Part shown: positions 1-64,000 of the stretch, in pieces | Numbering within the stretch: the first letter of the stretch is position 1 | Layout: the number at the start of each line of letters is the position of its first letter | Assembly: GCF_029962835.1 (NCBI RefSeq) | Contig: NC_080579.1 | Span: forward strand, 85,019,959-85,083,958 | DNA length: 64,000 nucleotides | Direction of reading: 5' to 3' | Origin: Magnolia sinica | Taxonomy: Eukaryota > Streptophyta > Magnoliopsida > Magnoliales > Magnoliaceae | The notes under the pieces: generated by a model | The model's database searches: none | What the model was told of the DNA's origin: nothing | What the model saw: only the letters and a program-made list of their open reading frames with translations | Made by a program: the position numbers and the translations under genes

Positions 1-735
1 ATTTTGTGGATATAGGCATACATTTATGTATGCTTAAGGTAGTAAATAATTATTAGTTTAAGATTTGATTCACTAATAATCTTGTAAGATTTATTATGTA
101 TCATAGAATAAAGGTTCAAATGAAATGAGGTATTTAATTTTTATATTATCCCATGTTTGCTTATACATCTTTTCATTCTCCATTGCTTTTAAAACAATGG
201 GAGATCATTGTATTTTCCTAGTTCTTCAAAATAATTTAAAATTTTAAATAAAAATTTATTTTTTTGTATAGTCCTACATTGAAAAAGTGAAGGAAAAAAT
301 AAACTTATACACGTATACATGGTTTCTTAATTAGATAGTTAAGCTTCTTCTAAAGGCTATACTTATGTGCATGTGGTTGGGGTGGGTTTTAGTAGTTTTT
401 TTTCACACAACAACCTATGCAATATACATATTAATTTATTTAAATAATAAATAATTGTATAATTATATCATACATACAATCTGATTGAATAATATATGAG
501 CTAATATTAAATCACGTATATTAATATTATACACTAATATTATAATTTTACCATATTTAAAATCTTATATACGTTTATTATATTTATGTTAATTATGAAT
601 ATAATAATTACCATGTTATCTTGAATAATTATTGTATAACAACAATTAGGATAATTATATATCACATAAATACATTACAGGTATGAGATTTGTGGGCCAT
701 CCCCCGTCCATAATGGTGCCCACCATATTAACTAT
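1..735. other. AT-rich flank, no gene seen
   Basis: Very AT-rich DNA with many short TAAT/ATTA runs. I see no coding potential. It is the original flank into which the large element starting at 741 inserted. Confidence 0.6.
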
Positions 736-740
736 GTGGC
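736..740. repeat. Target site duplication of element 1 (left)
   Basis: GTGGC directly precedes the TGTCACGCCC start of the left LTR. The same five bases follow the TCTTACA end of the right LTR at 29698-29702. A perfect 5-bp duplication is typical of Ty3/gypsy integrase. Confidence 0.9.
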
Positions 741-3700
741 TGTCACGCCCCAAACTTGGTAACCGAACTCACAAGGAACCTGATGGCCGGTTCTGGCTGC
801 AACAGCCTCCGTAGTACCCTATTCTCGGCTCTTGAGGCAGATTCCGATCCCAGGATCCTACAAGGAGGATTTCCATAACAATATAATCATTCCAATACGA
901 GCATACTCAAGATCACAACAAGTATATCTGAGAATAACAAAGGGCACACATCACAAAATCACTAAGAATTTGAACTTTTACAAGTTTACATCAGGCCCAA
1001 AAGGACATACATCAGATAATAGGAAAAGAGAGAGAAATCAGCAACACTAGAGTCCTCAAGCTAAACTCTACTCCACGCTCTGCCTCTACGACGCCTGTCT
1101 AGGATCACCTGCACGCATCAATCGTGCATAAGCTTATAGAAGCTTAGAGGGCGGTGAAAGTGTATGTCAATGGTGCACAGAAGAATAGCAAGAGGTACAA
1201 GAAAAGAACATGCTCAATGAGAATATCACTACCCTTACCAAGGCTTATCATGAATACCATGCAATAAGTACTAGACGCCATACCAAGGCAATGCATGAAG
1301 GGGCTTACATAGCCAATGCTAATGCGATGCAAGTAATGCCAATGCTCATATCCAAACCACATATCAAGTACATTTCCAATCATAAGGAAATCACCAGGGT
1401 CTAATACACTACTGAATGACTGTCGCTCTACAGACCCCACACAGTGAGACCTGACTACCCGCCTGTGGACATCTAATCACCAGTAAGGCCCGACGGTAGT
1501 GGACCCATTTACGAGCTGGTCGGACTCAGCCTAACAATGCCTCCTCACATTAGGCAGGTAAGGCCACACCCCTATCCAACCGACCACACGATAGTGGGAG
1601 TCGCGGCCTAACAGTGTAAGGCCCTTGTGTGCTTATATATTCCACCCGGTCACGGCATTGGAGCAAATCCTTGGTACCATGGAAGTTTTGAGAATTTCAC
1701 CCATGGACATCCTATGCAGCCGGTATGCTCAAATAATATTTTTGGTGTCCACACATACGGTCATCCACGAACATCCCTGTGGAGGCAAGGCCCTGATGAA
1801 GCAAGGGCAGTATCATCATGAAATGCAATGGCAATGCATGAGTCACACACACAAATCATGCACTAGCTGCAAGCACACAATGTGCACGAGGGGAGAAACT
1901 CCATCCCTCGATGACCACCACACAATGCAATCAATTCACACAGATGATGCATATGGGTCACGAAATGTAAGTGGGCTACATGTGGAAATTATGGAATCCT
2001 CCATCCTAAGGAGGGTCAAAGTCTAGGCACATAGACAGGTATTCTAAGAAGAAGAGAAATCCTCTAGTGGGGGCCCAGTAATTTGGGATGGCCCACATGC
2101 TAAGAGAGAGTCATGGCCCTAAAGAGGGACAGCCCTAGCCAACCCAAGGTGGGCTTTTAACCACCTATAAAGGCCTCTATGGGCCAACCTTAGGGCCGCC
2201 AAGAAGGACATCCAATCTCAACTGGGTCCCAAAAAGGTAACCCGCTACGCATATGATAAGAGATCTAAAGTCTAAACAATGTATAGTCTAGTGGGCCATA
2301 CCCCAAGCCCAAATCATAGGCCATGAAGTGGCCCCTTAAGTGAATTTTGGGCCCAACCATAAGGATCATGGGTTCACTCATTGTGGTGGGCCCAATAGAC
2401 AGTCCATTTTCCTAACATATGGGAAATCCTTATATTTAACACAAGTAAGTTGGGCCTCACATCTCGACCTAAGTATGGATTTATTATAATGGGTAAGCAA
2501 GGGCCCAACTACTTGAGTATTTGGCCCATAAGACCCATCACAATGGCGAGGTAAATATAGGACCCAAGGGCCCAAGGGACCTATCAAAAGTTTCAACCCA
2601 ACCAAGGCTATAAGGCTCATTAACTAGAAGACTAGCCCGAGAAGAATCCAATTGGAATGGGCCTTTAATCATGCACTAATTAAGCCCAAAAATAAAATTA
2701 AAATTGTAAGACAACCGACTTAAATATTTCTCAAATCTAGTGGGCCATACTGCTCCAAAACATACATTTATGGGGTGGCAACATTGGACCCATTGCTGAA
2801 TTTCCAGCCCACCTGCTTTCTGGGTTTGTTGGAGTCTAGCAAATAAATTGATTTATATTATTTATTTTCTGATGACCCACACACATCACTGTGGGTCCCA
2901 CCAGTTAAGAGGAAAATGCATAACACACACTAGAAGTAGGCCATGCTGCTAGAATATAGGCCCACTAACAGCCCAAGGTAGGGGCGTCCCATGGTGGTTA
3001 ATCCTACGGGCCTGGGTATTTGGCCCAAAACTGACCTAAATTGGCCGCACCATGGTCAATACAAGGGCCTGTGGGCCCTAAAAATTTCAGGGTGGTCCTT
3101 CCATGGGTGGGCCACACTTCCACAAAATTTCATAATTTTTTAATAACTAGAAGTGTTTTAATTAATTTAAATAAGATAGTCTGTCTAGAAAATTGGATAG
3201 ACCTGGACGTCCCAACGTGGTGGGCCAGTCCAGCCCTTGCTACGGTGTGCTAGGAATCCATTAGCCCCAAAAACTTTAGGTGGGTCCCACCATGGGTGGA
3301 TCACCTCCCTGTAAATTTTCATGATCTTAGGATACCCCGAAATATTTTAATTAATTTGAATAATACAATCTGTCCAGGGTGGAATATTGCTGGGATATAA
3401 CTGTGCTGAATTTGGGTCATCCAATGGGTGGGTTCTGGGCCTCCAAAATTCCTAAAATTTGGACCCAAGGTCCCTTATCAAGCCTAAAATAAGGTAGGAC
3501 CCAGAAATATGGCCCACATTCTTATAAAGTATTTTTAAAACTTTATTTTTCATGGGACTATGCTGCTAGATTGCACAACAGAAATTTCTGACAGTCCAGT
3601 ATGTTGGCCCACCCTTTTTGCATACCCAAATGGGGTCCATTGGCTTTAAAATTTTGCAGGTAGGTCCTACCATGGGTGAGACACTCCCCTGAAAAATTTT

Positions 3701-5079
3701 AAAATTTTTAGGATAGTTAAAATATTTTATTTAACTCCTGCAATTTATGGACAGATAGGAATTCCTGAAGAAATATACTGCTAAAAAAATGTTGCTGGAA
3801 ATGTGATTGTCCCTATGTTTGAGAGCACATGGGGTGGGCCTGGACCCACTCAAACTCTTGAAAAATTGGGGAAAATGTGGCCCTACATATGGACAACAAG
3901 TGGGGTCCACTGGGGTGGCCCACTTATTCTAGAGACTCAGGTAAAAATGCTCATTTCCAGCTTATAATGTTGCTGAACTGTCTAGAAATTTCTAGACAGT
4001 TAGCCCACTTTGGCCCATCCCATGGGTCTCAATCATGGGGAAAATGGTGTGGGCCCTATTCCACATCAAAGTGGGGTCCATGCACTGCAAAATCTCTATG
4101 AAAATTTGGAAGAAAAGGGCATGCAAACAGATCCAAACATTAGCTCAAAAGTCATGTTCCAACTAGGTCTGAATTATGGACAGCAACATATGTTGTCCAT
4201 ATTTCAGCCCATATAAATAAATCCAAGGGTTTAATACCCTGATCCATCGAGTGGGGTCCACCTTGATGGGTTAGTAAAATTTTAGATCTATTAGTGCATT
4301 AAAATCTCTATGAAAAATCAAGTTTGGAGGCCACACAACTCATGCATGTATAGTGGGCCTGGACGTCCAACAAGGTGGGCTTGGACGTCCCATCTTCCCT
4401 GATGGATCTGAGATGTTGCTGACCTTCTTAGTGGGCCACACCACATCAGAAATAAATAGAATAAAAAGGAGAGAAGGGGAGAGAGAAGGAGAAAGATCCG
4501 GCCATTGGTGGAAGGTCCCACCACTAATGGACCTTCCATACGACAATCCATACCATCCACATGTACATATGTTACATGCAAGCTATTATTCATCAGGAAA
4601 AGTTACTGGAGGGTGGGGACACCTTTCCCTACTATGCACGCAAAGACCTAAATGGCCTATGAGATACTAGAATGAAGAAAAAGTACATCATGGTGGGTCC
4701 ATGGAGAATGGCCCACCATGGAAGGAATGAGTAAGATCTAGGCCCATGGCCTCCATCCTAGGAGCTATGTAGGACCTCCACCATAGATTGGTGGGTCCTA
4801 CATACTTCCATGCATGTAACAAAAGGAAAGGGAGAAAGGGAAGAAGAAGCAGAAGCACCCACCTTAATGGATCCTACTCCAAAGTTACATCAATCTACTC
4901 TTCATGCTCCAAGGGACATGTTTCAATGGGTGAGATGGATTGTTGAAGGTTAGATGGGAGGGGATTAGAGGGAGAAAGGGCTGGATAGAAGGAGAAGGTG
5001 GGAACATGTGGAGGTGTTGCTGGGAGAAGAGAGAGAAGAGAGTAGAGAGAAATGAGAGCGAGAGAAGAGATATTGCTAG

Positions 5080-5113
<34 letters not shown>

Positions 5114-5619
5114 TCATGAGTTCTCTCTCCTAGGATAGGCAAATCCATCATGAAACTAGGGTGATATATTCAATGCTCATAGACTCATCGGCTTGAGGTA
5201 GGGATGGGTAATGTGTGGGTAGTGGGTGGTGTAGAGGATGGGGTTTAGGTAATGTGTGGGTGGTGTGTGTTGGAATTTACATAAAAGTGGGTGGCCATCT
5301 TGAAAAATGTGTCCTCCACACTAGGTGAGCTACATGATCATGATCAAGGGCTAAAAATGAAAACCCTACATATTATGATCTACACGTCGGTTGGACGCAT
5401 AAAACGTGGCATTGGAACGGCAACGACGAAGCGGACCAGATGGCATAGGTCTCGGCTCGATCTGAGTCGAGTCTACGTGACTGGACTCAAGGATGATTGC
5501 AAACACAATCCAAGGGTCATGGGTCGCCGGAATTCGACCGGTAGGACCGCGGGACCACAAGAAATGAAATGCATACTCACACACACATGCACATATGCCA
5601 CCCCAGGTCGGGTCTTACA
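741..5619 (-). repeat. Element 1 LTR, left copy (3' LTR)
   Basis: The copy starts TGTCACGCCC and ends GGTCTTACA in plus orientation. It aligns along its whole length with 24791-29697. In the first 160 bases I count 23 differences from the other copy, all transitions. It contains several degenerate copies of a unit built around GGTGGGYCCYACCATGGGTGG (near 3076-3190, 3271-3385 and 3646-3745) and a GA microsatellite at about 5082-5112. Open frames inside it are chance frames. Confidence 0.92.
5082..5112. repeat. (GA)n microsatellite in element 1 LTR
   Basis: A run of GA dinucleotides inside the left LTR of element 1. The right LTR has the matching run at about 29153-29182. Confidence 0.9.
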
Positions 5620-5632
5620 ATCCTCCCCTCTA
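5620..5632 (-). promoter_or_regulatory. Polypurine tract of element 1
   Basis: On the minus strand the bases next to the 3' LTR read TAGAGGGGAGGAT, a purine run ending at the LTR boundary. This is the expected plus-strand priming site for reverse transcription. Confidence 0.75.
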
Positions 5633-5692
5633 ACAAAGAAATTTCGTCCTCGAAATTGACAAAATCGGAATAATCAATAATGCATAAACATC

Positions 5693-5695
<3 letters not shown>

Positions 5696-5759
<64 letters not shown>
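5696..5759. repeat. (TA)n microsatellite
   Basis: About 64 bases of pure AT dinucleotide between the polypurine tract and the end of pol in element 1. It creates an artefactual Ile/Tyr repeat reading frame that is not a gene. Confidence 0.95.
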
Positions 5760-5762
<3 letters not shown>

Positions 5763-5805
5763 AATCATCATCAATCACAAGAGAAGGCAATACAATTTGC
5801 ATATA

Positions 5806-6219
5806 TCAATCAACAAACAAATGGGGATAACGCTTTCTAATCTCAGTCTCGCGTTCCCAAGATGCCTCGGCCTCCGAATGATGACCCCATTCAACCTTCA
5901 CCAAGGGAATGACCTTGGTCCTGAGGACCTGCTCCTTCCGATCAAGAATACGAATCGGCTGCTCAATGTAGGAAGCATCCCCACGGACCTCAAGTGGCTG
6001 CCAATTAATCACAGGAATAGTGTCCGACCCACACTTCCGCAACATAGAAACCTGAAATATGTCGTGGATCGGGGACAACTCAGGAGGTAAGGCAAGCCTA
6101 TATGCCACAGCGCCTATGCGCTTGGTAATCTCAAAAGGTCCAATAAATCTCGAGGCGAGCTTGCCCTTCACACCAAAATGAACCACGCCCTTCATAGGTG
6201 AGACCTTGAGATATACCAT
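5806..6219 (-). pseudogene. Element 1 integrase C-terminus with GPY/F and chromodomain-like module
   Basis: This is the last part of pol. The 137-codon open frame begins in a KVSPMKG segment, followed by the GPY/F motif (RFIGPFEI) and an AVAYRLALP stretch. It ends with a chromodomain-like segment: ILDRKEQVLRTK, then VKVEWGHH, EASWERE and RYPHLF. In chromoviruses this tail is thought to steer integration by contacting chromatin or the pre-integration complex. The frame is open here, but upstream integrase is in other frames, so it is annotated as part of a dead pol gene. The stop lies close to the (TA)n run. Confidence 0.85.
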
Positions 6220-7060
6220 GTCTCCTACTATAAACTTGAGGGGTCGATGTCGACCATTAGCAAAACTCTTCTACCGGCTCTGAGCTATGCGTATCCTCTT
6301 CCTGATAACATCAATAACCTCTGACGTCTACTACACAAGCTCGAGACCTAAGAGACGACGCTCTCCTACCTCGGTCCAACAACTAGGAGATCTGCACGGT
6401 CTACCATAAAGTGCTTCAAAAGGAGCCATGCCGATAGTTACCTAATAGCTATTGTTGTATGTGAACTCGACAAGGTGCATATGCTTATCCCAACTACCCG
6501 TAAATTCGATCACACAAGCCCTGAGCATATCCTCAAGGATCTGGTTGACCCTTTCGGTCTGCCCATCCGTCTGCGAATAATAAGCGGTGCTGAGATGCAA
6601 GGTGACCGCCAGTACCTGCTGCAAATTCCTCCAAAACTGAGACGTAAATCTAGAGTCTCGATCTGAAACGATCGAAACTGGAACACCGTGTAGTCTCACA
6701 ATCTCCTCAATGAATACCTTTACAAGCTGGTCCATCGACCAGGAAGCACACACTGAAATGAAATGAGCCGACTTCATCAGATGATCAACGATAACCCAGA
6801 TGGTATCATGACCGCGCTGAGTCCTCAAAAAACCTGCGATGAAGTCCATCGATACGTGCTCTCACTTCCACTTTCGAACGCTCAACGGCTGCAAGGGACA
6901 AGGGAGTCTCTGATGATCGGCCTTGACACGCTGGCAGGTGTCATACTCGGCCACAAAACTCGTAATCTGACGCTTCATACCCTGCCAGAAGTACTGCCTC
7001 CTCATATCATGATACATCTTCGGGGAGCCCGAGTGAATAGTAAGTCTCGATCAGTGTGCC
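6220..7060 (-). pseudogene. Element 1 integrase core and zinc-finger remnant
   Basis: This is the integrase of element 1, which would insert the cDNA into the host genome. The open segment 6442-6849 carries the catalytic triad: Asp in VIVDH, Asp in VSDRDSRF and, 36 residues on, Glu in DGQTER. All three are present. The HHCC zinc finger upstream (about 6880-7040) is damaged: where CxxC is expected the sequence reads EYDTCQ, so the first Cys is now Tyr (a G to A change). Frameshifts lie on both sides of 6442-6849. The gene is not functional as it stands. Confidence 0.85.
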
Positions 7061-7452
7061 TCAGTCATCAGATCATGATGCAACTCAGGCACATCCGGGA
7101 CACGCAATCGGCCTCTGAAGCGCAACCCACCATCAGAACCAATCTATCAATCTGACTGCTCCACAAATGTGGCCTCTGCTCGGTACTCCTGAAGTGACTC
7201 GACCGTCTACTGAGCTTCGATCACCATAGCCACCAAAGAGGGTTGAATCGACAAGCTCGAAAGCTGTACAATGGAAGACTGCAGACCAAATTCAAAGTCA
7301 TACTCTGAAACATCTTTGAGCATCTGTCACTCATGCACCATCATCTGTGCCACCAGGCCTCATGGCTGATGACTGAGCACATCCGCCACCACGTTCGCCT
7401 TACCCGGGTGGTACTGAAGGTCAAAATCATAGTCTTTCAGCAGCTCCATCCA
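7061..7452 (-). pseudogene. Element 1 pol linker between RNase H and integrase
   Basis: Degenerate minus-strand pol sequence joining RNase H to the integrase zinc finger. It is broken by stops and has no open frame of note. It corresponds in position to the tether region seen in element 2. Confidence 0.55.
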
Positions 7453-8146
7453 TCATCTCTGTCGCAGGTTCAACTCGGACTGCGAAAATAGATACTTCAA
7501 GCTCTTATGATCTGAGAATAGCTCGAACCTGACCCCATATAGATAATGCCTCCACACCTTTAGTGCGAAGATGACTATTGTGAGCTCCAAATCATGGGTG
7601 GGATAGTTCAGATCATGGACCTTGAACTGGCGTGAGGCATACTCCACTGGCTTCCAGTGCTGCATCAGTACAATACCCAAGCTAACTCTGGAGGCATCGG
7701 TGAAAACAACAAAATCCTCACTCCCGTCAGGAAGAGTGAGAACAAGAGCGGACTTAAGGCGGTCATTCAACTCCGTAAATGCCTTCTCGCAGGCGTCACT
7801 CCAGACGAAGCCGATGCCCTTCCGCGTCAACCGGGTCAGCAGTGCTGCAATACGGGAGAAACCCTCGATAAACCGTCGATAATATCCCACTAAACCAAGG
7901 AAGCTGCGAATCTCGGACGCGTTCATGGGCTAGCCCCACTAACGCATTGCATCAACCTTCGAGGGGTCCACAGCGACACCCTCCCTCATCACCACGTGAC
8001 CGAGAAACTTTATCTCCTCCTACCAAACTCGCACTTCTCCAGCTTTGCATACAGCTGGTGGGCACAGAAGGTCTCAAGCATAAACCGCAGGTGCTCAGCT
8101 TGGTCCTCTCGGGTCCTAGAATATACAAGAATATCATCAATGAATA
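7453..8146 (-). pseudogene. Element 1 reverse transcriptase C-terminus and RNase H
   Basis: The minus strand from 8146 resumes the reverse transcriptase exactly where element 2 cut it, reading through ATTGATGATATTC (FIDDILVY) into the thumb region. The open segment 7926-7453 then has the connection motif ([14 protein letters not shown]) and RNase H with its acidic residues in FTDAS, THDLEL and FSDHKSL. RNase H removes RNA template during reverse transcription. The other half of this gene is at 22120-22585, 14 kb away. At least one frame break lies between 7926 and 8146. Confidence 0.88.
8142..8146. repeat. Target site duplication of element 2 (left)
   Basis: GAATA precedes the left LTR of element 2, and AAATA follows the right LTR at 22120-22124. 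Four of five bases match. Removing element 2 and one copy restores a continuous [11 protein letters not shown] coding stretch in element 1. Confidence 0.82.
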
Positions 8147-9012
8147 TATAACACCCTGAAAATTGGGTGTCGAGTAAAAGTCCAACTTCCGAGTTTCAAC
8201 GCATCACTTATGCAACATATTTAATGATGATTAAATATTGTCTATATCAGTGCATAAAACATGAATAAGATTAAGCCAAAGTAGCAAAACATAATCTAGG
8301 GACAGTTGTAATACGCAAGCGGAAGACTTACTCAAACACGTATAGCGTTATAACACAGCATCGGTCCCCAAAGTATGTATGCAATGCCAGTTCAATAATT
8401 ACATGTATTGTTTCCAAATACAAAACGTCAAAATGTGATAGTCTACTACAAGTATAACCCTGAAGCCCCGTCGATCCGGATGGCCTAAGCAAAACCACCG
8501 GAGAATTACATATATGAGAACTCATCCTGATCGTTATAATAATCGGGCTCCGCCTCCTGAGTCGCATCATCATCTGCAACTAAGAAAGAATCTGGTTGGT
8601 GTTTAATACACCATCCCAGAAAGTGGAAGTAAGTGATCAACTCAGTGGGATCATAGAGCAAAGGTTAACAAGTTATCAATTCAGTTAAGCAGTAATGATA
8701 AAGCAGACATATCAGACATTCCTAGATACTCTTATTAATGCAAGAATGAAATGTAAGCATAATGCATGCCCTCGCTTACACTCCCTCATGCGACACCATC
8801 TTACGGTCGCAGCATGCTTTCTTCCCTTTGTGCTCTTCAACCCGAGGCACATGCAGTGCAATGGAATGAGCGTGATTACCGAGTTATTATTAGTCCCTTT
8901 CATATAGGAGGATTGAGAATCTAAGGTACCTCCCTTATATTAATTTCCAAACAATGATCCATTCTAAGGTTGTCAGTCCTAGCAATTCTCATAGGATATT
9001 GCGGTTTCTAGG

Positions 9013-9310
9013 TCGCTGTAAAGGGCTCGTCACCTTATCAGTGCAGGCCTAATGTACTCTTGTTGCTACGTAAGGGCTCGTCACCTATACGCAGTCTTAG
9101 AGTACGCTCGAGGTCACTACAAAGGGCTCGTCACCTTATCAGTGTAGGCCGACAGCTCGAATACAGCGTCCCATACCACCGTATTCGGCTCACGAGTCTA
9201 GGTTGCTCACTGGTCACTACGGGGAGGCTCGTCACCCCAGCGTAGGCCGACAGCTCGACCACAGTGTCTCATACCACCATGCCCGGCTTATGAGTCTTAG
9301 CGGATCAAGG
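9013..9310. repeat. GGGCTCGTCACC tandem modules in LTR
   Basis: Degenerate modules each contain a GGTCACTAC-like start, GGGCTCGTCACC, TAGGCCGACAGCTCGA and CATACCACC. I can see four module starts. The same block occurs in the partner LTR (19645-19940) and, inverted in orientation, in both LTRs of element 3 (41815-42100 and 51290-51570). Confidence 0.75.
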
Positions 9311-10711
9311 TACCAAGGTTAACGGGGTTTTTACTGGTGAGTTTGGTACCTTAGGTTCAAGCAGTAGTGTCCATACATGGTGAACATACATCGGGTCAAT
9401 CGGGTTACTTGACAAGCTCGATTAGTACGAGCGCACGTTGAGTTAATCAACATGAAGTGCGTAAGCACTCCGTGTGGCCTAACCACTGCCAACATCCTAA
9501 GTACGGCTCGAATTCATCGATCACGTCCTATATAGCGAGACAACCCCAGCCACCTATTCAATGCCTGTTATTGATTGCCTGGACTATCCTGTAGTCCCAA
9601 ACAAAATCAACTATTACAGATAATCATACAAGCTTATCAGAACAGTAATGGATCAACAATTCCAATCATACCAGCATGTGAGCATTTGATGGCTTTCAAC
9701 TTAAACATGAATTCACACATAGGCAGTGTCTAAGTAAAACAGACAAAGAATATAAGTTACATAGAGGAAATCATACACATCGTTAAGGTAGTTGAGAATT
9801 TCTTCTCAATATCCATATAAAGTACAATTTATTACACACTTGTTCAGTCAGACATTTCTACAAACACTTAGACTACATATTCCAACATACATGACGTATG
9901 TCGGTGATAACACGTATTAGGGCAAATCCTTACACTAGGGAGTTGCCCCGTATACCACACGCATATACCCACGGCAGATAATCATGGCATGCATGAATCC
10001 AGGTTCCATATCCATTTAATCATTTGCACAAACACTTGGGCTACACACTTTAACATATATAACTAATATTGGCCGTGGCGTGATTTAGGGCAAGTCCTTT
10101 CACTAAGGCATTGTCGCATATATAACAGGCGTATATCCATGATAGATAATCATGTTAGGCACAAATCCAAATTCCATACGTATTCAGACATCACAACATA
10201 TACATAGAATACACTATATGCCACATAGTTCATATATACTTATAAAACGAAACAGACGACGCATTTTGCATGTAAAATAGCACCCACGTCAGTTATAAAT
10301 CATTAACCGACATTGAAAGCTTTGAAAACCATAACCTATACGTTTATAGTCCGCACCTTTCGCCAGTAGACTTGTAACGAACTCAGTTTTAAAGCTAAGT
10401 CTTTGTCTACGGCAGATTGGCAACCTATAGCATAAATTAGGTTAGCTATTTCATAACTTACACTATCTGAAACTCTAAAACAGATTAGGGTTAGGTTTTC
10501 TTATCTAAGAAAGGGATTGGTATCGCCCGTATAGTGACACAGGAGTGGTGGCTAAGCACATGGAGCGTCAGGGAAAGATGCCAACATCTATCTCTCACTC
10601 TCTCTCTCTCTCTCTTCCTCACTTTCTTCTTCTCTTTTCTCTCTTCTTTCTCTTAGGGTTTGCAAAATTCGTATGGCATATGAGAGGGAGTGTTTAAGGT
10701 TCTTATATAGG

Positions 10712-10719
10712 CCCAGGTT
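10712..10719 (-). promoter_or_regulatory. LTR TATA box (element 2, 3' LTR copy)
   Basis: TATATAAG on the minus strand within GGCCTATATAAG, followed downstream by a purine-rich GA tract. The same motif sits in the other LTRs of this family. Confidence 0.6.
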
Positions 10720-11490
10720 TGATAGAAATGGCCACAGGGCCAAGGTATACTTAGGTTATATCCAAATACGGACTGTTCCGGTCCAACGGAGCACTTCTGG
10801 TGGCCCCTTTTCCACGTGCGGTTGGACTTAAGCTCCCTAACCATGGATCTAGGTCAGGCTGAGTTTTCATTCCGATCGAATTTACAGATCAGCCGTGTCA
10901 GACCGGTTTCAATTCAATGGTCACGGTTACTCGATCAGGGCCACAAGTACGTCAACATGTGTGGGACATTTCTCCTAATCCGAGGGTGTATTTGGGTCAG
11001 ATTCTGACGGTCTGAATCCTTATATTTGGCCCGCAAGCGAAACGACTCAGATTGCTTAAATTCAGATTTTTATTTCTAAATATTTTCACTTTTCTTACAC
11101 ACTTTATTTCGGGCTTAAGTTGTGCATTTCTAGACACAATCAAGACTTGATTTTCGAGGGGGTTGTCAAGTGCAGTAATGCGATCATATCCGTATAGTTT
11201 CGGGGTAATCGGACTTTCGACGTGCAGTCAAGGTCCTATACGGAGTTTCGATGTGCTCCCGAGAGCAACCGAGTTTAAAGATGGATTCTAGATTTTAGGG
11301 TAATGTAGCGTCAATGATTCTAAATGTTTTAGGTCTTGCAGATCATATTTAAAGTGATTAGTGCTAATTTCACAAACACTATAGTTTATCACTTGCTAAT
11401 ATTAACCTAATTTTCTAAAGGTTTTGGTCCTGAGTAATTTCTGCCAGAGGGGGTACTCGGTCTTTGTACGGATTTTTCCGAGATGTTACA

Positions 11491-11503
11491 ATCTACCCCC
11501 CTT
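11491..11503 (-). promoter_or_regulatory. Polypurine tract of element 2
   Basis: The minus strand reads AAGGGGGGTAGAT just before the 3' LTR. It is identical in its core to the tract of element 3 at 49253-49265. Confidence 0.82.
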
Positions 11504-11849
11504 AAAAAAATTTCATTCTCGAAATTAGTACCTTTTCGTACTCCTCGAGAATCTGAGGGTAGTTTTTTCGAACTTCGGCTTCTGTCTCCCAAGTAGCCTC
11601 TTCTTCCGTGTGATACGTCCACAGCACTTTCACAAGTGGAATGACCTTGTTATGCAATACCTGCTCCTTCCTGTCTAGGATACGCGTTGGTCGCAGTACA
11701 TACGTAGCGTCCTCGCTCAACTGTACCTGCTCCCATTTGATAATGTGGGAAGGATTGGGAACGTATTTCTTCAGCATAGATACATGAAATACATTATGCA
11801 CGCCTGCAAGTGGTGTGGGCAAAGCAAGGCGGTACGCTACCGCCCCCAC
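11502..11849 (-). pseudogene. Element 2 integrase C-terminus, chromodomain-like tail
   Basis: A 115-codon open frame ends pol. It has AVAYRLALP, then HNVFHVSMLKKYVP, and a chromodomain-like part with ILDRKEQVLHNK, VKVLWTYH, EEATWETE and YPQILEEYE. The stop codon touches the polypurine tract. The GPY/F segment lies just upstream in another frame (about 11850-12000), so a frameshift separates it from this tail. It is homologous to 48905-49270 in element 3. Confidence 0.85.
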
Positions 11850-12002
11850 TCGATCAAGTATCTAGAATGGGCCAATGAATCAAGGCGTAAGCTTCCCCTT
11901 CTTGTCAAACCGAAGGACTCCCTTCATAGGAAAAACTCTGAGGAACACATGGTCTCCGACCTCGAACTCTAGCCGTCACCGCCTCATATCGGCGTAGCTC
12001 TT

Positions 12003-12776
12003 CTATCTGCTCTGCACTGTCAGAAGTTGGCGCCTGATGATGTCGACTTTCTCTGAAGTCGCCTGAACTAACTCCGGGTCAATCAAGCGTTTCTCGCCAA
12101 CCTCTGCCAAGCAATGCGGCGCTCTACAAGGGCGCCCATATAGTGCCTCGTAAGGAGCCATGCCAATACTCGCCTGGAAGCTATTGTTATAAGCGAACTC
12201 TGCATATGAAAGACAATCATCCCAACTGTCTTTGAAATCCAGTACACAGGCCCGTAACATATCTTCCAGAATCTGATTCACCCATTCTGTCTGCCCATCA
12301 GTCTGTGAGTGGAACGCGGTACTGAACTTCAACTTCACACCCATCGCTTCCTGGACACGAGTCCAAAAGATAGATGTGAATCGCGTGTCTCGGTCTGACA
12401 TGATCTCCAAGGGAACTCCATGCAGACGTACAATCTCCTTGATGTATAACCTAGCCAACTCGTCTGCAGAGTTCGAAACTCTGATAGAGAGGAAATGAGC
12501 TGATTTTGTCAACCAGTCCACGATCACCCAAATGGAATCATAACCCTTCCTCGTCTTCGGTAATCCAGAGATAAAGTCCATAGAGATGAAATCCCACTTC
12601 CATTCAGCTATGGACATGGGCTGAAGCAAAACAGGAGGTCGGCGATGCTCTGCCTTAACCTGCTGGCACGTGAGACAACGGGACACGTAATCTGCTATGT
12701 AAGCCTTCATATTGTCACACCAGTACGACCTCTTCATGTCACGATACATCTTCGTACTGCCTGGATGCATAGCCAT
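12003..12776 (-). pseudogene. Element 2 integrase
   Basis: This open stretch of 257 codons covers most of the integrase. The end of the zinc finger is present (CLTCQQVKAEH). The catalytic core has Asp in VIVDW, Asp in MSDRDTRF and Glu in DGQTEW at the expected D-x35-E spacing. The Arg that normally follows this Glu is Trp. SFQASIGMAPYEALYGR, typical of the family, follows. This is the best preserved integrase in the window, and most of the equivalent part is deleted from element 3. Its first residues overlap the previous pol frame (12734-13414), showing a frameshift. Confidence 0.88.
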
Positions 12777-13645
12777 CCGAGAATCATGAGCGGCCTCAAG
12801 AACTTCTTTCTCAAGTCAGGGAGGTTCGGGACACATAGGCGGCCATGGTAATGTAAGCCCCCATCCATACCAATGCTCCACTCTGAATCCTCATCTACAT
12901 TAACCTGCCCTCTCATCTTCGCCAACAGCTCATCGTCTGCCTGAGCCGCGATAATCCTATTATCAATGAGGGATTGTACTCCAATATGTGCGATGCCCTC
13001 ATACGGCTCCTCCACCGTGAGTTTCTGCTTAAAGTCTCGCACGAACTCTACCATGTCACACTCTGCTACCATCAACGGAGTCGTAAATGTCAATGCCTTC
13101 TTACGGCTTAGTGCGTCTGCCACAAGGTTGGCCTTACCGGAATGGTAAGAGACCTCAAACTTAAAGTCCTTCAAGGTCTCCATCCATCGCCGCTGCCTCA
13201 TATTCAGGTCCCGCTGAGTGAATATGTATCTGAGGCTCTTGTGGTTGCAAAAGAGCTCGAACTCCTCTCTGTAGAAGTAATGTCTCCAAAGCTTCAGTGC
13301 GAAGATGACGGCTGCTAACTCCAAGTCATACGTCGGGTAATTCTCCTCGTGTTTCCTCAACTGTCTCAAGGCATATGCAATCACCCTATCCTTCTGCATA
13401 AGGACACAACCCAAACTGACACAAGATGCGTCTGTATATATAACATACTTGACCCCTTACCCTGGCAATACTAGCACAGGGGCAGATGTCAACCTGTCCT
13501 TCAGCTCCTGAAAAGCTGCTTCTGCCTTTTCATTCCAGGCGAACTTTAGATCTTTCCGTGTCAACTGAGACAAAGGTCTAGCTATCTTCGAGAAATCCCG
13601 AATGAATCGTCGATAGTAACTTGCCAGACCAAGAAAACTCCTCAC
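12734..13645 (-). pseudogene. Element 2 RNase H region
   Basis: Two open segments (13645-13457 and 13414-12734) hold the connection motif RSFLGLASYYRRFI, the RNase H block TDAS between them, [19 protein letters not shown] and a tether toward the integrase ([17 protein letters not shown]). The third acidic residue is lost: where element 3 has CDHKSL this copy reads CNHKSL, an Asp to Asn change through one G to A transition. The segments are separated by a stop and a frameshift. Confidence 0.85.
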
Positions 13646-13819
13646 CTCGGTAACCGAACCGGGCTACTCCCAGTCCTAAACTGCGGCTACCTTAGTAAGG
13701 TCTACAGCTATCCCTTCCTTGGACACCACATGTCCCAGGAACTTGACTGCTTCTTTTCAAAAGTCGCACTTCTTGTACTGTGCAAACAACTGATTCTTCC
13801 TCAGAGTATCCAAGACTAC

Positions 13820-14429
13820 TCACAAGTGTTCCTCGTGCTCTTCCCGACTCTTGGAGTATATCAGAATGTCGTTAATAAACACAATGACGAATCGGTAAAG
13901 GAACGGCCGAAATACTCTGTTCATCAAGTCCATGAACACAGCCGGAACATTCGTAAGACTGAACAACATCACGAGAAACTCATAGTGCCCAAAACAAATC
14001 CTGAAAACCATCTTCTGCACGTCTTAATCCCTAACGCGCAACTGATGATACCCTAACTGCAAGTCGATCTTCGTGAAATACTACGCTCCTCTCAACTGAT
14101 CAAACAAATCGTCTATCCTGGGCAGAGGATACTTGTTCTTCACCGTCACTTGGCTCAACCTACGATAATCAATACACAATCGCAGTGAACCGTCCTTCTT
14201 CTTTACAAATAACACGGGTGCTTTCCAAGGAGACACTCGGCTGTATAAAGCTAGCATTTAACAGATCATCGATCGATTTTCTCAGCTCCTCCATCTCACA
14301 CGTAGCCATGCGATAAGTCGGTAATGAAATAGGTGTCGCACCAGGCACAAGGTTGATCGTGAAATCGATCTCGCGCCGAGGAGGTAGTCTAGGTATCTTA
14401 CTGAACACGTCCTCAAACGCTTGAACCAC
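13820..14429 (-). pseudogene. Element 2 reverse transcriptase
   Basis: The RT is spread over several frames. The first part (14429-14169) has EIDFTINLVPGATPIS and YRMATCEMEELR. The later part (14020-13820) has [25 protein letters not shown] and the catalytic motif. That motif reads [10 protein letters not shown] where an active enzyme needs [10 protein letters not shown], so one metal-binding Asp has become Asn. The middle part (about 14021-14168) is read only with frameshifts. The enzyme would be inactive even if the frames were whole. Confidence 0.87.
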
Positions 14430-14597
14430 TAGTGTGTCTTCAAGTGCCAGGCCATCAACATTCTTCAGTAAGGAAGCATAATAAAGGACTCAAAAAGGGC
14501 AACTGACCTGCACGGGAAATGTAAAGGGCGTGCCCTCAGGCCCGTGAGCCGTCACTAGTCGGGTCTCGCAGTCAATCTCGGCCCTCACTTCAGTCAA

Positions 14598-15158
14598 TCA
14601 ATCCATACTAAGGATGATGTCCAAATGGTATATCATGGTGACAATCAGGTCAATGCATATTGTCCTGCTCCCTAGATCTATCAAGCAACCCTCACACATT
14701 TTGGTGACATCTGTAAAAGTCCCTGGTGCTGTGATAACTCTCACCCCAACCATCGGAGTCGTCTTCAGCCCTAAGCGCTGGACTGCAGAACATGATATCA
14801 CGGATATAGTAGATCCCGTATCCACCAACAGAAATATAGGAGTACCTTCAATGTGGATGGTGAGCTCGAATGCGAAAGGTATGGTAGCTGTAGTGTCAGG
14901 CGCTTCCATTGTAAGTGCGTGAACGTGTGCCTGCTGAGATCTGTTGGGCTGAGGCACCATAGGTCGCTGAGGTGGCCTAAATCGAGGTGCAGGAGACCTG
15001 AAGGAAGGATGTGTAGGTGTTGTCCGTAGGGGTGGAGCCGATAGAGCCTGAGGGTGAGGGCAGTCGATTCTCTGTGGCGGCGAAAACCCATTATCTCTCA
15101 TGCATGCAAAACAACTCTCTACAGCATGACCTGGTCTCCCACAATACTTACATGTCAC
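14598..15158 (-). pseudogene. Element 2 gag zinc knuckle and aspartic protease
   Basis: The 186-codon open frame starts with a CCHC zinc knuckle (CKYCGRPGHAVESC), which in Gag binds RNA. A proline-rich linker follows, then an aspartic protease with the active-site triplet in [12 protein letters not shown]. The second protease motif reads IILSMD where ILGMDWL is usual, and a stop follows there. The protease would release the enzymes from the Gag-Pol polyprotein. Homologous segments in element 3 are at 46430-47100. Confidence 0.85.
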
Positions 15159-15164
15159 ACCAGG

Positions 15165-16258
15165 TCACCTCATCGGAACTAGTGGCGCCTCGATCCTGGG
15201 AGGAGAGTCGGTACCGGATCTCTTGCCAAGGAATGGCCTGCTCGGCATATCTGGTCGTGGCCTAGGGATCATAGGCCCACGAGAACATGACATTCGATCC
15301 CCATCTTGCTCCGCCCGCATAGACATGTGTACTAGCTCAGCATAGGAGGGTATGTTAGCACAGCACATCTTCGAGCGAATATTAAGTCGCAGGCCCTCGA
15401 AAAAAATGCCGCATCCGCATCTGCGCGTCAGCAAGTACTGTAGGGACGTACCTGCCCAACTCCGTAAACCGGTGCTCGTACTTTGTCACTGACATGCCCC
15501 CTGTCTGAGGTACAAGAACTCATTCTCCTTCTCGTGCCAGTACGTCTAGGGATAGTACTTCTCATGAAAGCGGAACTTAAAAGCTGCCCGTGTCCATACA
15601 TAGTCAACTGCAACGGTCCGCAGGACACTATCCCACCACAAGCTGGCCTCCTTTTCAAACATAAAGGTGGCCAACTCGACCTGCTCCAACTCTGTACAGT
15701 GTAGCATCCTTAGCATCTTAGAGATGCAGTCTAGCCAATATTCGGCCTCCTCGGGTCTATGAGAACCCGCAAAGGTAGGAGGCTACAAGCGCTGGAATCG
15801 CTCGAGGAGGCCACCATACCCAAGTTTCCTGTAGGGTATATAGCAGGTGCAAGTGAAGGCACACCCTCATCCTGAGCGGAAGGCCCTACAATCCCAGCAG
15901 GGCATTTAGATGGTGAAGGTGGAGTTGCACTCCCACCCTGAGCTAGGGCCCCTGCAATAGTGGCCAAGAGCTACTGGTGCTGCTGGTGCATCATCATCAT
16001 CAACTGCTCCAACCTATCAGTAGGTGGGGCCAACTGAGGCTCATGCTGCGTCGAAGAAGACGCACGGTTTTGCTCACGAATCGGTGGTGTGTAAGGTGGC
16101 GGCCTAACTGTAGGACCAGTAGAAGGCTGAGGCTCAGGCATAGTCTCACGAATCGGGCCCAAACCAGGGTCTGTACGACCTTCACTCTGGGGAGGTGCCC
16201 AGTCCATCGAATTAATAAGTGTGAGGCGTGCCATACTCCGTGTGACCTTAGGTGGCAT
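15165..16258 (-). pseudogene. Element 2 gag
   Basis: Gag starts at the ATG at 16258 (MPPKVTRSMARLTL) with a Pro/Ser/Thr-rich N-terminus and a Gln-rich end (MMMMHQQHQ). The capsid-like region is broken into several frames down to 15165. The last open segment includes a stretch like LRLNIRSKMCCANIPSYAEL, matching LRLEIRSKMCCVSISTYAEL in element 3. Gag forms the particle in which reverse transcription takes place. Many premature stops are present. Confidence 0.82.
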
Positions 16259-16486
16259 TCCCTATATAAAATAGGGTGCAACTTACGTAAGATGTAGCAT
16301 AGCAATACACAATCCTTTAAGCATTCCACACAGCTTTATAGCAAAAGAGACCGCATGCATTTTATTTACCAAAATTTGTCACAGCACATGGAATACAGTG
16401 TTACACGAATCATGATAGAAAATGCATACAAACGCAAATATCCTAACACAACAACAAAATGAGTTACGGGGTGACAACTTGGATGT

Positions 16487-17710
16487 CTAGGCATCCGAGT
16501 CTAGTGACGGAGGAAGGGCACCCTTATCCAGTAGGCAGCACAAGATGGACCTCAAAGTGCGAGTCACTTTCTTAAACTTGTATTTCATGAGGCCCCAAAG
16601 ATCCATTATATCCTGTCGTAGGACAGCCTGACCTTCCTCAAGTCGAGCTAAGCAAGCTCGAACAGTGTCATGCTCCAGTGCCGTAGGAGGGGAACTCTCA
16701 TCTGTATCCTGGGCCTCCTCTTCTTCCTCACTCTGCTCTTCTTCTATTTCAGCTCCCCCTTCTTCCTCACTCTCTTCCTCTTCGCTCTCTGTCTCATCCT
16801 CACTCTCATCAAGTCGGGCTTGTCATTGCCATGGCCCGATTCTCATCTGATTGAGAATCGCTTCATTGATGTAATGGATCGGCACTGGCTTTTCCGCCCC
16901 AAGTCTATAGCCAAACTCATGAACAATCTTGCATATGAGTCGGCCGAATGGGAGCGAATCCGACCTCCTGTTAGAGCGTGCGGTGAGAACTATCTGTCAC
17001 AGAACATACGTAAGCACACACAACTTCTCTCCTTGCCCCACTTAATACAGGAAATCTACCATCAGGCGCGTGCACTTGCTGCAGTTGCTCCACTTGGGGT
17101 AGACATTGAACATGAAGATGTGGTGAAGTAGATGGAAGTCACCAGTCATATTGGTCGCTAGAAGGCTATCGTTGGGTTGCCACTGAACCAGTTGGCCACA
17201 AAGGGTCCGTGTGCGGCGATCTCTTTCACGTGCACTCCTCAGATTTTTCTCACTTGCATGTACCTCTCTAAGAGGCACATTCATAAGCCGAGATACTAAA
17301 CCAACGACAATTGTGGCTTCCCGATCTCTTCCGCAGGGGATCTTGAACTGCAAGGGCTCCAGCGTAGGCTCTCGAATGTGGGCAAAGAAAGCTTGGACAG
17401 TGCCCACATTTGCGCGGTACTCGCCCTCAAATAGGGGACCCCACCTGGCCTCTTCTAGGCGCTCGAGCAAGAGGTATTCCCCAAATAGCCTTGCATCCAC
17501 ATGAGCTTCAAAAAGGACTCTACGGCCCTCATAAACTCCATACGACAGCTCCGCCAACAGAGTCCTTTCGACGGGAGCCTGGGGATCAAGAACCCGTTTA
17601 GTCTGAAACTCCCGATTGACACTCGTACTCGCGGCTACACCTCTCGGTCTCCTCGAACGAGTAGGGCGACTAGGCCCAGCTTCTTCCACAAGAGCTCTTT
17701 TCTTTCCCAT
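16487..17710 (-). pseudogene. Accessory ORF of element 2, upstream of gag, sense strand
   Basis: This extra reading frame lies between the 5' LTR and gag and reads in the same direction. I start it at MGKKR (17710) because element 3 begins at the same residues. An open part of 222 codons (17710-17042) has a basic N-terminus (RPTRSRRPRG) and a globular domain with conserved blocks (PLFEGEYRAN, LRSARERDRRTR, LLHHIFMFNVYPKWSNCS). It ends in DFLY followed by TAA. Homology to element 3 continues in frame after this stop (GQGEKLC), then through an acidic Glu-rich stretch and a tail ending KFKKVTRTL and ILCCL, to TAG at 16489-16487. It resembles what is called a putative plant transposon protein domain. 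Its function is unknown to me. Confidence 0.75.
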
Positions 17711-18762
17711 GAGAGAAAGAAGGGCGGAAAGAGAGAAAATAGTCGTCACAAGCTCAAAAAGAGCAATTGAAATGGAAGAAAAAGTGGGAATAAGATGGGT
17801 TATGTGCTCACAAGATCGTTGCAGCACACAATGGTATTTGTGTGTTCCAAAAAGAGAAGGAATGAAGAAAGTTGAAGGAATGGGGAAGATTGGAAGAGGG
17901 ATTGTTGGGTTTTTGGAATCTTAAGCTACAAAAAGGGGATGTGTAGGCTCAAATGAAAGGGGATAAAGAGGAAAAATGATGGAATAGAGTAGGTTAGTGA
18001 GTTTACACGAATTTGAGACTCAAATGGAGGGTTTAAGAGCTCAAATGAGATAATGGAAAAGAGTTGGCAGCTGCGGTAGAGGTTTTTGAGGGGGTGGTGC
18101 AAGGGTTGCACGAAAATGAGAAAAGGAGTGTTTAAAGGAGAGGTTTGAGTGAAAAATCTAAGATTTTTTTGAGAAAAGAAGAGCTTGAAGTGGTGGTTTG
18201 TGAAGGATAGGTAGCATAGGAGGGGTTCTAATCGACCCCACATGCGTCCGTGGGCCACACAGCACCCAGGACCCATCAGCCTGAGTCGTCCTGCCCGGCC
18301 AAGCCTATTTGGTGGCCGGGCCTCGCCGGTCTCTGGACTATCCGGTGAGGGTTCGCCCTTTGGGCGAGGTCCTCCTGCCCACTGGGTCCCAAAAAGGTGT
18401 GGGTCCCACCCTGGGTCCCCCTGGAGATATACTATTAGGCCCCCAACTCCGTTTTGACTCGTTTCGGGTCATTTCGAATAGATTCTGATGTATATTCATG
18501 TTTTCCAATTTTAAACGGCTGGGACGAAATAAAGCATGGTCTAAACCCGTCAATTGACGGTCTAAGGGTGATTTGGGATCGACTCATGCGATCACGGATG
18601 GGTACAGACCCAAGCAAGGTGATCGATTTCGATGAACTTTGCCAATTGACGAAATCAAGGAAACCTAAGCTTGTTTCTACATTTCTCTCACACCCAACTA
18701 TGTTGAAAAGCATCAGCGTACATCGTGTGACCCTAAGCCAGGTCCGGTTTAATCCAAATCAT
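17711..18762 (-). other. Leader of element 2 between PBS and accessory ORF
   Basis: Non-coding leader of about 1 kb on the minus strand with pyrimidine- and purine-rich tracts. It has no conserved frame, although the accessory ORF frame stays open to 17827 upstream of its first conserved Met. Confidence 0.5.
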
Positions 18763-18774
18763 GCTCTGATACCA
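18763..18774 (-). promoter_or_regulatory. Primer binding site of element 2
   Basis: The minus strand reads TGGTATCAGAGC three bases inside the 5' LTR. This is the usual plant PBS complementary to the 3' end of initiator methionine tRNA. Confidence 0.88.
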
Positions 18775-21130
18775 ACTTGTAACGCCCTAAAAATCGGGTG
18801 TCAAGTAAAAGTCCAACTCCCGAGGTCCAACGCATCACTTATGCAACATATTTAATGATGATTAAATGTTGTCTGTATTAGTGCATAAAATATAAATTAG
18901 ATAAGCCAAAGTAGCAAAACATAATCCAGGGACAGTTGTAATACGCAAGTGGAAGACTTACTCAAACACGTATAACGTTATAACACAGCATAGTTCCCCA
19001 AAGTATGTATGCATTGTCAGGTCAATAATTACATGTATTGTTTCCAAATATAAAATGTCAAAAATGTGATAGTCCACTATAAGTATAACCCTGAAGCCCC
19101 GTCGATGCGGATGGCCTAAGCGAAACCACCGGAGAATTGCATATATAAGAACTCATCCTGATCGTCATAATAATCGGGCTCCGCCTCCTGAGTCGCATCA
19201 TCATCTACAACTAAGACAGAGTCTGGTTGGTGTTTAATACACCGTCCCAGAACGTGGGAGTGAGTGATCAAATCAATGGGATCATAGAGCAAAGGTTAAC
19301 ATGTTATCAATTCAGTCAAGCAGTAATGATAAAACAGACATATCAGACATTCCTAGATACTCTTATTAATGCAAGCATGAAATGTAAGCATGATGCATGC
19401 CCTCGCCTACACTCCCTCGTGCGACATCATCTTACGGTCGCGACATGCTTTCTTCCCTCTGTGCTCTTTAACCTGGGGCACATGCAGTACGATAGAATGA
19501 GCGTGATTACCGAGTTATTATTAGTCCCTTTCATACAGAAGGATTGAAAATCTAAGGTACCTCCCTTATATCAATTCCCAAACAATGATCCATTCTAAGG
19601 TCGTCAGTCCTAGCAATTCTCATAGGATATTGCAGTTTCTAGGTCACTGTAAAGGGCTCGTCACCTTATCAGTGCAGGCCTAGTGTACTCTTGTTGCTAC
19701 ATAAGGGCTCGTCGCCTCTACGCAGTCTTAGCGTACACTCGAGGTCACTACAAAGGGCTTGTTACCTTATCAGTGTAGGCCGACAGCTCGAATACAGTGT
19801 CTCATACCACCGTATTCTGCTCACGAGTCTGGGTTGCTCACTGGTCACTACGGGGAGGCTCGTCACCCCAGCATAGGCCGATAGCTCAACCACGGTGTCT
19901 CATACCACCATGCCCGGCTCATGAGTCTTAGCAGATCGAGGTACCAAGGTTAACAGGATTTTCACTGGTGAGTTTGGTACCTTAGGTTCAAGCAGTAGTG
20001 TTCATACATGGTGAATATACATCAGGTCAATCGGGTTTCTTGACGAGCTCAACTAGTACGAGCGCACGTTGAGTTAATCGACATGAAGTATGTAAGCACT
20101 CCGTGTGGCCTAACCACTGCCAACATCCCAAGTACGGCTCGGATTCATCGATCACGTCCTATGTGGCGAGACAACCTCAACCACCTATTCAATGCCTGTT
20201 ACTGATTGCCTGGACTATCCTGTAGTCCCAAACAAAATCAACTATAACAGATAATCATACAAGCTTATCAGAATAGTAATGGATCAACAATTCCAATCAT
20301 ACCAGCATGTGAGCATTTGATGGCTTTCAACTTAAACTTGAATTCACACATAGGCAGTGTCTAAGTAATACAGACAAAGAATATAAGTTACATGGAGGAA
20401 ATCATATACATCGTTAAGGTAGTTGAGAATTTCTTCTCAATACCCATATAAAGTACAATTTATTATACACTTGTTCAATCAGATATTTCTACAAACACTT
20501 AGACTACATATTCCAACATACATGATGTATGTTAGTGATGACATGTATTAGGGCAAATCCTTACACCAGGGAGTTGCCCCGTATGCCACATGCATATACC
20601 CACGGCAGATAATCATGGCATGCATAAATCCAAGTTCCATATCCATTTAATCATTTGCACAAACACTTGGGCTACACACTTTAACATATATAACTAATAT
20701 TGGTCGTGGCGTGATTTAGGGCAAGTCCTTTCGCTAAAGAGTTGTCGCATATATAATAGGTGTATATCCATGAAAGATAATCATGTTAGGCACAAATCCA
20801 AATTTCATACGTATTCAGACATCACAACATATATATAGAATACACTATATGCCACATATTTCATATATACTTATAAAACGAAACAGACGACGCATTTTGC
20901 ATGTAAAATAGCACCCACGTGAGTTATAAATTATTAACCGACATTGAAAGCTTTGAAAACCATAACCTATACGTTTATAGTCCGCACCTTTCGCCAGTAG
21001 ACTCGTAACAAACTCAGTTTTAAAGCTAAGTCTTTGTCTACGGCAGATTGCCAACCTATAGCATAAATTAGGTTAGCTATTTCATAACTTACACTATCTA
21101 AAACCCTAAAACAGATTAGGGTTAGGTTTT

Positions 21131-21140
21131 CTTACCTAAG
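21131..21140 (-). promoter_or_regulatory. Splice-donor-like site in 5' LTR of element 2
   Basis: CTTAGGTAAG on the minus strand, about 195 bases downstream of the LTR TATA box. The same sequence occurs at the same place in the right LTR of element 3 (50222-50231). It would suit a leader intron; this is inference. Confidence 0.4.
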
Positions 21141-21330
21141 AACAGGATTGGTATCATCCGAATAGCAACACAGGAGTGGTGGCTAAGCATGTGGAGCGTC
21201 GGGGAAAGATCCCAACATCTATCTCTCACTCTCTCTCTCTTTCTTCCTCACTTTCTTCTTCTCTTTTCTCTCTTCTTTCCCTTAGGTTTTGCAAAATTCG
21301 TATGGCATATGAGAGGGAGTGTTTAAGGTC

Positions 21331-21338
21331 CTTATATA
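21331..21338 (-). promoter_or_regulatory. LTR TATA box (element 2, 5' LTR)
   Basis: TATATAAG on the minus strand in the context GGCCTATATAAGGACC. It is placed to drive the element's transcript leftward. Confidence 0.65.
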
Positions 21339-22119
21339 GGCCCAGGTTTGATGGAAATGGCCCCATGGCCAAGGTATACTTAGATTATATCCAAATACGA
21401 ACTATTCCGGTCCAACGGAACACTTCTGATGGCCCCTTTTCTACGTGCGGTCAGACTTAAGCTCCCTGACCATGGATCTAGGTCAGGCTAAGTTTTCATT
21501 CCGATCGAATTTACAGATTAGCCGTGGAGGACCGGTTTCAGTTCAACGGTCACGGTCACTTGATCAGGGCCACAAGTACATTGACATGTGTGGGACATTT
21601 CTCCTGATTCGAGGGTGTATTTGGGTCAGATTCTGATGGCCTGAATCCTTATATTTGGCCCGCAAGCGACACGACTCAGATTACTTAAATTCAAATTTTT
21701 ATTTCTAAGTATTTTCACGTTTCTCACACACTTTGTTCCGGGCTCAAGTTGTGCATTTCTAGACAGAATCAAGACTTGATTTCTGAGAGGGTTGTCAAGT
21801 CTAGTAATGCAGTCATATCCATATAGTTTCAGGATAATCGGACTTTCGACGTGTGGTCAAGGTCCTATACGGAGTTTCGGTGTGCTCCCAAGAGCAACCG
21901 GGTTTAAGGATGGATTCTAGATTTCAGGGTAATGTAGCGTCAATGATTCTGCATGTTTTGGGTCTTGCAGATCATATTTAAAGTGATTAGTGCTAATTTC
22001 ACAAGCACTCTAGTTTAGCACTTGCTAATATTAACCTAATTTTCTAAGGGTTTTCGTCCTGGGTAATAACTGTCAGAGGGGGTACTCGGTCTTTGTACAG
22101 ATTTTTCCGAGACGTTACA

Positions 22120-22585
22120 AAATACCACCACAAACTGATCGAGGAACGGCCGAAAAACCTCGTTCATCAGCTGTATGAATGCGGCGGGTGCATTGGTCAG
22201 TCCGAATGACGTGACTAGAAACTAAAAATGACCATAGCGTGTCCGGAAAGCCATCTTTGGAATGTCCTCCTCTCGGACCCGAATCTGATGGCAACCAGAA
22301 CGTAAGTCTATCTTGGAAAAATACTTTACACCATGCAACTGATCGAACAGATCATCAATACGGGGAAGTGGGTATCGGTTCTTGATGGTGACTCTGTTGA
22401 GCTCACGATAGTCCACACATAGTCGCAACGAACCATCCTTCTTCTTCAGGGGCTCTCCAAGGCGAACTACTAGGACGAATAAAACCTAACTCCCAGAGCT
22501 CATCCAACTGCTCCTGCAGTTCCCTCAACTCCAACGGTGTCATCCGATAGGGGGCCTTCGAGATGGGCGCAGTACCGGACACCAA
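22120..22585 (-). pseudogene. Element 1 reverse transcriptase, N-terminal half
   Basis: This is the first half of the element 1 RT, cut by element 2. The segment 22585-22403 has [18 protein letters not shown] and [10 protein letters not shown]. The segment 22428-22222 has [19 protein letters not shown] and catalytic motif A (FSKIDLRSG) with its Asp intact. The frame then runs through [14 protein letters not shown] to the insertion point just after VVVF. The two segments overlap in different frames, so a frameshift is present before the KKK-like region. The other half begins at 8146. Confidence 0.88.
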
Positions 22586-22591
22586 CTCAAT

Positions 22592-23065
22592 CTAGGACTC
22601 CACTTGTTGACGTGGCGGCAAACCCTGGATCTTCTGAAACATATCCAGGTACTCACAAACAACTGGCAACTGCTTGATACTCTCTGCCACAGAATCTTCA
22701 ACGACCAAAGCCAAGAGACTAGATAACGGCTCCACTCTAGGCTCGGCGACGAACTGGAATACTGGCAAGCCTGGAATATGAAATGTAACTGTCCTCGCCG
22801 CACAGTCTAAGACGGCACCATACTCTGCAAGCCAGTTCATACCGAGAATAACATCGAATCCTGTTATCAGCATCACGAACAGATCGGAAAGAAGGAACAT
22901 CTCGACCACTAACACCAGGCAAGAAGGGCAGTAATGGGTCAATACCACAGACTTCCCCATGGAAGTCGAAACAGCAAAGGCCTCAGACACGGACTCTGAT
23001 GGAATACCGGTCGATCGGTAAAATTGCTCAGCCACAAAAGAATGGGAAGCGCCAGAATCAAACAA
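22592..23065 (-). pseudogene. Element 1 aspartic protease
   Basis: A 157-codon open frame carries a retroviral-type aspartic protease. The active-site triplet is in MFDSGASHSFV, and the second motif is GFDVILGMNWLAEYGAVLDC. The C-terminal part (EYLDMFQKIQGLPPR) leads into RT. The protease would process the Gag-Pol polyprotein. This segment lacks obvious damage but its neighbours are out of frame. Confidence 0.87.
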
Positions 23066-23247
23066 AACATGAGCAATGCAAGCAGAAACGACATGAATAC
23101 TCTCAACGACTCCACCGGTCGATGACTGCGGGTCCTGGCCTAGCGCCTGCTACGCAGAATAAAAATGGCCCTGAGCTGGTAGGGAAAGAAAACCGGAAGA
23201 CTGAGGGTCCTAAGTTTGTGCCTACTGGGCTACGATACATACTGGAC

Positions 23248-24628
23248 CTAGGGACCGGACATACGAATATTCCCTCTATAGGTGTTGTGGCTGCTGTTGT
23301 CTCTACTGCTATTGTTTCTGCTGAGGAGGTCTGCCTGGCTGCCTCTGCTGCTGAGGAGGAGCCCTAGAAGCGGCAGGTGGAAGCTGCGCTCTCTGCTGTT
23401 GCTGAGAAGGACAAGGAGGGGGTAACTGCGGTGGCCTCTACTGCTGCATGGGGAGAGGGCACTCACGCCTCCGATGTCCGGCCTATCCACAGCTGAAGCA
23501 TACACCAAAAAAGGGGCCGAAAGATGCAGCGGCCGGCGATGCTGATGATGAGAAAAAAGCTACTGTCTGAACCACAGGTTGCTGAAACCTTGATCTGCCC
23601 CTCCATCTCTGTTGATGGAGCTGCCTAAAATTGTCGGCTGGTGCTCTCCACTTCCGGTCTCCACTGAAACTCTGCTCTCTCAATCTCTGGGTCATAACCC
23701 AGTCCTCCTCATAAACTAGTGCTCGATGAACGTCCTGGTCGAACGTCTCCAAGCAATGCCCTACCATGCGGCTACGAAGGGCAAGGCGCAAACCAGTCAC
23801 AAAACGACGAGCCCTCATCTTCTCATCGCTAGTGAGATGAGGAGCAAATCTAGACAAAGCCAAGAAACGGGTCTCATACTGAGATACGGTCATATCACCC
23901 TACACTAGGGTCTCAAACTCGATAGCCCGCTGGATCTAAACGTGCTCAGGGAAGAACTTTTGGTCGAAACGGGTCACGAACTCCTCCCATGTCCAAACAA
24001 ACTGAGGCCCAACCATCCTGGATACGGATGACCACTAATGACGGGCCTCACCCTGAAGGAGATAGGTCGCAAGGGATACTCTCTAGCCCGCAAGACACTG
24101 TATAGTGTAAAAAATCCTCGCAACCTCAGTGCGCCAAGCCTCGGCGGTAAAAGGGTCAAGGTCACCACTAAACCTCGGGGGATCATGCCGCCGGAACTCT
24201 CGGGCTATCGCACTAACACGCGGTAAGTTAGACTGCCCAGAAACCTCAGTGGTAGCAGGCTGACGTGTCTGCAATGCGGTGACAATAAACTACATCAACT
24301 GCTAAAAATGCTCGGCTCCTATAGGTACTGTCGGAAAGGCAGGGGCGGAGCAGGAGCCCCAGTAATTGGAACAACAAGCTGAGGAGGAGGAATAGGTGGG
24401 GGAAACCGGAGCAACTGGAGCCTCTGTAATCGGAACAGCAGACTGAGGCGGAGGAATAGATGGGGGAACAGGATCAACTGGAGGAACAGGCTGGATCGGA
24501 ACCTCTGGAATCAGATCCTCAACAACGGGAGAAGGATGTGCTCGAGTAAGATGGGTACCTCGGGCGCCTCGTCCACGGGCCCCACGAACACAGGTGTCAT
24601 GACTATGGGTATCACGTCCACACATCAT
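23248..24628 (-). pseudogene. Element 1 gag
   Basis: Gag begins near 24628 (MMCGRDTHSH) with a long Pro/Val-rich N-terminus. The segment 24274-24083 has the capsid start (FRRHDPPRFSGDLDPFTAEA). The segment 23893-23483 has the Gag core (MTVSQYETRFLALSRFAPHL and RFVTGLRLALRSRMV) and the beginning of a zinc knuckle (CFSCG, then a stop). Gln/Arg-rich sequence follows to 23248. Several stops and frameshifts separate these parts. Confidence 0.83.
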
Positions 24629-24773
24629 CGTCTACAAAATAATGATGACGTAAGGAATTAGGACAATTATAAGCTCAATACGGAGCGAAGGGAAGAATCT
24701 TGAAACACTACTTGTCTTATGTTCTTGGCAGACATGCGATGTTATCCTGAATCATTCCAGAATTACTTGCTAT

Positions 24774-24785
24774 GCTCTGATACCA
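24774..24785 (-). promoter_or_regulatory. Primer binding site of element 1
   Basis: The minus strand reads TGGTATCAGAGC five bases inside the 5' LTR, matching initiator Met tRNA as in elements 2 and 3. Confidence 0.87.
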
Positions 24786-24790
24786 ACTCC

Positions 24791-27700
24791 TGTCATGCCC
24801 CAGACTCGGTAACCGGACTTACAAGGAACCCGATGGCCGGTTCTGGCCGTAACAGCCTCCGTAGTACCCCATTCTCAGCTCCTAAGGCAGGTTTCAATCC
24901 TGGGATCCCACAAGGAGAATTTTTATAACAGTATAATCATTCCAATATGAGCATACCCAAGATTACAGCAAGTATATCTGAGAATAACAAAGGGCACACA
25001 TTACAAAATTCACTAAGAATTTGAACATTTACAAGTTTACATTAGGCCTTACAAGTTTACATCAGGCCCAAAAGGACATACATCAGATATTAAGAAAAGA
25101 GAGAGAAATCAGCAATACTGGAGTCCTCAAACTCAACTCTACTCCATGCTCTACCTCTACGACGCCTGTCTAGGATCACCTGCACGCATCAATCGTGCAT
25201 AAGCTTATAAAAACTTAGAGGGTGGTGAAAGTGTGTGTCAATGGTGTATAGAAGAATAGCAGGAGGTACAAGGAAAGAACATGCTCAATGAGAATATCAC
25301 TAGCCTTACCAAGGCTTATCATGAATACCATGCAATGAGTATTGGATGTCATACCAAGGCAATGCATGAAGGGGCTTACACAGTCAATGTTAATGCGATG
25401 CAAGTAATGTCAGTGCTCATATCCAAACCACATATCAAGTATATTTCCAATCATAAGGAAATCACCGGGGTCCAATACACTAATGAATGACTACCACTCT
25501 ACAGACCCCTCACAGTCAAACGAGCGTAAGAGACCTCACTACCTGCCTGTGGACAGCTAATCACCAGCAAGGCCCGACGGTATCGGACCCATTTACGAGC
25601 TAGTTGGACTCAGCCTAGCAATGTCTCCTCACACCAGGCAGGTAAGGCCACACCCCTATCCAACCGACTACACAAAATGGGAGTCGCGGCCTAACGGTAT
25701 AAGGCCCTCGTGCGCTCATATATTCCACTGAGCCACAGCGTTGGAGCAAATCCTTGGTACCATGAAAGTTTTGGAAATTTCACCCATGGGCATCCTATGC
25801 ACCCGATATGCTTAAATAATATTTTCGGTGTCTACACATACGGCCAACCATGAACGTCCCTGTGAAGGCAAGGCCCTGATGAAGCAAGGGCGGTATCATC
25901 ATGAAATGTGATGGCAATGCATGAGTCACAAATAATGCACTAGCCACAGGCACACAATGTGCACAAGGGGAGAAACTTCATCCCTCGATGACCACCACAC
26001 AATGCAATCAATCCATACAGATGATGCATATGGGTCACAAAATGTAAGTGGGCTTACTTGTGAAAATCATGGAATCCTCCATCCTAAGGAGGGTCAAAGT
26101 CTAGGCACGTAGACAGGTATTCTAAGAAGAAGAGAAATCCTTTAGTGGGGGCCCAGTAATTTGGGATGGCCCACATGCTAAGAGAGAGCCATGACCCTAA
26201 AGAGGAATGGTCCTAGCCAACCCAAGGTGGGCCTTTAACCACCTATAAAGGCCTCTATGGGCCTACCTTAGGGCCACTAAGGAGGACATCCAGCCTCAAC
26301 TGGGTCCCAAAAAGGTAGCCCACTACGCATATGATAAGAGATCTAAAGTCTAAGCAATGTATAGTCTAGTGGGCTATACCCCAAGCCCAAATCATAGGCC
26401 ATGAAGTGGGCCCTCAAGTGAAGTTTGGGCCCAACCATAAGGATCATGGGTTCACTCATTGTGGTGGGCCCAATGGACAGCCCATTTTCCTAACATATGG
26501 GAAATACTTATATTTAACACAAGTAAGTTGGGCCTCACATCTCGGCCCAAGTATGGATTTATTATAATAGGCAAGCAAGGGCCCAACTACTTAAGTATTT
26601 GGCCCAAAAGACCCATCACAATGGCGAGGTAAATATAGAACTCAAGGGCCCAATGGGCCTATCAAAAGTTCCAGCCCAACCAAGGTTATAAGGCCCATTA
26701 ACTAGAAGACTAGCCCGAGAAGAATCCAATTGGAATGGGCCTTTAATCATGCACTAATTAAGTCCAAAAATAAAATTAAAATTGTAAGATAACTGACTTA
26801 AATCTTCACCAAATCTAGTAGGCTATACTACCTCAAAACGGACATTTATAGGGCGGCAACATTGGGCTCATTGCTGAATTTCCAGCCCACCCGCTTTCTG
26901 GGTTTGTTGGAGTCCAGTAAATAAATTGCTTTATAGTATTTATTTTCTGATGACCAACACACATCATTGTGGGTCCCACCAGATGAGAGGGGAATGCATA
27001 ACACACACTAGAAGTGGGCCATGCTACCGGAATACAGGCCCAGCAACAGCCTAAGGTAGGGGCGTCCCATGGTGGTTAGTCCTACGGGCTTGGGTATTTG
27101 GCCCAAAACTGACCTAAATTGCAGGCCGTACCACGGTCAGTACAGGGGCCCGTTGGTCCTAAAAATTTGTAAGGTAGTCCTTCCATGGGTTCTCCACACT
27201 TTTACAGAATTTTATAATTTTTGGATAACTATAAGTATTTTAATTAATTTAAATAATACAGTCTGTCCAGAAAATCAGACTGACCTGGACATCCCAACAT
27301 AGTGGGCCAGCCCGGCCCTTGCCACGGTGTGCATAGGAATCAATTAGCCCCAAAAATTGGTAGATGAGTCCCACCATGTGTTTACCACATTTATGTAAAT
27401 TTTCATAATTTTAAGATATTCAAAAGTATTTTAATTAATTTAAAGAATACAATCTGTACAGGTAGAATATTACTGGGATATAACTCTGCTGAATTTGGGC
27501 CATCCAATGGGTGGGTTCTAGGCCTCCAAAATTCCTGAAATTTGGACCCAAGGTCTCTCATCAAGCCTACAACAAGGTAGGACCCAGAAATATATCCTAC
27601 CTTCTTAGAAAGTATTTTTAAAACTTTATTTTTCATGGGACTATGCTGCTGGACTGTACAACAGAAATTTCTGGCAGTCCAGTATGTTGGCCCACCCTTT

Positions 27701-29149
27701 TGGATGCCCAAATGGAGTCCATTGGCTTTAAAATTTTTCAGGTAGGTCTTAAAATGGGTGGGACACTCCCCTGAAAAGGTTTAGAATTTTTGGGATAGTA
27801 AAAATATTTTATTTAACTCCTACAATTTATGGACAGATTGGTATTCCTGAAGAAATCTACTGCTAAAAAAATGTTGCTGGAAATTTGACTGTCCCTATGT
27901 TTGGGACCACATGGGGTAGGCCTGGCCCAACCCAAACCCTTGGAAAATTGGGGACAAGGTGGCCCTACATCTGGACAACAAGTGGGGTCCACTGGGGTGG
28001 CCCACTTATTCCAGAGACTCAGGTAAAAATGCTCATTTCCAACTTATAGTGTTGTTGAACTGTCCAGAAATTTCTGGACAGTTAGCCACTTTGGCCCATC
28101 CCATGGGTCTCAATCATGGGGGAAATGGTGTTGGCCCCATTCCACATCAAAGTGGGGTCCATGAATTATAAAATCCCTAAGAAAATTTGAGAGAAAAGGG
28201 CATGCAAACAGATCCAAACATTAGCTCAAAAGTCATGTTCCAACTGGGTCTGAATTATGGACAATAACATATATTGTCCATATTTCAGCCCATATAAATA
28301 AATCCAAGGGTTTAATACCCTGATCCATCAAGTGGGGTCCACCTTGATGGGTTAGCAAAATTTCAGATCCATTAGTGCATTAAAATCTCCATGAAAAATT
28401 AAGTTTGGAGGCCACACAACCCATGCATGCATGGTGGGCCTGGACATCCAACAAGGTGAGCTTGGACGTCCCATCTCCCTGATGGATCTGAGATGTTTCT
28501 GACCTTCTTATGGGCCACACCACATCAGAAATAAATAGAAGAAAAGGGAGAGAAGGGGAGAGAGAAGGAGAAAGATCCGGCCATTGGTGGAAGGTCCCGC
28601 CACTAATGGACCTTCTATACTACAATCCATGCCGTCTACATATACATATGTTACATGCAAGCTATTATTCATCAAGAAAAGTTGCTGGAGGGTGGGGACA
28701 TGTTTCCCTACTATGCATGTAAAGACCTAAATGACCTATGAGATACTAGAATGAAGAGAAAGTACATTATGGTGGGTCCATGGAGAATGGCCCACCATAG
28801 AAGGAATGAGTAAGATCTAGGCCCATGGCCTCCATCCTAAGAGCCATGTAGGACCTCCACCATAGATTGGTGGGTCCTATATGCTTTCATGTATGTAGCA
28901 AAAGGAAAAGGAGAAAGGGAAGAAGAAGAAGCACCCACCTTAATGGATCCTACTCCAAAGTTACATCTACTCTTCATGCTCCAAGGGACATGTTTCAATA
29001 GGTGAGATGGATTGTTGAAGGTTAGATGGGAGGGGATTATAGGGAGAAGGGGCTGGATAGAAGGAGAAGGTGGGGACATGTGGAGGTGTTGCTAGGAGAA
29101 GAAAGAGAAGAGAGTAAAGAGAAATGAGAGGGAGATAAGGGAAATTGCT

Positions 29150-29186
<37 letters not shown>

Positions 29187-29697
29187 TCACCATGAGTTTT
29201 CTCTCCTAGGATAGGCAAATCCATCATAAAACTAGGGTGATATAAACAATGCTCATAGACTCATATGCTTGAGGTAGGGATGGGTAGTGTGTGGATAGTG
29301 GGTGGGGTAGAGGATGGGGTTTAGATAGTGTGTGGGTGGTGTGTGTTGAAATTTGCACAAAAGTGGGTGGCCATCTTGAAAAATGTGACCTCCACACTAG
29401 GTGGGCCACATGATCATGATCAAGGGCTAGAAATGAAAAGCCTATATATTATGATCTACACGTCGGATGGACACATAAGACGCGGCGTTGGAACCGCAAC
29501 GACGAAACGGACAAGATGGCATAGGTCTCGGCTCAATCCGAGTCGGGTCTACGTGACCGGACTTAAGGATGACCACAAACACAATTCAAGGGTCATGGGT
29601 CGTCGAAATTTGACCGGTAGGACCGTAGGACTACAAGAAATGAAATGCATACTCACACACACACATGCACATATGCGAACTCAGGTTGGGTCTTACA
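24791..29697 (-). repeat. Element 1 LTR, right copy (5' LTR)
   Basis: The 4907-bp partner of 741-5619, from TGTCATGCCC to GGTCTTACA. It contains the matching GA microsatellite (about 29153-29182) and the matching internal degenerate repeats near 27156, 27355 and 27736. I found no convincing TATA box on its minus strand. Confidence 0.92.
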
Positions 29698-29702
29698 GTG
29701 GC
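29698..29702. repeat. Target site duplication of element 1 (right)
   Basis: GTGGC, identical to 736-740. Confidence 0.9.
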
Positions 29703-31002
29703 TTACCAAACAATGGGCCCATGTACTTATTATGAAAATCATATATTTATATGGTCTATTTGGATTTGCGAAAAAATTTAGATATATTTTCCAATAAACA
29801 AAATAAACTTGTTTCTGCGAAAGTATGTAGAAAATGAAATACCATTTCTTATGTTTGTTTATTAATAACATTTTCTTGAGAAAATTGAAGTTTGTCTTTA
29901 AATTATATGTTTGGCAAAATAATTTTTTTCTCAAAATAAAATTTAATTGCAATTTCAAGTTTCTAAGTATTTATGATACAATATGAGCCCCATTTTAAAA
30001 CAAACCCTGTTATGATAGTCATTGTATCAATTACATGTAACAAAATATTCCATTATTCTTTGCATGAGCCATGACAAGTTAAAGGAAATGTCTATGTCAT
30101 TATTGTTTGTGTCACTCCCACTCTATTCATTTGGTGATTATGCATTTGAAGTTTAAGCTGATATAAAACTTGGGAAGGTTAGCATGTTATCGACGATTTG
30201 ATTAGCCTATGTCTGAGACAATATTGTACCTATGCAGTGGCAATCTCTTGGTCAGTAATGCAAAAAAAAAAAAAAAGAGAGGTGGAAGTCAATGGATGGA
30301 TCTCTATGAGGGGCTTAGCATGCGCTTAAGCAATACAGGGCATTCATCGAATAATGCACATTATGATTGTGGACTAAAAAATAAAAACCTTATAAGTTTT
30401 TCTTCAAATGTAAGAAAAAAATTTATATTACCAATGAAAATAAACAAAACTCGAAAGATTATTGATAATTCAAAATTATAGATAAGCTTCAGGAGGTAAA
30501 AAGAAATAAAAGTTTAAAGACTAGAATAACTCATAATATATCTAAAATCATGTAATCTAAAAAATAAAAGAAATAAACCTACACATCTAACAACGGGAAA
30601 ACGACATGCACCCTAAGCTAAGGAGGAAATTATAGCCCACGCCATCGTCAAGGAGATACAAAAACACTTACATACTAAAAATTTGTACTAATTGCATGTA
30701 TTTTTTTGGATGCATATTAGGTATTGCCACCATCCATACTCAACATGGATGGGTGGCAATGTACTAAGATTTAATTGGCTTGCAGGCCACTGTAAGATAT
30801 GGCCCGACTCAAGTACATACTCAACTGAACAACTTTCAAATGTAATTTGCAGGGGCCCATCTATGACACGACCCTACTGTACAATCAAATCCCACCACAT
30901 CGCCACACGTCTCAATTGGGTCTAGATGGGGGCAGTAACCAATTTAAGTCCATATTTTTTCTACTTCTCTATTTCACACAGTAAGGCCAAAGAGATTTTA
31001 TC
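29703..31002. other. AT-rich intergenic DNA
   Basis: AT-rich sequence with a poly-A run near 30260. I see no gene, and the short open frames have no recognisable features. Confidence 0.5.
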
Positions 31003-31467
31003 TCATCTCATCATTAGCTTCTTCATCAGATAATCATATAAAAGTGAATGAGATAAGGGAACGTCAGTATGATTCAACACAGAGAAGTAAAAACAACGAT
31101 CTGAGTGATGAAAGAAGAGACCGATCTCACCACCTACCTTGAGATGCCTCCGTTTCACAAAGTCCATCTTTCGATTTGACCGTATCACATACATGTCATT
31201 GCTCGTCCAATTTTGAAAACTCAATTCATATTCTTCATACACATCAAGATCTTGTATAGTAACGTGAACGATCATCGAACCGTCATTAACTCCCTAAAAA
31301 AAATCATTGTCCCATAACTGAAAGATATGATCATGCACTTGATATTTCTTTAACACTAACCTGCTTAGATAATCCACGTCACTTTATGTCAGAATTTTCT
31401 TTATGGTCCATTGTTTTTCCTTGAATTTATTCGGATAAAGTGCACTCGGAAAATGCATGATCACCAT
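31003..31467 (-). pseudogene. B3 DNA-binding domain gene, broken by two stops
   Basis: One minus-strand frame runs from an ATG at 31467 to a stop at 31003 and encodes about 154 residues of a plant B3-domain protein. B3 domains bind DNA and are plant-specific transcription factor modules. Visible family features in order are KQWTIKKILT, SDVDYLSRLVL, DHIFQLW, ELSFQNW, MYVIRS, KMDFVKRRHLKVGGEIGL and FYFSVL. Two in-frame stops break it: TAA at 31386-31384 (between ILT and SDV, where Lys would fit) and TAG at 31296-31294. No frameshift is needed. It resembles the small single-B3 proteins of Arabidopsis. It could be a relic or a retained fragment of a larger gene. Confidence 0.82.
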
Positions 31468-32007
31468 GAAGGAGGAGGGAAAGAGGACACTCGAAGGATG
31501 TATGTTCACGGTTGAGTGGATAGAGAAATGGAGTAGAAAAGTTAGAAAAGAGTTAATGGGAGAGATGATACTATATTAGAAGGAAGAGAGAGAAGATGAA
31601 TGGCAGAGATAAAACATATGCGGCGAATAGAGCTTTTTCAGCATTGTGTCTTACACTACATAATGCGAGTCTTGGACGATCATATATTTCGGTTATGGGA
31701 CAATCATTATGACATGATTTATTATTAATATATTATGTGATTATAATTAATTATAATATTATTAATATTATATCATAATATTATTAATTATAATTTAATA
31801 TATGATACAATATATGTTATGAGCTCATATATCACATATAGTTAAATATATATAATATTTAATCATATAATATATTATATGATAAAATATTATTATATTA
31901 ATATATTTAATAATAGAAATGTAGTAGTCTATCTCTTATTATAATATTGTATACAATCAAAATATCATTAGCTCATATATTTATTCAACTTTAGCCTTAA
32001 ATTATGT
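31468..32007. other. Very AT-rich stretch
   Basis: From about 31680 the sequence is nearly all A and T with many ATTAAT and ATAATATT runs able to form hairpins. It could be a matrix-attachment-like or MITE-derived region. I see no gene. Confidence 0.45.
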
Positions 32008-32015
32008 ATAACAAT
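32008..32015. repeat. Target site duplication of hAT element (left)
   Basis: ATAACAAT, repeated exactly at 32711-32718. Confidence 0.9.
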
Positions 32016-32710
32016 TAGGGGTGTACACGAACTGAGCTAGCTTGATTAGCTCGCTCGACTCGACTCAAAAAAGCTCGATTCGACTTGGTTCGAAGTTGAG
32101 TTTGGGCTGATTTTTTGAACTCAAGAATGAGTTCGAGCTGAGTTCGAGCAGGCCCCAGCTCAACTCGACTTAGATCGAATCCAGCTCGAATCGAACTTGG
32201 ATCGAACTAGTTCGGTGACTTAGTTACTTTGCCGTTGATGTTGCTCACCAACTGTTTGATAAAATGACTCAATGAAATGTGGCTAGTGGCAAGGAAGGTT
32301 TGGTTGGTGGTAAGGTGGCAAGGAAGGTTTGGCTGGCTGGTGGCAAGGAAGGTTTAGCTAGTGGCAAGGTGGCAAGGAAGGTATGTACATGAAACAAATA
32401 CCTTTTTTCTCTTTATTTTTTTTTTTAATTTTTTTAAATGTTATTTAGAAGGTGTTTGAAAAAATACCTATAAAACCATTGCCTCTGTTTGTAAAACAGT
32501 GGGATTTTGAAGTTGTAGTTAAGCTGTTTGTGGAAATGCCTCAATGGCGAACTCGGCTCGAGTCGACCCGAGCTGCTGGCCGAACCAAGCCGAGCTGGCC
32601 AGTCAGGCTCGAGGACCGAGCTGAGCCGAGTTCAAGCTAAGGTCAGCCACTGTTCGAGCCGAGTCGAGCTGAGGCCAGCTCGACTCGGTTCGACTCGATG
32701 TACACCCCTA
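32016..32710. mobile_element. Non-autonomous hAT element, 695 bp
   Basis: The element starts TAGGGGTGTACA and ends with the exact inverted copy TGTACACCCCTA. A perfect 8-bp target duplication flanks it. Both features are diagnostic of hAT transposons. Subterminal regions are rich in GAGCTCGA and GACTCGACTCG motifs, as common in this group. The centre (about 32285-32385) has a degenerate tandem repeat around GGCAAGGAAGGTTTGGCT. There is no transposase frame. Confidence 0.92.
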
Positions 32711-32718
32711 ATAACAAT

Positions 32719-33829
32719 TATGTGATATATTGGCCATGCCATTGATTATGATTGTACCATAATAGTTTATGCTCATATATTTTAAATATTATGGTGATAT
32801 TTAATTAGACCATGTATGGTAATACGTATATAAATAAATTATTACACTCATTTATTATGTATTAATTATAAATCATAAAATTTATAAGTTATAAAATCTT
32901 AATATTTGGACATGAAATAATGTAATAATTGATATATATACTATTGCAAATATATTATAATTATCAATAATATCACATATTAATAACTACGAATATGATT
33001 AGTATTAAGTATATATTAATATCATAGATATCTGTGAATTACTAGTATTTATATTTATATGGTAGAATAATATAATAATTGTTATGTAATGTATTAATAT
33101 AACCATATGGTACAATATGTCCATAACAAGTTATTTCCCTTTTTTTAATCAAATTTTGACTACATCCTAATGATATATAGTCATAAAATTTATATTTTTG
33201 ATAGGTAATAAATTTTCAACATTGTCAACTCATATATTTTTTATGTTTGACCGAAATTAAATTTTCATATACGAATTAATATTACTTTATAATAGTGACG
33301 GCTCTACATGTGTGTGGTTGTGTGCGACTCTACATGTTTAGTTCCTACACACAGAGTGATGTTTCATGGATAATATAATTAATGAGCAACATTGATCTTA
33401 TGTACAGTGGGTGTTTTTCATTCCAAGGCATGTTTCAAGCGCAACAACTAATTGCATCAATGGGCCTGCATCAATTTAAAATTTTGCGTTGCCCCACTTA
33501 TTAACGAACGAACACAGATGGCCTCTTATACTCGCTGGACCAAGTCCTAGGCAAGGGCTCCATGACGCCTACCGTGATGCATGTGTTTTGCCCATGCCTT
33601 CCATCCAATTTTACAAATCAATTTAGTGCATGAGCCAAAAGTTGAAGGAATAATTATATTTGTTTGGGCGTGTTGTAATGACATATATTTGAGACGCATG
33701 GGACCCACCCCTCATGTGTGTATAGTGCACCTCGTAATCACCTTTATCTCAAGAATCTTCCTAATCCAAAATTTAGGTGGGAACACTATATAAGACAACA
33801 CACAACTGCGCCTGAAACAATGTCCCATG
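32719..33829. other. AT-rich intergenic DNA with a fold-back element arm
   Basis: Mostly AT-rich. A fragment at about 33565-33660 (CCGTGATGCATGTGTTTTGC onward) matches the left arm of the fold-back repeats seen at 34617 and 63340. No gene is seen. Confidence 0.45.
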
Positions 33830-33834
33830 GCTCC

Positions 33835-34516
33835 TGATGTAGAGCGGGTCGCGGACACTTTCATGTCCAATATGGATAAGAGAAGGCCAGATCAGAAGTA
33901 GAAGTCATCAAGACCGTCAGAACCTTAAAACAGGCATATCTCGCAAACCGGAATGAGTTACTCGACCTACCATATATGATTTTGGGGTAGGATGAGCTAC
34001 TTTATCCAACCAACCAGGCTATGCCAAGTTGCCCACGCCGAATTTGCGAGATTCCATCATATCGACGGCCAAATTCCATGTTTAATTCCATTTTTACTAT
34101 AAATAGTAAGTTTTAATTTGATTATAACCCTTCATCTATTGGGCTTTAGTAGTTGCGCCCAAGATGAAAAGTGTTTAGAAAAATTAGGAGAATAACGTGG
34201 TTAAGCCACATAGGACACTTACTATAAATAGAAAATTTACTATTTATAGTAAGTTACGAATTTTAGGGAGTTTTAGTTATATGTTAATTCTTAAACTTCT
34301 TCCTAGTCTTAGTCCCTATTTAGAGGGTTGTAAACTCGTTTATTTCATCTATCAATCATTCAACAAGTTTCTTTTATATATCTTAAAATTATTTCTATTT
34401 CTTTTCCATGTGGATTCGAGAAGTATCTGTGAGGAGTCCAAAGAAGCTCCGTAGATTCGGAGTAGTTATCCTTAAGGAAGATGGTGATCGACCTCATCAC
34501 ATTCATCCCTACGTCA
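33835..34516. mobile_element. Solo LTR, 682 bp
   Basis: The segment begins TGATGTAG and ends CTACGTCA. It is flanked by a perfect 5-bp duplication GCTCC (33830-33834 and 34517-34521). It has no internal genes, primer site or second LTR, so it is best explained as a solo LTR left after recombination between two LTRs. It holds ACTATAAATAGTA motifs near 34097 and 34223. The family is not assigned. Confidence 0.85.
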
Positions 34517-34616
34517 GCTCCTTTTTGTGTGGCCCGCCTGAGCTATGCACTAAGTTGAAATTCGATGTGTAGGCCTAACATGAGGGAATGCGATTTCACT
34601 AGCAACACCGGTTAGT

Positions 34617-35915
34617 GCTATGTGAGCCCCACCATGATGTATGTGTTTTATCCATGCTGCCCATCTATTTTCTTCGAATCATTTTAAGACTTGATCCATA
34701 AAAGAGGCAAATCTAAATCTCAGGTGGACCACACCACGGAAAACAATAATAATTGAATGTCGACCATTAAAAACCTCTTAGAGCCCACTATAATGTTTAT
34801 TTGACATCATGTTGTGTTTTTATAATAAAAATAAATTTTAAAAATAAAAATTTATTTTTAGTAAGTAAATATATTGATTATTAAATCTTTCTATAAAAAG
34901 AGTGTATATCTAGTTGGTAATAGAAGTGGGTTTTACTTCTGCAACCAGGGTTCAAATCTCCTAAAGGACAATGTAGAATAGCATTCGTACTCGTGTGGCG
35001 TGGGGTGTAGGGCTGCTTAGGCGCACTTTGCATGGAGCCAAAAGAGCCTTAGTCTTTTTGGCACGTGGTTCAAAATTTTTGACCTATGGTGCATCTTAGA
35101 TTGAACTAGGGTTTACGAAGTATTATTAACCTTGGTGTTGATTGAGAGTGACTATGATGTGGCTATACATGTTGCACCTATATCACATGTCGCTCATGTG
35201 GCAACAGTTAGGATGTTTAAGACACGTGGCTTTTAAACTGTTAGACAACTATTTCTATCTGAAAGTGTACAAAAATAACTACCATAGGACAAATGGTCAT
35301 GTCATAATCTTGAAGAGGCACATGAGATAAACCATCCATTGTGTAGTACTCTTGAATATGACCTCTTATTATATTTTTTCTCAACATTTTAAAGGCATAT
35401 CATTGTTAAAACTAAAGATCTGTTAAACACTTAAATGTGCAAATTTTTGTGTTGAAATTCAGATTGAGAGTTCATTATATCCTGAAGACAATTTGTAGAT
35501 TTCCTTCTTTTGCATTTGCTGGAACTACTAGAAAAATGATAGCAAATCTGCCTTGAGAAATTAACCATTCAAGTCGAGCCTTGAACCCAATAGATCTGAT
35601 TGTCTCATTATCTTTTTCTTTTCTCCTCCGTTTTATACAAAATTCATGTATTTCTAACACATCCAACTTGTTGATTTGGTCATGCAGGCCTGGATAAAGG
35701 GAAAAACCAAATATGAGCTTGATCTAAAACTTTTGTGGCCACTAATAAGTTTTTAATGATGGGCATTCAATCAACACTATTTCCTGCGATGTTGTAGACT
35801 TGAGATTTAGATCTACCTCATTTTAGAGTCATGCTATAAATTATATGAAAAAAAATGAATGAGCGACATAGATGAAGCACATACATATTGGTAGGGCCAA
35901 TAGAGCACATACCAC
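34617..35915. mobile_element. Fold-back element split by an insertion
   Basis: The left arm (about 34617-34809) contains CCCCACCATGATGTATGTG and GGTGGACCACACCACGG. The right arm (about 35660-35915) is its inverted counterpart and ends GCACATACATATTGGTAGGG. The two arms would form a long hairpin. They are separated by 850 bases (34810-35659) with TGTTG...TAACA ends and near-identical flanks CATCA/CATCC, which look like a later insertion. Confidence 0.6.
34895..35090 (+). repeat. Possible tRNA-derived SINE
   Basis: A box-like TAGTTGGTAATAG (34911) and B box-like GGTTCAAATCT (34949) are spaced as in a tRNA-type RNA polymerase III promoter. The sequence does not fold as an intact tRNA. It lies inside the insertion within the fold-back element. 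Confidence 0.35.
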
Positions 35916-37639
35916 TAGCCACTGGCTAGTGGTAGGGTCACTATCCAATCTGTATCCAACATGAGGGTTTTCATTTTAATGAAAAAGTTGGATGTCACTC
36001 ATGCATTAAAGTAGGCCCACGAGGAGCACACGTTAATTAATTATCATATATTCTTACATAAATCCTCCACCCTGATTTCTCCTAAATCATTATGAACTAC
36101 CATAACAACTTATTGCCATGAGTGTTGATGGATTGAAATCATCCACAACAGTTCTTTCATTGATAGCCCATCTATAGGGCATGTTTTGAGATCCTAATAG
36201 GACGCCTTGTGGGCTTGGCCTTAGGGCATTACAATCCTCACCTTAGTGTCCTTTGAGGGACCCACTACCATTGTTGGTAGACCCCCACATGTCGCGCCTT
36301 CCTAGGCCATTAGGAGCATGTTTGGGTCGAGATTAGGGGCTATGACTAGAACCCATCTTGGACTCTTGATGTGCTCGCATGGCTCGCTACGTGTGCGCCT
36401 TTCGACTATAAGCCTACCTATGTAGGAGCATGTGGGGCTCATTAGTGATAAATTCGAGTGGATCCCACATAATCATATCCTTATTAGATTTGTGGAGCCT
36501 GTAATGTTTTATTTACAATCCAAATCGGTTGTGGGTCCTCTTTAGTGAATAAATAATGTCACACCATGCTTTGGTTTTTTTGTTCATGTTGTGGCCACCC
36601 ATTAGGCCTGCCTGGATTTATATGTAGTAGTGGCACCATGGGCTAACCTTGTTGTTTGTGTCGTATTGGCATCATTGTACCACCATTTGGGTTCCACATA
36701 TATCATGTATTAAGTCCATTATAGGCCCGTGTTTGGTTGGTTGTGGGTTGTGCTCTTTGGCCTTACTTAAGGATATTGTAGGGCCTCCTTTGATGTTTGT
36801 CCTGGGCCTACCGTAATTGTTTGTGGACCATAAGATGGATGCCCTAATTGGATGCTGATAGTAGTATTTTTGGCTACTTGTGTGCGAGCTTGATGAGTGA
36901 GCTCATTAGCTTGAAAGACCATTCAATAGAGCCTTGTAGGCCTCAATGGACTTGGTTTCCAAGTGGGATCGACCCGTTATGAATGATGAATTTTTCTTAT
37001 CAGGTGGGGCGATATTTTACATCTGTGTTTGTACGATACTTCTTTGATAATTTATGTAGCATTATCTTAGTGATTTGTGTGATGTTTATGCTTATGATTG
37101 CTATAACACTTCCTTTACGTTGATATAATGCTTTCTTTATATTGATGTGATACTTGTTTTATGTTAGATGTAGCATTGATTTTATATTCGAGTTAACATT
37201 TCCTTATATTGGTTTAGCCTTATTTTATGCTTGATATGGTATTATACACCTCATGCATAGTAGTTATGATTGTATGTTATCATATCTCATTCACATCACG
37301 TGTGTATGACTTAGATGATGGCTCATTCATGGTTTTGACTTGCCTATATATAATAAAGTTGATGTCCCCAAGACTTAGGGCATTTTACGGGACTTGTATG
37401 AGATAGGGTCACCTTGCATATATGCACGACTTGCAGGACATGGTTGCATGACTCGAATGATAGAATCATGCATTCATGCATTACATGATGCATTTGTATC
37501 CATACCCTAGTGACATCAGGGTTGTGGCCACCATAGGATTATTATGGTTGGCAGCTTGAGTATGGACATCAAAAATCTGGTTACATTTACTGGGCACGTA
37601 GGATGCCTATGGGTGAAAGTCCCTAAACCTTATGGGCTA
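35916..37639. other. Unrecognised repeat-like DNA
   Basis: Moderately GC-balanced sequence without an open gene. It may be the upstream part of the LTR remnant that follows, but I could not locate a terminus. Confidence 0.35.
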
Positions 37640-38464
37640 ACAGGATACTCCAACGTCAAGATCGAGTGGATAATATGAGCACCCGATTGCCAAATACTAG
37701 TAGGTCACATCTCCCACTGTGTTGTGGTTGGTTGGAAAGGGGTGTGACCTTATTCGTCCGGGTGAAGGGGGTTATAGCTAGGTTGAGTCTGACCAGCTCA
37801 TGAAATGGGTCCGCTATTGGTGAGCTGTGTGGGGATTGACATACCACTAACGAGGCGGATAGTGAGGCGTCTTTCACTCTCTGTGTCATGCGCACGATGG
37901 GGCGGCATGCCAATGTCAGAGTGTACTATACCCCAATAATTCTAGATGAGAACCGTACTAAGATGTGGATTAGATATTAGTATGTACATATTGCATTGCA
38001 TCCTCAACATATGACATTTGACTTAATATGTCTTTGTATTGCATAGCCTGGATAGGGCTGATGATATTTATGGACTTGCCAAGATTTATATATTGCATTG
38101 CATCCTCAACATATGACATTTGACCCAGTATGTTTTGCATCGCATAGCCTGGATAGGGCTGATGGTATTTATGGACTTGCCAGTCTGACCTTCATCATTC
38201 CACTTACTCTAACAATTGTATACTTGGTACATACATTGCGCACAAACGCATGCACTCTCTAAGATTCGTAGTAAGCTTATGCACGTTCGTTACGTGCAGG
38301 TTATGCTAGACCGCATCAGCATTGAGGCAGGAGCATTTGCTTGACCTTTTGGAGTTTTATTATATCATATATTTTCCTTTCAGCATTGTATTTAAATATT
38401 ATAGTAGTGGATATATGGTGATGATGTTTTTGTGATATGAGTACACTTGTGGTTATGCTCATTT

Positions 38465-38501
<37 letters not shown>

Positions 38502-38652
38502 CTTCATTCTGAAAATCCTCCTTGTAGGATCCTAGGATTGAAACCTAGCGCATGGGAGCTGAGAGCCGATAATGGGGTACTACGGAGGCTGTCGACACCG
38601 AATTCGGCGGTAAGGAATTTTGTGAGCCTGATTCCTGAGTTTGGGGCCTGAC
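37640..38652 (+). mobile_element. LTR remnant related to element 1, opposite orientation
   Basis: The 3' end matches the inverted start of the element 1 LTR: GGATCCTAGGATTG, then GGGGTACTACGGAGGCTGT and finally GTTTGGGGCCTGACA. Further in, AAGCTTATGCACG and ACGTGCAGGT (38273-38304) also match. No primer binding site follows 38652, so this is a solo or 3' LTR piece. Its 5' boundary is not resolved. Confidence 0.7.
37988..38191. repeat. 102-bp tandem duplication
   Basis: Two adjacent copies begin ATATTGCATTGCATCCTCAA at 37988 and 38090 and end near GGACTTGCCA. They differ at a few bases. The repeat lies inside the LTR remnant. Confidence 0.85.
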
Positions 38653-39138
38653 AACATGTATATCTCGTAGCCCAACTGTCATTATCTCAAGAGGATCAGT
38701 TCGAGATAAAAGATGCCCTATCCTAGTTTAAAGGATTGGGTAATGAGTTTGACTATGGATTTAACAACTCAAGCATTGGTTGCACTTGCATTTCCTCCTC
38801 TGGTGTAGAAAGTTCATTAACTCCAGAAGTGTTACGAGTAATTCTTCGGCTCATTTTTTAAATTATTGCACTGGTATGTATACTCAAAATGTCGAATCTC
38901 ATTGGGTTTATCAAAAATTGTTGGCACTTGGTTTATTTTTGGTCACATGTAGTACATGCAGGCTTGCCAGAACCGATTTTACACCTCGATTCAAACTGAA
39001 CAATTTTGACTACAAATGCCAAGATAGGTAGATACGTTAACTACGATTGTATATCTAGGACTTGAGAAGATCGATCGCTTATTCAATCACTCACAAAATT
39101 GGTATAAGATGATTAGACAAAAGTCAGAGGGTGGAGTT
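38653..39138. other. Intergenic DNA, nothing recognised
   Basis: Non-repetitive-looking flank between the LTR remnant and element 3. I see no gene. Confidence 0.5.
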
Positions 39139-39143
39139 CTTCT
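39139..39143. repeat. Target site duplication of element 3 (left)
   Basis: TCTTC, repeated exactly at 52422-52426. Confidence 0.9.
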
Positions 39144-39922
39144 GTAACGTCTCAAAAAAATTCACACAAAGACCCGAGTATCACCTTAGGTAAAAATCAC
39201 AAAGGACCAAATCCTTTAAAAATTAGACAAGAATTAACTAAGTGCTAAACTAGGTTACCTATGAAATTAGTACTAATCACTTTAAATATGAACTGCAAGA
39301 CCCAAAATGTGTAGAATCATTGACGCTACATTACCCTGAAACTTAGAATCAATCTCAAAACTCGGTTACTCTCGGGAGCACATCGAAACTCCGTATCAGA
39401 CCTGTACCGCACATCGAAAGTCTAAATACTATGAAACCATATGATTATAACTGCCTTGCTAGACTTGACTATCATCTCAGAAATCAAGTCCAGATAGTAT
39501 CCTGAAATGCACAATTTGAGCTCGGAGCGAAGTGTGTGAGAAACGCAAATATCTTTAAGAAATGAACTAAAACTTAAGTGAATTGAGTCATTCACTTGCA
39601 AGCCAAATCTAAGGATTCAGACCGTCGGAATCTGACCCAATTACACCCTCAGATCAGAAAAAATTTTCAACACATGTCAGTGTACTTGTGGCCTTGATTG
39701 AGTACCGGTGACCATCGAACTGAAACTGGCCCGCTGTGCTCGATCTGTAAATCCGATCGGACCAAAAACTTAACCTAGCCTAGATCCAATGTTAGGGAGC
39801 TTAAGTCTGACCACACGCAGAAAATGAGCCTCCAAATGTGCTACGTTGGACCGAAACGGCCAGTCTTTAGCTATAACCTAAGTAAACCATGACCCTAGGG
39901 CCATTCCCATCAGTTCTAGGCC

Positions 39923-39930
39923 TATATAAG
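39923..39930 (+). promoter_or_regulatory. LTR TATA box (element 3, 5' LTR)
   Basis: TATATAAG in GGCCTATATAAGGGCC, followed by a purine tract of GAGAGAGAAAAAAGAG type at about 39975-40017. The same order is seen in the right LTR. Confidence 0.65.
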
Positions 39931-40109
39931 GGCCTAAACCTACCCATCTCTCATTCCATACGAATTTCTAACCTAGGAGAGAGAGAAAAAAGAGAAGGAA
40001 AGAGAGAGAAAGTGGGAGACCGTCCCTGGGATCCTTCCTTATCCCTCCACGGGCTGAATCAACCCTTCTGCATCGCTATTCCAGCGATTCTGACTCCGTT
40101 CTTAGGTAA

Positions 40110-40753
40110 CCCTTGTTGTTTAGAATCTCACAACTTTGATTAGAAAACTGTACACTATGGTTATTATCACAAATTTGAGATATGCTTAGAAGATTATGTT
40201 TCAGTCCTTCAACATACAAAACATTTTTAAACAAAGGAAGGTTATAGAGTTGAACCGTACCGTGGCTAATTATCTTGTAATTGCTTCCATCACCAAAAGT
40301 AACTGACCCATCAGTCATATCTTTAAGATCAGTGAATAAAGCCTTATCACCTGTCATATGTCTGGAGAATCCACTATCTAGGTACCACTTTGAATGGCTT
40401 GTAGGTTTGAAAGCGGTGTGGGCAACCAAGTAGGCAACCTTAGGAACCCATTTCAGAACTGTTTTGGGTTTGGGAATATAGTTGGTCTTCTTTTGTCTGA
40501 TGTTATAAGGATGACCTACTGAGTTAGATTTTAAGAGCTCCTTGAGTAAATCAATTATCTTTTCAGCTAGTGGGTTTCTGTTCTGAATTTTAAAGTTAAC
40601 ATAGCTGCTTTTAGGATTTTGAAAAGCTTTTGTATTTTTAGAAAAACCTTGACTAGTATTTTTACCTTTTGAGGACTCTCCTTTCACAAACTTAGGAGGA
40701 GTATACTTTTGTTTAGGAGGAACATTTTTATCATAACTCAACCCAGATCTGTC
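40110..40753 (-). mobile_element. Ty1/copia gag-protease fragment inserted in LTR
   Basis: This 644-bp segment is absent from the other LTR, so its ends are exact. On the minus strand the frame 40741-40076, nearly all of it within the insert, encodes a Ty1/copia piece. It has a Lys/Ser-rich linker from the gag end, then the copia protease region with KWYLDSGFSRHMTGD, VTFGDGSNYKI and LKHNLLSISQICD. The usual Cys after the protease DSG is Phe. It has no LTRs and I see no target duplication. It replaces the G of a GTAAG splice-donor-like site. It may be filler DNA from break repair or a truncated cDNA. Confidence 0.88.
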
Positions 40754-41814
40754 GAAACCTAACCTTAATCTGTTTTAGGGTTTCAAATAGTGTAGGTGGT
40801 GAAATAGCTAACCTATTTCATGCTATAGGTGGTTGTCATGCCGTAGACGAAGACTTAACATACAAACTGAGTTCGATACTTGTTTATCGACGAAAGGTGC
40901 AAACTATAAATATTTAGGTTATGGTTTTCAAGGCTTTTAATGTCAGCAATGATTTATGTCTGACTTGATTGCTATCACAGATGCTAGATACAATATTTTT
41001 CGTAAACTACACATATATGTAAACTATGTTGGTTTTAAATGCATTCCATCTATTTGTTGAAATGCATGAATGAATGTGGAATTATGATTCGTGTTTGATA
41101 CGATTGTCATTAGAGAATACATGATTATTGTTGATATGGCAACTCCTATGTAGAAGGAATTACTATGATATGCATTTTAAACTAATTAAGTGCATGTGTG
41201 TAATATGTGTAGTCTAAGTGTTTGATAAAATGCCTGAATGAGAAAATGCTTGTTTAAATGTATGTATGAAGGGTGTTGAGATAGGATTCTCAATCCCCTT
41301 AACTATGGATATAGAACCCTTTCTATAACCTATCTTACTATTATGTGCTTTATAAATGAAATGTTTGTGTATGATAATATGTGAAGTATGTGTGTGATTT
41401 AATTGCTCAAGTAAGATTTGTATCTGATTTTGGTTGGCACATGCAGTTTTGGACTGGTACATATGAATGCCTAATGTATATGAAATGTGTTTGGGGCTAA
41501 GACGTAGTCCAGGTGATTGGTAATGATTTCTGAGTTAGTGGCCGAGGTTGTTTCGCCACACCAGACACGTTTGAGGAATCTGAGTCATACGCTGCTAGTC
41601 AACAGTGGTTAGGCCACATGGAGTGCTTATGCGCTCCATGTCGATCGGCTCAATATATGCTTATACCAGTCGACCTTGTCAAGTAACCCGATTGGTCTGA
41701 TGAATGTTCACTATGTATGGACGCTATTACTTGAATCTAAGGTACCAAACTCACCTGTGGAAAATTCGTTTAACCTTAGTACCTCGATCTACTAAGACTT
41801 ATGAGCTAGGCATG

Positions 41815-42100
41815 GTGGTATGAGACACTGTGGTCGTGTTGTCGACCTATGCTGGGGTGACGAGTCTCCCCATAGTGACCAGTGAACAACCCAAACTCGT
41901 GAGCTGAATACGGTGGTATGGGAGACTATATTCGAGCTGTCGGCGTATGATCAGGTGACGAGCCCATAGTGACCTCGAGTGTACGCTAGAAACTATGTTG
42001 AGGTTACGAGCCTTTCCATAGTAAACTAGAGTATAAACCAGGCCTCTGCTGAGGTGACGAGCCTCTCCGTGGTAACCTGGAAACTGCCTATCGTATGTGA
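41815..42100. repeat. CTCGTCACC-type modules, inverted orientation (element 3 left LTR)
   Basis: GGTGACGAGC and TAGTGACC motifs recur four times at similar spacing, the reverse complement of the modules in element 2 LTRs, consistent with the opposite strand of this element. Confidence 0.7.
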
Positions 42101-42945
42101 CTGCTAGGATTGACGGCCCTAGATGGATCAATGTTGGGTATATGACATATAGGGAGGTGCCTTAGCTTCCCAATCCTGCTGTATTAAAAGGTCTGATAAG
42201 AACTCGGTAATCATGCTCATACACCGCATTGCATGTGCCTTTGGTGTTAGTGTTAAGCACAGAAGAAGGGGTGCATGCCGTGACCGTAAGAGGAAGATCA
42301 CAGAGGGAGTGCAGGTGAGGGCATGCATCATTAATACATATCATTTTTGCATTAACCAGAGTACTTAGGGATGTTTGATTATATTACTTTATCATTACTG
42401 CTTGATTGAATTGATAATATGTTAACCTTTGCCTTATAGCCCTACTGAGTTGATCACTCACTCCCACGTTCTGGGACGGTGTTTTAAACACCAAGCAGAC
42501 TCTATCTTAGCTGCAGATGATGGCGATGCTTATGAGGCAAAGCGAGACTATTACGATGACAAAGAGTTCTCCTATATGCAACTCTCTAGCGGGTCTATGT
42601 AGACCTGGAGTTGCGCTGACAGGGCTACAAGGTTTTGGATAGAGAACATTACACTTTTTGATTTTTGTATATTTTTGAATTAAACTTGTAATTGTTTAAC
42701 CTAGTGACAGTCATACTCTGAGGGCTTACTATTATTTTTGTACAGTTTATATACATATCACAGTCTTCCGCTAGCATACTTTAATTGCCTCTGAAGTATG
42801 ATATGTTGTTTTGGTATAATCTCATTCATGTTTAAGTCACTAATACGGACAACATTTAATCATCATTATCTATGTTGCATAAGCGATGTGTTGGAACTCG
42901 GGAGTGAGTCTATGCTCGACCCCCGATTTTCATGGTGTTACAAGT

Positions 42946-42957
42946 TGGTATCAGAGC
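42946..42957 (+). promoter_or_regulatory. Primer binding site of element 3
   Basis: TGGTATCAGAGC three bases after the 5' LTR, matching initiator Met tRNA. Confidence 0.9.
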
Positions 42958-43810
42958 ATGATTTGGATTAAACTGGACCTGGGTTATGGTTTCACAATGC
43001 ACACTGACATACTTTGATTTAGGAGGAAGCGTTGAAATGTAGAAACTAGCACAAGATTCCCAGTTTCGCTAATTGGTGAAACCGATCGAGATTGACCGTT
43101 GAATTCGGGCCCATAGGCCTCTGTGACCATGTGAGAGGGCCCCCATTTGTTTCTAGACTGTCAATCGACGGGTTTAGACCCTAATTCAACCTATTCCACA
43201 CTCAAACAAACCAAAAGGTGTGAGCGTACGCAAAATGGGACCCGAAACGACTCAAACGGAGTCGGGGGCCTACACGGTGCAATACGGGGGGACCCAAAGT
43301 GGACCCTGCATATTTTTGGCACCCCAGGGGGGATGGCATCGCCTAAGGGGCGAGCCATCGCCGGAGAGTCCAGGGACCGACGATGGCATCGCCAGATAGG
43401 CGAGGCCTCGCCAGTCGGGCGGACCGGGCCTACACGGGCCGACGCCAGTGGGACGCTGTGGGGCCCACGAAATCACATGGGACCCCCTCTATTTCTTCCA
43501 TTTTCTCCCCACTCCTCTCTTATATACGCCCAAACTCTCCCTTTTCTCTAAAAACCCTTTTTCCCCTCTCAAATATCCCTTCCATTCTCAAAAACTTCTC
43601 TTCTTCCTTCTTTTCATACACCCCTCTACCGTTTTCATCAAGACCCACCTCCTATCTCTCTCTTTTCCTTTCATTTGAAGGCACAAACCCTTCTTTATGT
43701 CCCAAAAACCTCAAGTCTAATGATCCTTTTTATCTCCCCTTTCCATTTCACTCTCATGGCTCTTTTTGAGTTTGTGGCGGCGATTTTCTTAATTTCCACA
43801 CTTCTTTCTC

Positions 43811-45087
43811 ATGGGGAAGAAGAGGACTTCCACGAATGAAGCTAGGCCTAGCCGCCCTACTCGTTCAAGGAGACCGAAAAGCATCGCCGCGGGTACAAGC
43901 ATCGATCGAGAGATAAGGACAAAGCGGGACCTCGATCCTAAGGCTCCCCTCGAGAGAGTTCTACTGGCGGATCTGTCCCATGGAAGATTTCAGGGCCGTA
44001 GGGTCCTTTTTGAAGCACAAGTGGACGAGAAGCTCTTTGGAAAATATCTGGTGATGGACCACCTAGTGGATGCTGGGTGGGGTCCTATATTTGAGGGCAA
44101 GTTCAATGCGAATGCGAGCACTGTCCGAGCCTTCTACGCTCATACACGGGAGCCAACGCTGGAGCTCTTGCAATTCAAAATTCTCGTGAGAAGGCGGGAG
44201 GCCACAGTTGATGTTGGCTTAATAGCCCGACTCATGGGGATGTCGCTTGGCGAAGTCCATGCTAGTGAGAAAAGTCTTAGGAGTGCACGTGAAAGGGATC
44301 GCCGCACACGATTCCTTTGTGGCCAACTGGCCCATTGGAATCCAAACAATAGTCTCCCGGCATCCAATATGACCGACGACTTTCGCATGCTCCACCACAT
44401 CTTCACGTACAACGTGTACCCCAGGTGGAGCAATTGCAGTGAGTGCAGGCACCTGATGGTAGACTTTCTATACTGAGCTGGGCAGGGAGAGAAGTTGTGC
44501 CTGCCTACGTATGTACTGCTACAGATAATGCAAACTGAGCGCTCTTCTAGGACATCTGTTTCGCTCTCCTTCACCGACTTATATGCAAGCTTACAGGTGA
44601 ATTCGCCTACAAACTTGGTGCAGAACTTCCTGTGCCAATCCATTTCATCAATGACACCACTCTCAATAACATGGATATTGGGCCATGACAGCATCAAGCC
44701 CGACTTGATGAGAGTGAGGATGAGACGGAAAGCGAAGAAGAGGAGAGTGATGAAGAGGGCAGAGATGAGATAAGGGAGGAAGGAGAGCAGGGAGAAGAAG
44801 AGTAGGCCTAGGACACTGATGAGGGTTCTCCTCCTGCTATGCATGAGCATGACAGTGATCGGACTACATCAGAAGCCCGCTGGGCTCAAATCGAGGAGGG
44901 CCAAGTCGCCCTGCAACAAGAGATCGGGTAGGTCCGGGCCGAACTTGGAGAGACCCGAGCCAAGCTTGAAGAGAACGAGGCCTTAATGAAGTAAAAATTC
45001 AAGAAGGTATCTCGCACCTTAAAGGCTATCCTGTGCTGCATGCAGGATAAGGGTGCACCTCCTCCATCACCTGATTCAGACGACTAG
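43811..45087 (+). pseudogene. Accessory ORF of element 3, upstream of gag, sense strand
   Basis: This is the homologue of the accessory ORF of element 2 (17710-16487), in the same place and direction. The open part 43811-44476 gives 221 residues: MGKKR, a basic stretch (RPTRSRRPK), then PIFEGKFNAN, VRAFYAHTREPTLE, HASEKSLRSARERDRRTR, LLHHIFTYNVYPRW-like sequence and DFLY, then TGA. Beyond it homology continues (GQGEKLCLPTYVLLQI) with later frameshifts. An acidic Glu-rich block follows at about 44700-44810, then a charged helical part (RAELGETRAKLEENEALMK) and a tail with KFKKVSRTLKAILCC ending at TAG 45085-45087. It resembles putative plant transposon protein domains; no biochemical role is known to me. 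Gag starts about 300 bases later. Confidence 0.76.
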
Positions 45088-45389
45088 TTGTGCATATAGT
45101 CGCCCTATTTGTTTGCTTTATTGCTTGTTTGCTTGTTTTTATATGTAGCCTTGATAGGCTTAATGGTGTGGTAGACTGGTTAGTATGTTTCAGTGTTGAA
45201 GCCTTGCTTAGGTTAGCTCACATGCATCTTCTGTCATGATTCATGTAATACTACATCTCATGTACCGTGATAATTTTTTTAAATAAAATACATAAAGTTT
45301 CTTTGAGTTATGATGCAAATGCTGTGTTGTTGAGTTTGTGAGCATGTGCTGAATCTGACATGGGTTGCACCCTATGTTGTATTTAGGGA

Positions 45390-46510
45390 ATGCAACCTAA
45401 GAGCACGCGGACCTCGGCCCGTCTCACCCTTGGTGACTCGATTGACGGGGCTCCTCCCCTAAACGATAGCCACATGGACCCCAGTTCGGGCCCACCTCAC
45501 GAGACTATGCCGAACTCTCAGCCGGCCACTGGCCCCACTAATGGGCCTACACCTGTTGCACTACCGGTTCCTGAGCAGAACCGTGCGTCCTCTTCGATGC
45601 AACATATGCCTCAGACCGCCCCTCCCCCAGATAGGTTAGAGTAGATGATGTTATTGATGCAACAGTAGTAGCAGCAGCTCTTGGCCACCCTTGGGGGAAT
45701 CTTTGCTTAGAGCATAGGTGTGTCTCCACCTGCTCCATTTGTGCCCCCTGCTAGGAATACGAGTGCTAGCGGCCATTTCGAGCGATTCTAGTGCTTGCGA
45801 CCTCCTACTTTTGCGGGTACTCACCGACCCAAGGAGGCCGAGTATTAGCTTGACCGCATCTCTAAGATGCTGAAGTCGTTGCACTGCACTGAGGCAGAGC
45901 AGGTGGAGTTGGTCACCTTCATGTTTGAGGAGGCCAGCTTATGGTGGGACAGTGTTCTCTACACTGTTACTGTCGGACACGTGTCGACGTGAGAGGCCTT
46001 CGAGACGCTCTTTCACGAGAAATATTTCCCCCTCACATACTGTCATGAGAAGGAGAGACAGTTCCTTCACCTCCGACAAGGAGGCATGACAGTGGCAGAG
46101 TACGAGAATAGATTCACGGAGCTGGCTAGGTATGCTCCTTTGATTCTCCCCCATCAGCCGATGAGGATGCGGTGCTTCTCTGAGGGCCTGCGACTCGAGA
46201 TACGCTCGAAGATGTGCTGCGTTAGCATATCTACCTATGCTGAGCTGGTGGGCATGTTTCTGCGAGCGAAGCAGGATGGGAATAGATTGTCCTGCATGTG
46301 CATGCCTATGGTTCCTAGACCGTGATCAGATTTGTCGAGCAGGCCGTTCCTGGAAAGAGGTCCCGTATAGACTCGCCTCCTAGACTTGCAACTCCACCAG
46401 TCCCTATGAGGCGACCAGACATGTGGTGCACCTACTGTAGGAGGTCTGGCCACATTGATGCCCATTGTTTCACCAAGATGAGGGACAACGGCTTCTCGCC
46501 GCCTTAGAGG
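45390..46510 (+). pseudogene. Element 3 gag with zinc knuckle
   Basis: Gag starts at ATG 45390 (MQPKSTRTSARLTL). The same frame runs to about 46325, broken by several in-frame stops at former Gln, Trp or Arg codons. It contains the Gag core with FEEASLWWDSVL, TVAEYENRFTELARYAP and LRLEIRSKMCC. After a frameshift near 46320 comes the zinc knuckle CTYCRRSGHIDAHC (CCHC spacing intact), followed by KMRDNGFSPP and a stop. Gag makes the particle shell and binds genomic RNA. Confidence 0.85.
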
Positions 46511-46654
46511 ATCAACCGCTAGCTTCCTCTGACGATTGCAACTCCACCTCTACGGTCAGCACCAACACATCCATCTTTTCGGCCCCCTGCACCCCGATTT
46601 AGGCCGCCTCAATGGCCTATGGTACCACAACTGAACCGATCTCAGTAGGCTCGC

Positions 46655-47965
46655 GTGCACTCACTTGCAACTGAGGCATCCGAGACAGCAGTTGCAACAC
46701 TGTTGGCTTTTGAAGTCACGACGCATGTTCAAGGTACACCAGTCTTCTTATCAGTGGACACCGGGTCCACTATCTCTATAATATCGTGTGCAGTAGTCAA
46801 GCAACTGGGGTTGAAAACTAGTCCTATGGGTGGGGTGAGAATCCTTACCGCCACAGGGACTTTCTCGGACGCTACCAGGATGTGTAAGGGTTGTTCAATA
46901 GACTTAGAGAGTAGAATAGTGCGCATTGACCTGATTGTCTCTCCGTTGCACCATTATGATGTCATTCTTGGTATGGATTGGCTCACGGAAGTGAAGGCAG
47001 AGATCGAATGCTATACTAGAGTGGTGACAGCCCATAGACCAGAGGGCACGACCTTTATATTCCTAGTGCAGGTCAGTTGGCCCTATCGCATTAGTTGTTA
47101 CGCTTCATTACTAGAGGACATTAATGGTCCAGCACTTGAGGACACCCCTGTAGTCCAAGAATTCTCAGACGTATTCATAAAGATACCTGGATTACCCTCT
47201 CAGTGCGAGATTGATTTTACCATCGATCTAGTGCCTAGTACAACACCTATATCTCTTCCGACTTATCGCATGCCTCCATGTGAGATGGAGGAGCTGAGGA
47301 AACAGATCGATGATCTGTTGGATGCAAGCTTCATACGACCTAGCGTGTCTCCGTGGGGAGCACCTGTGTTGTTTGTGAAGAAGAAGGATGGATCTCTGCA
47401 ATTGTGTATTGATTACCGCAGATGGAACCAAGTGATGGTGAAGAACAAGTATCCTCTGCCCAGGATAGATGATCTGTTCGATCAGTTGAGAGGGGCACAG
47501 TATTTTTTGAAGATCAATTTGCAGTTAGGGTATCATCAGTTGCGCGTCAAAGATGAGGACGTGCAGAAGACAGCATTTAGGACCAGCTTTGGGCATTACG
47601 AGTTCCTAGTGATGTCGTTTGGACTCACGAATGCACCGGCCGTGTTCATGAACCTGATGAACAGGGTGTTTCGGCTGTATCTATATCGATTAGTCATCGT
47701 ATTTATAGATGACATCCTCATATACTCCAAGAGTCGGAAGGAGCACGAGGAGCACCTGCGAGCAGTCTTCGATACGCTCAAAAAGAACCAGTTGTTTGCA
47801 CAGTACAAGAAGTGCGACTTCTGGAAAGAAGAAGTTAAATTCCTAGAACATGTGGTGTCCAAGGAAGGAATAGCTGTGGACCTTGCTAAGGTAGTCGCAG
47901 TTCAGGACTGGGAGCAGCCTGGTTCGGTTACTAAAGTAAGAAATTTTCTTGGCCTGGCAGGTTAG
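46655..47965 (+). pseudogene. Element 3 protease and reverse transcriptase
   Basis: This 436-codon open stretch is the longest pol frame in the window. Residues about 30-45 hold the protease active site ([13 protein letters not shown]), and about 100-115 the [10 protein letters not shown] motif. RT follows with [64 protein letters not shown] and the catalytic [12 protein letters not shown]. Motif A, which should read KIDL, reads [11 protein letters not shown]: its essential Asp is Asn. The enzyme would therefore be inactive despite the open frame. A stop at 47966, within the NFLGLAGY motif, ends it before RNase H. Confidence 0.9.
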
Positions 47966-48660
47966 TATTGTCGATTCATTAGAGATTTCTCCAAGATAAC
48001 CAGACCATTGTCTCAGCTAACTCAGAAGGATCTCAAGTTTACATGGAATGAGAAGACAGAAGCAGCTTTTCAAAAATTAAAGGACAAGTTGACGTCCACC
48101 CCTGTGTTAGTATTGTCAGAACAAGGGGTCAAGTATACAATATACACCGACGCTTCTCGTGTTGGTTCGGGTGGTATTTTGATGCAGAAGACAGGGTTAT
48201 TGCCTATCTATCACGACAGTTGAGGAAACACGAGGAAAACTACCATACGCACGACTTAGAGTTAGCGGTCGTCATCTTTGCTTTGAAGATCTGGAGACAT
48301 TACCTCTACGGAGAGGAGTTCGAGCTCTTTTGCGACCATAAGAGCCTCAGATGCATATTCACGCAGAGGACTTGAATATGAGACAGCGGCGGTGGATCGA
48401 AACCTTGAAGGACTTCAAGCTCGAGGTCTCCTACTATCTTGGCAAGGCTAACCTTATGGGAGACGCGTTGAGCCGCAAGAAGACGATAATATTTGCGGCT
48501 TCACTGATGATAGCGGAATGGGATATGGTAGAGTTTGTGCAAGACTTTGAGCAGAAACTTACGATAGAAGAGCCGTTCGAGAGCATCGCACATATTCGGG
48601 TTCAGCCACTTATTGATGACAGGATCATCGTGGCTCAGATAGATGAGGAGCTATTGGCGA
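47966..48660 (+). pseudogene. Element 3 RNase H
   Basis: RNase H lies in at least two frames. The segment 48008-48223 has [19 protein letters not shown] and [15 protein letters not shown] shifted frame (about 48224-48350) has [20 protein letters not shown] and CDHKSL, with the acidic residues present. The segment 48351-48671 has the tether (NMRQRRWIETLKDFKLEVSY, ALSRKK) and stops just after the deletion junction. Confidence 0.85.
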
Positions 48661-48662
48661 GA
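48652..48662 (+). other. Deletion junction: integrase core lost
   Basis: TTGGCGAGAAGAG joins a sequence equivalent to 12920 in element 2 (ELLAK) directly to one equivalent to 12094 (GEKRLIDPELV). Both parental places contain GTTGGCGA in element 2, so about 0.83 kb was lost between short direct repeats. The missing part includes the zinc finger and the whole DDE core. Confidence 0.83.
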
Positions 48663-48904
48663 AGAGTCTGATTGGCCCAGAGTTAGTTTAGGCGACCTTA
48701 GAAAAGATCGACATTATCAGACGTCAACTTCTAGAAGCACAGAGCAGATAGAAGAGCTACGCCGATACGAGGCGGCGACAGCTAGAATTCGAGGTTGGGG
48801 ACCATGTATTCCTGAAGGTTTCCCCGATGAAAGGATTCCTCCGGTTTGGAAAGAAGGGGAAGCTCACACCGAGATTTATTGGCCCATTCTAGATACTGGA
48901 CCGA

Positions 48905-49270
48905 GTGGGTGTGGTGGCATACCGCCTTACTTTGCCCACACTACTCGTAGGCGTGCACAACATATTTCATGTATCTATGTTAAAGAAGTATGTTCCTGAT
49001 CCTTACCACATTATCAGATGGGAGAAGGTACAGTTGAGCGAAGACGCTACTTATGTACTGCGACCGACGCGTATTCTGAATAGGAAGGAGCAGGTGTTAC
49101 ACAGTAAGGTGATTCCACTTGTGAAGGTTTTGTGGACACACCACACTGAAGAGGAGGCTACTTGGGAAACAAAAGCTGAAATTTGTAAGAACTACCCTCA
49201 AATTCTCGACGAGTATGAAAAGGTACTAATTTTTATAATGAAATTCTTCTTTAAGGGGGGTAGATTGTAA
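48905..49270 (+). pseudogene. Element 3 integrase C-terminus, chromodomain-like tail
   Basis: The last pol frame has VVAYRLTLP, HNIFHVSMLKKYVPDPYHII, RPTRILNRKEQVLHSK, VKVLWTHHTEEEATWETK and YPQILDEYEKVL. It is homologous to 11502-11849 in element 2. Because of two extra bases relative to element 2, the frame reads on through the polypurine tract (KGGRL) and ends at TAA 49268-49270, inside the first bases of the 3' LTR. The GPY/F part lies just upstream in another frame. Confidence 0.85.
49253..49265 (+). promoter_or_regulatory. Polypurine tract of element 3
   Basis: AAGGGGGGTAGAT directly precedes the TGTAAT start of the 3' LTR and matches element 2. Confidence 0.85.
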
Positions 49271-50039
49271 TGTCTCGGAAAAATCTGCACAAAGACCCGA
49301 GTATCACCTCAGGTAGAAATCACAAAGGACCAAATTCTTTAAAAATTAGACGAGAATTAACTAAGTGCTAAACTAGGTTACCTGTGAAATTAGCACTAAT
49401 CACTTTAAATACGAACTACAAAACCCAAAACGTGTAGAATCGTTGACGCTACTTTACTCTGAAACTTAGAATCAATCTCAAAACTCGGTCGGGAGCACAC
49501 CGAAACTCTGTATCGGACCTGTACCGCACGTCAACAGTCCGAATACTATGAAACCATACGGTTATGACCACCTTGTTAGGCTTAACTACCATCTCAGAAA
49601 TCAAGTCCAGATAGTATCTCGAAATGCACAACTTGAGCCCGGAGCGAAGTGTGTGAGAAACGCAAATATCTTTAGGAAATGAACTAAAACTTAAGTGAAT
49701 TGAGTCGTTCACTTACAGGCCAAATCTAAGGATTCAGACCGTCGAAATCTGAGCTAATTACACCCTCGGATCAGGAAAAATTTTCAACACATGTCAGTGT
49801 ACTTGTGGCCCTGATCGTGTACTAGTGACCGTCGAACTGAAACTGGTCCTCCGCGGTTGATCTGTAAATCCGATCGGACCGAAAACTTAGCCTGGCCTAG
49901 ATCCAATGTCAAAGAGCTTAAGTCCGACTACACGCAGAAAAGGAGCCTCCAGATGTGCTCCGTTGGACCGAAACGGCCAGTCTTTGACTATAACCTAAGT
50001 ATACCATGGCCCTGGGGCCATTCCCATCGGCTTTAGGCC

Positions 50040-50047
50040 TATATAAG
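50040..50047 (+). promoter_or_regulatory. LTR TATA box (element 3, 3' LTR copy)
   Basis: TATATAAG in GGCCTATATAAGGGCC. A promoter here would read toward 52421 and the SDS side, but I see no sign that it drives SDS. Confidence 0.55.
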
Positions 50048-50221
50048 GGCCTAAACTCACCCCTCTCTCATTCTATCCGAATTCTTAACCCTAGGAGAGA
50101 AGAGAGAGAAAAGAGAAGGAAAGAGAGAGAAAGTGGAAGACCGTCCCTGGGATCCTTCCCTATCGCTCCACGGGCTGAATCAACCCTTCTGCATCGCTAT
50201 TCTAGTGATTCTGACTCCGTT

Positions 50222-50231
50222 CTTAGGTAAG
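50222..50231 (+). promoter_or_regulatory. Splice-donor-like site in LTR of element 3
   Basis: CTTAGGTAAG, about 185 bases after the LTR TATA box. In the left LTR the copia fragment begins within this motif. Confidence 0.4.
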
Positions 50232-52421
50232 AAAACCTAACCCTAATCTATTTTAGGATTTCAAATAGCGTAAGTGATGAAATAGCTAACCTATTTCATG
50301 CTATAGGTGGCTGTCATGTTGTAGACGAAGACTTGACATACAAACTGAGTTCGATACCTGTTTGTTGACGAAAGGTGCGGACTATAAACTTTTAGGTTAT
50401 GGTTTTCAAGGCTTTCAATGTCAGCAATGATTTATATCTGACTTGATTGCTATCATGTATGTTAGATACGATATTTTCCGTAAACTACACATATATGTAA
50501 ACTATGTTGGTTTTAAATGCATTTCATGTGTTTGTTAAAATGTCTGAATGCATGTGGAATTATGATTTGTGTTTGATACGATTGTCGTTAGAGAATACAT
50601 GATTGTTGTTGATATGGCAACTCCTATGTAGAAGGAATTGCTATGATATGCGTTTTAAACTAATTAAGTGCATGTGTGTAATATGTGTAGTCTAAGTGTT
50701 TAATAAAATGCCTGAATGAGAAAATGTTTGTTTAAATGCATGTATGGAGGGTGTTGAGATAGGATTCTCAATCCCCTTAATTATGGATATAGACCCCTCT
50801 CTATAACCTATCTTACTATTAGGTGCTGTGTGAATGAAATGTCTGTGTATGATAATATGTGTAGCATGTGTGTGATTAAATTGCTCAAGTAAGATTTGTA
50901 TCTGATTTTGGTTGGCACATGCGGTTTTGGACTGGTAAATATGAATGCCTAATGTACATGAAATGTGTTGGGGCTCCGACGTAGTCCAGGCAATCGGTAA
51001 TGATTTCCAAGTTAGTGACCGAGGTTGTTTCGCCACACTAGACACGTTCGAGGAATCCGAGTCGTATGCTGTTAGTCGATAGTGGTTAGGCCATGCGGAG
51101 TGCTTATGCACTCCATGTCGATCGGCTCGACGTATACTCGTACCAGTCGAGCTTGTCAAGTAACCCAATTGGCCCGATGAATGTTCACCATGTATGGACG
51201 TTACTGCTTGAATCTAAGGTACCAAACTCACCTGTGGAAAACCCGTTTAACCTTGGTACCTCGATCCGCTAAGAGTCATGAGTCGGGCATGGTGGTATGG
51301 GATACCATGGTCATTCTGTCGACCTACACTGGGGTGACGAGCCTCCCCGTAGTGACCAGTGAGCAACCCAAACTCGTGAGCCGAATACGGTGGTATGGGA
51401 CACTGTATTCGAGCTGTCGGCTTATGATCAGGTGACGAGCCCGTAGTGACCTCGAGTGTACGCTAGAAACTACATTGAGTGATGAGCATTTCCATAGTAA
51501 ACTAGAGTATAAACCAGACCTACGCTAAGGTGACAAGCCTCTCCGTGGTAGCTTGGAAACTGCCTATTGTATGTGACTGCTAGGATTGACGACCCTAGAT
51601 GGATTAATGTTGGTTATATGACATAAAGGGAGGTGTCTTAGCTTCTCAATCCTGTTGTATGAAAAGGTCTAATAAGAACTCGGTAATCATGCTCATGCAC
51701 CGCATTGCATGTGCCTTTGGCGTTAGTGTTGAGCACAGAGAAATAGGTGCATGCCGCGACCGTAAGAGGAATATCGCAGAGAGAGTACAGGTGAGGGCAT
51801 GCATCATTAATACATATCATTTTTGCATTAACCAGAGTACTTAGGGATGTTTGATTGTATTGTTTTATCATTACTGCTTGATTGAATTAATAACATGTTA
51901 ACCTTTGCCTTATAGTTCCACTGAGTTGATCACTCACTCACACGTTCTAAGACAGTGTTTTAAACACCAACCAGACTCTGTCTTAGCTGCAGGTGATGAC
52001 AATGCTTATGAGGCAAAGCTGGACTATTATGATGACAAGGAGGAGTGCTCCTATATGCAACTCTCTGGCGGGTCTATGTAGACCTGGAGTTGTGCTGACT
52101 GGGCTACAGGGTTTTAGATAGAGAATATTACACTTTCTGATTTTTGTATATTTTTGAATTAAACTTGTAATTGTTTAACCTAGTGACAGTCATAATCTGA
52201 GGGCTTACTATTATTTTTGTACAGTTTATATACATATCACAATCTTCCGCTAATGTACTTTAATTGCCTCTGGAGTATAATATGCTGTTTTGGTATAATC
52301 TTATTCATGTTTAAGACACTAATACGGACAACATTTAATCATCATTATCTATGTTGCTTAAGTGATGCGTTGGAACTTAAGAGTGAATCTATGCTCAACT
52401 CCCGATTTTCAAGGCGTTACA

Positions 52422-52426
52422 TCTTC
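52422..52426. repeat. Target site duplication of element 3 (right)
   Basis: TCTTC, identical to 39139-39143. Confidence 0.9.
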
Positions 52427-53044
52427 CTCCGAAGATAAGTTACACCTGACCTTCCATATGAAATGACTTTTATACGCGAGAATAGTCAAATAAAAGGGAA
52501 ATACTTACCGCTTATCACAAAGGGCAATTGCAAGTCACATTTCTAAAGAAGAACTGGATATATTGAAATCGAGAATAGTCTATCGCATGAGCGTATACTT
52601 GGATTACAGCTAAAGATTACCGTTACTGAATTACAACTCGGGATTACTGCTACTCCTAGGATATAGCTATACTATGATAAGGAAAGATAATTTGATTAGT
52701 TTGATTGGATTAGGACAAGATGACTTACTTTGTTGTATTCTTTGCTATTTATAAATTTCTCTTACGGTTATCTTCATCGGCTATGGTAGTTGGTTCGTCA
52801 CCATGTTGGTCTGTCAGATTATTCTGTCTCTTCTTACCACGTATCCTTTTAACAACTCTTTATACTTGATCTTTTTTTGCCTTTTGGACTTCTTGGCGTG
52901 CCCTGTCATTAGATGACATATATCATTTTGATCAACGCTAGATATAATTTCATGAAAAGCACTCCAAATACCTTTAAAAATCTTACGCATGCTATACATT
53001 TCCTGTAATGACATGTCCTTTTCTAAGTGGCTATTTCTACGAAT

Positions 53045-53050
<6 letters not shown>
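52427..53050. other. Intergenic DNA, no gene recognised
   Basis: Continuation of the host sequence interrupted by element 3. A minus-strand frame of 66 codons (53014-52814) is Lys-rich and without recognisable motifs, so I do not call it a gene. Confidence 0.45.

Positions 53051-53132
<82 letters not shown>
53051..53132. repeat. (TA)n microsatellite
   Basis: About 82 bases of pure TA dinucleotide. Confidence 0.97.
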
Positions 53133-53137
<5 letters not shown>

Positions 53138-53564
53138 AAGGCACTATGCACACTTTTAACTATTAAAGGTTTGGGATGTTAAAATCACTCGGGACTACAA
53201 TCCTTACAAAGTTTTTGGAATTTGGATAGTTTGGATTAAGTGAGATAAGTGATCCATTCAGTGGCCGTATGCATGAGTACCGACTTTCATACTTTGGCAT
53301 TATCAATTTTGGAAGCGGATTAGCTTGTGTACAACACGCCACCGGCATGGCGAGCACAGATTAGCTACTGAACTTGACGGTGGCAAAACTCAAGCCTTAG
53401 GCCAAGCTCGCCAAATGGATGGATGGTTTTTATATAACACAACCTCGAGACGGGATGCATGTCAACACACCAGCCAGGTCAGCCAACCCGCTTCCATCAA
53501 TTTTCCGAAAGCGGATTGGTTTGTGTACCACACCACCGGAGAGGCTGGTGTGTTTACGTCACTA
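53133..53564. other. Intergenic DNA
   Basis: Contains two similar phrases around TTTGTGTACMACACSCCACCGG (near 53328 and 53519), suggesting a degenerate duplication. No gene is seen. Confidence 0.4.
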
Positions 53565-53995
53565 AGTTCTATGGATCCTATCATAAGGTACGTGTTATAT
53601 CCAAACTGTCTATCCATTTGGCAAGCTCTTTATAAGGCTTAAGTTAAAAAATACACGACAAGTTCAAAGATCAAGTGAACCAAATTGCAAAAAGGCAACA
53701 GAGGATTGAACATCTACCATTGAAACCTTTTCGAAGGTCACGGGAGTTTTTGATCAATATAATATTTGTTTTTCATCTTCATCCCAATTTGTGTGACCTT
53801 ATAAACAAATTAGATGGTAAATAAATGTTATCATGGGCCTTGCTAATGTTTGAACAGTGAGAATCATTGTCATCGCCACTATTTGTGGTGTGGTCCACTT
53901 AAGATTTGGATAGGACTCATTTTTGGGCTCATGGTCTAAAACGATCTCACCAAATGGATTAACGGTGTGGATATAATAAATACAACATTGTGTAG
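53565..53995. mobile_element. Fold-back element upstream of SDS (1)
   Basis: The left arm holds CGTGTTATATCC and CTATCCATTTGGCAAG. The right arm holds the inverted forms (CTCACCAAATGGATTAACGG and GGATATAATAAATAC) and GTGGTGTGGTCCACTTAAG. The centre has GTGTGACCTTATAAAC. It is a palindromic MITE-like repeat of about 430 bp. Confidence 0.55.
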
Positions 53996-54204
53996 CCATG
54001 TAACTTTGATGTCCTTTGAATAGTTCGTATGGCTTCAAGCTCCAGGAGAGTCCCGTCGGTCTTCGCACGATACGTAGCGGATCTGCTGGTGTCTCACACA
54101 CCCCGTTGGTGTACCATACACGAGGCCGGTGTGTGTAGTGTCGTGTGATGACGAGCACTGGCACTCCTTAGCTCCGAGCTGTATGTTCAAAGGATATCAG
54201 AGTT

Positions 54205-54610
54205 ACAGTGGCCTCGTAATGATGTATTTATTATATCCACGCTATTCTTCCATTTGGCAAGATCATTTAAAGCATGATCCCAATAATAATTTGTATCCAA
54301 AGCTCATGTGTGCCACACTACAAGTAGGAGGGGAGAATAATTCTCACAGATAAAATATTCATAGAGTATGCCATAATATTTATTTTCCATCCAAACGACC
54401 ATAAGGTCACACAGACCTAGATGAAGAGTAAAAACAAATATAATAGAACTTCTGTGACCCTCAAAAAGCTTTCAATGGTAGACATTTAATCCCCAATTGT
54501 TCCACTTAATTTTTGGATCTGTCTTATTTTTCTGCTCAACCTTTACAACCAGCTCCCCAAATGGACATATAGCTTGAATATAACACATAACTCATGGTGG
54601 GACCTACAAA
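54205..54610. mobile_element. Fold-back element upstream of SDS (2)
   Basis: It has the same plan as the previous element: left arm with ATTATATCCACGC and TTCCATTTGGCAAGATC, centre with AAGGTCACACAGACCTAGATG, and right arm with CCCAAATGGACATATAGC and CATGGTGGGACC. Confidence 0.55.
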
Positions 54611-54719
54611 ACTTGGTAACATCAACACACCAGTTTATTTGGTGGTGTGATGTACACCAACCAATCCGCTTCCCCGGGGGCGTGCCATGAACGGACGCAC
54701 ATTTCCTACGAAAGCATTT

Positions 54720-55345
54720 GCAAGAAGTTACTGTGCACCGGAATGCAAGGTGGAGTCCAACAAGATGTTTACGGGAAATTCAATCCGTCCAATCATTTTT
54801 TGAGCTGATTTGAGGACATGACCAAACCGAGGAGTGGCTCGTTTTAATGTTGGATCTACCTTATTATTGGTCGCATGTCCAATGGACAGATTAGATTTCT
54901 CACACACATCACATAAGCCCACCTGAATTCTTATGCAACCCCAACGAAATGCTTTAGCAAAAAATCCGTGTATTCCACGCTTATTTTAGGACATGCACGG
55001 GAGGAAATAATATGAATTTTGTGATCACAGTTGAAATATTCACATGGACACGAAAGTTTTATATCAGTAAGTTTTTAGTGTTTTTACTTAATCGCAGTGA
55101 AAACAACCTTTTAAACGGTTTGGATGTTTGAGTCTAAGAAGGTTTCAACGGCCAACATTCCTTTCACCGCTATTTCATCTCGTATGGCCCACTTGAAATT
55201 TGTATCCTATTTAGTTTCGGTTGCATGTCTTAAAATGAGCTCTAAAAATGGATGGACGGTTAGATTTCTCATGAACATTGCAGTGGACCCCACCTTGCAT
55301 CCCTCAGCAGTAACTTCGTGCGAAAGGCTTTAGAAGGAAATCCGC
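54720..55345. repeat. Degenerate repeats next to the SDS promoter
   Basis: Two related stretches in direct orientation (about 54870-54970 and 55255-55350) share GGTTAGATTTCTCA-like and GAAAGGCTTTAGAAGGAAATCC-like sequence. The left part (54730-54760) is an inverted match to CCCCACCTTGCAT. These look like arms of further fold-back repeats reaching to within 100 bases of the SDS TATA box. Confidence 0.5.
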
Positions 55346-55376
55346 GTCCCCACGAAGGCGCGTGGCTGGGAAAATG

Positions 55377-55450
55377 GAGCTGACGTGGCATTCGTGGAGC
55401 ACTGCCGGCTATAAAAGGACGTTCCGACGTGCCCAAGCCAGTTACGTCAG
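55377..55450 (+). promoter_or_regulatory. SDS core promoter with TATA box and ACGT motifs
   Basis: TATAAAA lies at 55410-55416, so transcription should start near 55440. Three ACGT-core motifs flank it: TGACGTGGC (55381), CCGACGTGCC (about 55425) and TTACGTCAG (55442). ACGT cores are bound by plant bZIP factors. Their use in this gene is inference. Confidence 0.6.
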
Positions 55451-55465
55451 TTGAAGCTCGAAGCA

Positions 55466-55585
55466 GAGCTCCGAAAGGAAAACAGAGCGAAATTGCGTTT
55501 TACATCTGCAACTGTCAAAATCCCCGAGCTCCGAAAGGAAAACAGATCGAAATCGCGTTTAACTTCTGCAATTCGATCCTATACA
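55466..55585. repeat. 60-bp tandem duplication in the SDS 5' leader
   Basis: GAGCTCCGAAAGGAAAACAG starts at 55466 and again at 55526, exactly 60 bases later. The two units differ at a few positions. The second unit ends at the base before the SDS start codon. The length is a multiple of three and both units are open in the SDS frame, but neither supplies an ATG. Confidence 0.9.
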
Positions 55586-56662
55586 ATGCCTAGAAACGTC
55601 AATTCCGTCCTCCACGCCAGCAATCCACGCAAGAAACGACAAATGCAGCCCGTTTCTCACTCGAAGAAGCTCCGTTCCAAGATCCCTCGCCGGAAACGCA
55701 TCCCTCACTTCCCAATTCTCAGCAGATCTTCGAACGAGCTGTTTTCATCAAAAGAGTCAGAATTATCGGCGTTTCCAGCACCTTCCTGCTCTTCCTCCTG
55801 CTTTACGGGCGATGTCTCCTGCGATTCGAGCATGATCTCTGTCGGTTCTGTGAACCCGAAGAAACGGCAGAGATCGAAGGAAAGCGACGCAATCGAACGC
55901 TCCGGAGTCGCATTTTTCGGCAAGGATTCGCGGCCGATAACCAGATCTTACTACCGGCTGAAAGAAAATGTCAGGTCTGAAGAAAACAAAGGATCTCCAA
56001 CCGTAGGATCGTTTTCTCCACCGAAGGGTAGAGACGTCATTAGATCGGCTGAGGTTTCTGAGAGAAATTTGAAGCAGACGATCGGATCTGTCAAAAGAGC
56101 TCCAAAATCAGAGAAGAGCGAAGAAATCTCTTGCATTGAACCGTTTTTACCGGAGAATCCCAATCTGAAAGCTGGATCCTGTAAAGGAGACGAAAATTCG
56201 TTGCAATCTCTTGCAATTGCAGCATCTGCAGCCTCCGGAGCTGAGTTCTCCGAAATTTCCTGCATAGAATCGCTTTCGGCTGCGAACACTCGAAATGCAG
56301 CGAAAACTGAGCCAAGTGTCGTTGTTTCAGAACAGACTGTGGATCTCACTTGCTCAGAGCAGCTATCGGACGGAGACGACAGCTCGGATTATTCGAGCTG
56401 TCAGGAAATGACGCTTTCGCAGCTGGAAGCAGAGATTTTCCCTAAAAATTCGGACGGTGAGTGTGTCGAGTTTTCTCAGCCGTCGCTTTCGTCGATCCTA
56501 GGAGAGTCGTCGGTTGATTCCGAAACATCCGGCTGTAATTCCACTCCGTCGGTCTGTTTTTCGCTGTTTTTACAATACACGAAGCAGTTGTCGAGGTCGA
56601 GATCGCGTCTGAAATTTGGAACGTCTGATGGAATCGAAGACGAATACTCTGACAAATTTACG
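55586..56662 (+). CDS. SDS: SDS exon 1
   Basis: This exon gives 359 codons from ATG 55586 to ACG before GTCAGA (phase 0). It encodes the Ser-rich regulatory N-terminus with NLS-like clusters near residues 15-38 and a [10 protein letters not shown] motif near residue 115. An in-frame upstream stretch to 55451 lacks ATG. Confidence 0.9.
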
Positions 56663-59600
56663 GTCAGATATTCAATTTGCATAAGATGTCTTCTTTAAAG
56701 TTGTTTTGTATTTATATTGTCTAAATTGATGTTGTAATTTTTAGCTTTTGAGGTTCGAAAATGAAGAGCATGAAGAGAGCTACAAAAAGCTCAGGATCAG
56801 GGAGAGGAGACATGAGTATCGGCACAACTATATCGAGGTATACGGCCTGACGACGGAGTATGGAGATGTCGTGCTCCAGCAGCGGCTGCTGATGGTAAAC
56901 TGGATAATCGAGGTGAGGGACTCTCAAATCACATTTTCTTAACAATCGCGCTTCTTTAAAGCTTTCTTGTTTCAAATAATCGGCGATTTTTTGCGGGAGT
57001 AGTTGAGCACATACTACGCAGTGTTCTACCATTTGAGATCGTTCCGCGTTTTGCTGTCTGCTGGAACCCGGACCGGGATTGTTTACAAGCTTGTCTTACA
57101 AAGCACCAAATATGTGTGGGGCACAATGCACTTTATATGTCAATCCACTCGGTCCATAATGCGAGAACCATTATTTTAACCGTTCCTGCAAAGAATCATC
57201 TCCATATAAATCTCAAATAGGTCATGCCAATGGAAACCATGTAAAAGCTTCTCCTAAAACCTTCAAGTTCACACGCTGCCGCCTTGCGGCCCGATAGGCT
57301 GATTTTGGTATTTTCCCTTTGTCCTGGTGATTTACACCTGATAACGGGTACGATGAAAGATACACACCATGCTGGCCCCACACAAACTTATGGTTGGGAT
57401 AGCATCCGATTGCTCCTTGTGGTCTGGCCATTTGAGCCGTTGATCTCGATTATTTTTTACCTGTATCTTAGGATCGATGATTGAACCTGATGTACTGATT
57501 GGATTCTATATATATACAATATGGTGGACCCACAAGCTTGGGCGTTTTACGCGCTGAGTAAAACACAACGCGGAAAACAGGCGTTGTGAAGGATCCCCGT
57601 CCCTGAACGGATGCATGTGCATCCTCGTATCGTATCGTATCTGGCTGTTTCTTTACTCTGTTTCTATGATACGCTGGACTAGGTAAGATTGTAGACCACA
57701 GGACGTCGAACCCGAAGCCTAGGTCTTCCATTGTGCATGGACCATGTGATCTTAACCGCTCATCTGGTGGACCATAATGTGGATATCCTGCGGTGAAAAT
57801 TCATTTTTCTGCGGTCCAAGCATTTCAATTTAAGCATGCCACCGGCCCTTTCAATCTTAAACACCCAATCTAAGTCCAACTTGTGGCCACCAGTATCTAG
57901 ATCCTGCGAATTCTGCACTCTGGACGGTCCATTGGAAATCACACCAGAGGAGAGGCTCCAAATCGGGTGGGCACTCTTGCGAGTCACGGGAGTTTGATTT
58001 CCTCCAGTTCTTTCGTTTGGGTTTTGACAGAGTACGGTGCTCCCGGCCGTGGTGTACCGTACGTGGGTTCTCAACTACGATTTCATCTTAAATGATGATC
58101 TTAACCGTTCATATTCTCTTTACTGCTTTATAGAAGATACGATCAAATATTGATTATACTAAGCTTTACATATTGGATTTGGATATGGTCCATTCAAGCT
58201 TTACTTTCAATGTTTTAAAACCATCTTCACACACAATCATCCTTTCATCGAATCCTCCTTAGAATGGATCTTCTAGCATAGAATCTAAAATATGAACGGT
58301 TCAGATCATCATCTAAGATGCAAACTGGGGGACCCACCCCCGCAGGTAGCTGTGGAATGGGGGCACCTTAACCTATCAAAACCGTCGTCAAGGAACCTTG
58401 TTCGGTTTCGAGTTGTTTCAGATTCGGAGCATTCCCACGAACTATAATTAGTTTCCAGGACACTCGGACCCACTAAGTTAGTTGCGATACGTGCTGAACT
58501 GAACCCAGGCGGGGCCCGCCATGTCCATCTACGTTAGAATGCTTTTTTCCCACGTGCAAAACCATGTTCCTATGGCGATTTCTCTTCCCATTCTTTTTCC
58601 CTACCGGATGTCTCCCTCTCTTTTGACATGGATTCTTCTTTGGAGCAGCACGCGGACGAGCACGAGCTGCACTACGAGACATTGTTCTTGAGCGTGAGCC
58701 TGTTCGACAGATTTCTAGGCAAAGGGTTCTTCAAAAGCAAAAGAAAACTTCAACTTCTCGGAATCGCTTGCTGCACCCTCGCTACGAGGATCGAAGAAAA
58801 CCAGCCACTTAACTGGTATCTATCTACTCTCTCCTTTATTATCGTCACCGACTCCATCCGATTTTTTTCGCCCTATCTCGACTTTTTGAATTTTCTTAAG
58901 TGGCACCGTCTATCTTTCGCAAAGCTCTCCGACACAAATACCTCGCGAATGAAGTAACATTCACGAACTCGCGATCGTGTGCTCGGAGTGTAGGACAGAC
59001 GAACCACCTAACTAGCTTAGACTGGCAGTCTTGTAATTTCGGGGCAATTAAAGGGCAGTTTCAGGATCAGTCTTTTTATTACAGCTGATAGCTGGGAATA
59101 CCCTCATTGGGGTAACAATTTACAGATTTGACAACTCCTGGTTATGAATCGGGAATTCCCACGTGTCAAAGTTGCACATGTGCGAGATCCAAGCCGCTCA
59201 CATGACGGGCCTCATTCTGGTGATAGATGCTTTGGCTAAAATAAATCAGGAAATTCTGAATATCAGGTGAGCCCTAACTGGACAAGCAAACCGATAGTCA
59301 AGTGAAATTTAATGGTGTTCCAGAGTCACGATACTACTAGGGCTACCTGATGACCAATCAGCCTGATTTTCAAGACAAGCATCTACCGAGAGCGGTTTTG
59401 ATCTTGAGTGAGAGACCAGCGCCAACTCGTCCCAGTTCATTTTAGCATTTCTCATGTGTGGCAAGTCATGGACATAATATAATGGAAGTACTTTTCTTCT
59501 TCTTCTTCTTCTTCTTCTTCTTCTTTTCAGTATCCGACGGAAAGAATTCCTAGTGGGAACCAACGTGTTCAGCAGATGTGAAGTGGTGGCCATGGAATGG

Positions 59601-62120
59601 CTAGTGCAGGAGGTCCTCAGCTTCCAATGTTACCTGCCAACGATCTACAACTTCCTATGGTATTATATATATTCTTTGATCCCTTTTGATAAAATAGAAA
59701 TAATTCATTTTGGAACATCTACACCATAAGTTCGCTATAGGTGAATCTCATCGCCATTTTGGTACATATAATTTGACTCTGATTGTAAGTATACCAGATC
59801 GTAATACTTTTCATTAACTGATGGGACTCACTTTTTTATCCGTCTGATGAGATTTGCCCATAGCGAACTTTCACAGCGAGCGTTTCTTGCTTGGATCAGA
59901 TTTAAGAGAATTTATCAGCCACACGTTATGGTACCATAACTCGTGGTTTGGCACTATATCTGTTCTACTAAAATGCTACTTGTGCAGGGATTCCATACCA
60001 TGAAAACGGTAGGTGCCACTATGAAGATTATTCTTCTCTCAGCCACACCTGTATTTTCAATCAGATCATCGGTGGTTGTCCATTGATTCCAGCAGTGTGG
60101 CCATCTGATGAGTGAACCAATCTGATTTTTATGCAAGATGATCTTCATGTCGGGATGTATTGTTTTCATGGCGGATTTCCTACACATGAGGCATGAAGCT
60201 GGGGTGCGGTTGCCTGTTACTAATCCATTCTCAAGATTTAAACGAGGCCTAGCCCTGGGTCCACGGACCATTATCGCACCCTGTTGTTGGACCAATGGCA
60301 TGGATGATCGGAACTGTTCAAGAGTTAGGTTCTATAATGATATTCAACGGGTGGAGTGCGAGTTGCCACAAACAGATCCTAGCCATGTTGTCTGTGTATG
60401 GATATAATCATACAATGAGATTACATTAATGGGATAGTTTACATCGAGCCCTTTCTTTCGAATTCTAGGATCATTTAAGAAAGAAAGGGACGCCCATCTA
60501 CTATTTCCGCTAGTTCCCACCTCAAGTAGTCCATGGACCCTATCTTTCAAAAAAAAAAAAAGAAGTCCATGGGCCCACTGCCTTTTACACTTCAAATAAT
60601 AAAAAAACAGGTCAGATGTAAACGACCCGAATGCATAGCATGAAGAACGGTAATTTCATGTGCCGGTATAGATGTCAATATAGAATAGTGTGAGATATCT
60701 GATATCCCAGCTTTCCATCAGGTGAGGTACAGTGTTTAGATCCTCTCGCCTAAAGTCAGGTTGTTACACACCTCAGGCAGCCCACAGCATTTTTATTTTA
60801 TTTTTAAAAAAAAGCAAATTGATGGCTGAGAAATGTTTTAATGGTCATCTTACGTTGTATATTGTGGACCACCCGATGAGTGAAATGGCCTCATTTTGGA
60901 GCAGAAGCATTATTTCCAAGCAGATGGTAAGATCCAATCAAGCACCCTTCGCATATGAGCGCTTGCGGCTGCATGTGGATGACCAGTGCGCGACCTGCAC
61001 GTGAAATCAGTAAACCTTTGCGTGGGATTGCCTATCAAGAAAATGTCTAGAATTGCATTCGTTTCCATGATGCCGGGTCTCGCTTTAGCCCAACACCCTT
61101 CCTTAAACTGGCCAAACCAACATTGAAAAGCCTATAGTGTTAAACGTAAGAGAAATGCTTTGATACTCTGGCAGAGTGGACCGATTGATATGTAGGCACT
61201 TAGAAATTGCACAAATTACTAATAACTGATAATTAAACTCAGTTGATTATATTACTATCTGATTGGTGGACATTTATCAGACAGTTAGAAATGAAAAATA
61301 TCGAAGGGGCCAATTCCCATGAACAATTCTCCACTCTCCACAATCTAGTCAGTTTCATTCGAGTTAATATATGCTGTGGGTACAAGATCAGGGTGCCAGC
61401 ATATCAAGCGTCATGAGTATCATATGATATGACTCGTCTTAAACATTATTCATCTTTTTTCTGTTGAAAATCGAAAATGCAGGTTCTACCTTAGTGCCGC
61501 AAAGGCAGATGCGGAGGTGGAGGGCCGCGCCAAATATCTGGCCGTGCTGTCGCTCCTCGACCATGAGAGCCTGTGCTTCTGGCCTTCAACCGTCGCAGCC
61601 AGTTTGGTCATTCTCGCTTCCCTCGCTGCCAATCGCGACTCCTCGTGCCAGTGGGTGATGGAGGTAACACACATCTCTAACTACTTCAATTTCCACGACA
61701 AGAATGGAAGGTGAGGATCTCATTAGATTTTCTGTGACTGAGTCATTAACTTGCGTCAGGTGAGGACAGTCATCGATCTGGCTCCACGTATGGACTGAGC
61801 TGTTTGCTGATTCTACACTCGTGTGGAAGCCCTTTACATCCACACGGAGGCAAATTTGTCCCAATTTGACACGTCTGACGGAATTGATATTCCATCATGT
61901 GAGCATCTCTACGCTGTTAGGATCCTGTGCCCGAAAATCCGGCCATTTTACACCTCGAGTGGGCCATAACATTCAAATCGTAAGAACAGCTAGAAAGAAA
62001 ATTTTAACCTTCAATTTACTTTGTACCTTATGGCCCACTTCAAAGGTGAAATCATCTGCTTTTTCGGAAGAAGATCCAACCATGATTTCCAAGCTTATGG
62101 AAAGCTCATATCTCAGATGT

Positions 62121-62164
<44 letters not shown>

Positions 62165-63117
62165 CCTACAAGTGGATGTATACGGCTCCACGCCTGAGTA
62201 GAATTAGCATTCTTGAATTGACTGTGTCACTAAAAATGGGGACTGTTATCCTCTGCAACACATGTTGTACAAGGCCACACAACAATGGAGTTCTGTGGGC
62301 CCACCATATTGTAAGCGTGAAATCCACTCTGGACATCAGGTGTACCGGTCCATTGCAGTCCCTTTTGCCAACATTCATCCTGATCCACAACTGAGGTGGG
62401 CCAGACTACAGGGAAGAATGGAGAGGAGTTGTATGCGGGGAACATTATATATATTTAAACTAATCTGCTCATCAACTTTGCCCACAGGATGAACTACTAC
62501 TCCAAAAATCAGCTGGATTAAAAAACTCAGGCGTGATTTTACATTATTGCTTGTGGTGTAGCTCACTTGAGTTTTTACAGGGCTGATTTTTGTATTGTGT
62601 GGTAGAGATGAAATGCTTACCTGCTGGACGGAGAGGATGTCACACGCAGAATATGGTGGTATAGCAAGTGCTGTCGAGAATTCCGTTCCACACAGGGTTA
62701 AGGTGATCTGCATATTAATCAATACGGAGATCACCTCGGAAAGACCCACGTCACCCACCAATGGAATGATGGGACCTAGAAGAGTGCAAATAGGTCCCAT
62801 CATTCTGGACCTTACTCTTGCCCCGGTGGTAGACTTACAACACTAGGTAAGGGTTCGACTACCCATAGGTGGTGAAATCCCCCTACGGCGTGAGTGTGTG
62901 GGCATATGTGCGCGTGAAAATCCCATTGGAGCACGCGTAGCAACTGGCCATGGCAGTCCGTAGAATACCAACCAGAAAGCTTTGGCTTTCCGGCAAAAAG
63001 TGAACTTTTACAATAGTTAGATGAGAGATGAGGCTATCTGTCAAGCGTTAACGGTGTCTTGCGGTTTTGCAGACACACGTCCGAACCGGAAACGACGATC
63101 TACCAGAATGCATACGG
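55586..63117 (+). CDS. SDS: SOLO DANCERS (SDS) meiosis-specific cyclin, exons 1-6, 3' end missing
   Basis: SDS is a plant cyclin used only in meiosis, where it partners a CDK in the nucleus and is needed for inter-homologue recombination and synapsis in Arabidopsis. I join 55586-56662, 56745-56912, 58649-58815, 59531-59659, 61483-61663 and 63073-63117. All introns are GT-AG and the phases agree, giving 589 residues; Arabidopsis SDS is of similar length. Residues 1-359 are poorly conserved, with basic NLS-like clusters ([16 protein letters not shown]) and two copies of EISCIE. From residue 360 comes the cyclin part: [72 protein letters not shown] and [14 protein letters not shown]. The last exon seen ends DDLPECIR, where a short exon should follow. 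No stop or frameshift is present. The start is the first in-frame ATG. Confidence 0.93.
56663..56744 (+). other. SDS intron 1 (82 bp)
   Basis: GTCAGA ... TTTTTAG. It is T-rich and short, like typical compact plant introns. Confidence 0.88.
56745..56912 (+). CDS. SDS: SDS exon 2
   Basis: This exon gives 56 codons, phase 0 at both ends. It begins [13 protein letters not shown] and ends [12 protein letters not shown], the start of the cyclin box where CDK contact residues lie. Confidence 0.93.
56913..58648 (+). other. SDS intron 2 (1736 bp)
   Basis: GTGAGG ... GGAGCAG. An alternative acceptor three bases earlier would add one Gln. The intron contains a MITE at 58084-58320 and other dispersed-repeat fragments. 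Confidence 0.85.
58084..58320. mobile_element. MITE with about 32-bp inverted repeats in SDS intron 2
   Basis: CATCTTAAATGATGATCTTA at the left matches the inverse of the right end (GATCATCATCTAAGATG). Both arms continue into CCGTTCATATT. The element is about 237 bp. I see no clear target duplication. Confidence 0.78.
58649..58815 (+). CDS. SDS: SDS exon 3
   Basis: 167 bases (55 codons plus two). It encodes [38 protein letters not shown] and [11 protein letters not shown], the middle of the cyclin fold. It ends in TG before GTATCT. Confidence 0.93.
58816..59530 (+). other. SDS intron 3 (715 bp)
   Basis: GTATCT ... TTTTCAG. A (TTC)n microsatellite at 59494-59527 forms the pyrimidine tract next to the acceptor. 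Confidence 0.9.
59494..59527. repeat. (TTC)n microsatellite at the intron 3 acceptor
   Basis: About ten TTC units run directly into TTTTCAG. Confidence 0.93.
59531..59659 (+). CDS. SDS: SDS exon 4
   Basis: 129 bases. Its first T completes a Cys codon with exon 3, then [36 protein letters not shown] and TIYNFL follow. It ends TG, completing Trp in exon 5. Confidence 0.93.
59660..61482 (+). other. SDS intron 4 (1823 bp)
   Basis: GTATTA ... AATGCAG. It holds poly-A runs (about 60548) and degenerate repeat fragments. The minus-strand frames inside it are not genes. Confidence 0.88.
61483..61663 (+). CDS. SDS: SDS exon 5
   Basis: 181 bases. It encodes [40 protein letters not shown] and [20 protein letters not shown], the C-terminal cyclin fold. 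It is phase 0 at its end, before GTAACA. Confidence 0.94.
61664..63072 (+). other. SDS intron 5 (1409 bp)
   Basis: GTAACA ... TTTTGCAG. It includes a (TA)n run at 62124-62162 and repeat-like DNA. Confidence 0.87.
62124..62162. repeat. (TA)n microsatellite in SDS intron 5
   Basis: About 39 bases of pure TA dinucleotide. Confidence 0.95.
63073..63117 (+). CDS. SDS: SDS exon 6
   Basis: 45 bases encoding [15 protein letters not shown], a conserved SDS block. It is followed by GTACGA, a possible donor. Without splicing the frame would add ten residues and stop at TAG 63148-63150. Confidence 0.87.
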
Positions 63118-63339
63118 GTACGAATCTCGACGAGCCAAGCTCGTCCCTAGGGCTATTTTGTAATTTCATTTGTCGTAGAGGGGTGTTTCTTTCCGATTCC
63201 TTTGCTTTCCCTTCTTAAACTGCCACATTTTCAGTTATAACTGGTGCAAACGATGGGACCCACCCGTCTACGTCCCTCATTTATTGGGTGGGACCCATTG
63301 GTTTGGCAATCCGGGAGCGGCTTCGGTGGATCCCTGACT
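63118..63339 (+). other. SDS intron 6 (probable) or 3' end
   Basis: No further SDS-like coding sequence is visible from here to base 64000. I treat it as the start of intron 6. Confidence 0.5.
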
Positions 63340-63910
63340 GTGAGGCCTGCCGTGATGTATGTTCCTTACATCCACGCCGTCCATCCATTTTGACAGTTGA
63401 TTTTAGAGCAGCATGACCACATGTTAGGTGGATCACACCGTAGGAAAATGTGGTGACTCAATACCCATCATTGATCACTTCTTGAGGGCCACCGGAATGT
63501 TTATTGCCATACTACATGTTGATTAGGGCTATCAACGGGCCGGGCCTGGAGTTGGTCTCGGCCTGGATTTTGAACTGTTTCCAGCTGGGCCGTTGGGCCA
63601 GCCATATTCAAAATTCTGCTTTTAATAGGCCAGAGCCCGGCCCATTGACACCCCTACCGTTGTAAAGGTCGCAAAGACCTGGACGAAGGAACAATACAAA
63701 TATCAGTTGGATACAAAACTTTTGAGGACTATAAAAAGTTTTAATGGTCAATCACCACTGTTTCCTGTAGTGTGGTCCACCTAAAATTTAAATCTGCTTC
63801 ATTTTTTGCATTACGTAGAAAAAAAAAAAAAACTATTAAAATGGATGGACGACGTGGATATAAGGCGGATACATGGTGGGCGCTGCACTCAGGATCCAAG
63901 CCGCGCCCCC
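63340..63910. mobile_element. Fold-back element with a nested small hAT-like element
   Basis: The left arm (63350-63520) has CCGTGATGTATGTTCC, CCGTCCATCCATTTTG and GGTGGATCACACCGTAGG. The right arm (63657-63895) is the inverse, with TAGTGTGGTCCACC and AATGGATGGACGACGTGGAT. A second element sits between them at 63524-63656. Confidence 0.7.
63524..63656. mobile_element. 133-bp hAT-like MITE nested in a fold-back element
   Basis: It starts TAGGGCTATCAACGGGCCGG and ends GCCCGGCCCATTGACACCCC plus TA, which are near-perfect inverted repeats of about 22 bases. Flanking bases show only a partial duplication (GTTG shared). The interior has GGGCCG-rich motifs. Confidence 0.68.
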
Positions 63911-64000
63911 GTGGATTACCATAACTATGAAAGGCAATGGGAGGGCTGGGCCAGGTTCTTGGGCTTCGAATGGCCCCATTTCTATTTGGGCATACAAATA

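Follow-up and report, generated by a model that had tools for sequence, protein, structure and literature searches.

The window analyzed here is a 64,000-nt stretch of the Magnolia sinica genome (contig NC_080579.1, positions 85,019,959 to 85,083,958), and the subject of this study is a reading frame, here called the accessory ORF, that lies between the 5' LTR and gag of a chromovirus-type Ty3/gypsy LTR retrotransposon (element 3). A relative of this retrotransposon (element 2) is nested in element 1, on the opposite strand to element 3. The LTRs of elements 2 and 3 were located by blastn and the ends of both elements were set by eye; the primer binding site was read from the sequence. The features to which we refer are as follows.

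741-29697, minus strand: element 1, chromovirus-type, with 4.9-kb LTRs that are 90% identical and the duplication GTGGC
8147-22119, minus strand: element 2, nested in element 1
8147-11490 and 18780-22119, minus strand: LTRs of element 2
16487-17710, minus strand: accessory ORF of element 2, 407 codons and a stop, with three in-frame stops inside
39143-52421, plus strand: element 3, chromovirus-type Ty3/gypsy LTR retrotransposon
39143-42942, plus strand: 5' LTR of element 3, with an insert at about 40109-40755
42946-42957, plus strand: primer binding site of element 3, TGGTATCAGAGC
43811-45087, plus strand: accessory ORF remnant of element 3, from start codon to natural stop, broken
43811-44473, plus strand: open part of this accessory ORF, 221 codons
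44072-44452, plus strand: part of element 3 matched by PF20167 (profile 3-123 of 177)
45390-46322, plus strand: gag region of element 3, interrupted, with its ATG at 45390 and PF03732 within 45993-46322
46649-47962, plus strand: protease and reverse transcriptase of element 3 (PF08284, PF00078)
48893-49267, plus strand: integrase end of element 3, SH3_Tf2-1 (GPY/F type) and chromodomain (PF24626, PF00385)
49266-52421, plus strand: 3' LTR of element 3

The 5-bp target duplication is perfect for element 3 (TCTTC, at 39138-39142 and 52422-52426); for element 2 it reads GAATA/AAATA, in which four of the five bases agree (both read by eye). Because the LTRs have diverged by K 0.072 in element 2 and by K 0.098 in element 3 (over the part compared), both are old insertions. 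The motif TGGTATCAGAGC, which we take to be a primer binding site of the initiator-tRNA-Met type, is also present 3' of the 5' LTR of element 2. The insert in the 5' LTR of element 3 is probably a piece of another retroelement, since its minus-strand ORF (40079-40774) matches Pol_BBD (PF22936). At 48654-48660, a stretch of about 0.8 kb that element 2 has in its integrase region is missing from element 3 (blastn). Element 1 matches SH3_Tf2-1 at 88 bits and a chromodomain at 17.7 bits, the latter under the cut-off, and tblastn found no significant trace of the accessory ORF in it. Elsewhere in the window, at 55415-56698, lies a 427-codon ORF for which Pfam gave nothing at E up to 0.1; it could belong to a host gene as one of its exons.

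The accessory frame of element 3 starts at the ATG at 43811 and passes through a basic start, a globular domain, an acidic run, and a charged tail to a TAG at 45085-45087. A TGA ends its open part at 44473, further stops follow downstream, and there is a 1-nt gap relative to element 2 near 44573. The original prediction, which placed a sense frame before gag in this element, is thus borne out for the frame and the order of its parts, but the frame is broken after 221 codons. A homologue with the same order of parts was indeed found in element 2 (17710-16487), with the in-frame stops listed above ahead of its end, and the sequence blocks quoted as conserved, including KFKKV-RTL, are present. 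Of the charged helical tail that was also proposed, the charge was confirmed, whereas the helicity was judged by eye. When aligned, the two copies stay frame-coherent to the common end of the accessory ORF, with 68% identity across the first 222 columns. Counted from the ATG, the open run is 221 codons in element 3 and 222 in element 2 (292 from stop to stop in element 2), and in the 2.4 kb ahead of gag open runs reach at most 227 codons. Such a frame exceeds chance expectation, as 3 of 1000 first-order Markov sequences reach 222 open codons.

Substitutions between elements 2 and 3 follow the reading frame. Mismatches are distributed 72/72/168 over the three codon positions in the frame and 111/109/108 in the leader. 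The frame has a dN of 0.189 and a dS of 0.982 (ratio 0.19, 0.14-0.27), with a ratio of 0.11 in the acidic tail, and the ratios of the two remaining sense frames are 1.37 and 1.16. One antisense frame has a ratio of 0.30 (the others, 1.24 and 1.30), as expected for a frame that shares its third positions with the sense frame. Outside the frame, the ratios are 0.67-0.71 in the leader and 0.59-0.83 in the LTRs, and the mismatches are even across positions.

We searched the 1.84-Gb assembly (127 contigs) with the accessory domain of element 3. The best 150 of 21371 first-look candidates match from query residue 1-3 to 218-220, with E values of 4.0e-103 or lower. Our compared set has 69 rows, namely, the best 68 of the 150 scored loci (L001 is element 3) and element 2. 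On absence of the frame from most family members, which would speak against an accessory gene, this search bears in part: the 150 best places are near-complete, but the frame itself served to find these loci. Of the 69 rows, 58 retain the ATG. The natural frame is 410 codons long, with a stop at codon 411 in 57 rows (from the eight commonest states, which cover 67 rows), and it is completely open in two rows, L013 and L063. In-frame stops occur at 72 codons and occupy 303 of 27179 cells over the 69 rows. In a separate observation, the accessory ORFs of L013 and L038 differ by 4.6%, their aligned leaders by 51%, and their gag sequences by 16%, a pattern that points to leader exchange or recombination between subfamilies.

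One of the stops is common to elements 2 and 3. It occupies the same codon in both copies, and selection appears to persist behind it (ratio 0.29, 0.13-0.58; 69 codons), as would be expected of a programmed readthrough signal separating two products. Across the family, though, this position is a sense codon in 60 of the 69 copies and a stop in 9, and similar sites of recurrent decay are numerous. The 60 sense codons refute readthrough for the family, and we give this reading practically no weight. For the same reason, the stop is not the natural C terminus, and the PF20167 match runs across it in both open copies, L013 and L063; two short pieces from behind it had no Pfam match. We most simply regard the common stop as a coincidence of decay.

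Selection on the frame was assessed from the slope of dN on dS over all 2346 pairs (NG86), which are not independent, so the slopes are descriptive. Codons 1-410 together have a slope of 0.13; the intercept, 0.07, we take to reflect neutral decay of inserted copies. Part by part, the slopes are 0.11 (codons 1-80), 0.05 (81-222), 0.19 (223-300), and 0.24 (301-410, 2248 pairs). The shifted frames have slopes of 0.95 and 0.86, and the leader has slopes of 0.46-0.54. A piece of gag (51 sequences, 1174 pairs) gives a slope of 0.05 with an intercept of 0.12; when the same 50 copies are compared, the accessory core has a slope of 0.04 and the whole frame 0.11. Constraint on the core thus seems to be about equal to that on gag. 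Family-wide, the ratio near 1 that would contradict a coding function is not what we find. Among the closest pairs (dS below 0.15), which bear on young copies, the ratio is higher and the answer less clear-cut: the median is 0.49 for the whole frame (24 pairs), the core (45 pairs) gives 0.54, and codons 1-80 (101 pairs) give 0.77. We read this rise, too, as neutral decay after insertion. Among indels of up to 60 nt, 172 of 258 in the frame are multiples of three, versus 207 of 1465 in the leader; these counts were made against L013, so that common indels count often, and are descriptive.

Taken at the level of substitutions and indels, we conclude that the accessory ORF is a frame that was under purifying selection while the family was active. 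The scarcity of fully open copies (2 of 69) could instead suggest a passenger, a captured sequence without function that is conserved by shared ancestry alone. Such a passenger is hard to reconcile with constraint that is specific to the frame, with indels mostly in multiples of three, and with a slope like that of gag. Moreover, 244 of the 303 stop cells fall on 29 of 397 positions at which a single C-to-T change on one or the other strand turns the most frequent sense codon into a stop, a clustering that fits the decay of methylated dead copies. The passenger reading is refuted as far as sequence can do so, and we consider it very improbable.

How the frame would be translated is a separate matter. 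Twelve ATGs precede it in the leader of element 3 (42943-43810) and 11 in that of element 2, so translation would need leader splicing, shunting, or another device. In both element 2 and element 3, a matrix score places an acceptor-like site immediately ahead of the gag ATG. A splicing route to gag is without support, as TAG is found at this site in 51 of the 69 rows and L013 is without it. There was also no conserved splice pair, in that no leader GT is kept in 90% of the 69 rows. A short block directly before the gag ATG (45360-45395) is kept in many copies.

The globular part had been guessed to resemble domains labeled putative plant transposon protein, and this proved right. L013 matches PF20167 (Transposase_32; gathering cut-off, 45 bits) with residues 88-267 (profile 3-175 of 177) at 61.9 bits, and L063 matches at 46.6 bits, both over the cut-off; element 3 (E 1.9e-9, 38.1 bits) and element 2 (E 0.0062, 16.9 bits) are under it. 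All 15 of the open members examined match PF20167 at E up to 1. When the genome was searched with PF20167, the best 150 of 13875 candidates were all over the cut-off, and no match was found in 14 control genomes. At least one of these best 150 places (the L032 locus, by eye) is also in the list obtained with the element 3 query. The places ranked 1 and 3 (L079 and L080) are outside that list and are followed by the same type of gag, at 68% and 75% identity to that of element 3; we infer that the arrangement extends beyond the element 3 subfamily, and several subfamilies seem to carry the ORF.

In L013, the predicted protein has a basic start (residues 1-40, net charge +7), an acidic linker (301-340, net -22), and a charged C-terminal segment (341-400, net +4) with a helical look by eye. 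AlphaFold2 gave a pLDDT of 35 on the two window sequences. Sequence searches of the PDB found no significant relative, only weak rows (0.044, 0.19, and 0.73) that we take as chance, and scans of viral contigs confirmed no relative of the accessory protein. There was no Pfam match to Athila ORF-1 (PF03078) or Transposase_28 in the accessory proteins, and none to PMD (PF10536) in three proteins at E up to 10 or in 15 members at E up to 1, with the proviso that the filters of HMMER drop most very weak matches. Thus, by these tests, resemblances to PMD, Athila ORF1, and Transposase_28 are analogies and not homology; a beta-hairpin motif of the accessory protein may resemble PMD. A protein search with element 2 alone gave no match, and searches with two-row alignments found one protein, Magnolia sinica LOC131228818 (P0005), whose gene model links 76 residues that are 82% identical to element 3 with a PF03732 gag. 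This 177-residue model was probably built on another decayed copy and so is not evidence for a host gene.

The Pfam name of the domain raises the question of whether it is a DNA-transposon transposase domain that is still enzymatically active, and a Tc3 helix-turn-helix is matched, below threshold, by one member of the 15 (E 0.095). The name, however, is an annotation and not a tested activity, and no other transposase family is among the Pfam matches. We therefore think it highly unlikely that the protein is an active transposase.

The accessory ORF is closely tied to gag. In 51 of the 60 loci that are long enough, gag lies downstream in sense, and in the other 9 it was not found behind the frame. 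The distance from the accessory ATG to gag has a median of 2170 nt and is 2132-2242 nt in 50 of the 51 loci (839 nt in L039). Accessory ORF and gag distances between copies correlate (r 0.57; none of 2000 permutations was as high). At least 11 of the best 150 gag places, with element 3 among them, follow an accessory-ORF or PF20167 place on the same strand at 1.8-2.2 kb (by eye), each list being the best 150 of thousands of candidates. This co-inheritance at a near-constant distance, together with the near-identical slopes of core and gag in the same copies, would fit a cytoplasmic cofactor of the particle or RNP that works with Gag (e.g., in RNA packaging or assembly), with Gag and RNA bound through its acidic and basic parts. 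On the other hand, Pfam searches gave no match to an RNA-binding or capsid-like family, and a linker this strongly acidic sets the protein apart from nucleocapsid proteins. Such a cofactor is conceivable but, in our view, rather unlikely.

The protease and reverse transcriptase matches of element 3 are over the cut-off, and at its integrase end the element has the GPY/F-type SH3 domain (PF24626, 41.7 bits; cut-off, 30) and the chromodomain (PF00385, 26.7 bits; cut-off, 25.1) by which chromoviruses of the Ty3/gypsy group are recognized. An SH3-chromodomain piece lies downstream in four of five copies checked (77-87% identity), and the chromodomain scores 29.7 bits in L074 and 24.1 bits in L075, just under 25.1. 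Element 2 retains RNase H and an integrase zinc-binding domain, with rve at 26.7 bits (under its cut-off of 32.6), and L069 has H2C2 at 72.3 bits and rve at 29.3, again under the cut-off. In L013 and L063, the accessory ORF is a 5' extra ORF as defined in PMC6317226 (250 or more codons, in sense, upstream of the polyprotein). The family probably belongs to the Tekay clade; LTRs above 3 kb, the Met-type primer binding site, and 5-bp duplications do not decide Tekay membership.

Sense ORFs at the 5' end of Tekay chromoviruses were reportedly described in the older survey of Steinbauerova in 2011. Tekay chromoviruses with 5' extra ORFs include sunflower Tekay group 2, maize Tekay, sorghum Sb7, and rice Retrosat-2 (PMC11728184), so ORFs before gag, which the original prediction called less familiar in an element with a chromodomain-like tail, are not new in chromoviruses. 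Like the Magnolia frame, these ORFs are in sense between the 5' LTR and gag of a chromodomain element, and the sunflower ORF is also similar in encoding about 400 residues with a basic C-terminal segment; it is kept in nearly all members (500 of 523) (PMC11728184). The proteins of the grass elements have a mixed helix-strand part, and sunflower Tekay 13-2 is described as without a known domain and without amino acid similarity to the grass proteins (PMC11728184). The Magnolia protein differs from Tekay 13-2 in its clear PF20167 domain and its acidic linker, a comparison made by description only.

The PF20167 domain itself has been reported in a sunflower Athila 3' ORF(+) (PMC11728184), which is likewise in sense and encoded by a retrotransposon, but this ORF belongs to a non-chromovirus element and follows pol. 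The shared domain would allow for a movement or envelope-like protein, as proposed for Athila extra ORFs. Because the Magnolia ORF sits before gag and not after pol, and no strongly hydrophobic segment is evident in its translations (by eye), we consider such a role improbable. There is also a parallel with the PMD ORFs of Ogre and the host proteins MAIN and MAIL1 (PMC5418596 and PMC6317226), in that a plant domain is common to gypsy elements and host genes. The two systems may be alike in a possible nuclear role, but PMD is a different Pfam family, without a match in the Magnolia proteins. In a survey of plant LTR retrotransposons, extra ORFs are heterogeneous and function itself is questioned; the most prominent domains are PMD, Transposase_28, and Athila ORF-1, in Ogre, Retand, and Athila (PMC6317226). 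PMC9289625, PMC11963269, and PMC7264820 did not alter this picture. Sense ORFs before gag in Tekay and PF20167 in an Athila 3' ORF are already known (PMC11728184). In the open-licence literature searched, PF20167 is named in one paper, for that Athila 3' ORF, and none of the papers examined describes it before gag in a chromovirus.

Based on its sequence features, we conclude that the accessory ORF in the window is a decayed copy of the element's own gene, predicted to encode a protein of 410 residues from the sense strand between the 5' LTR and gag. We put the probability that this is a functional accessory protein of the element at roughly 80%. That it acts in the nucleus is a more tentative proposal, with odds somewhat below even, and its mechanism is drawn from analogy. 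The basic ends would take the protein to the nucleus, the C-terminal segment would serve for multimerisation or for binding to a partner, and a host chromatin or RNA factor might be bound by the PF20167 domain; transcription or integration of the protein's own element could thereby be favored against host silencing. The idea of nuclear action comes from the nuclear location predicted for Tekay 5' ORF proteins, of which the sunflower one is also predicted to have a helical, basic C terminus (PMC11728184), and from the silencing roles of the host PMD proteins MAIL1 and MAIN, which carry a transposon-related domain (PMC5418596). Grass Tekay 5' ORF proteins have a weak fold similarity to a double-stranded-RNA-binding protein (TM-score, 0.35-0.37), from which the authors suggest modulation of silencing (PMC11728184). 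Since constraint on the core equals that on gag, we think that the protein may serve mainly the copy that makes it, through cis-preference or by entering the particle with Gag.

More speculatively, and in our estimation doubtful, PF20167 accessory proteins could form a family that is a core gene across chromoviruses (before gag) and non-chromoviruses (Athila, after pol) of flowering plants, magnoliids included, under capsid-grade selection and acting as a dedicated antagonist or modulator of nuclear silencing, with the grass Tekay 5' ORFs as diverged members. Because the protein of the Magnolia elements has a named domain, gag-like constraint on its core, two natural full-length copies, and dozens of compared relatives in the same genome, its function can be tested directly. 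The placement of a domain known from an Athila 3' ORF before gag in a chromodomain element raises the question of whether an accessory module is shared between the two main branches of plant gypsy elements.
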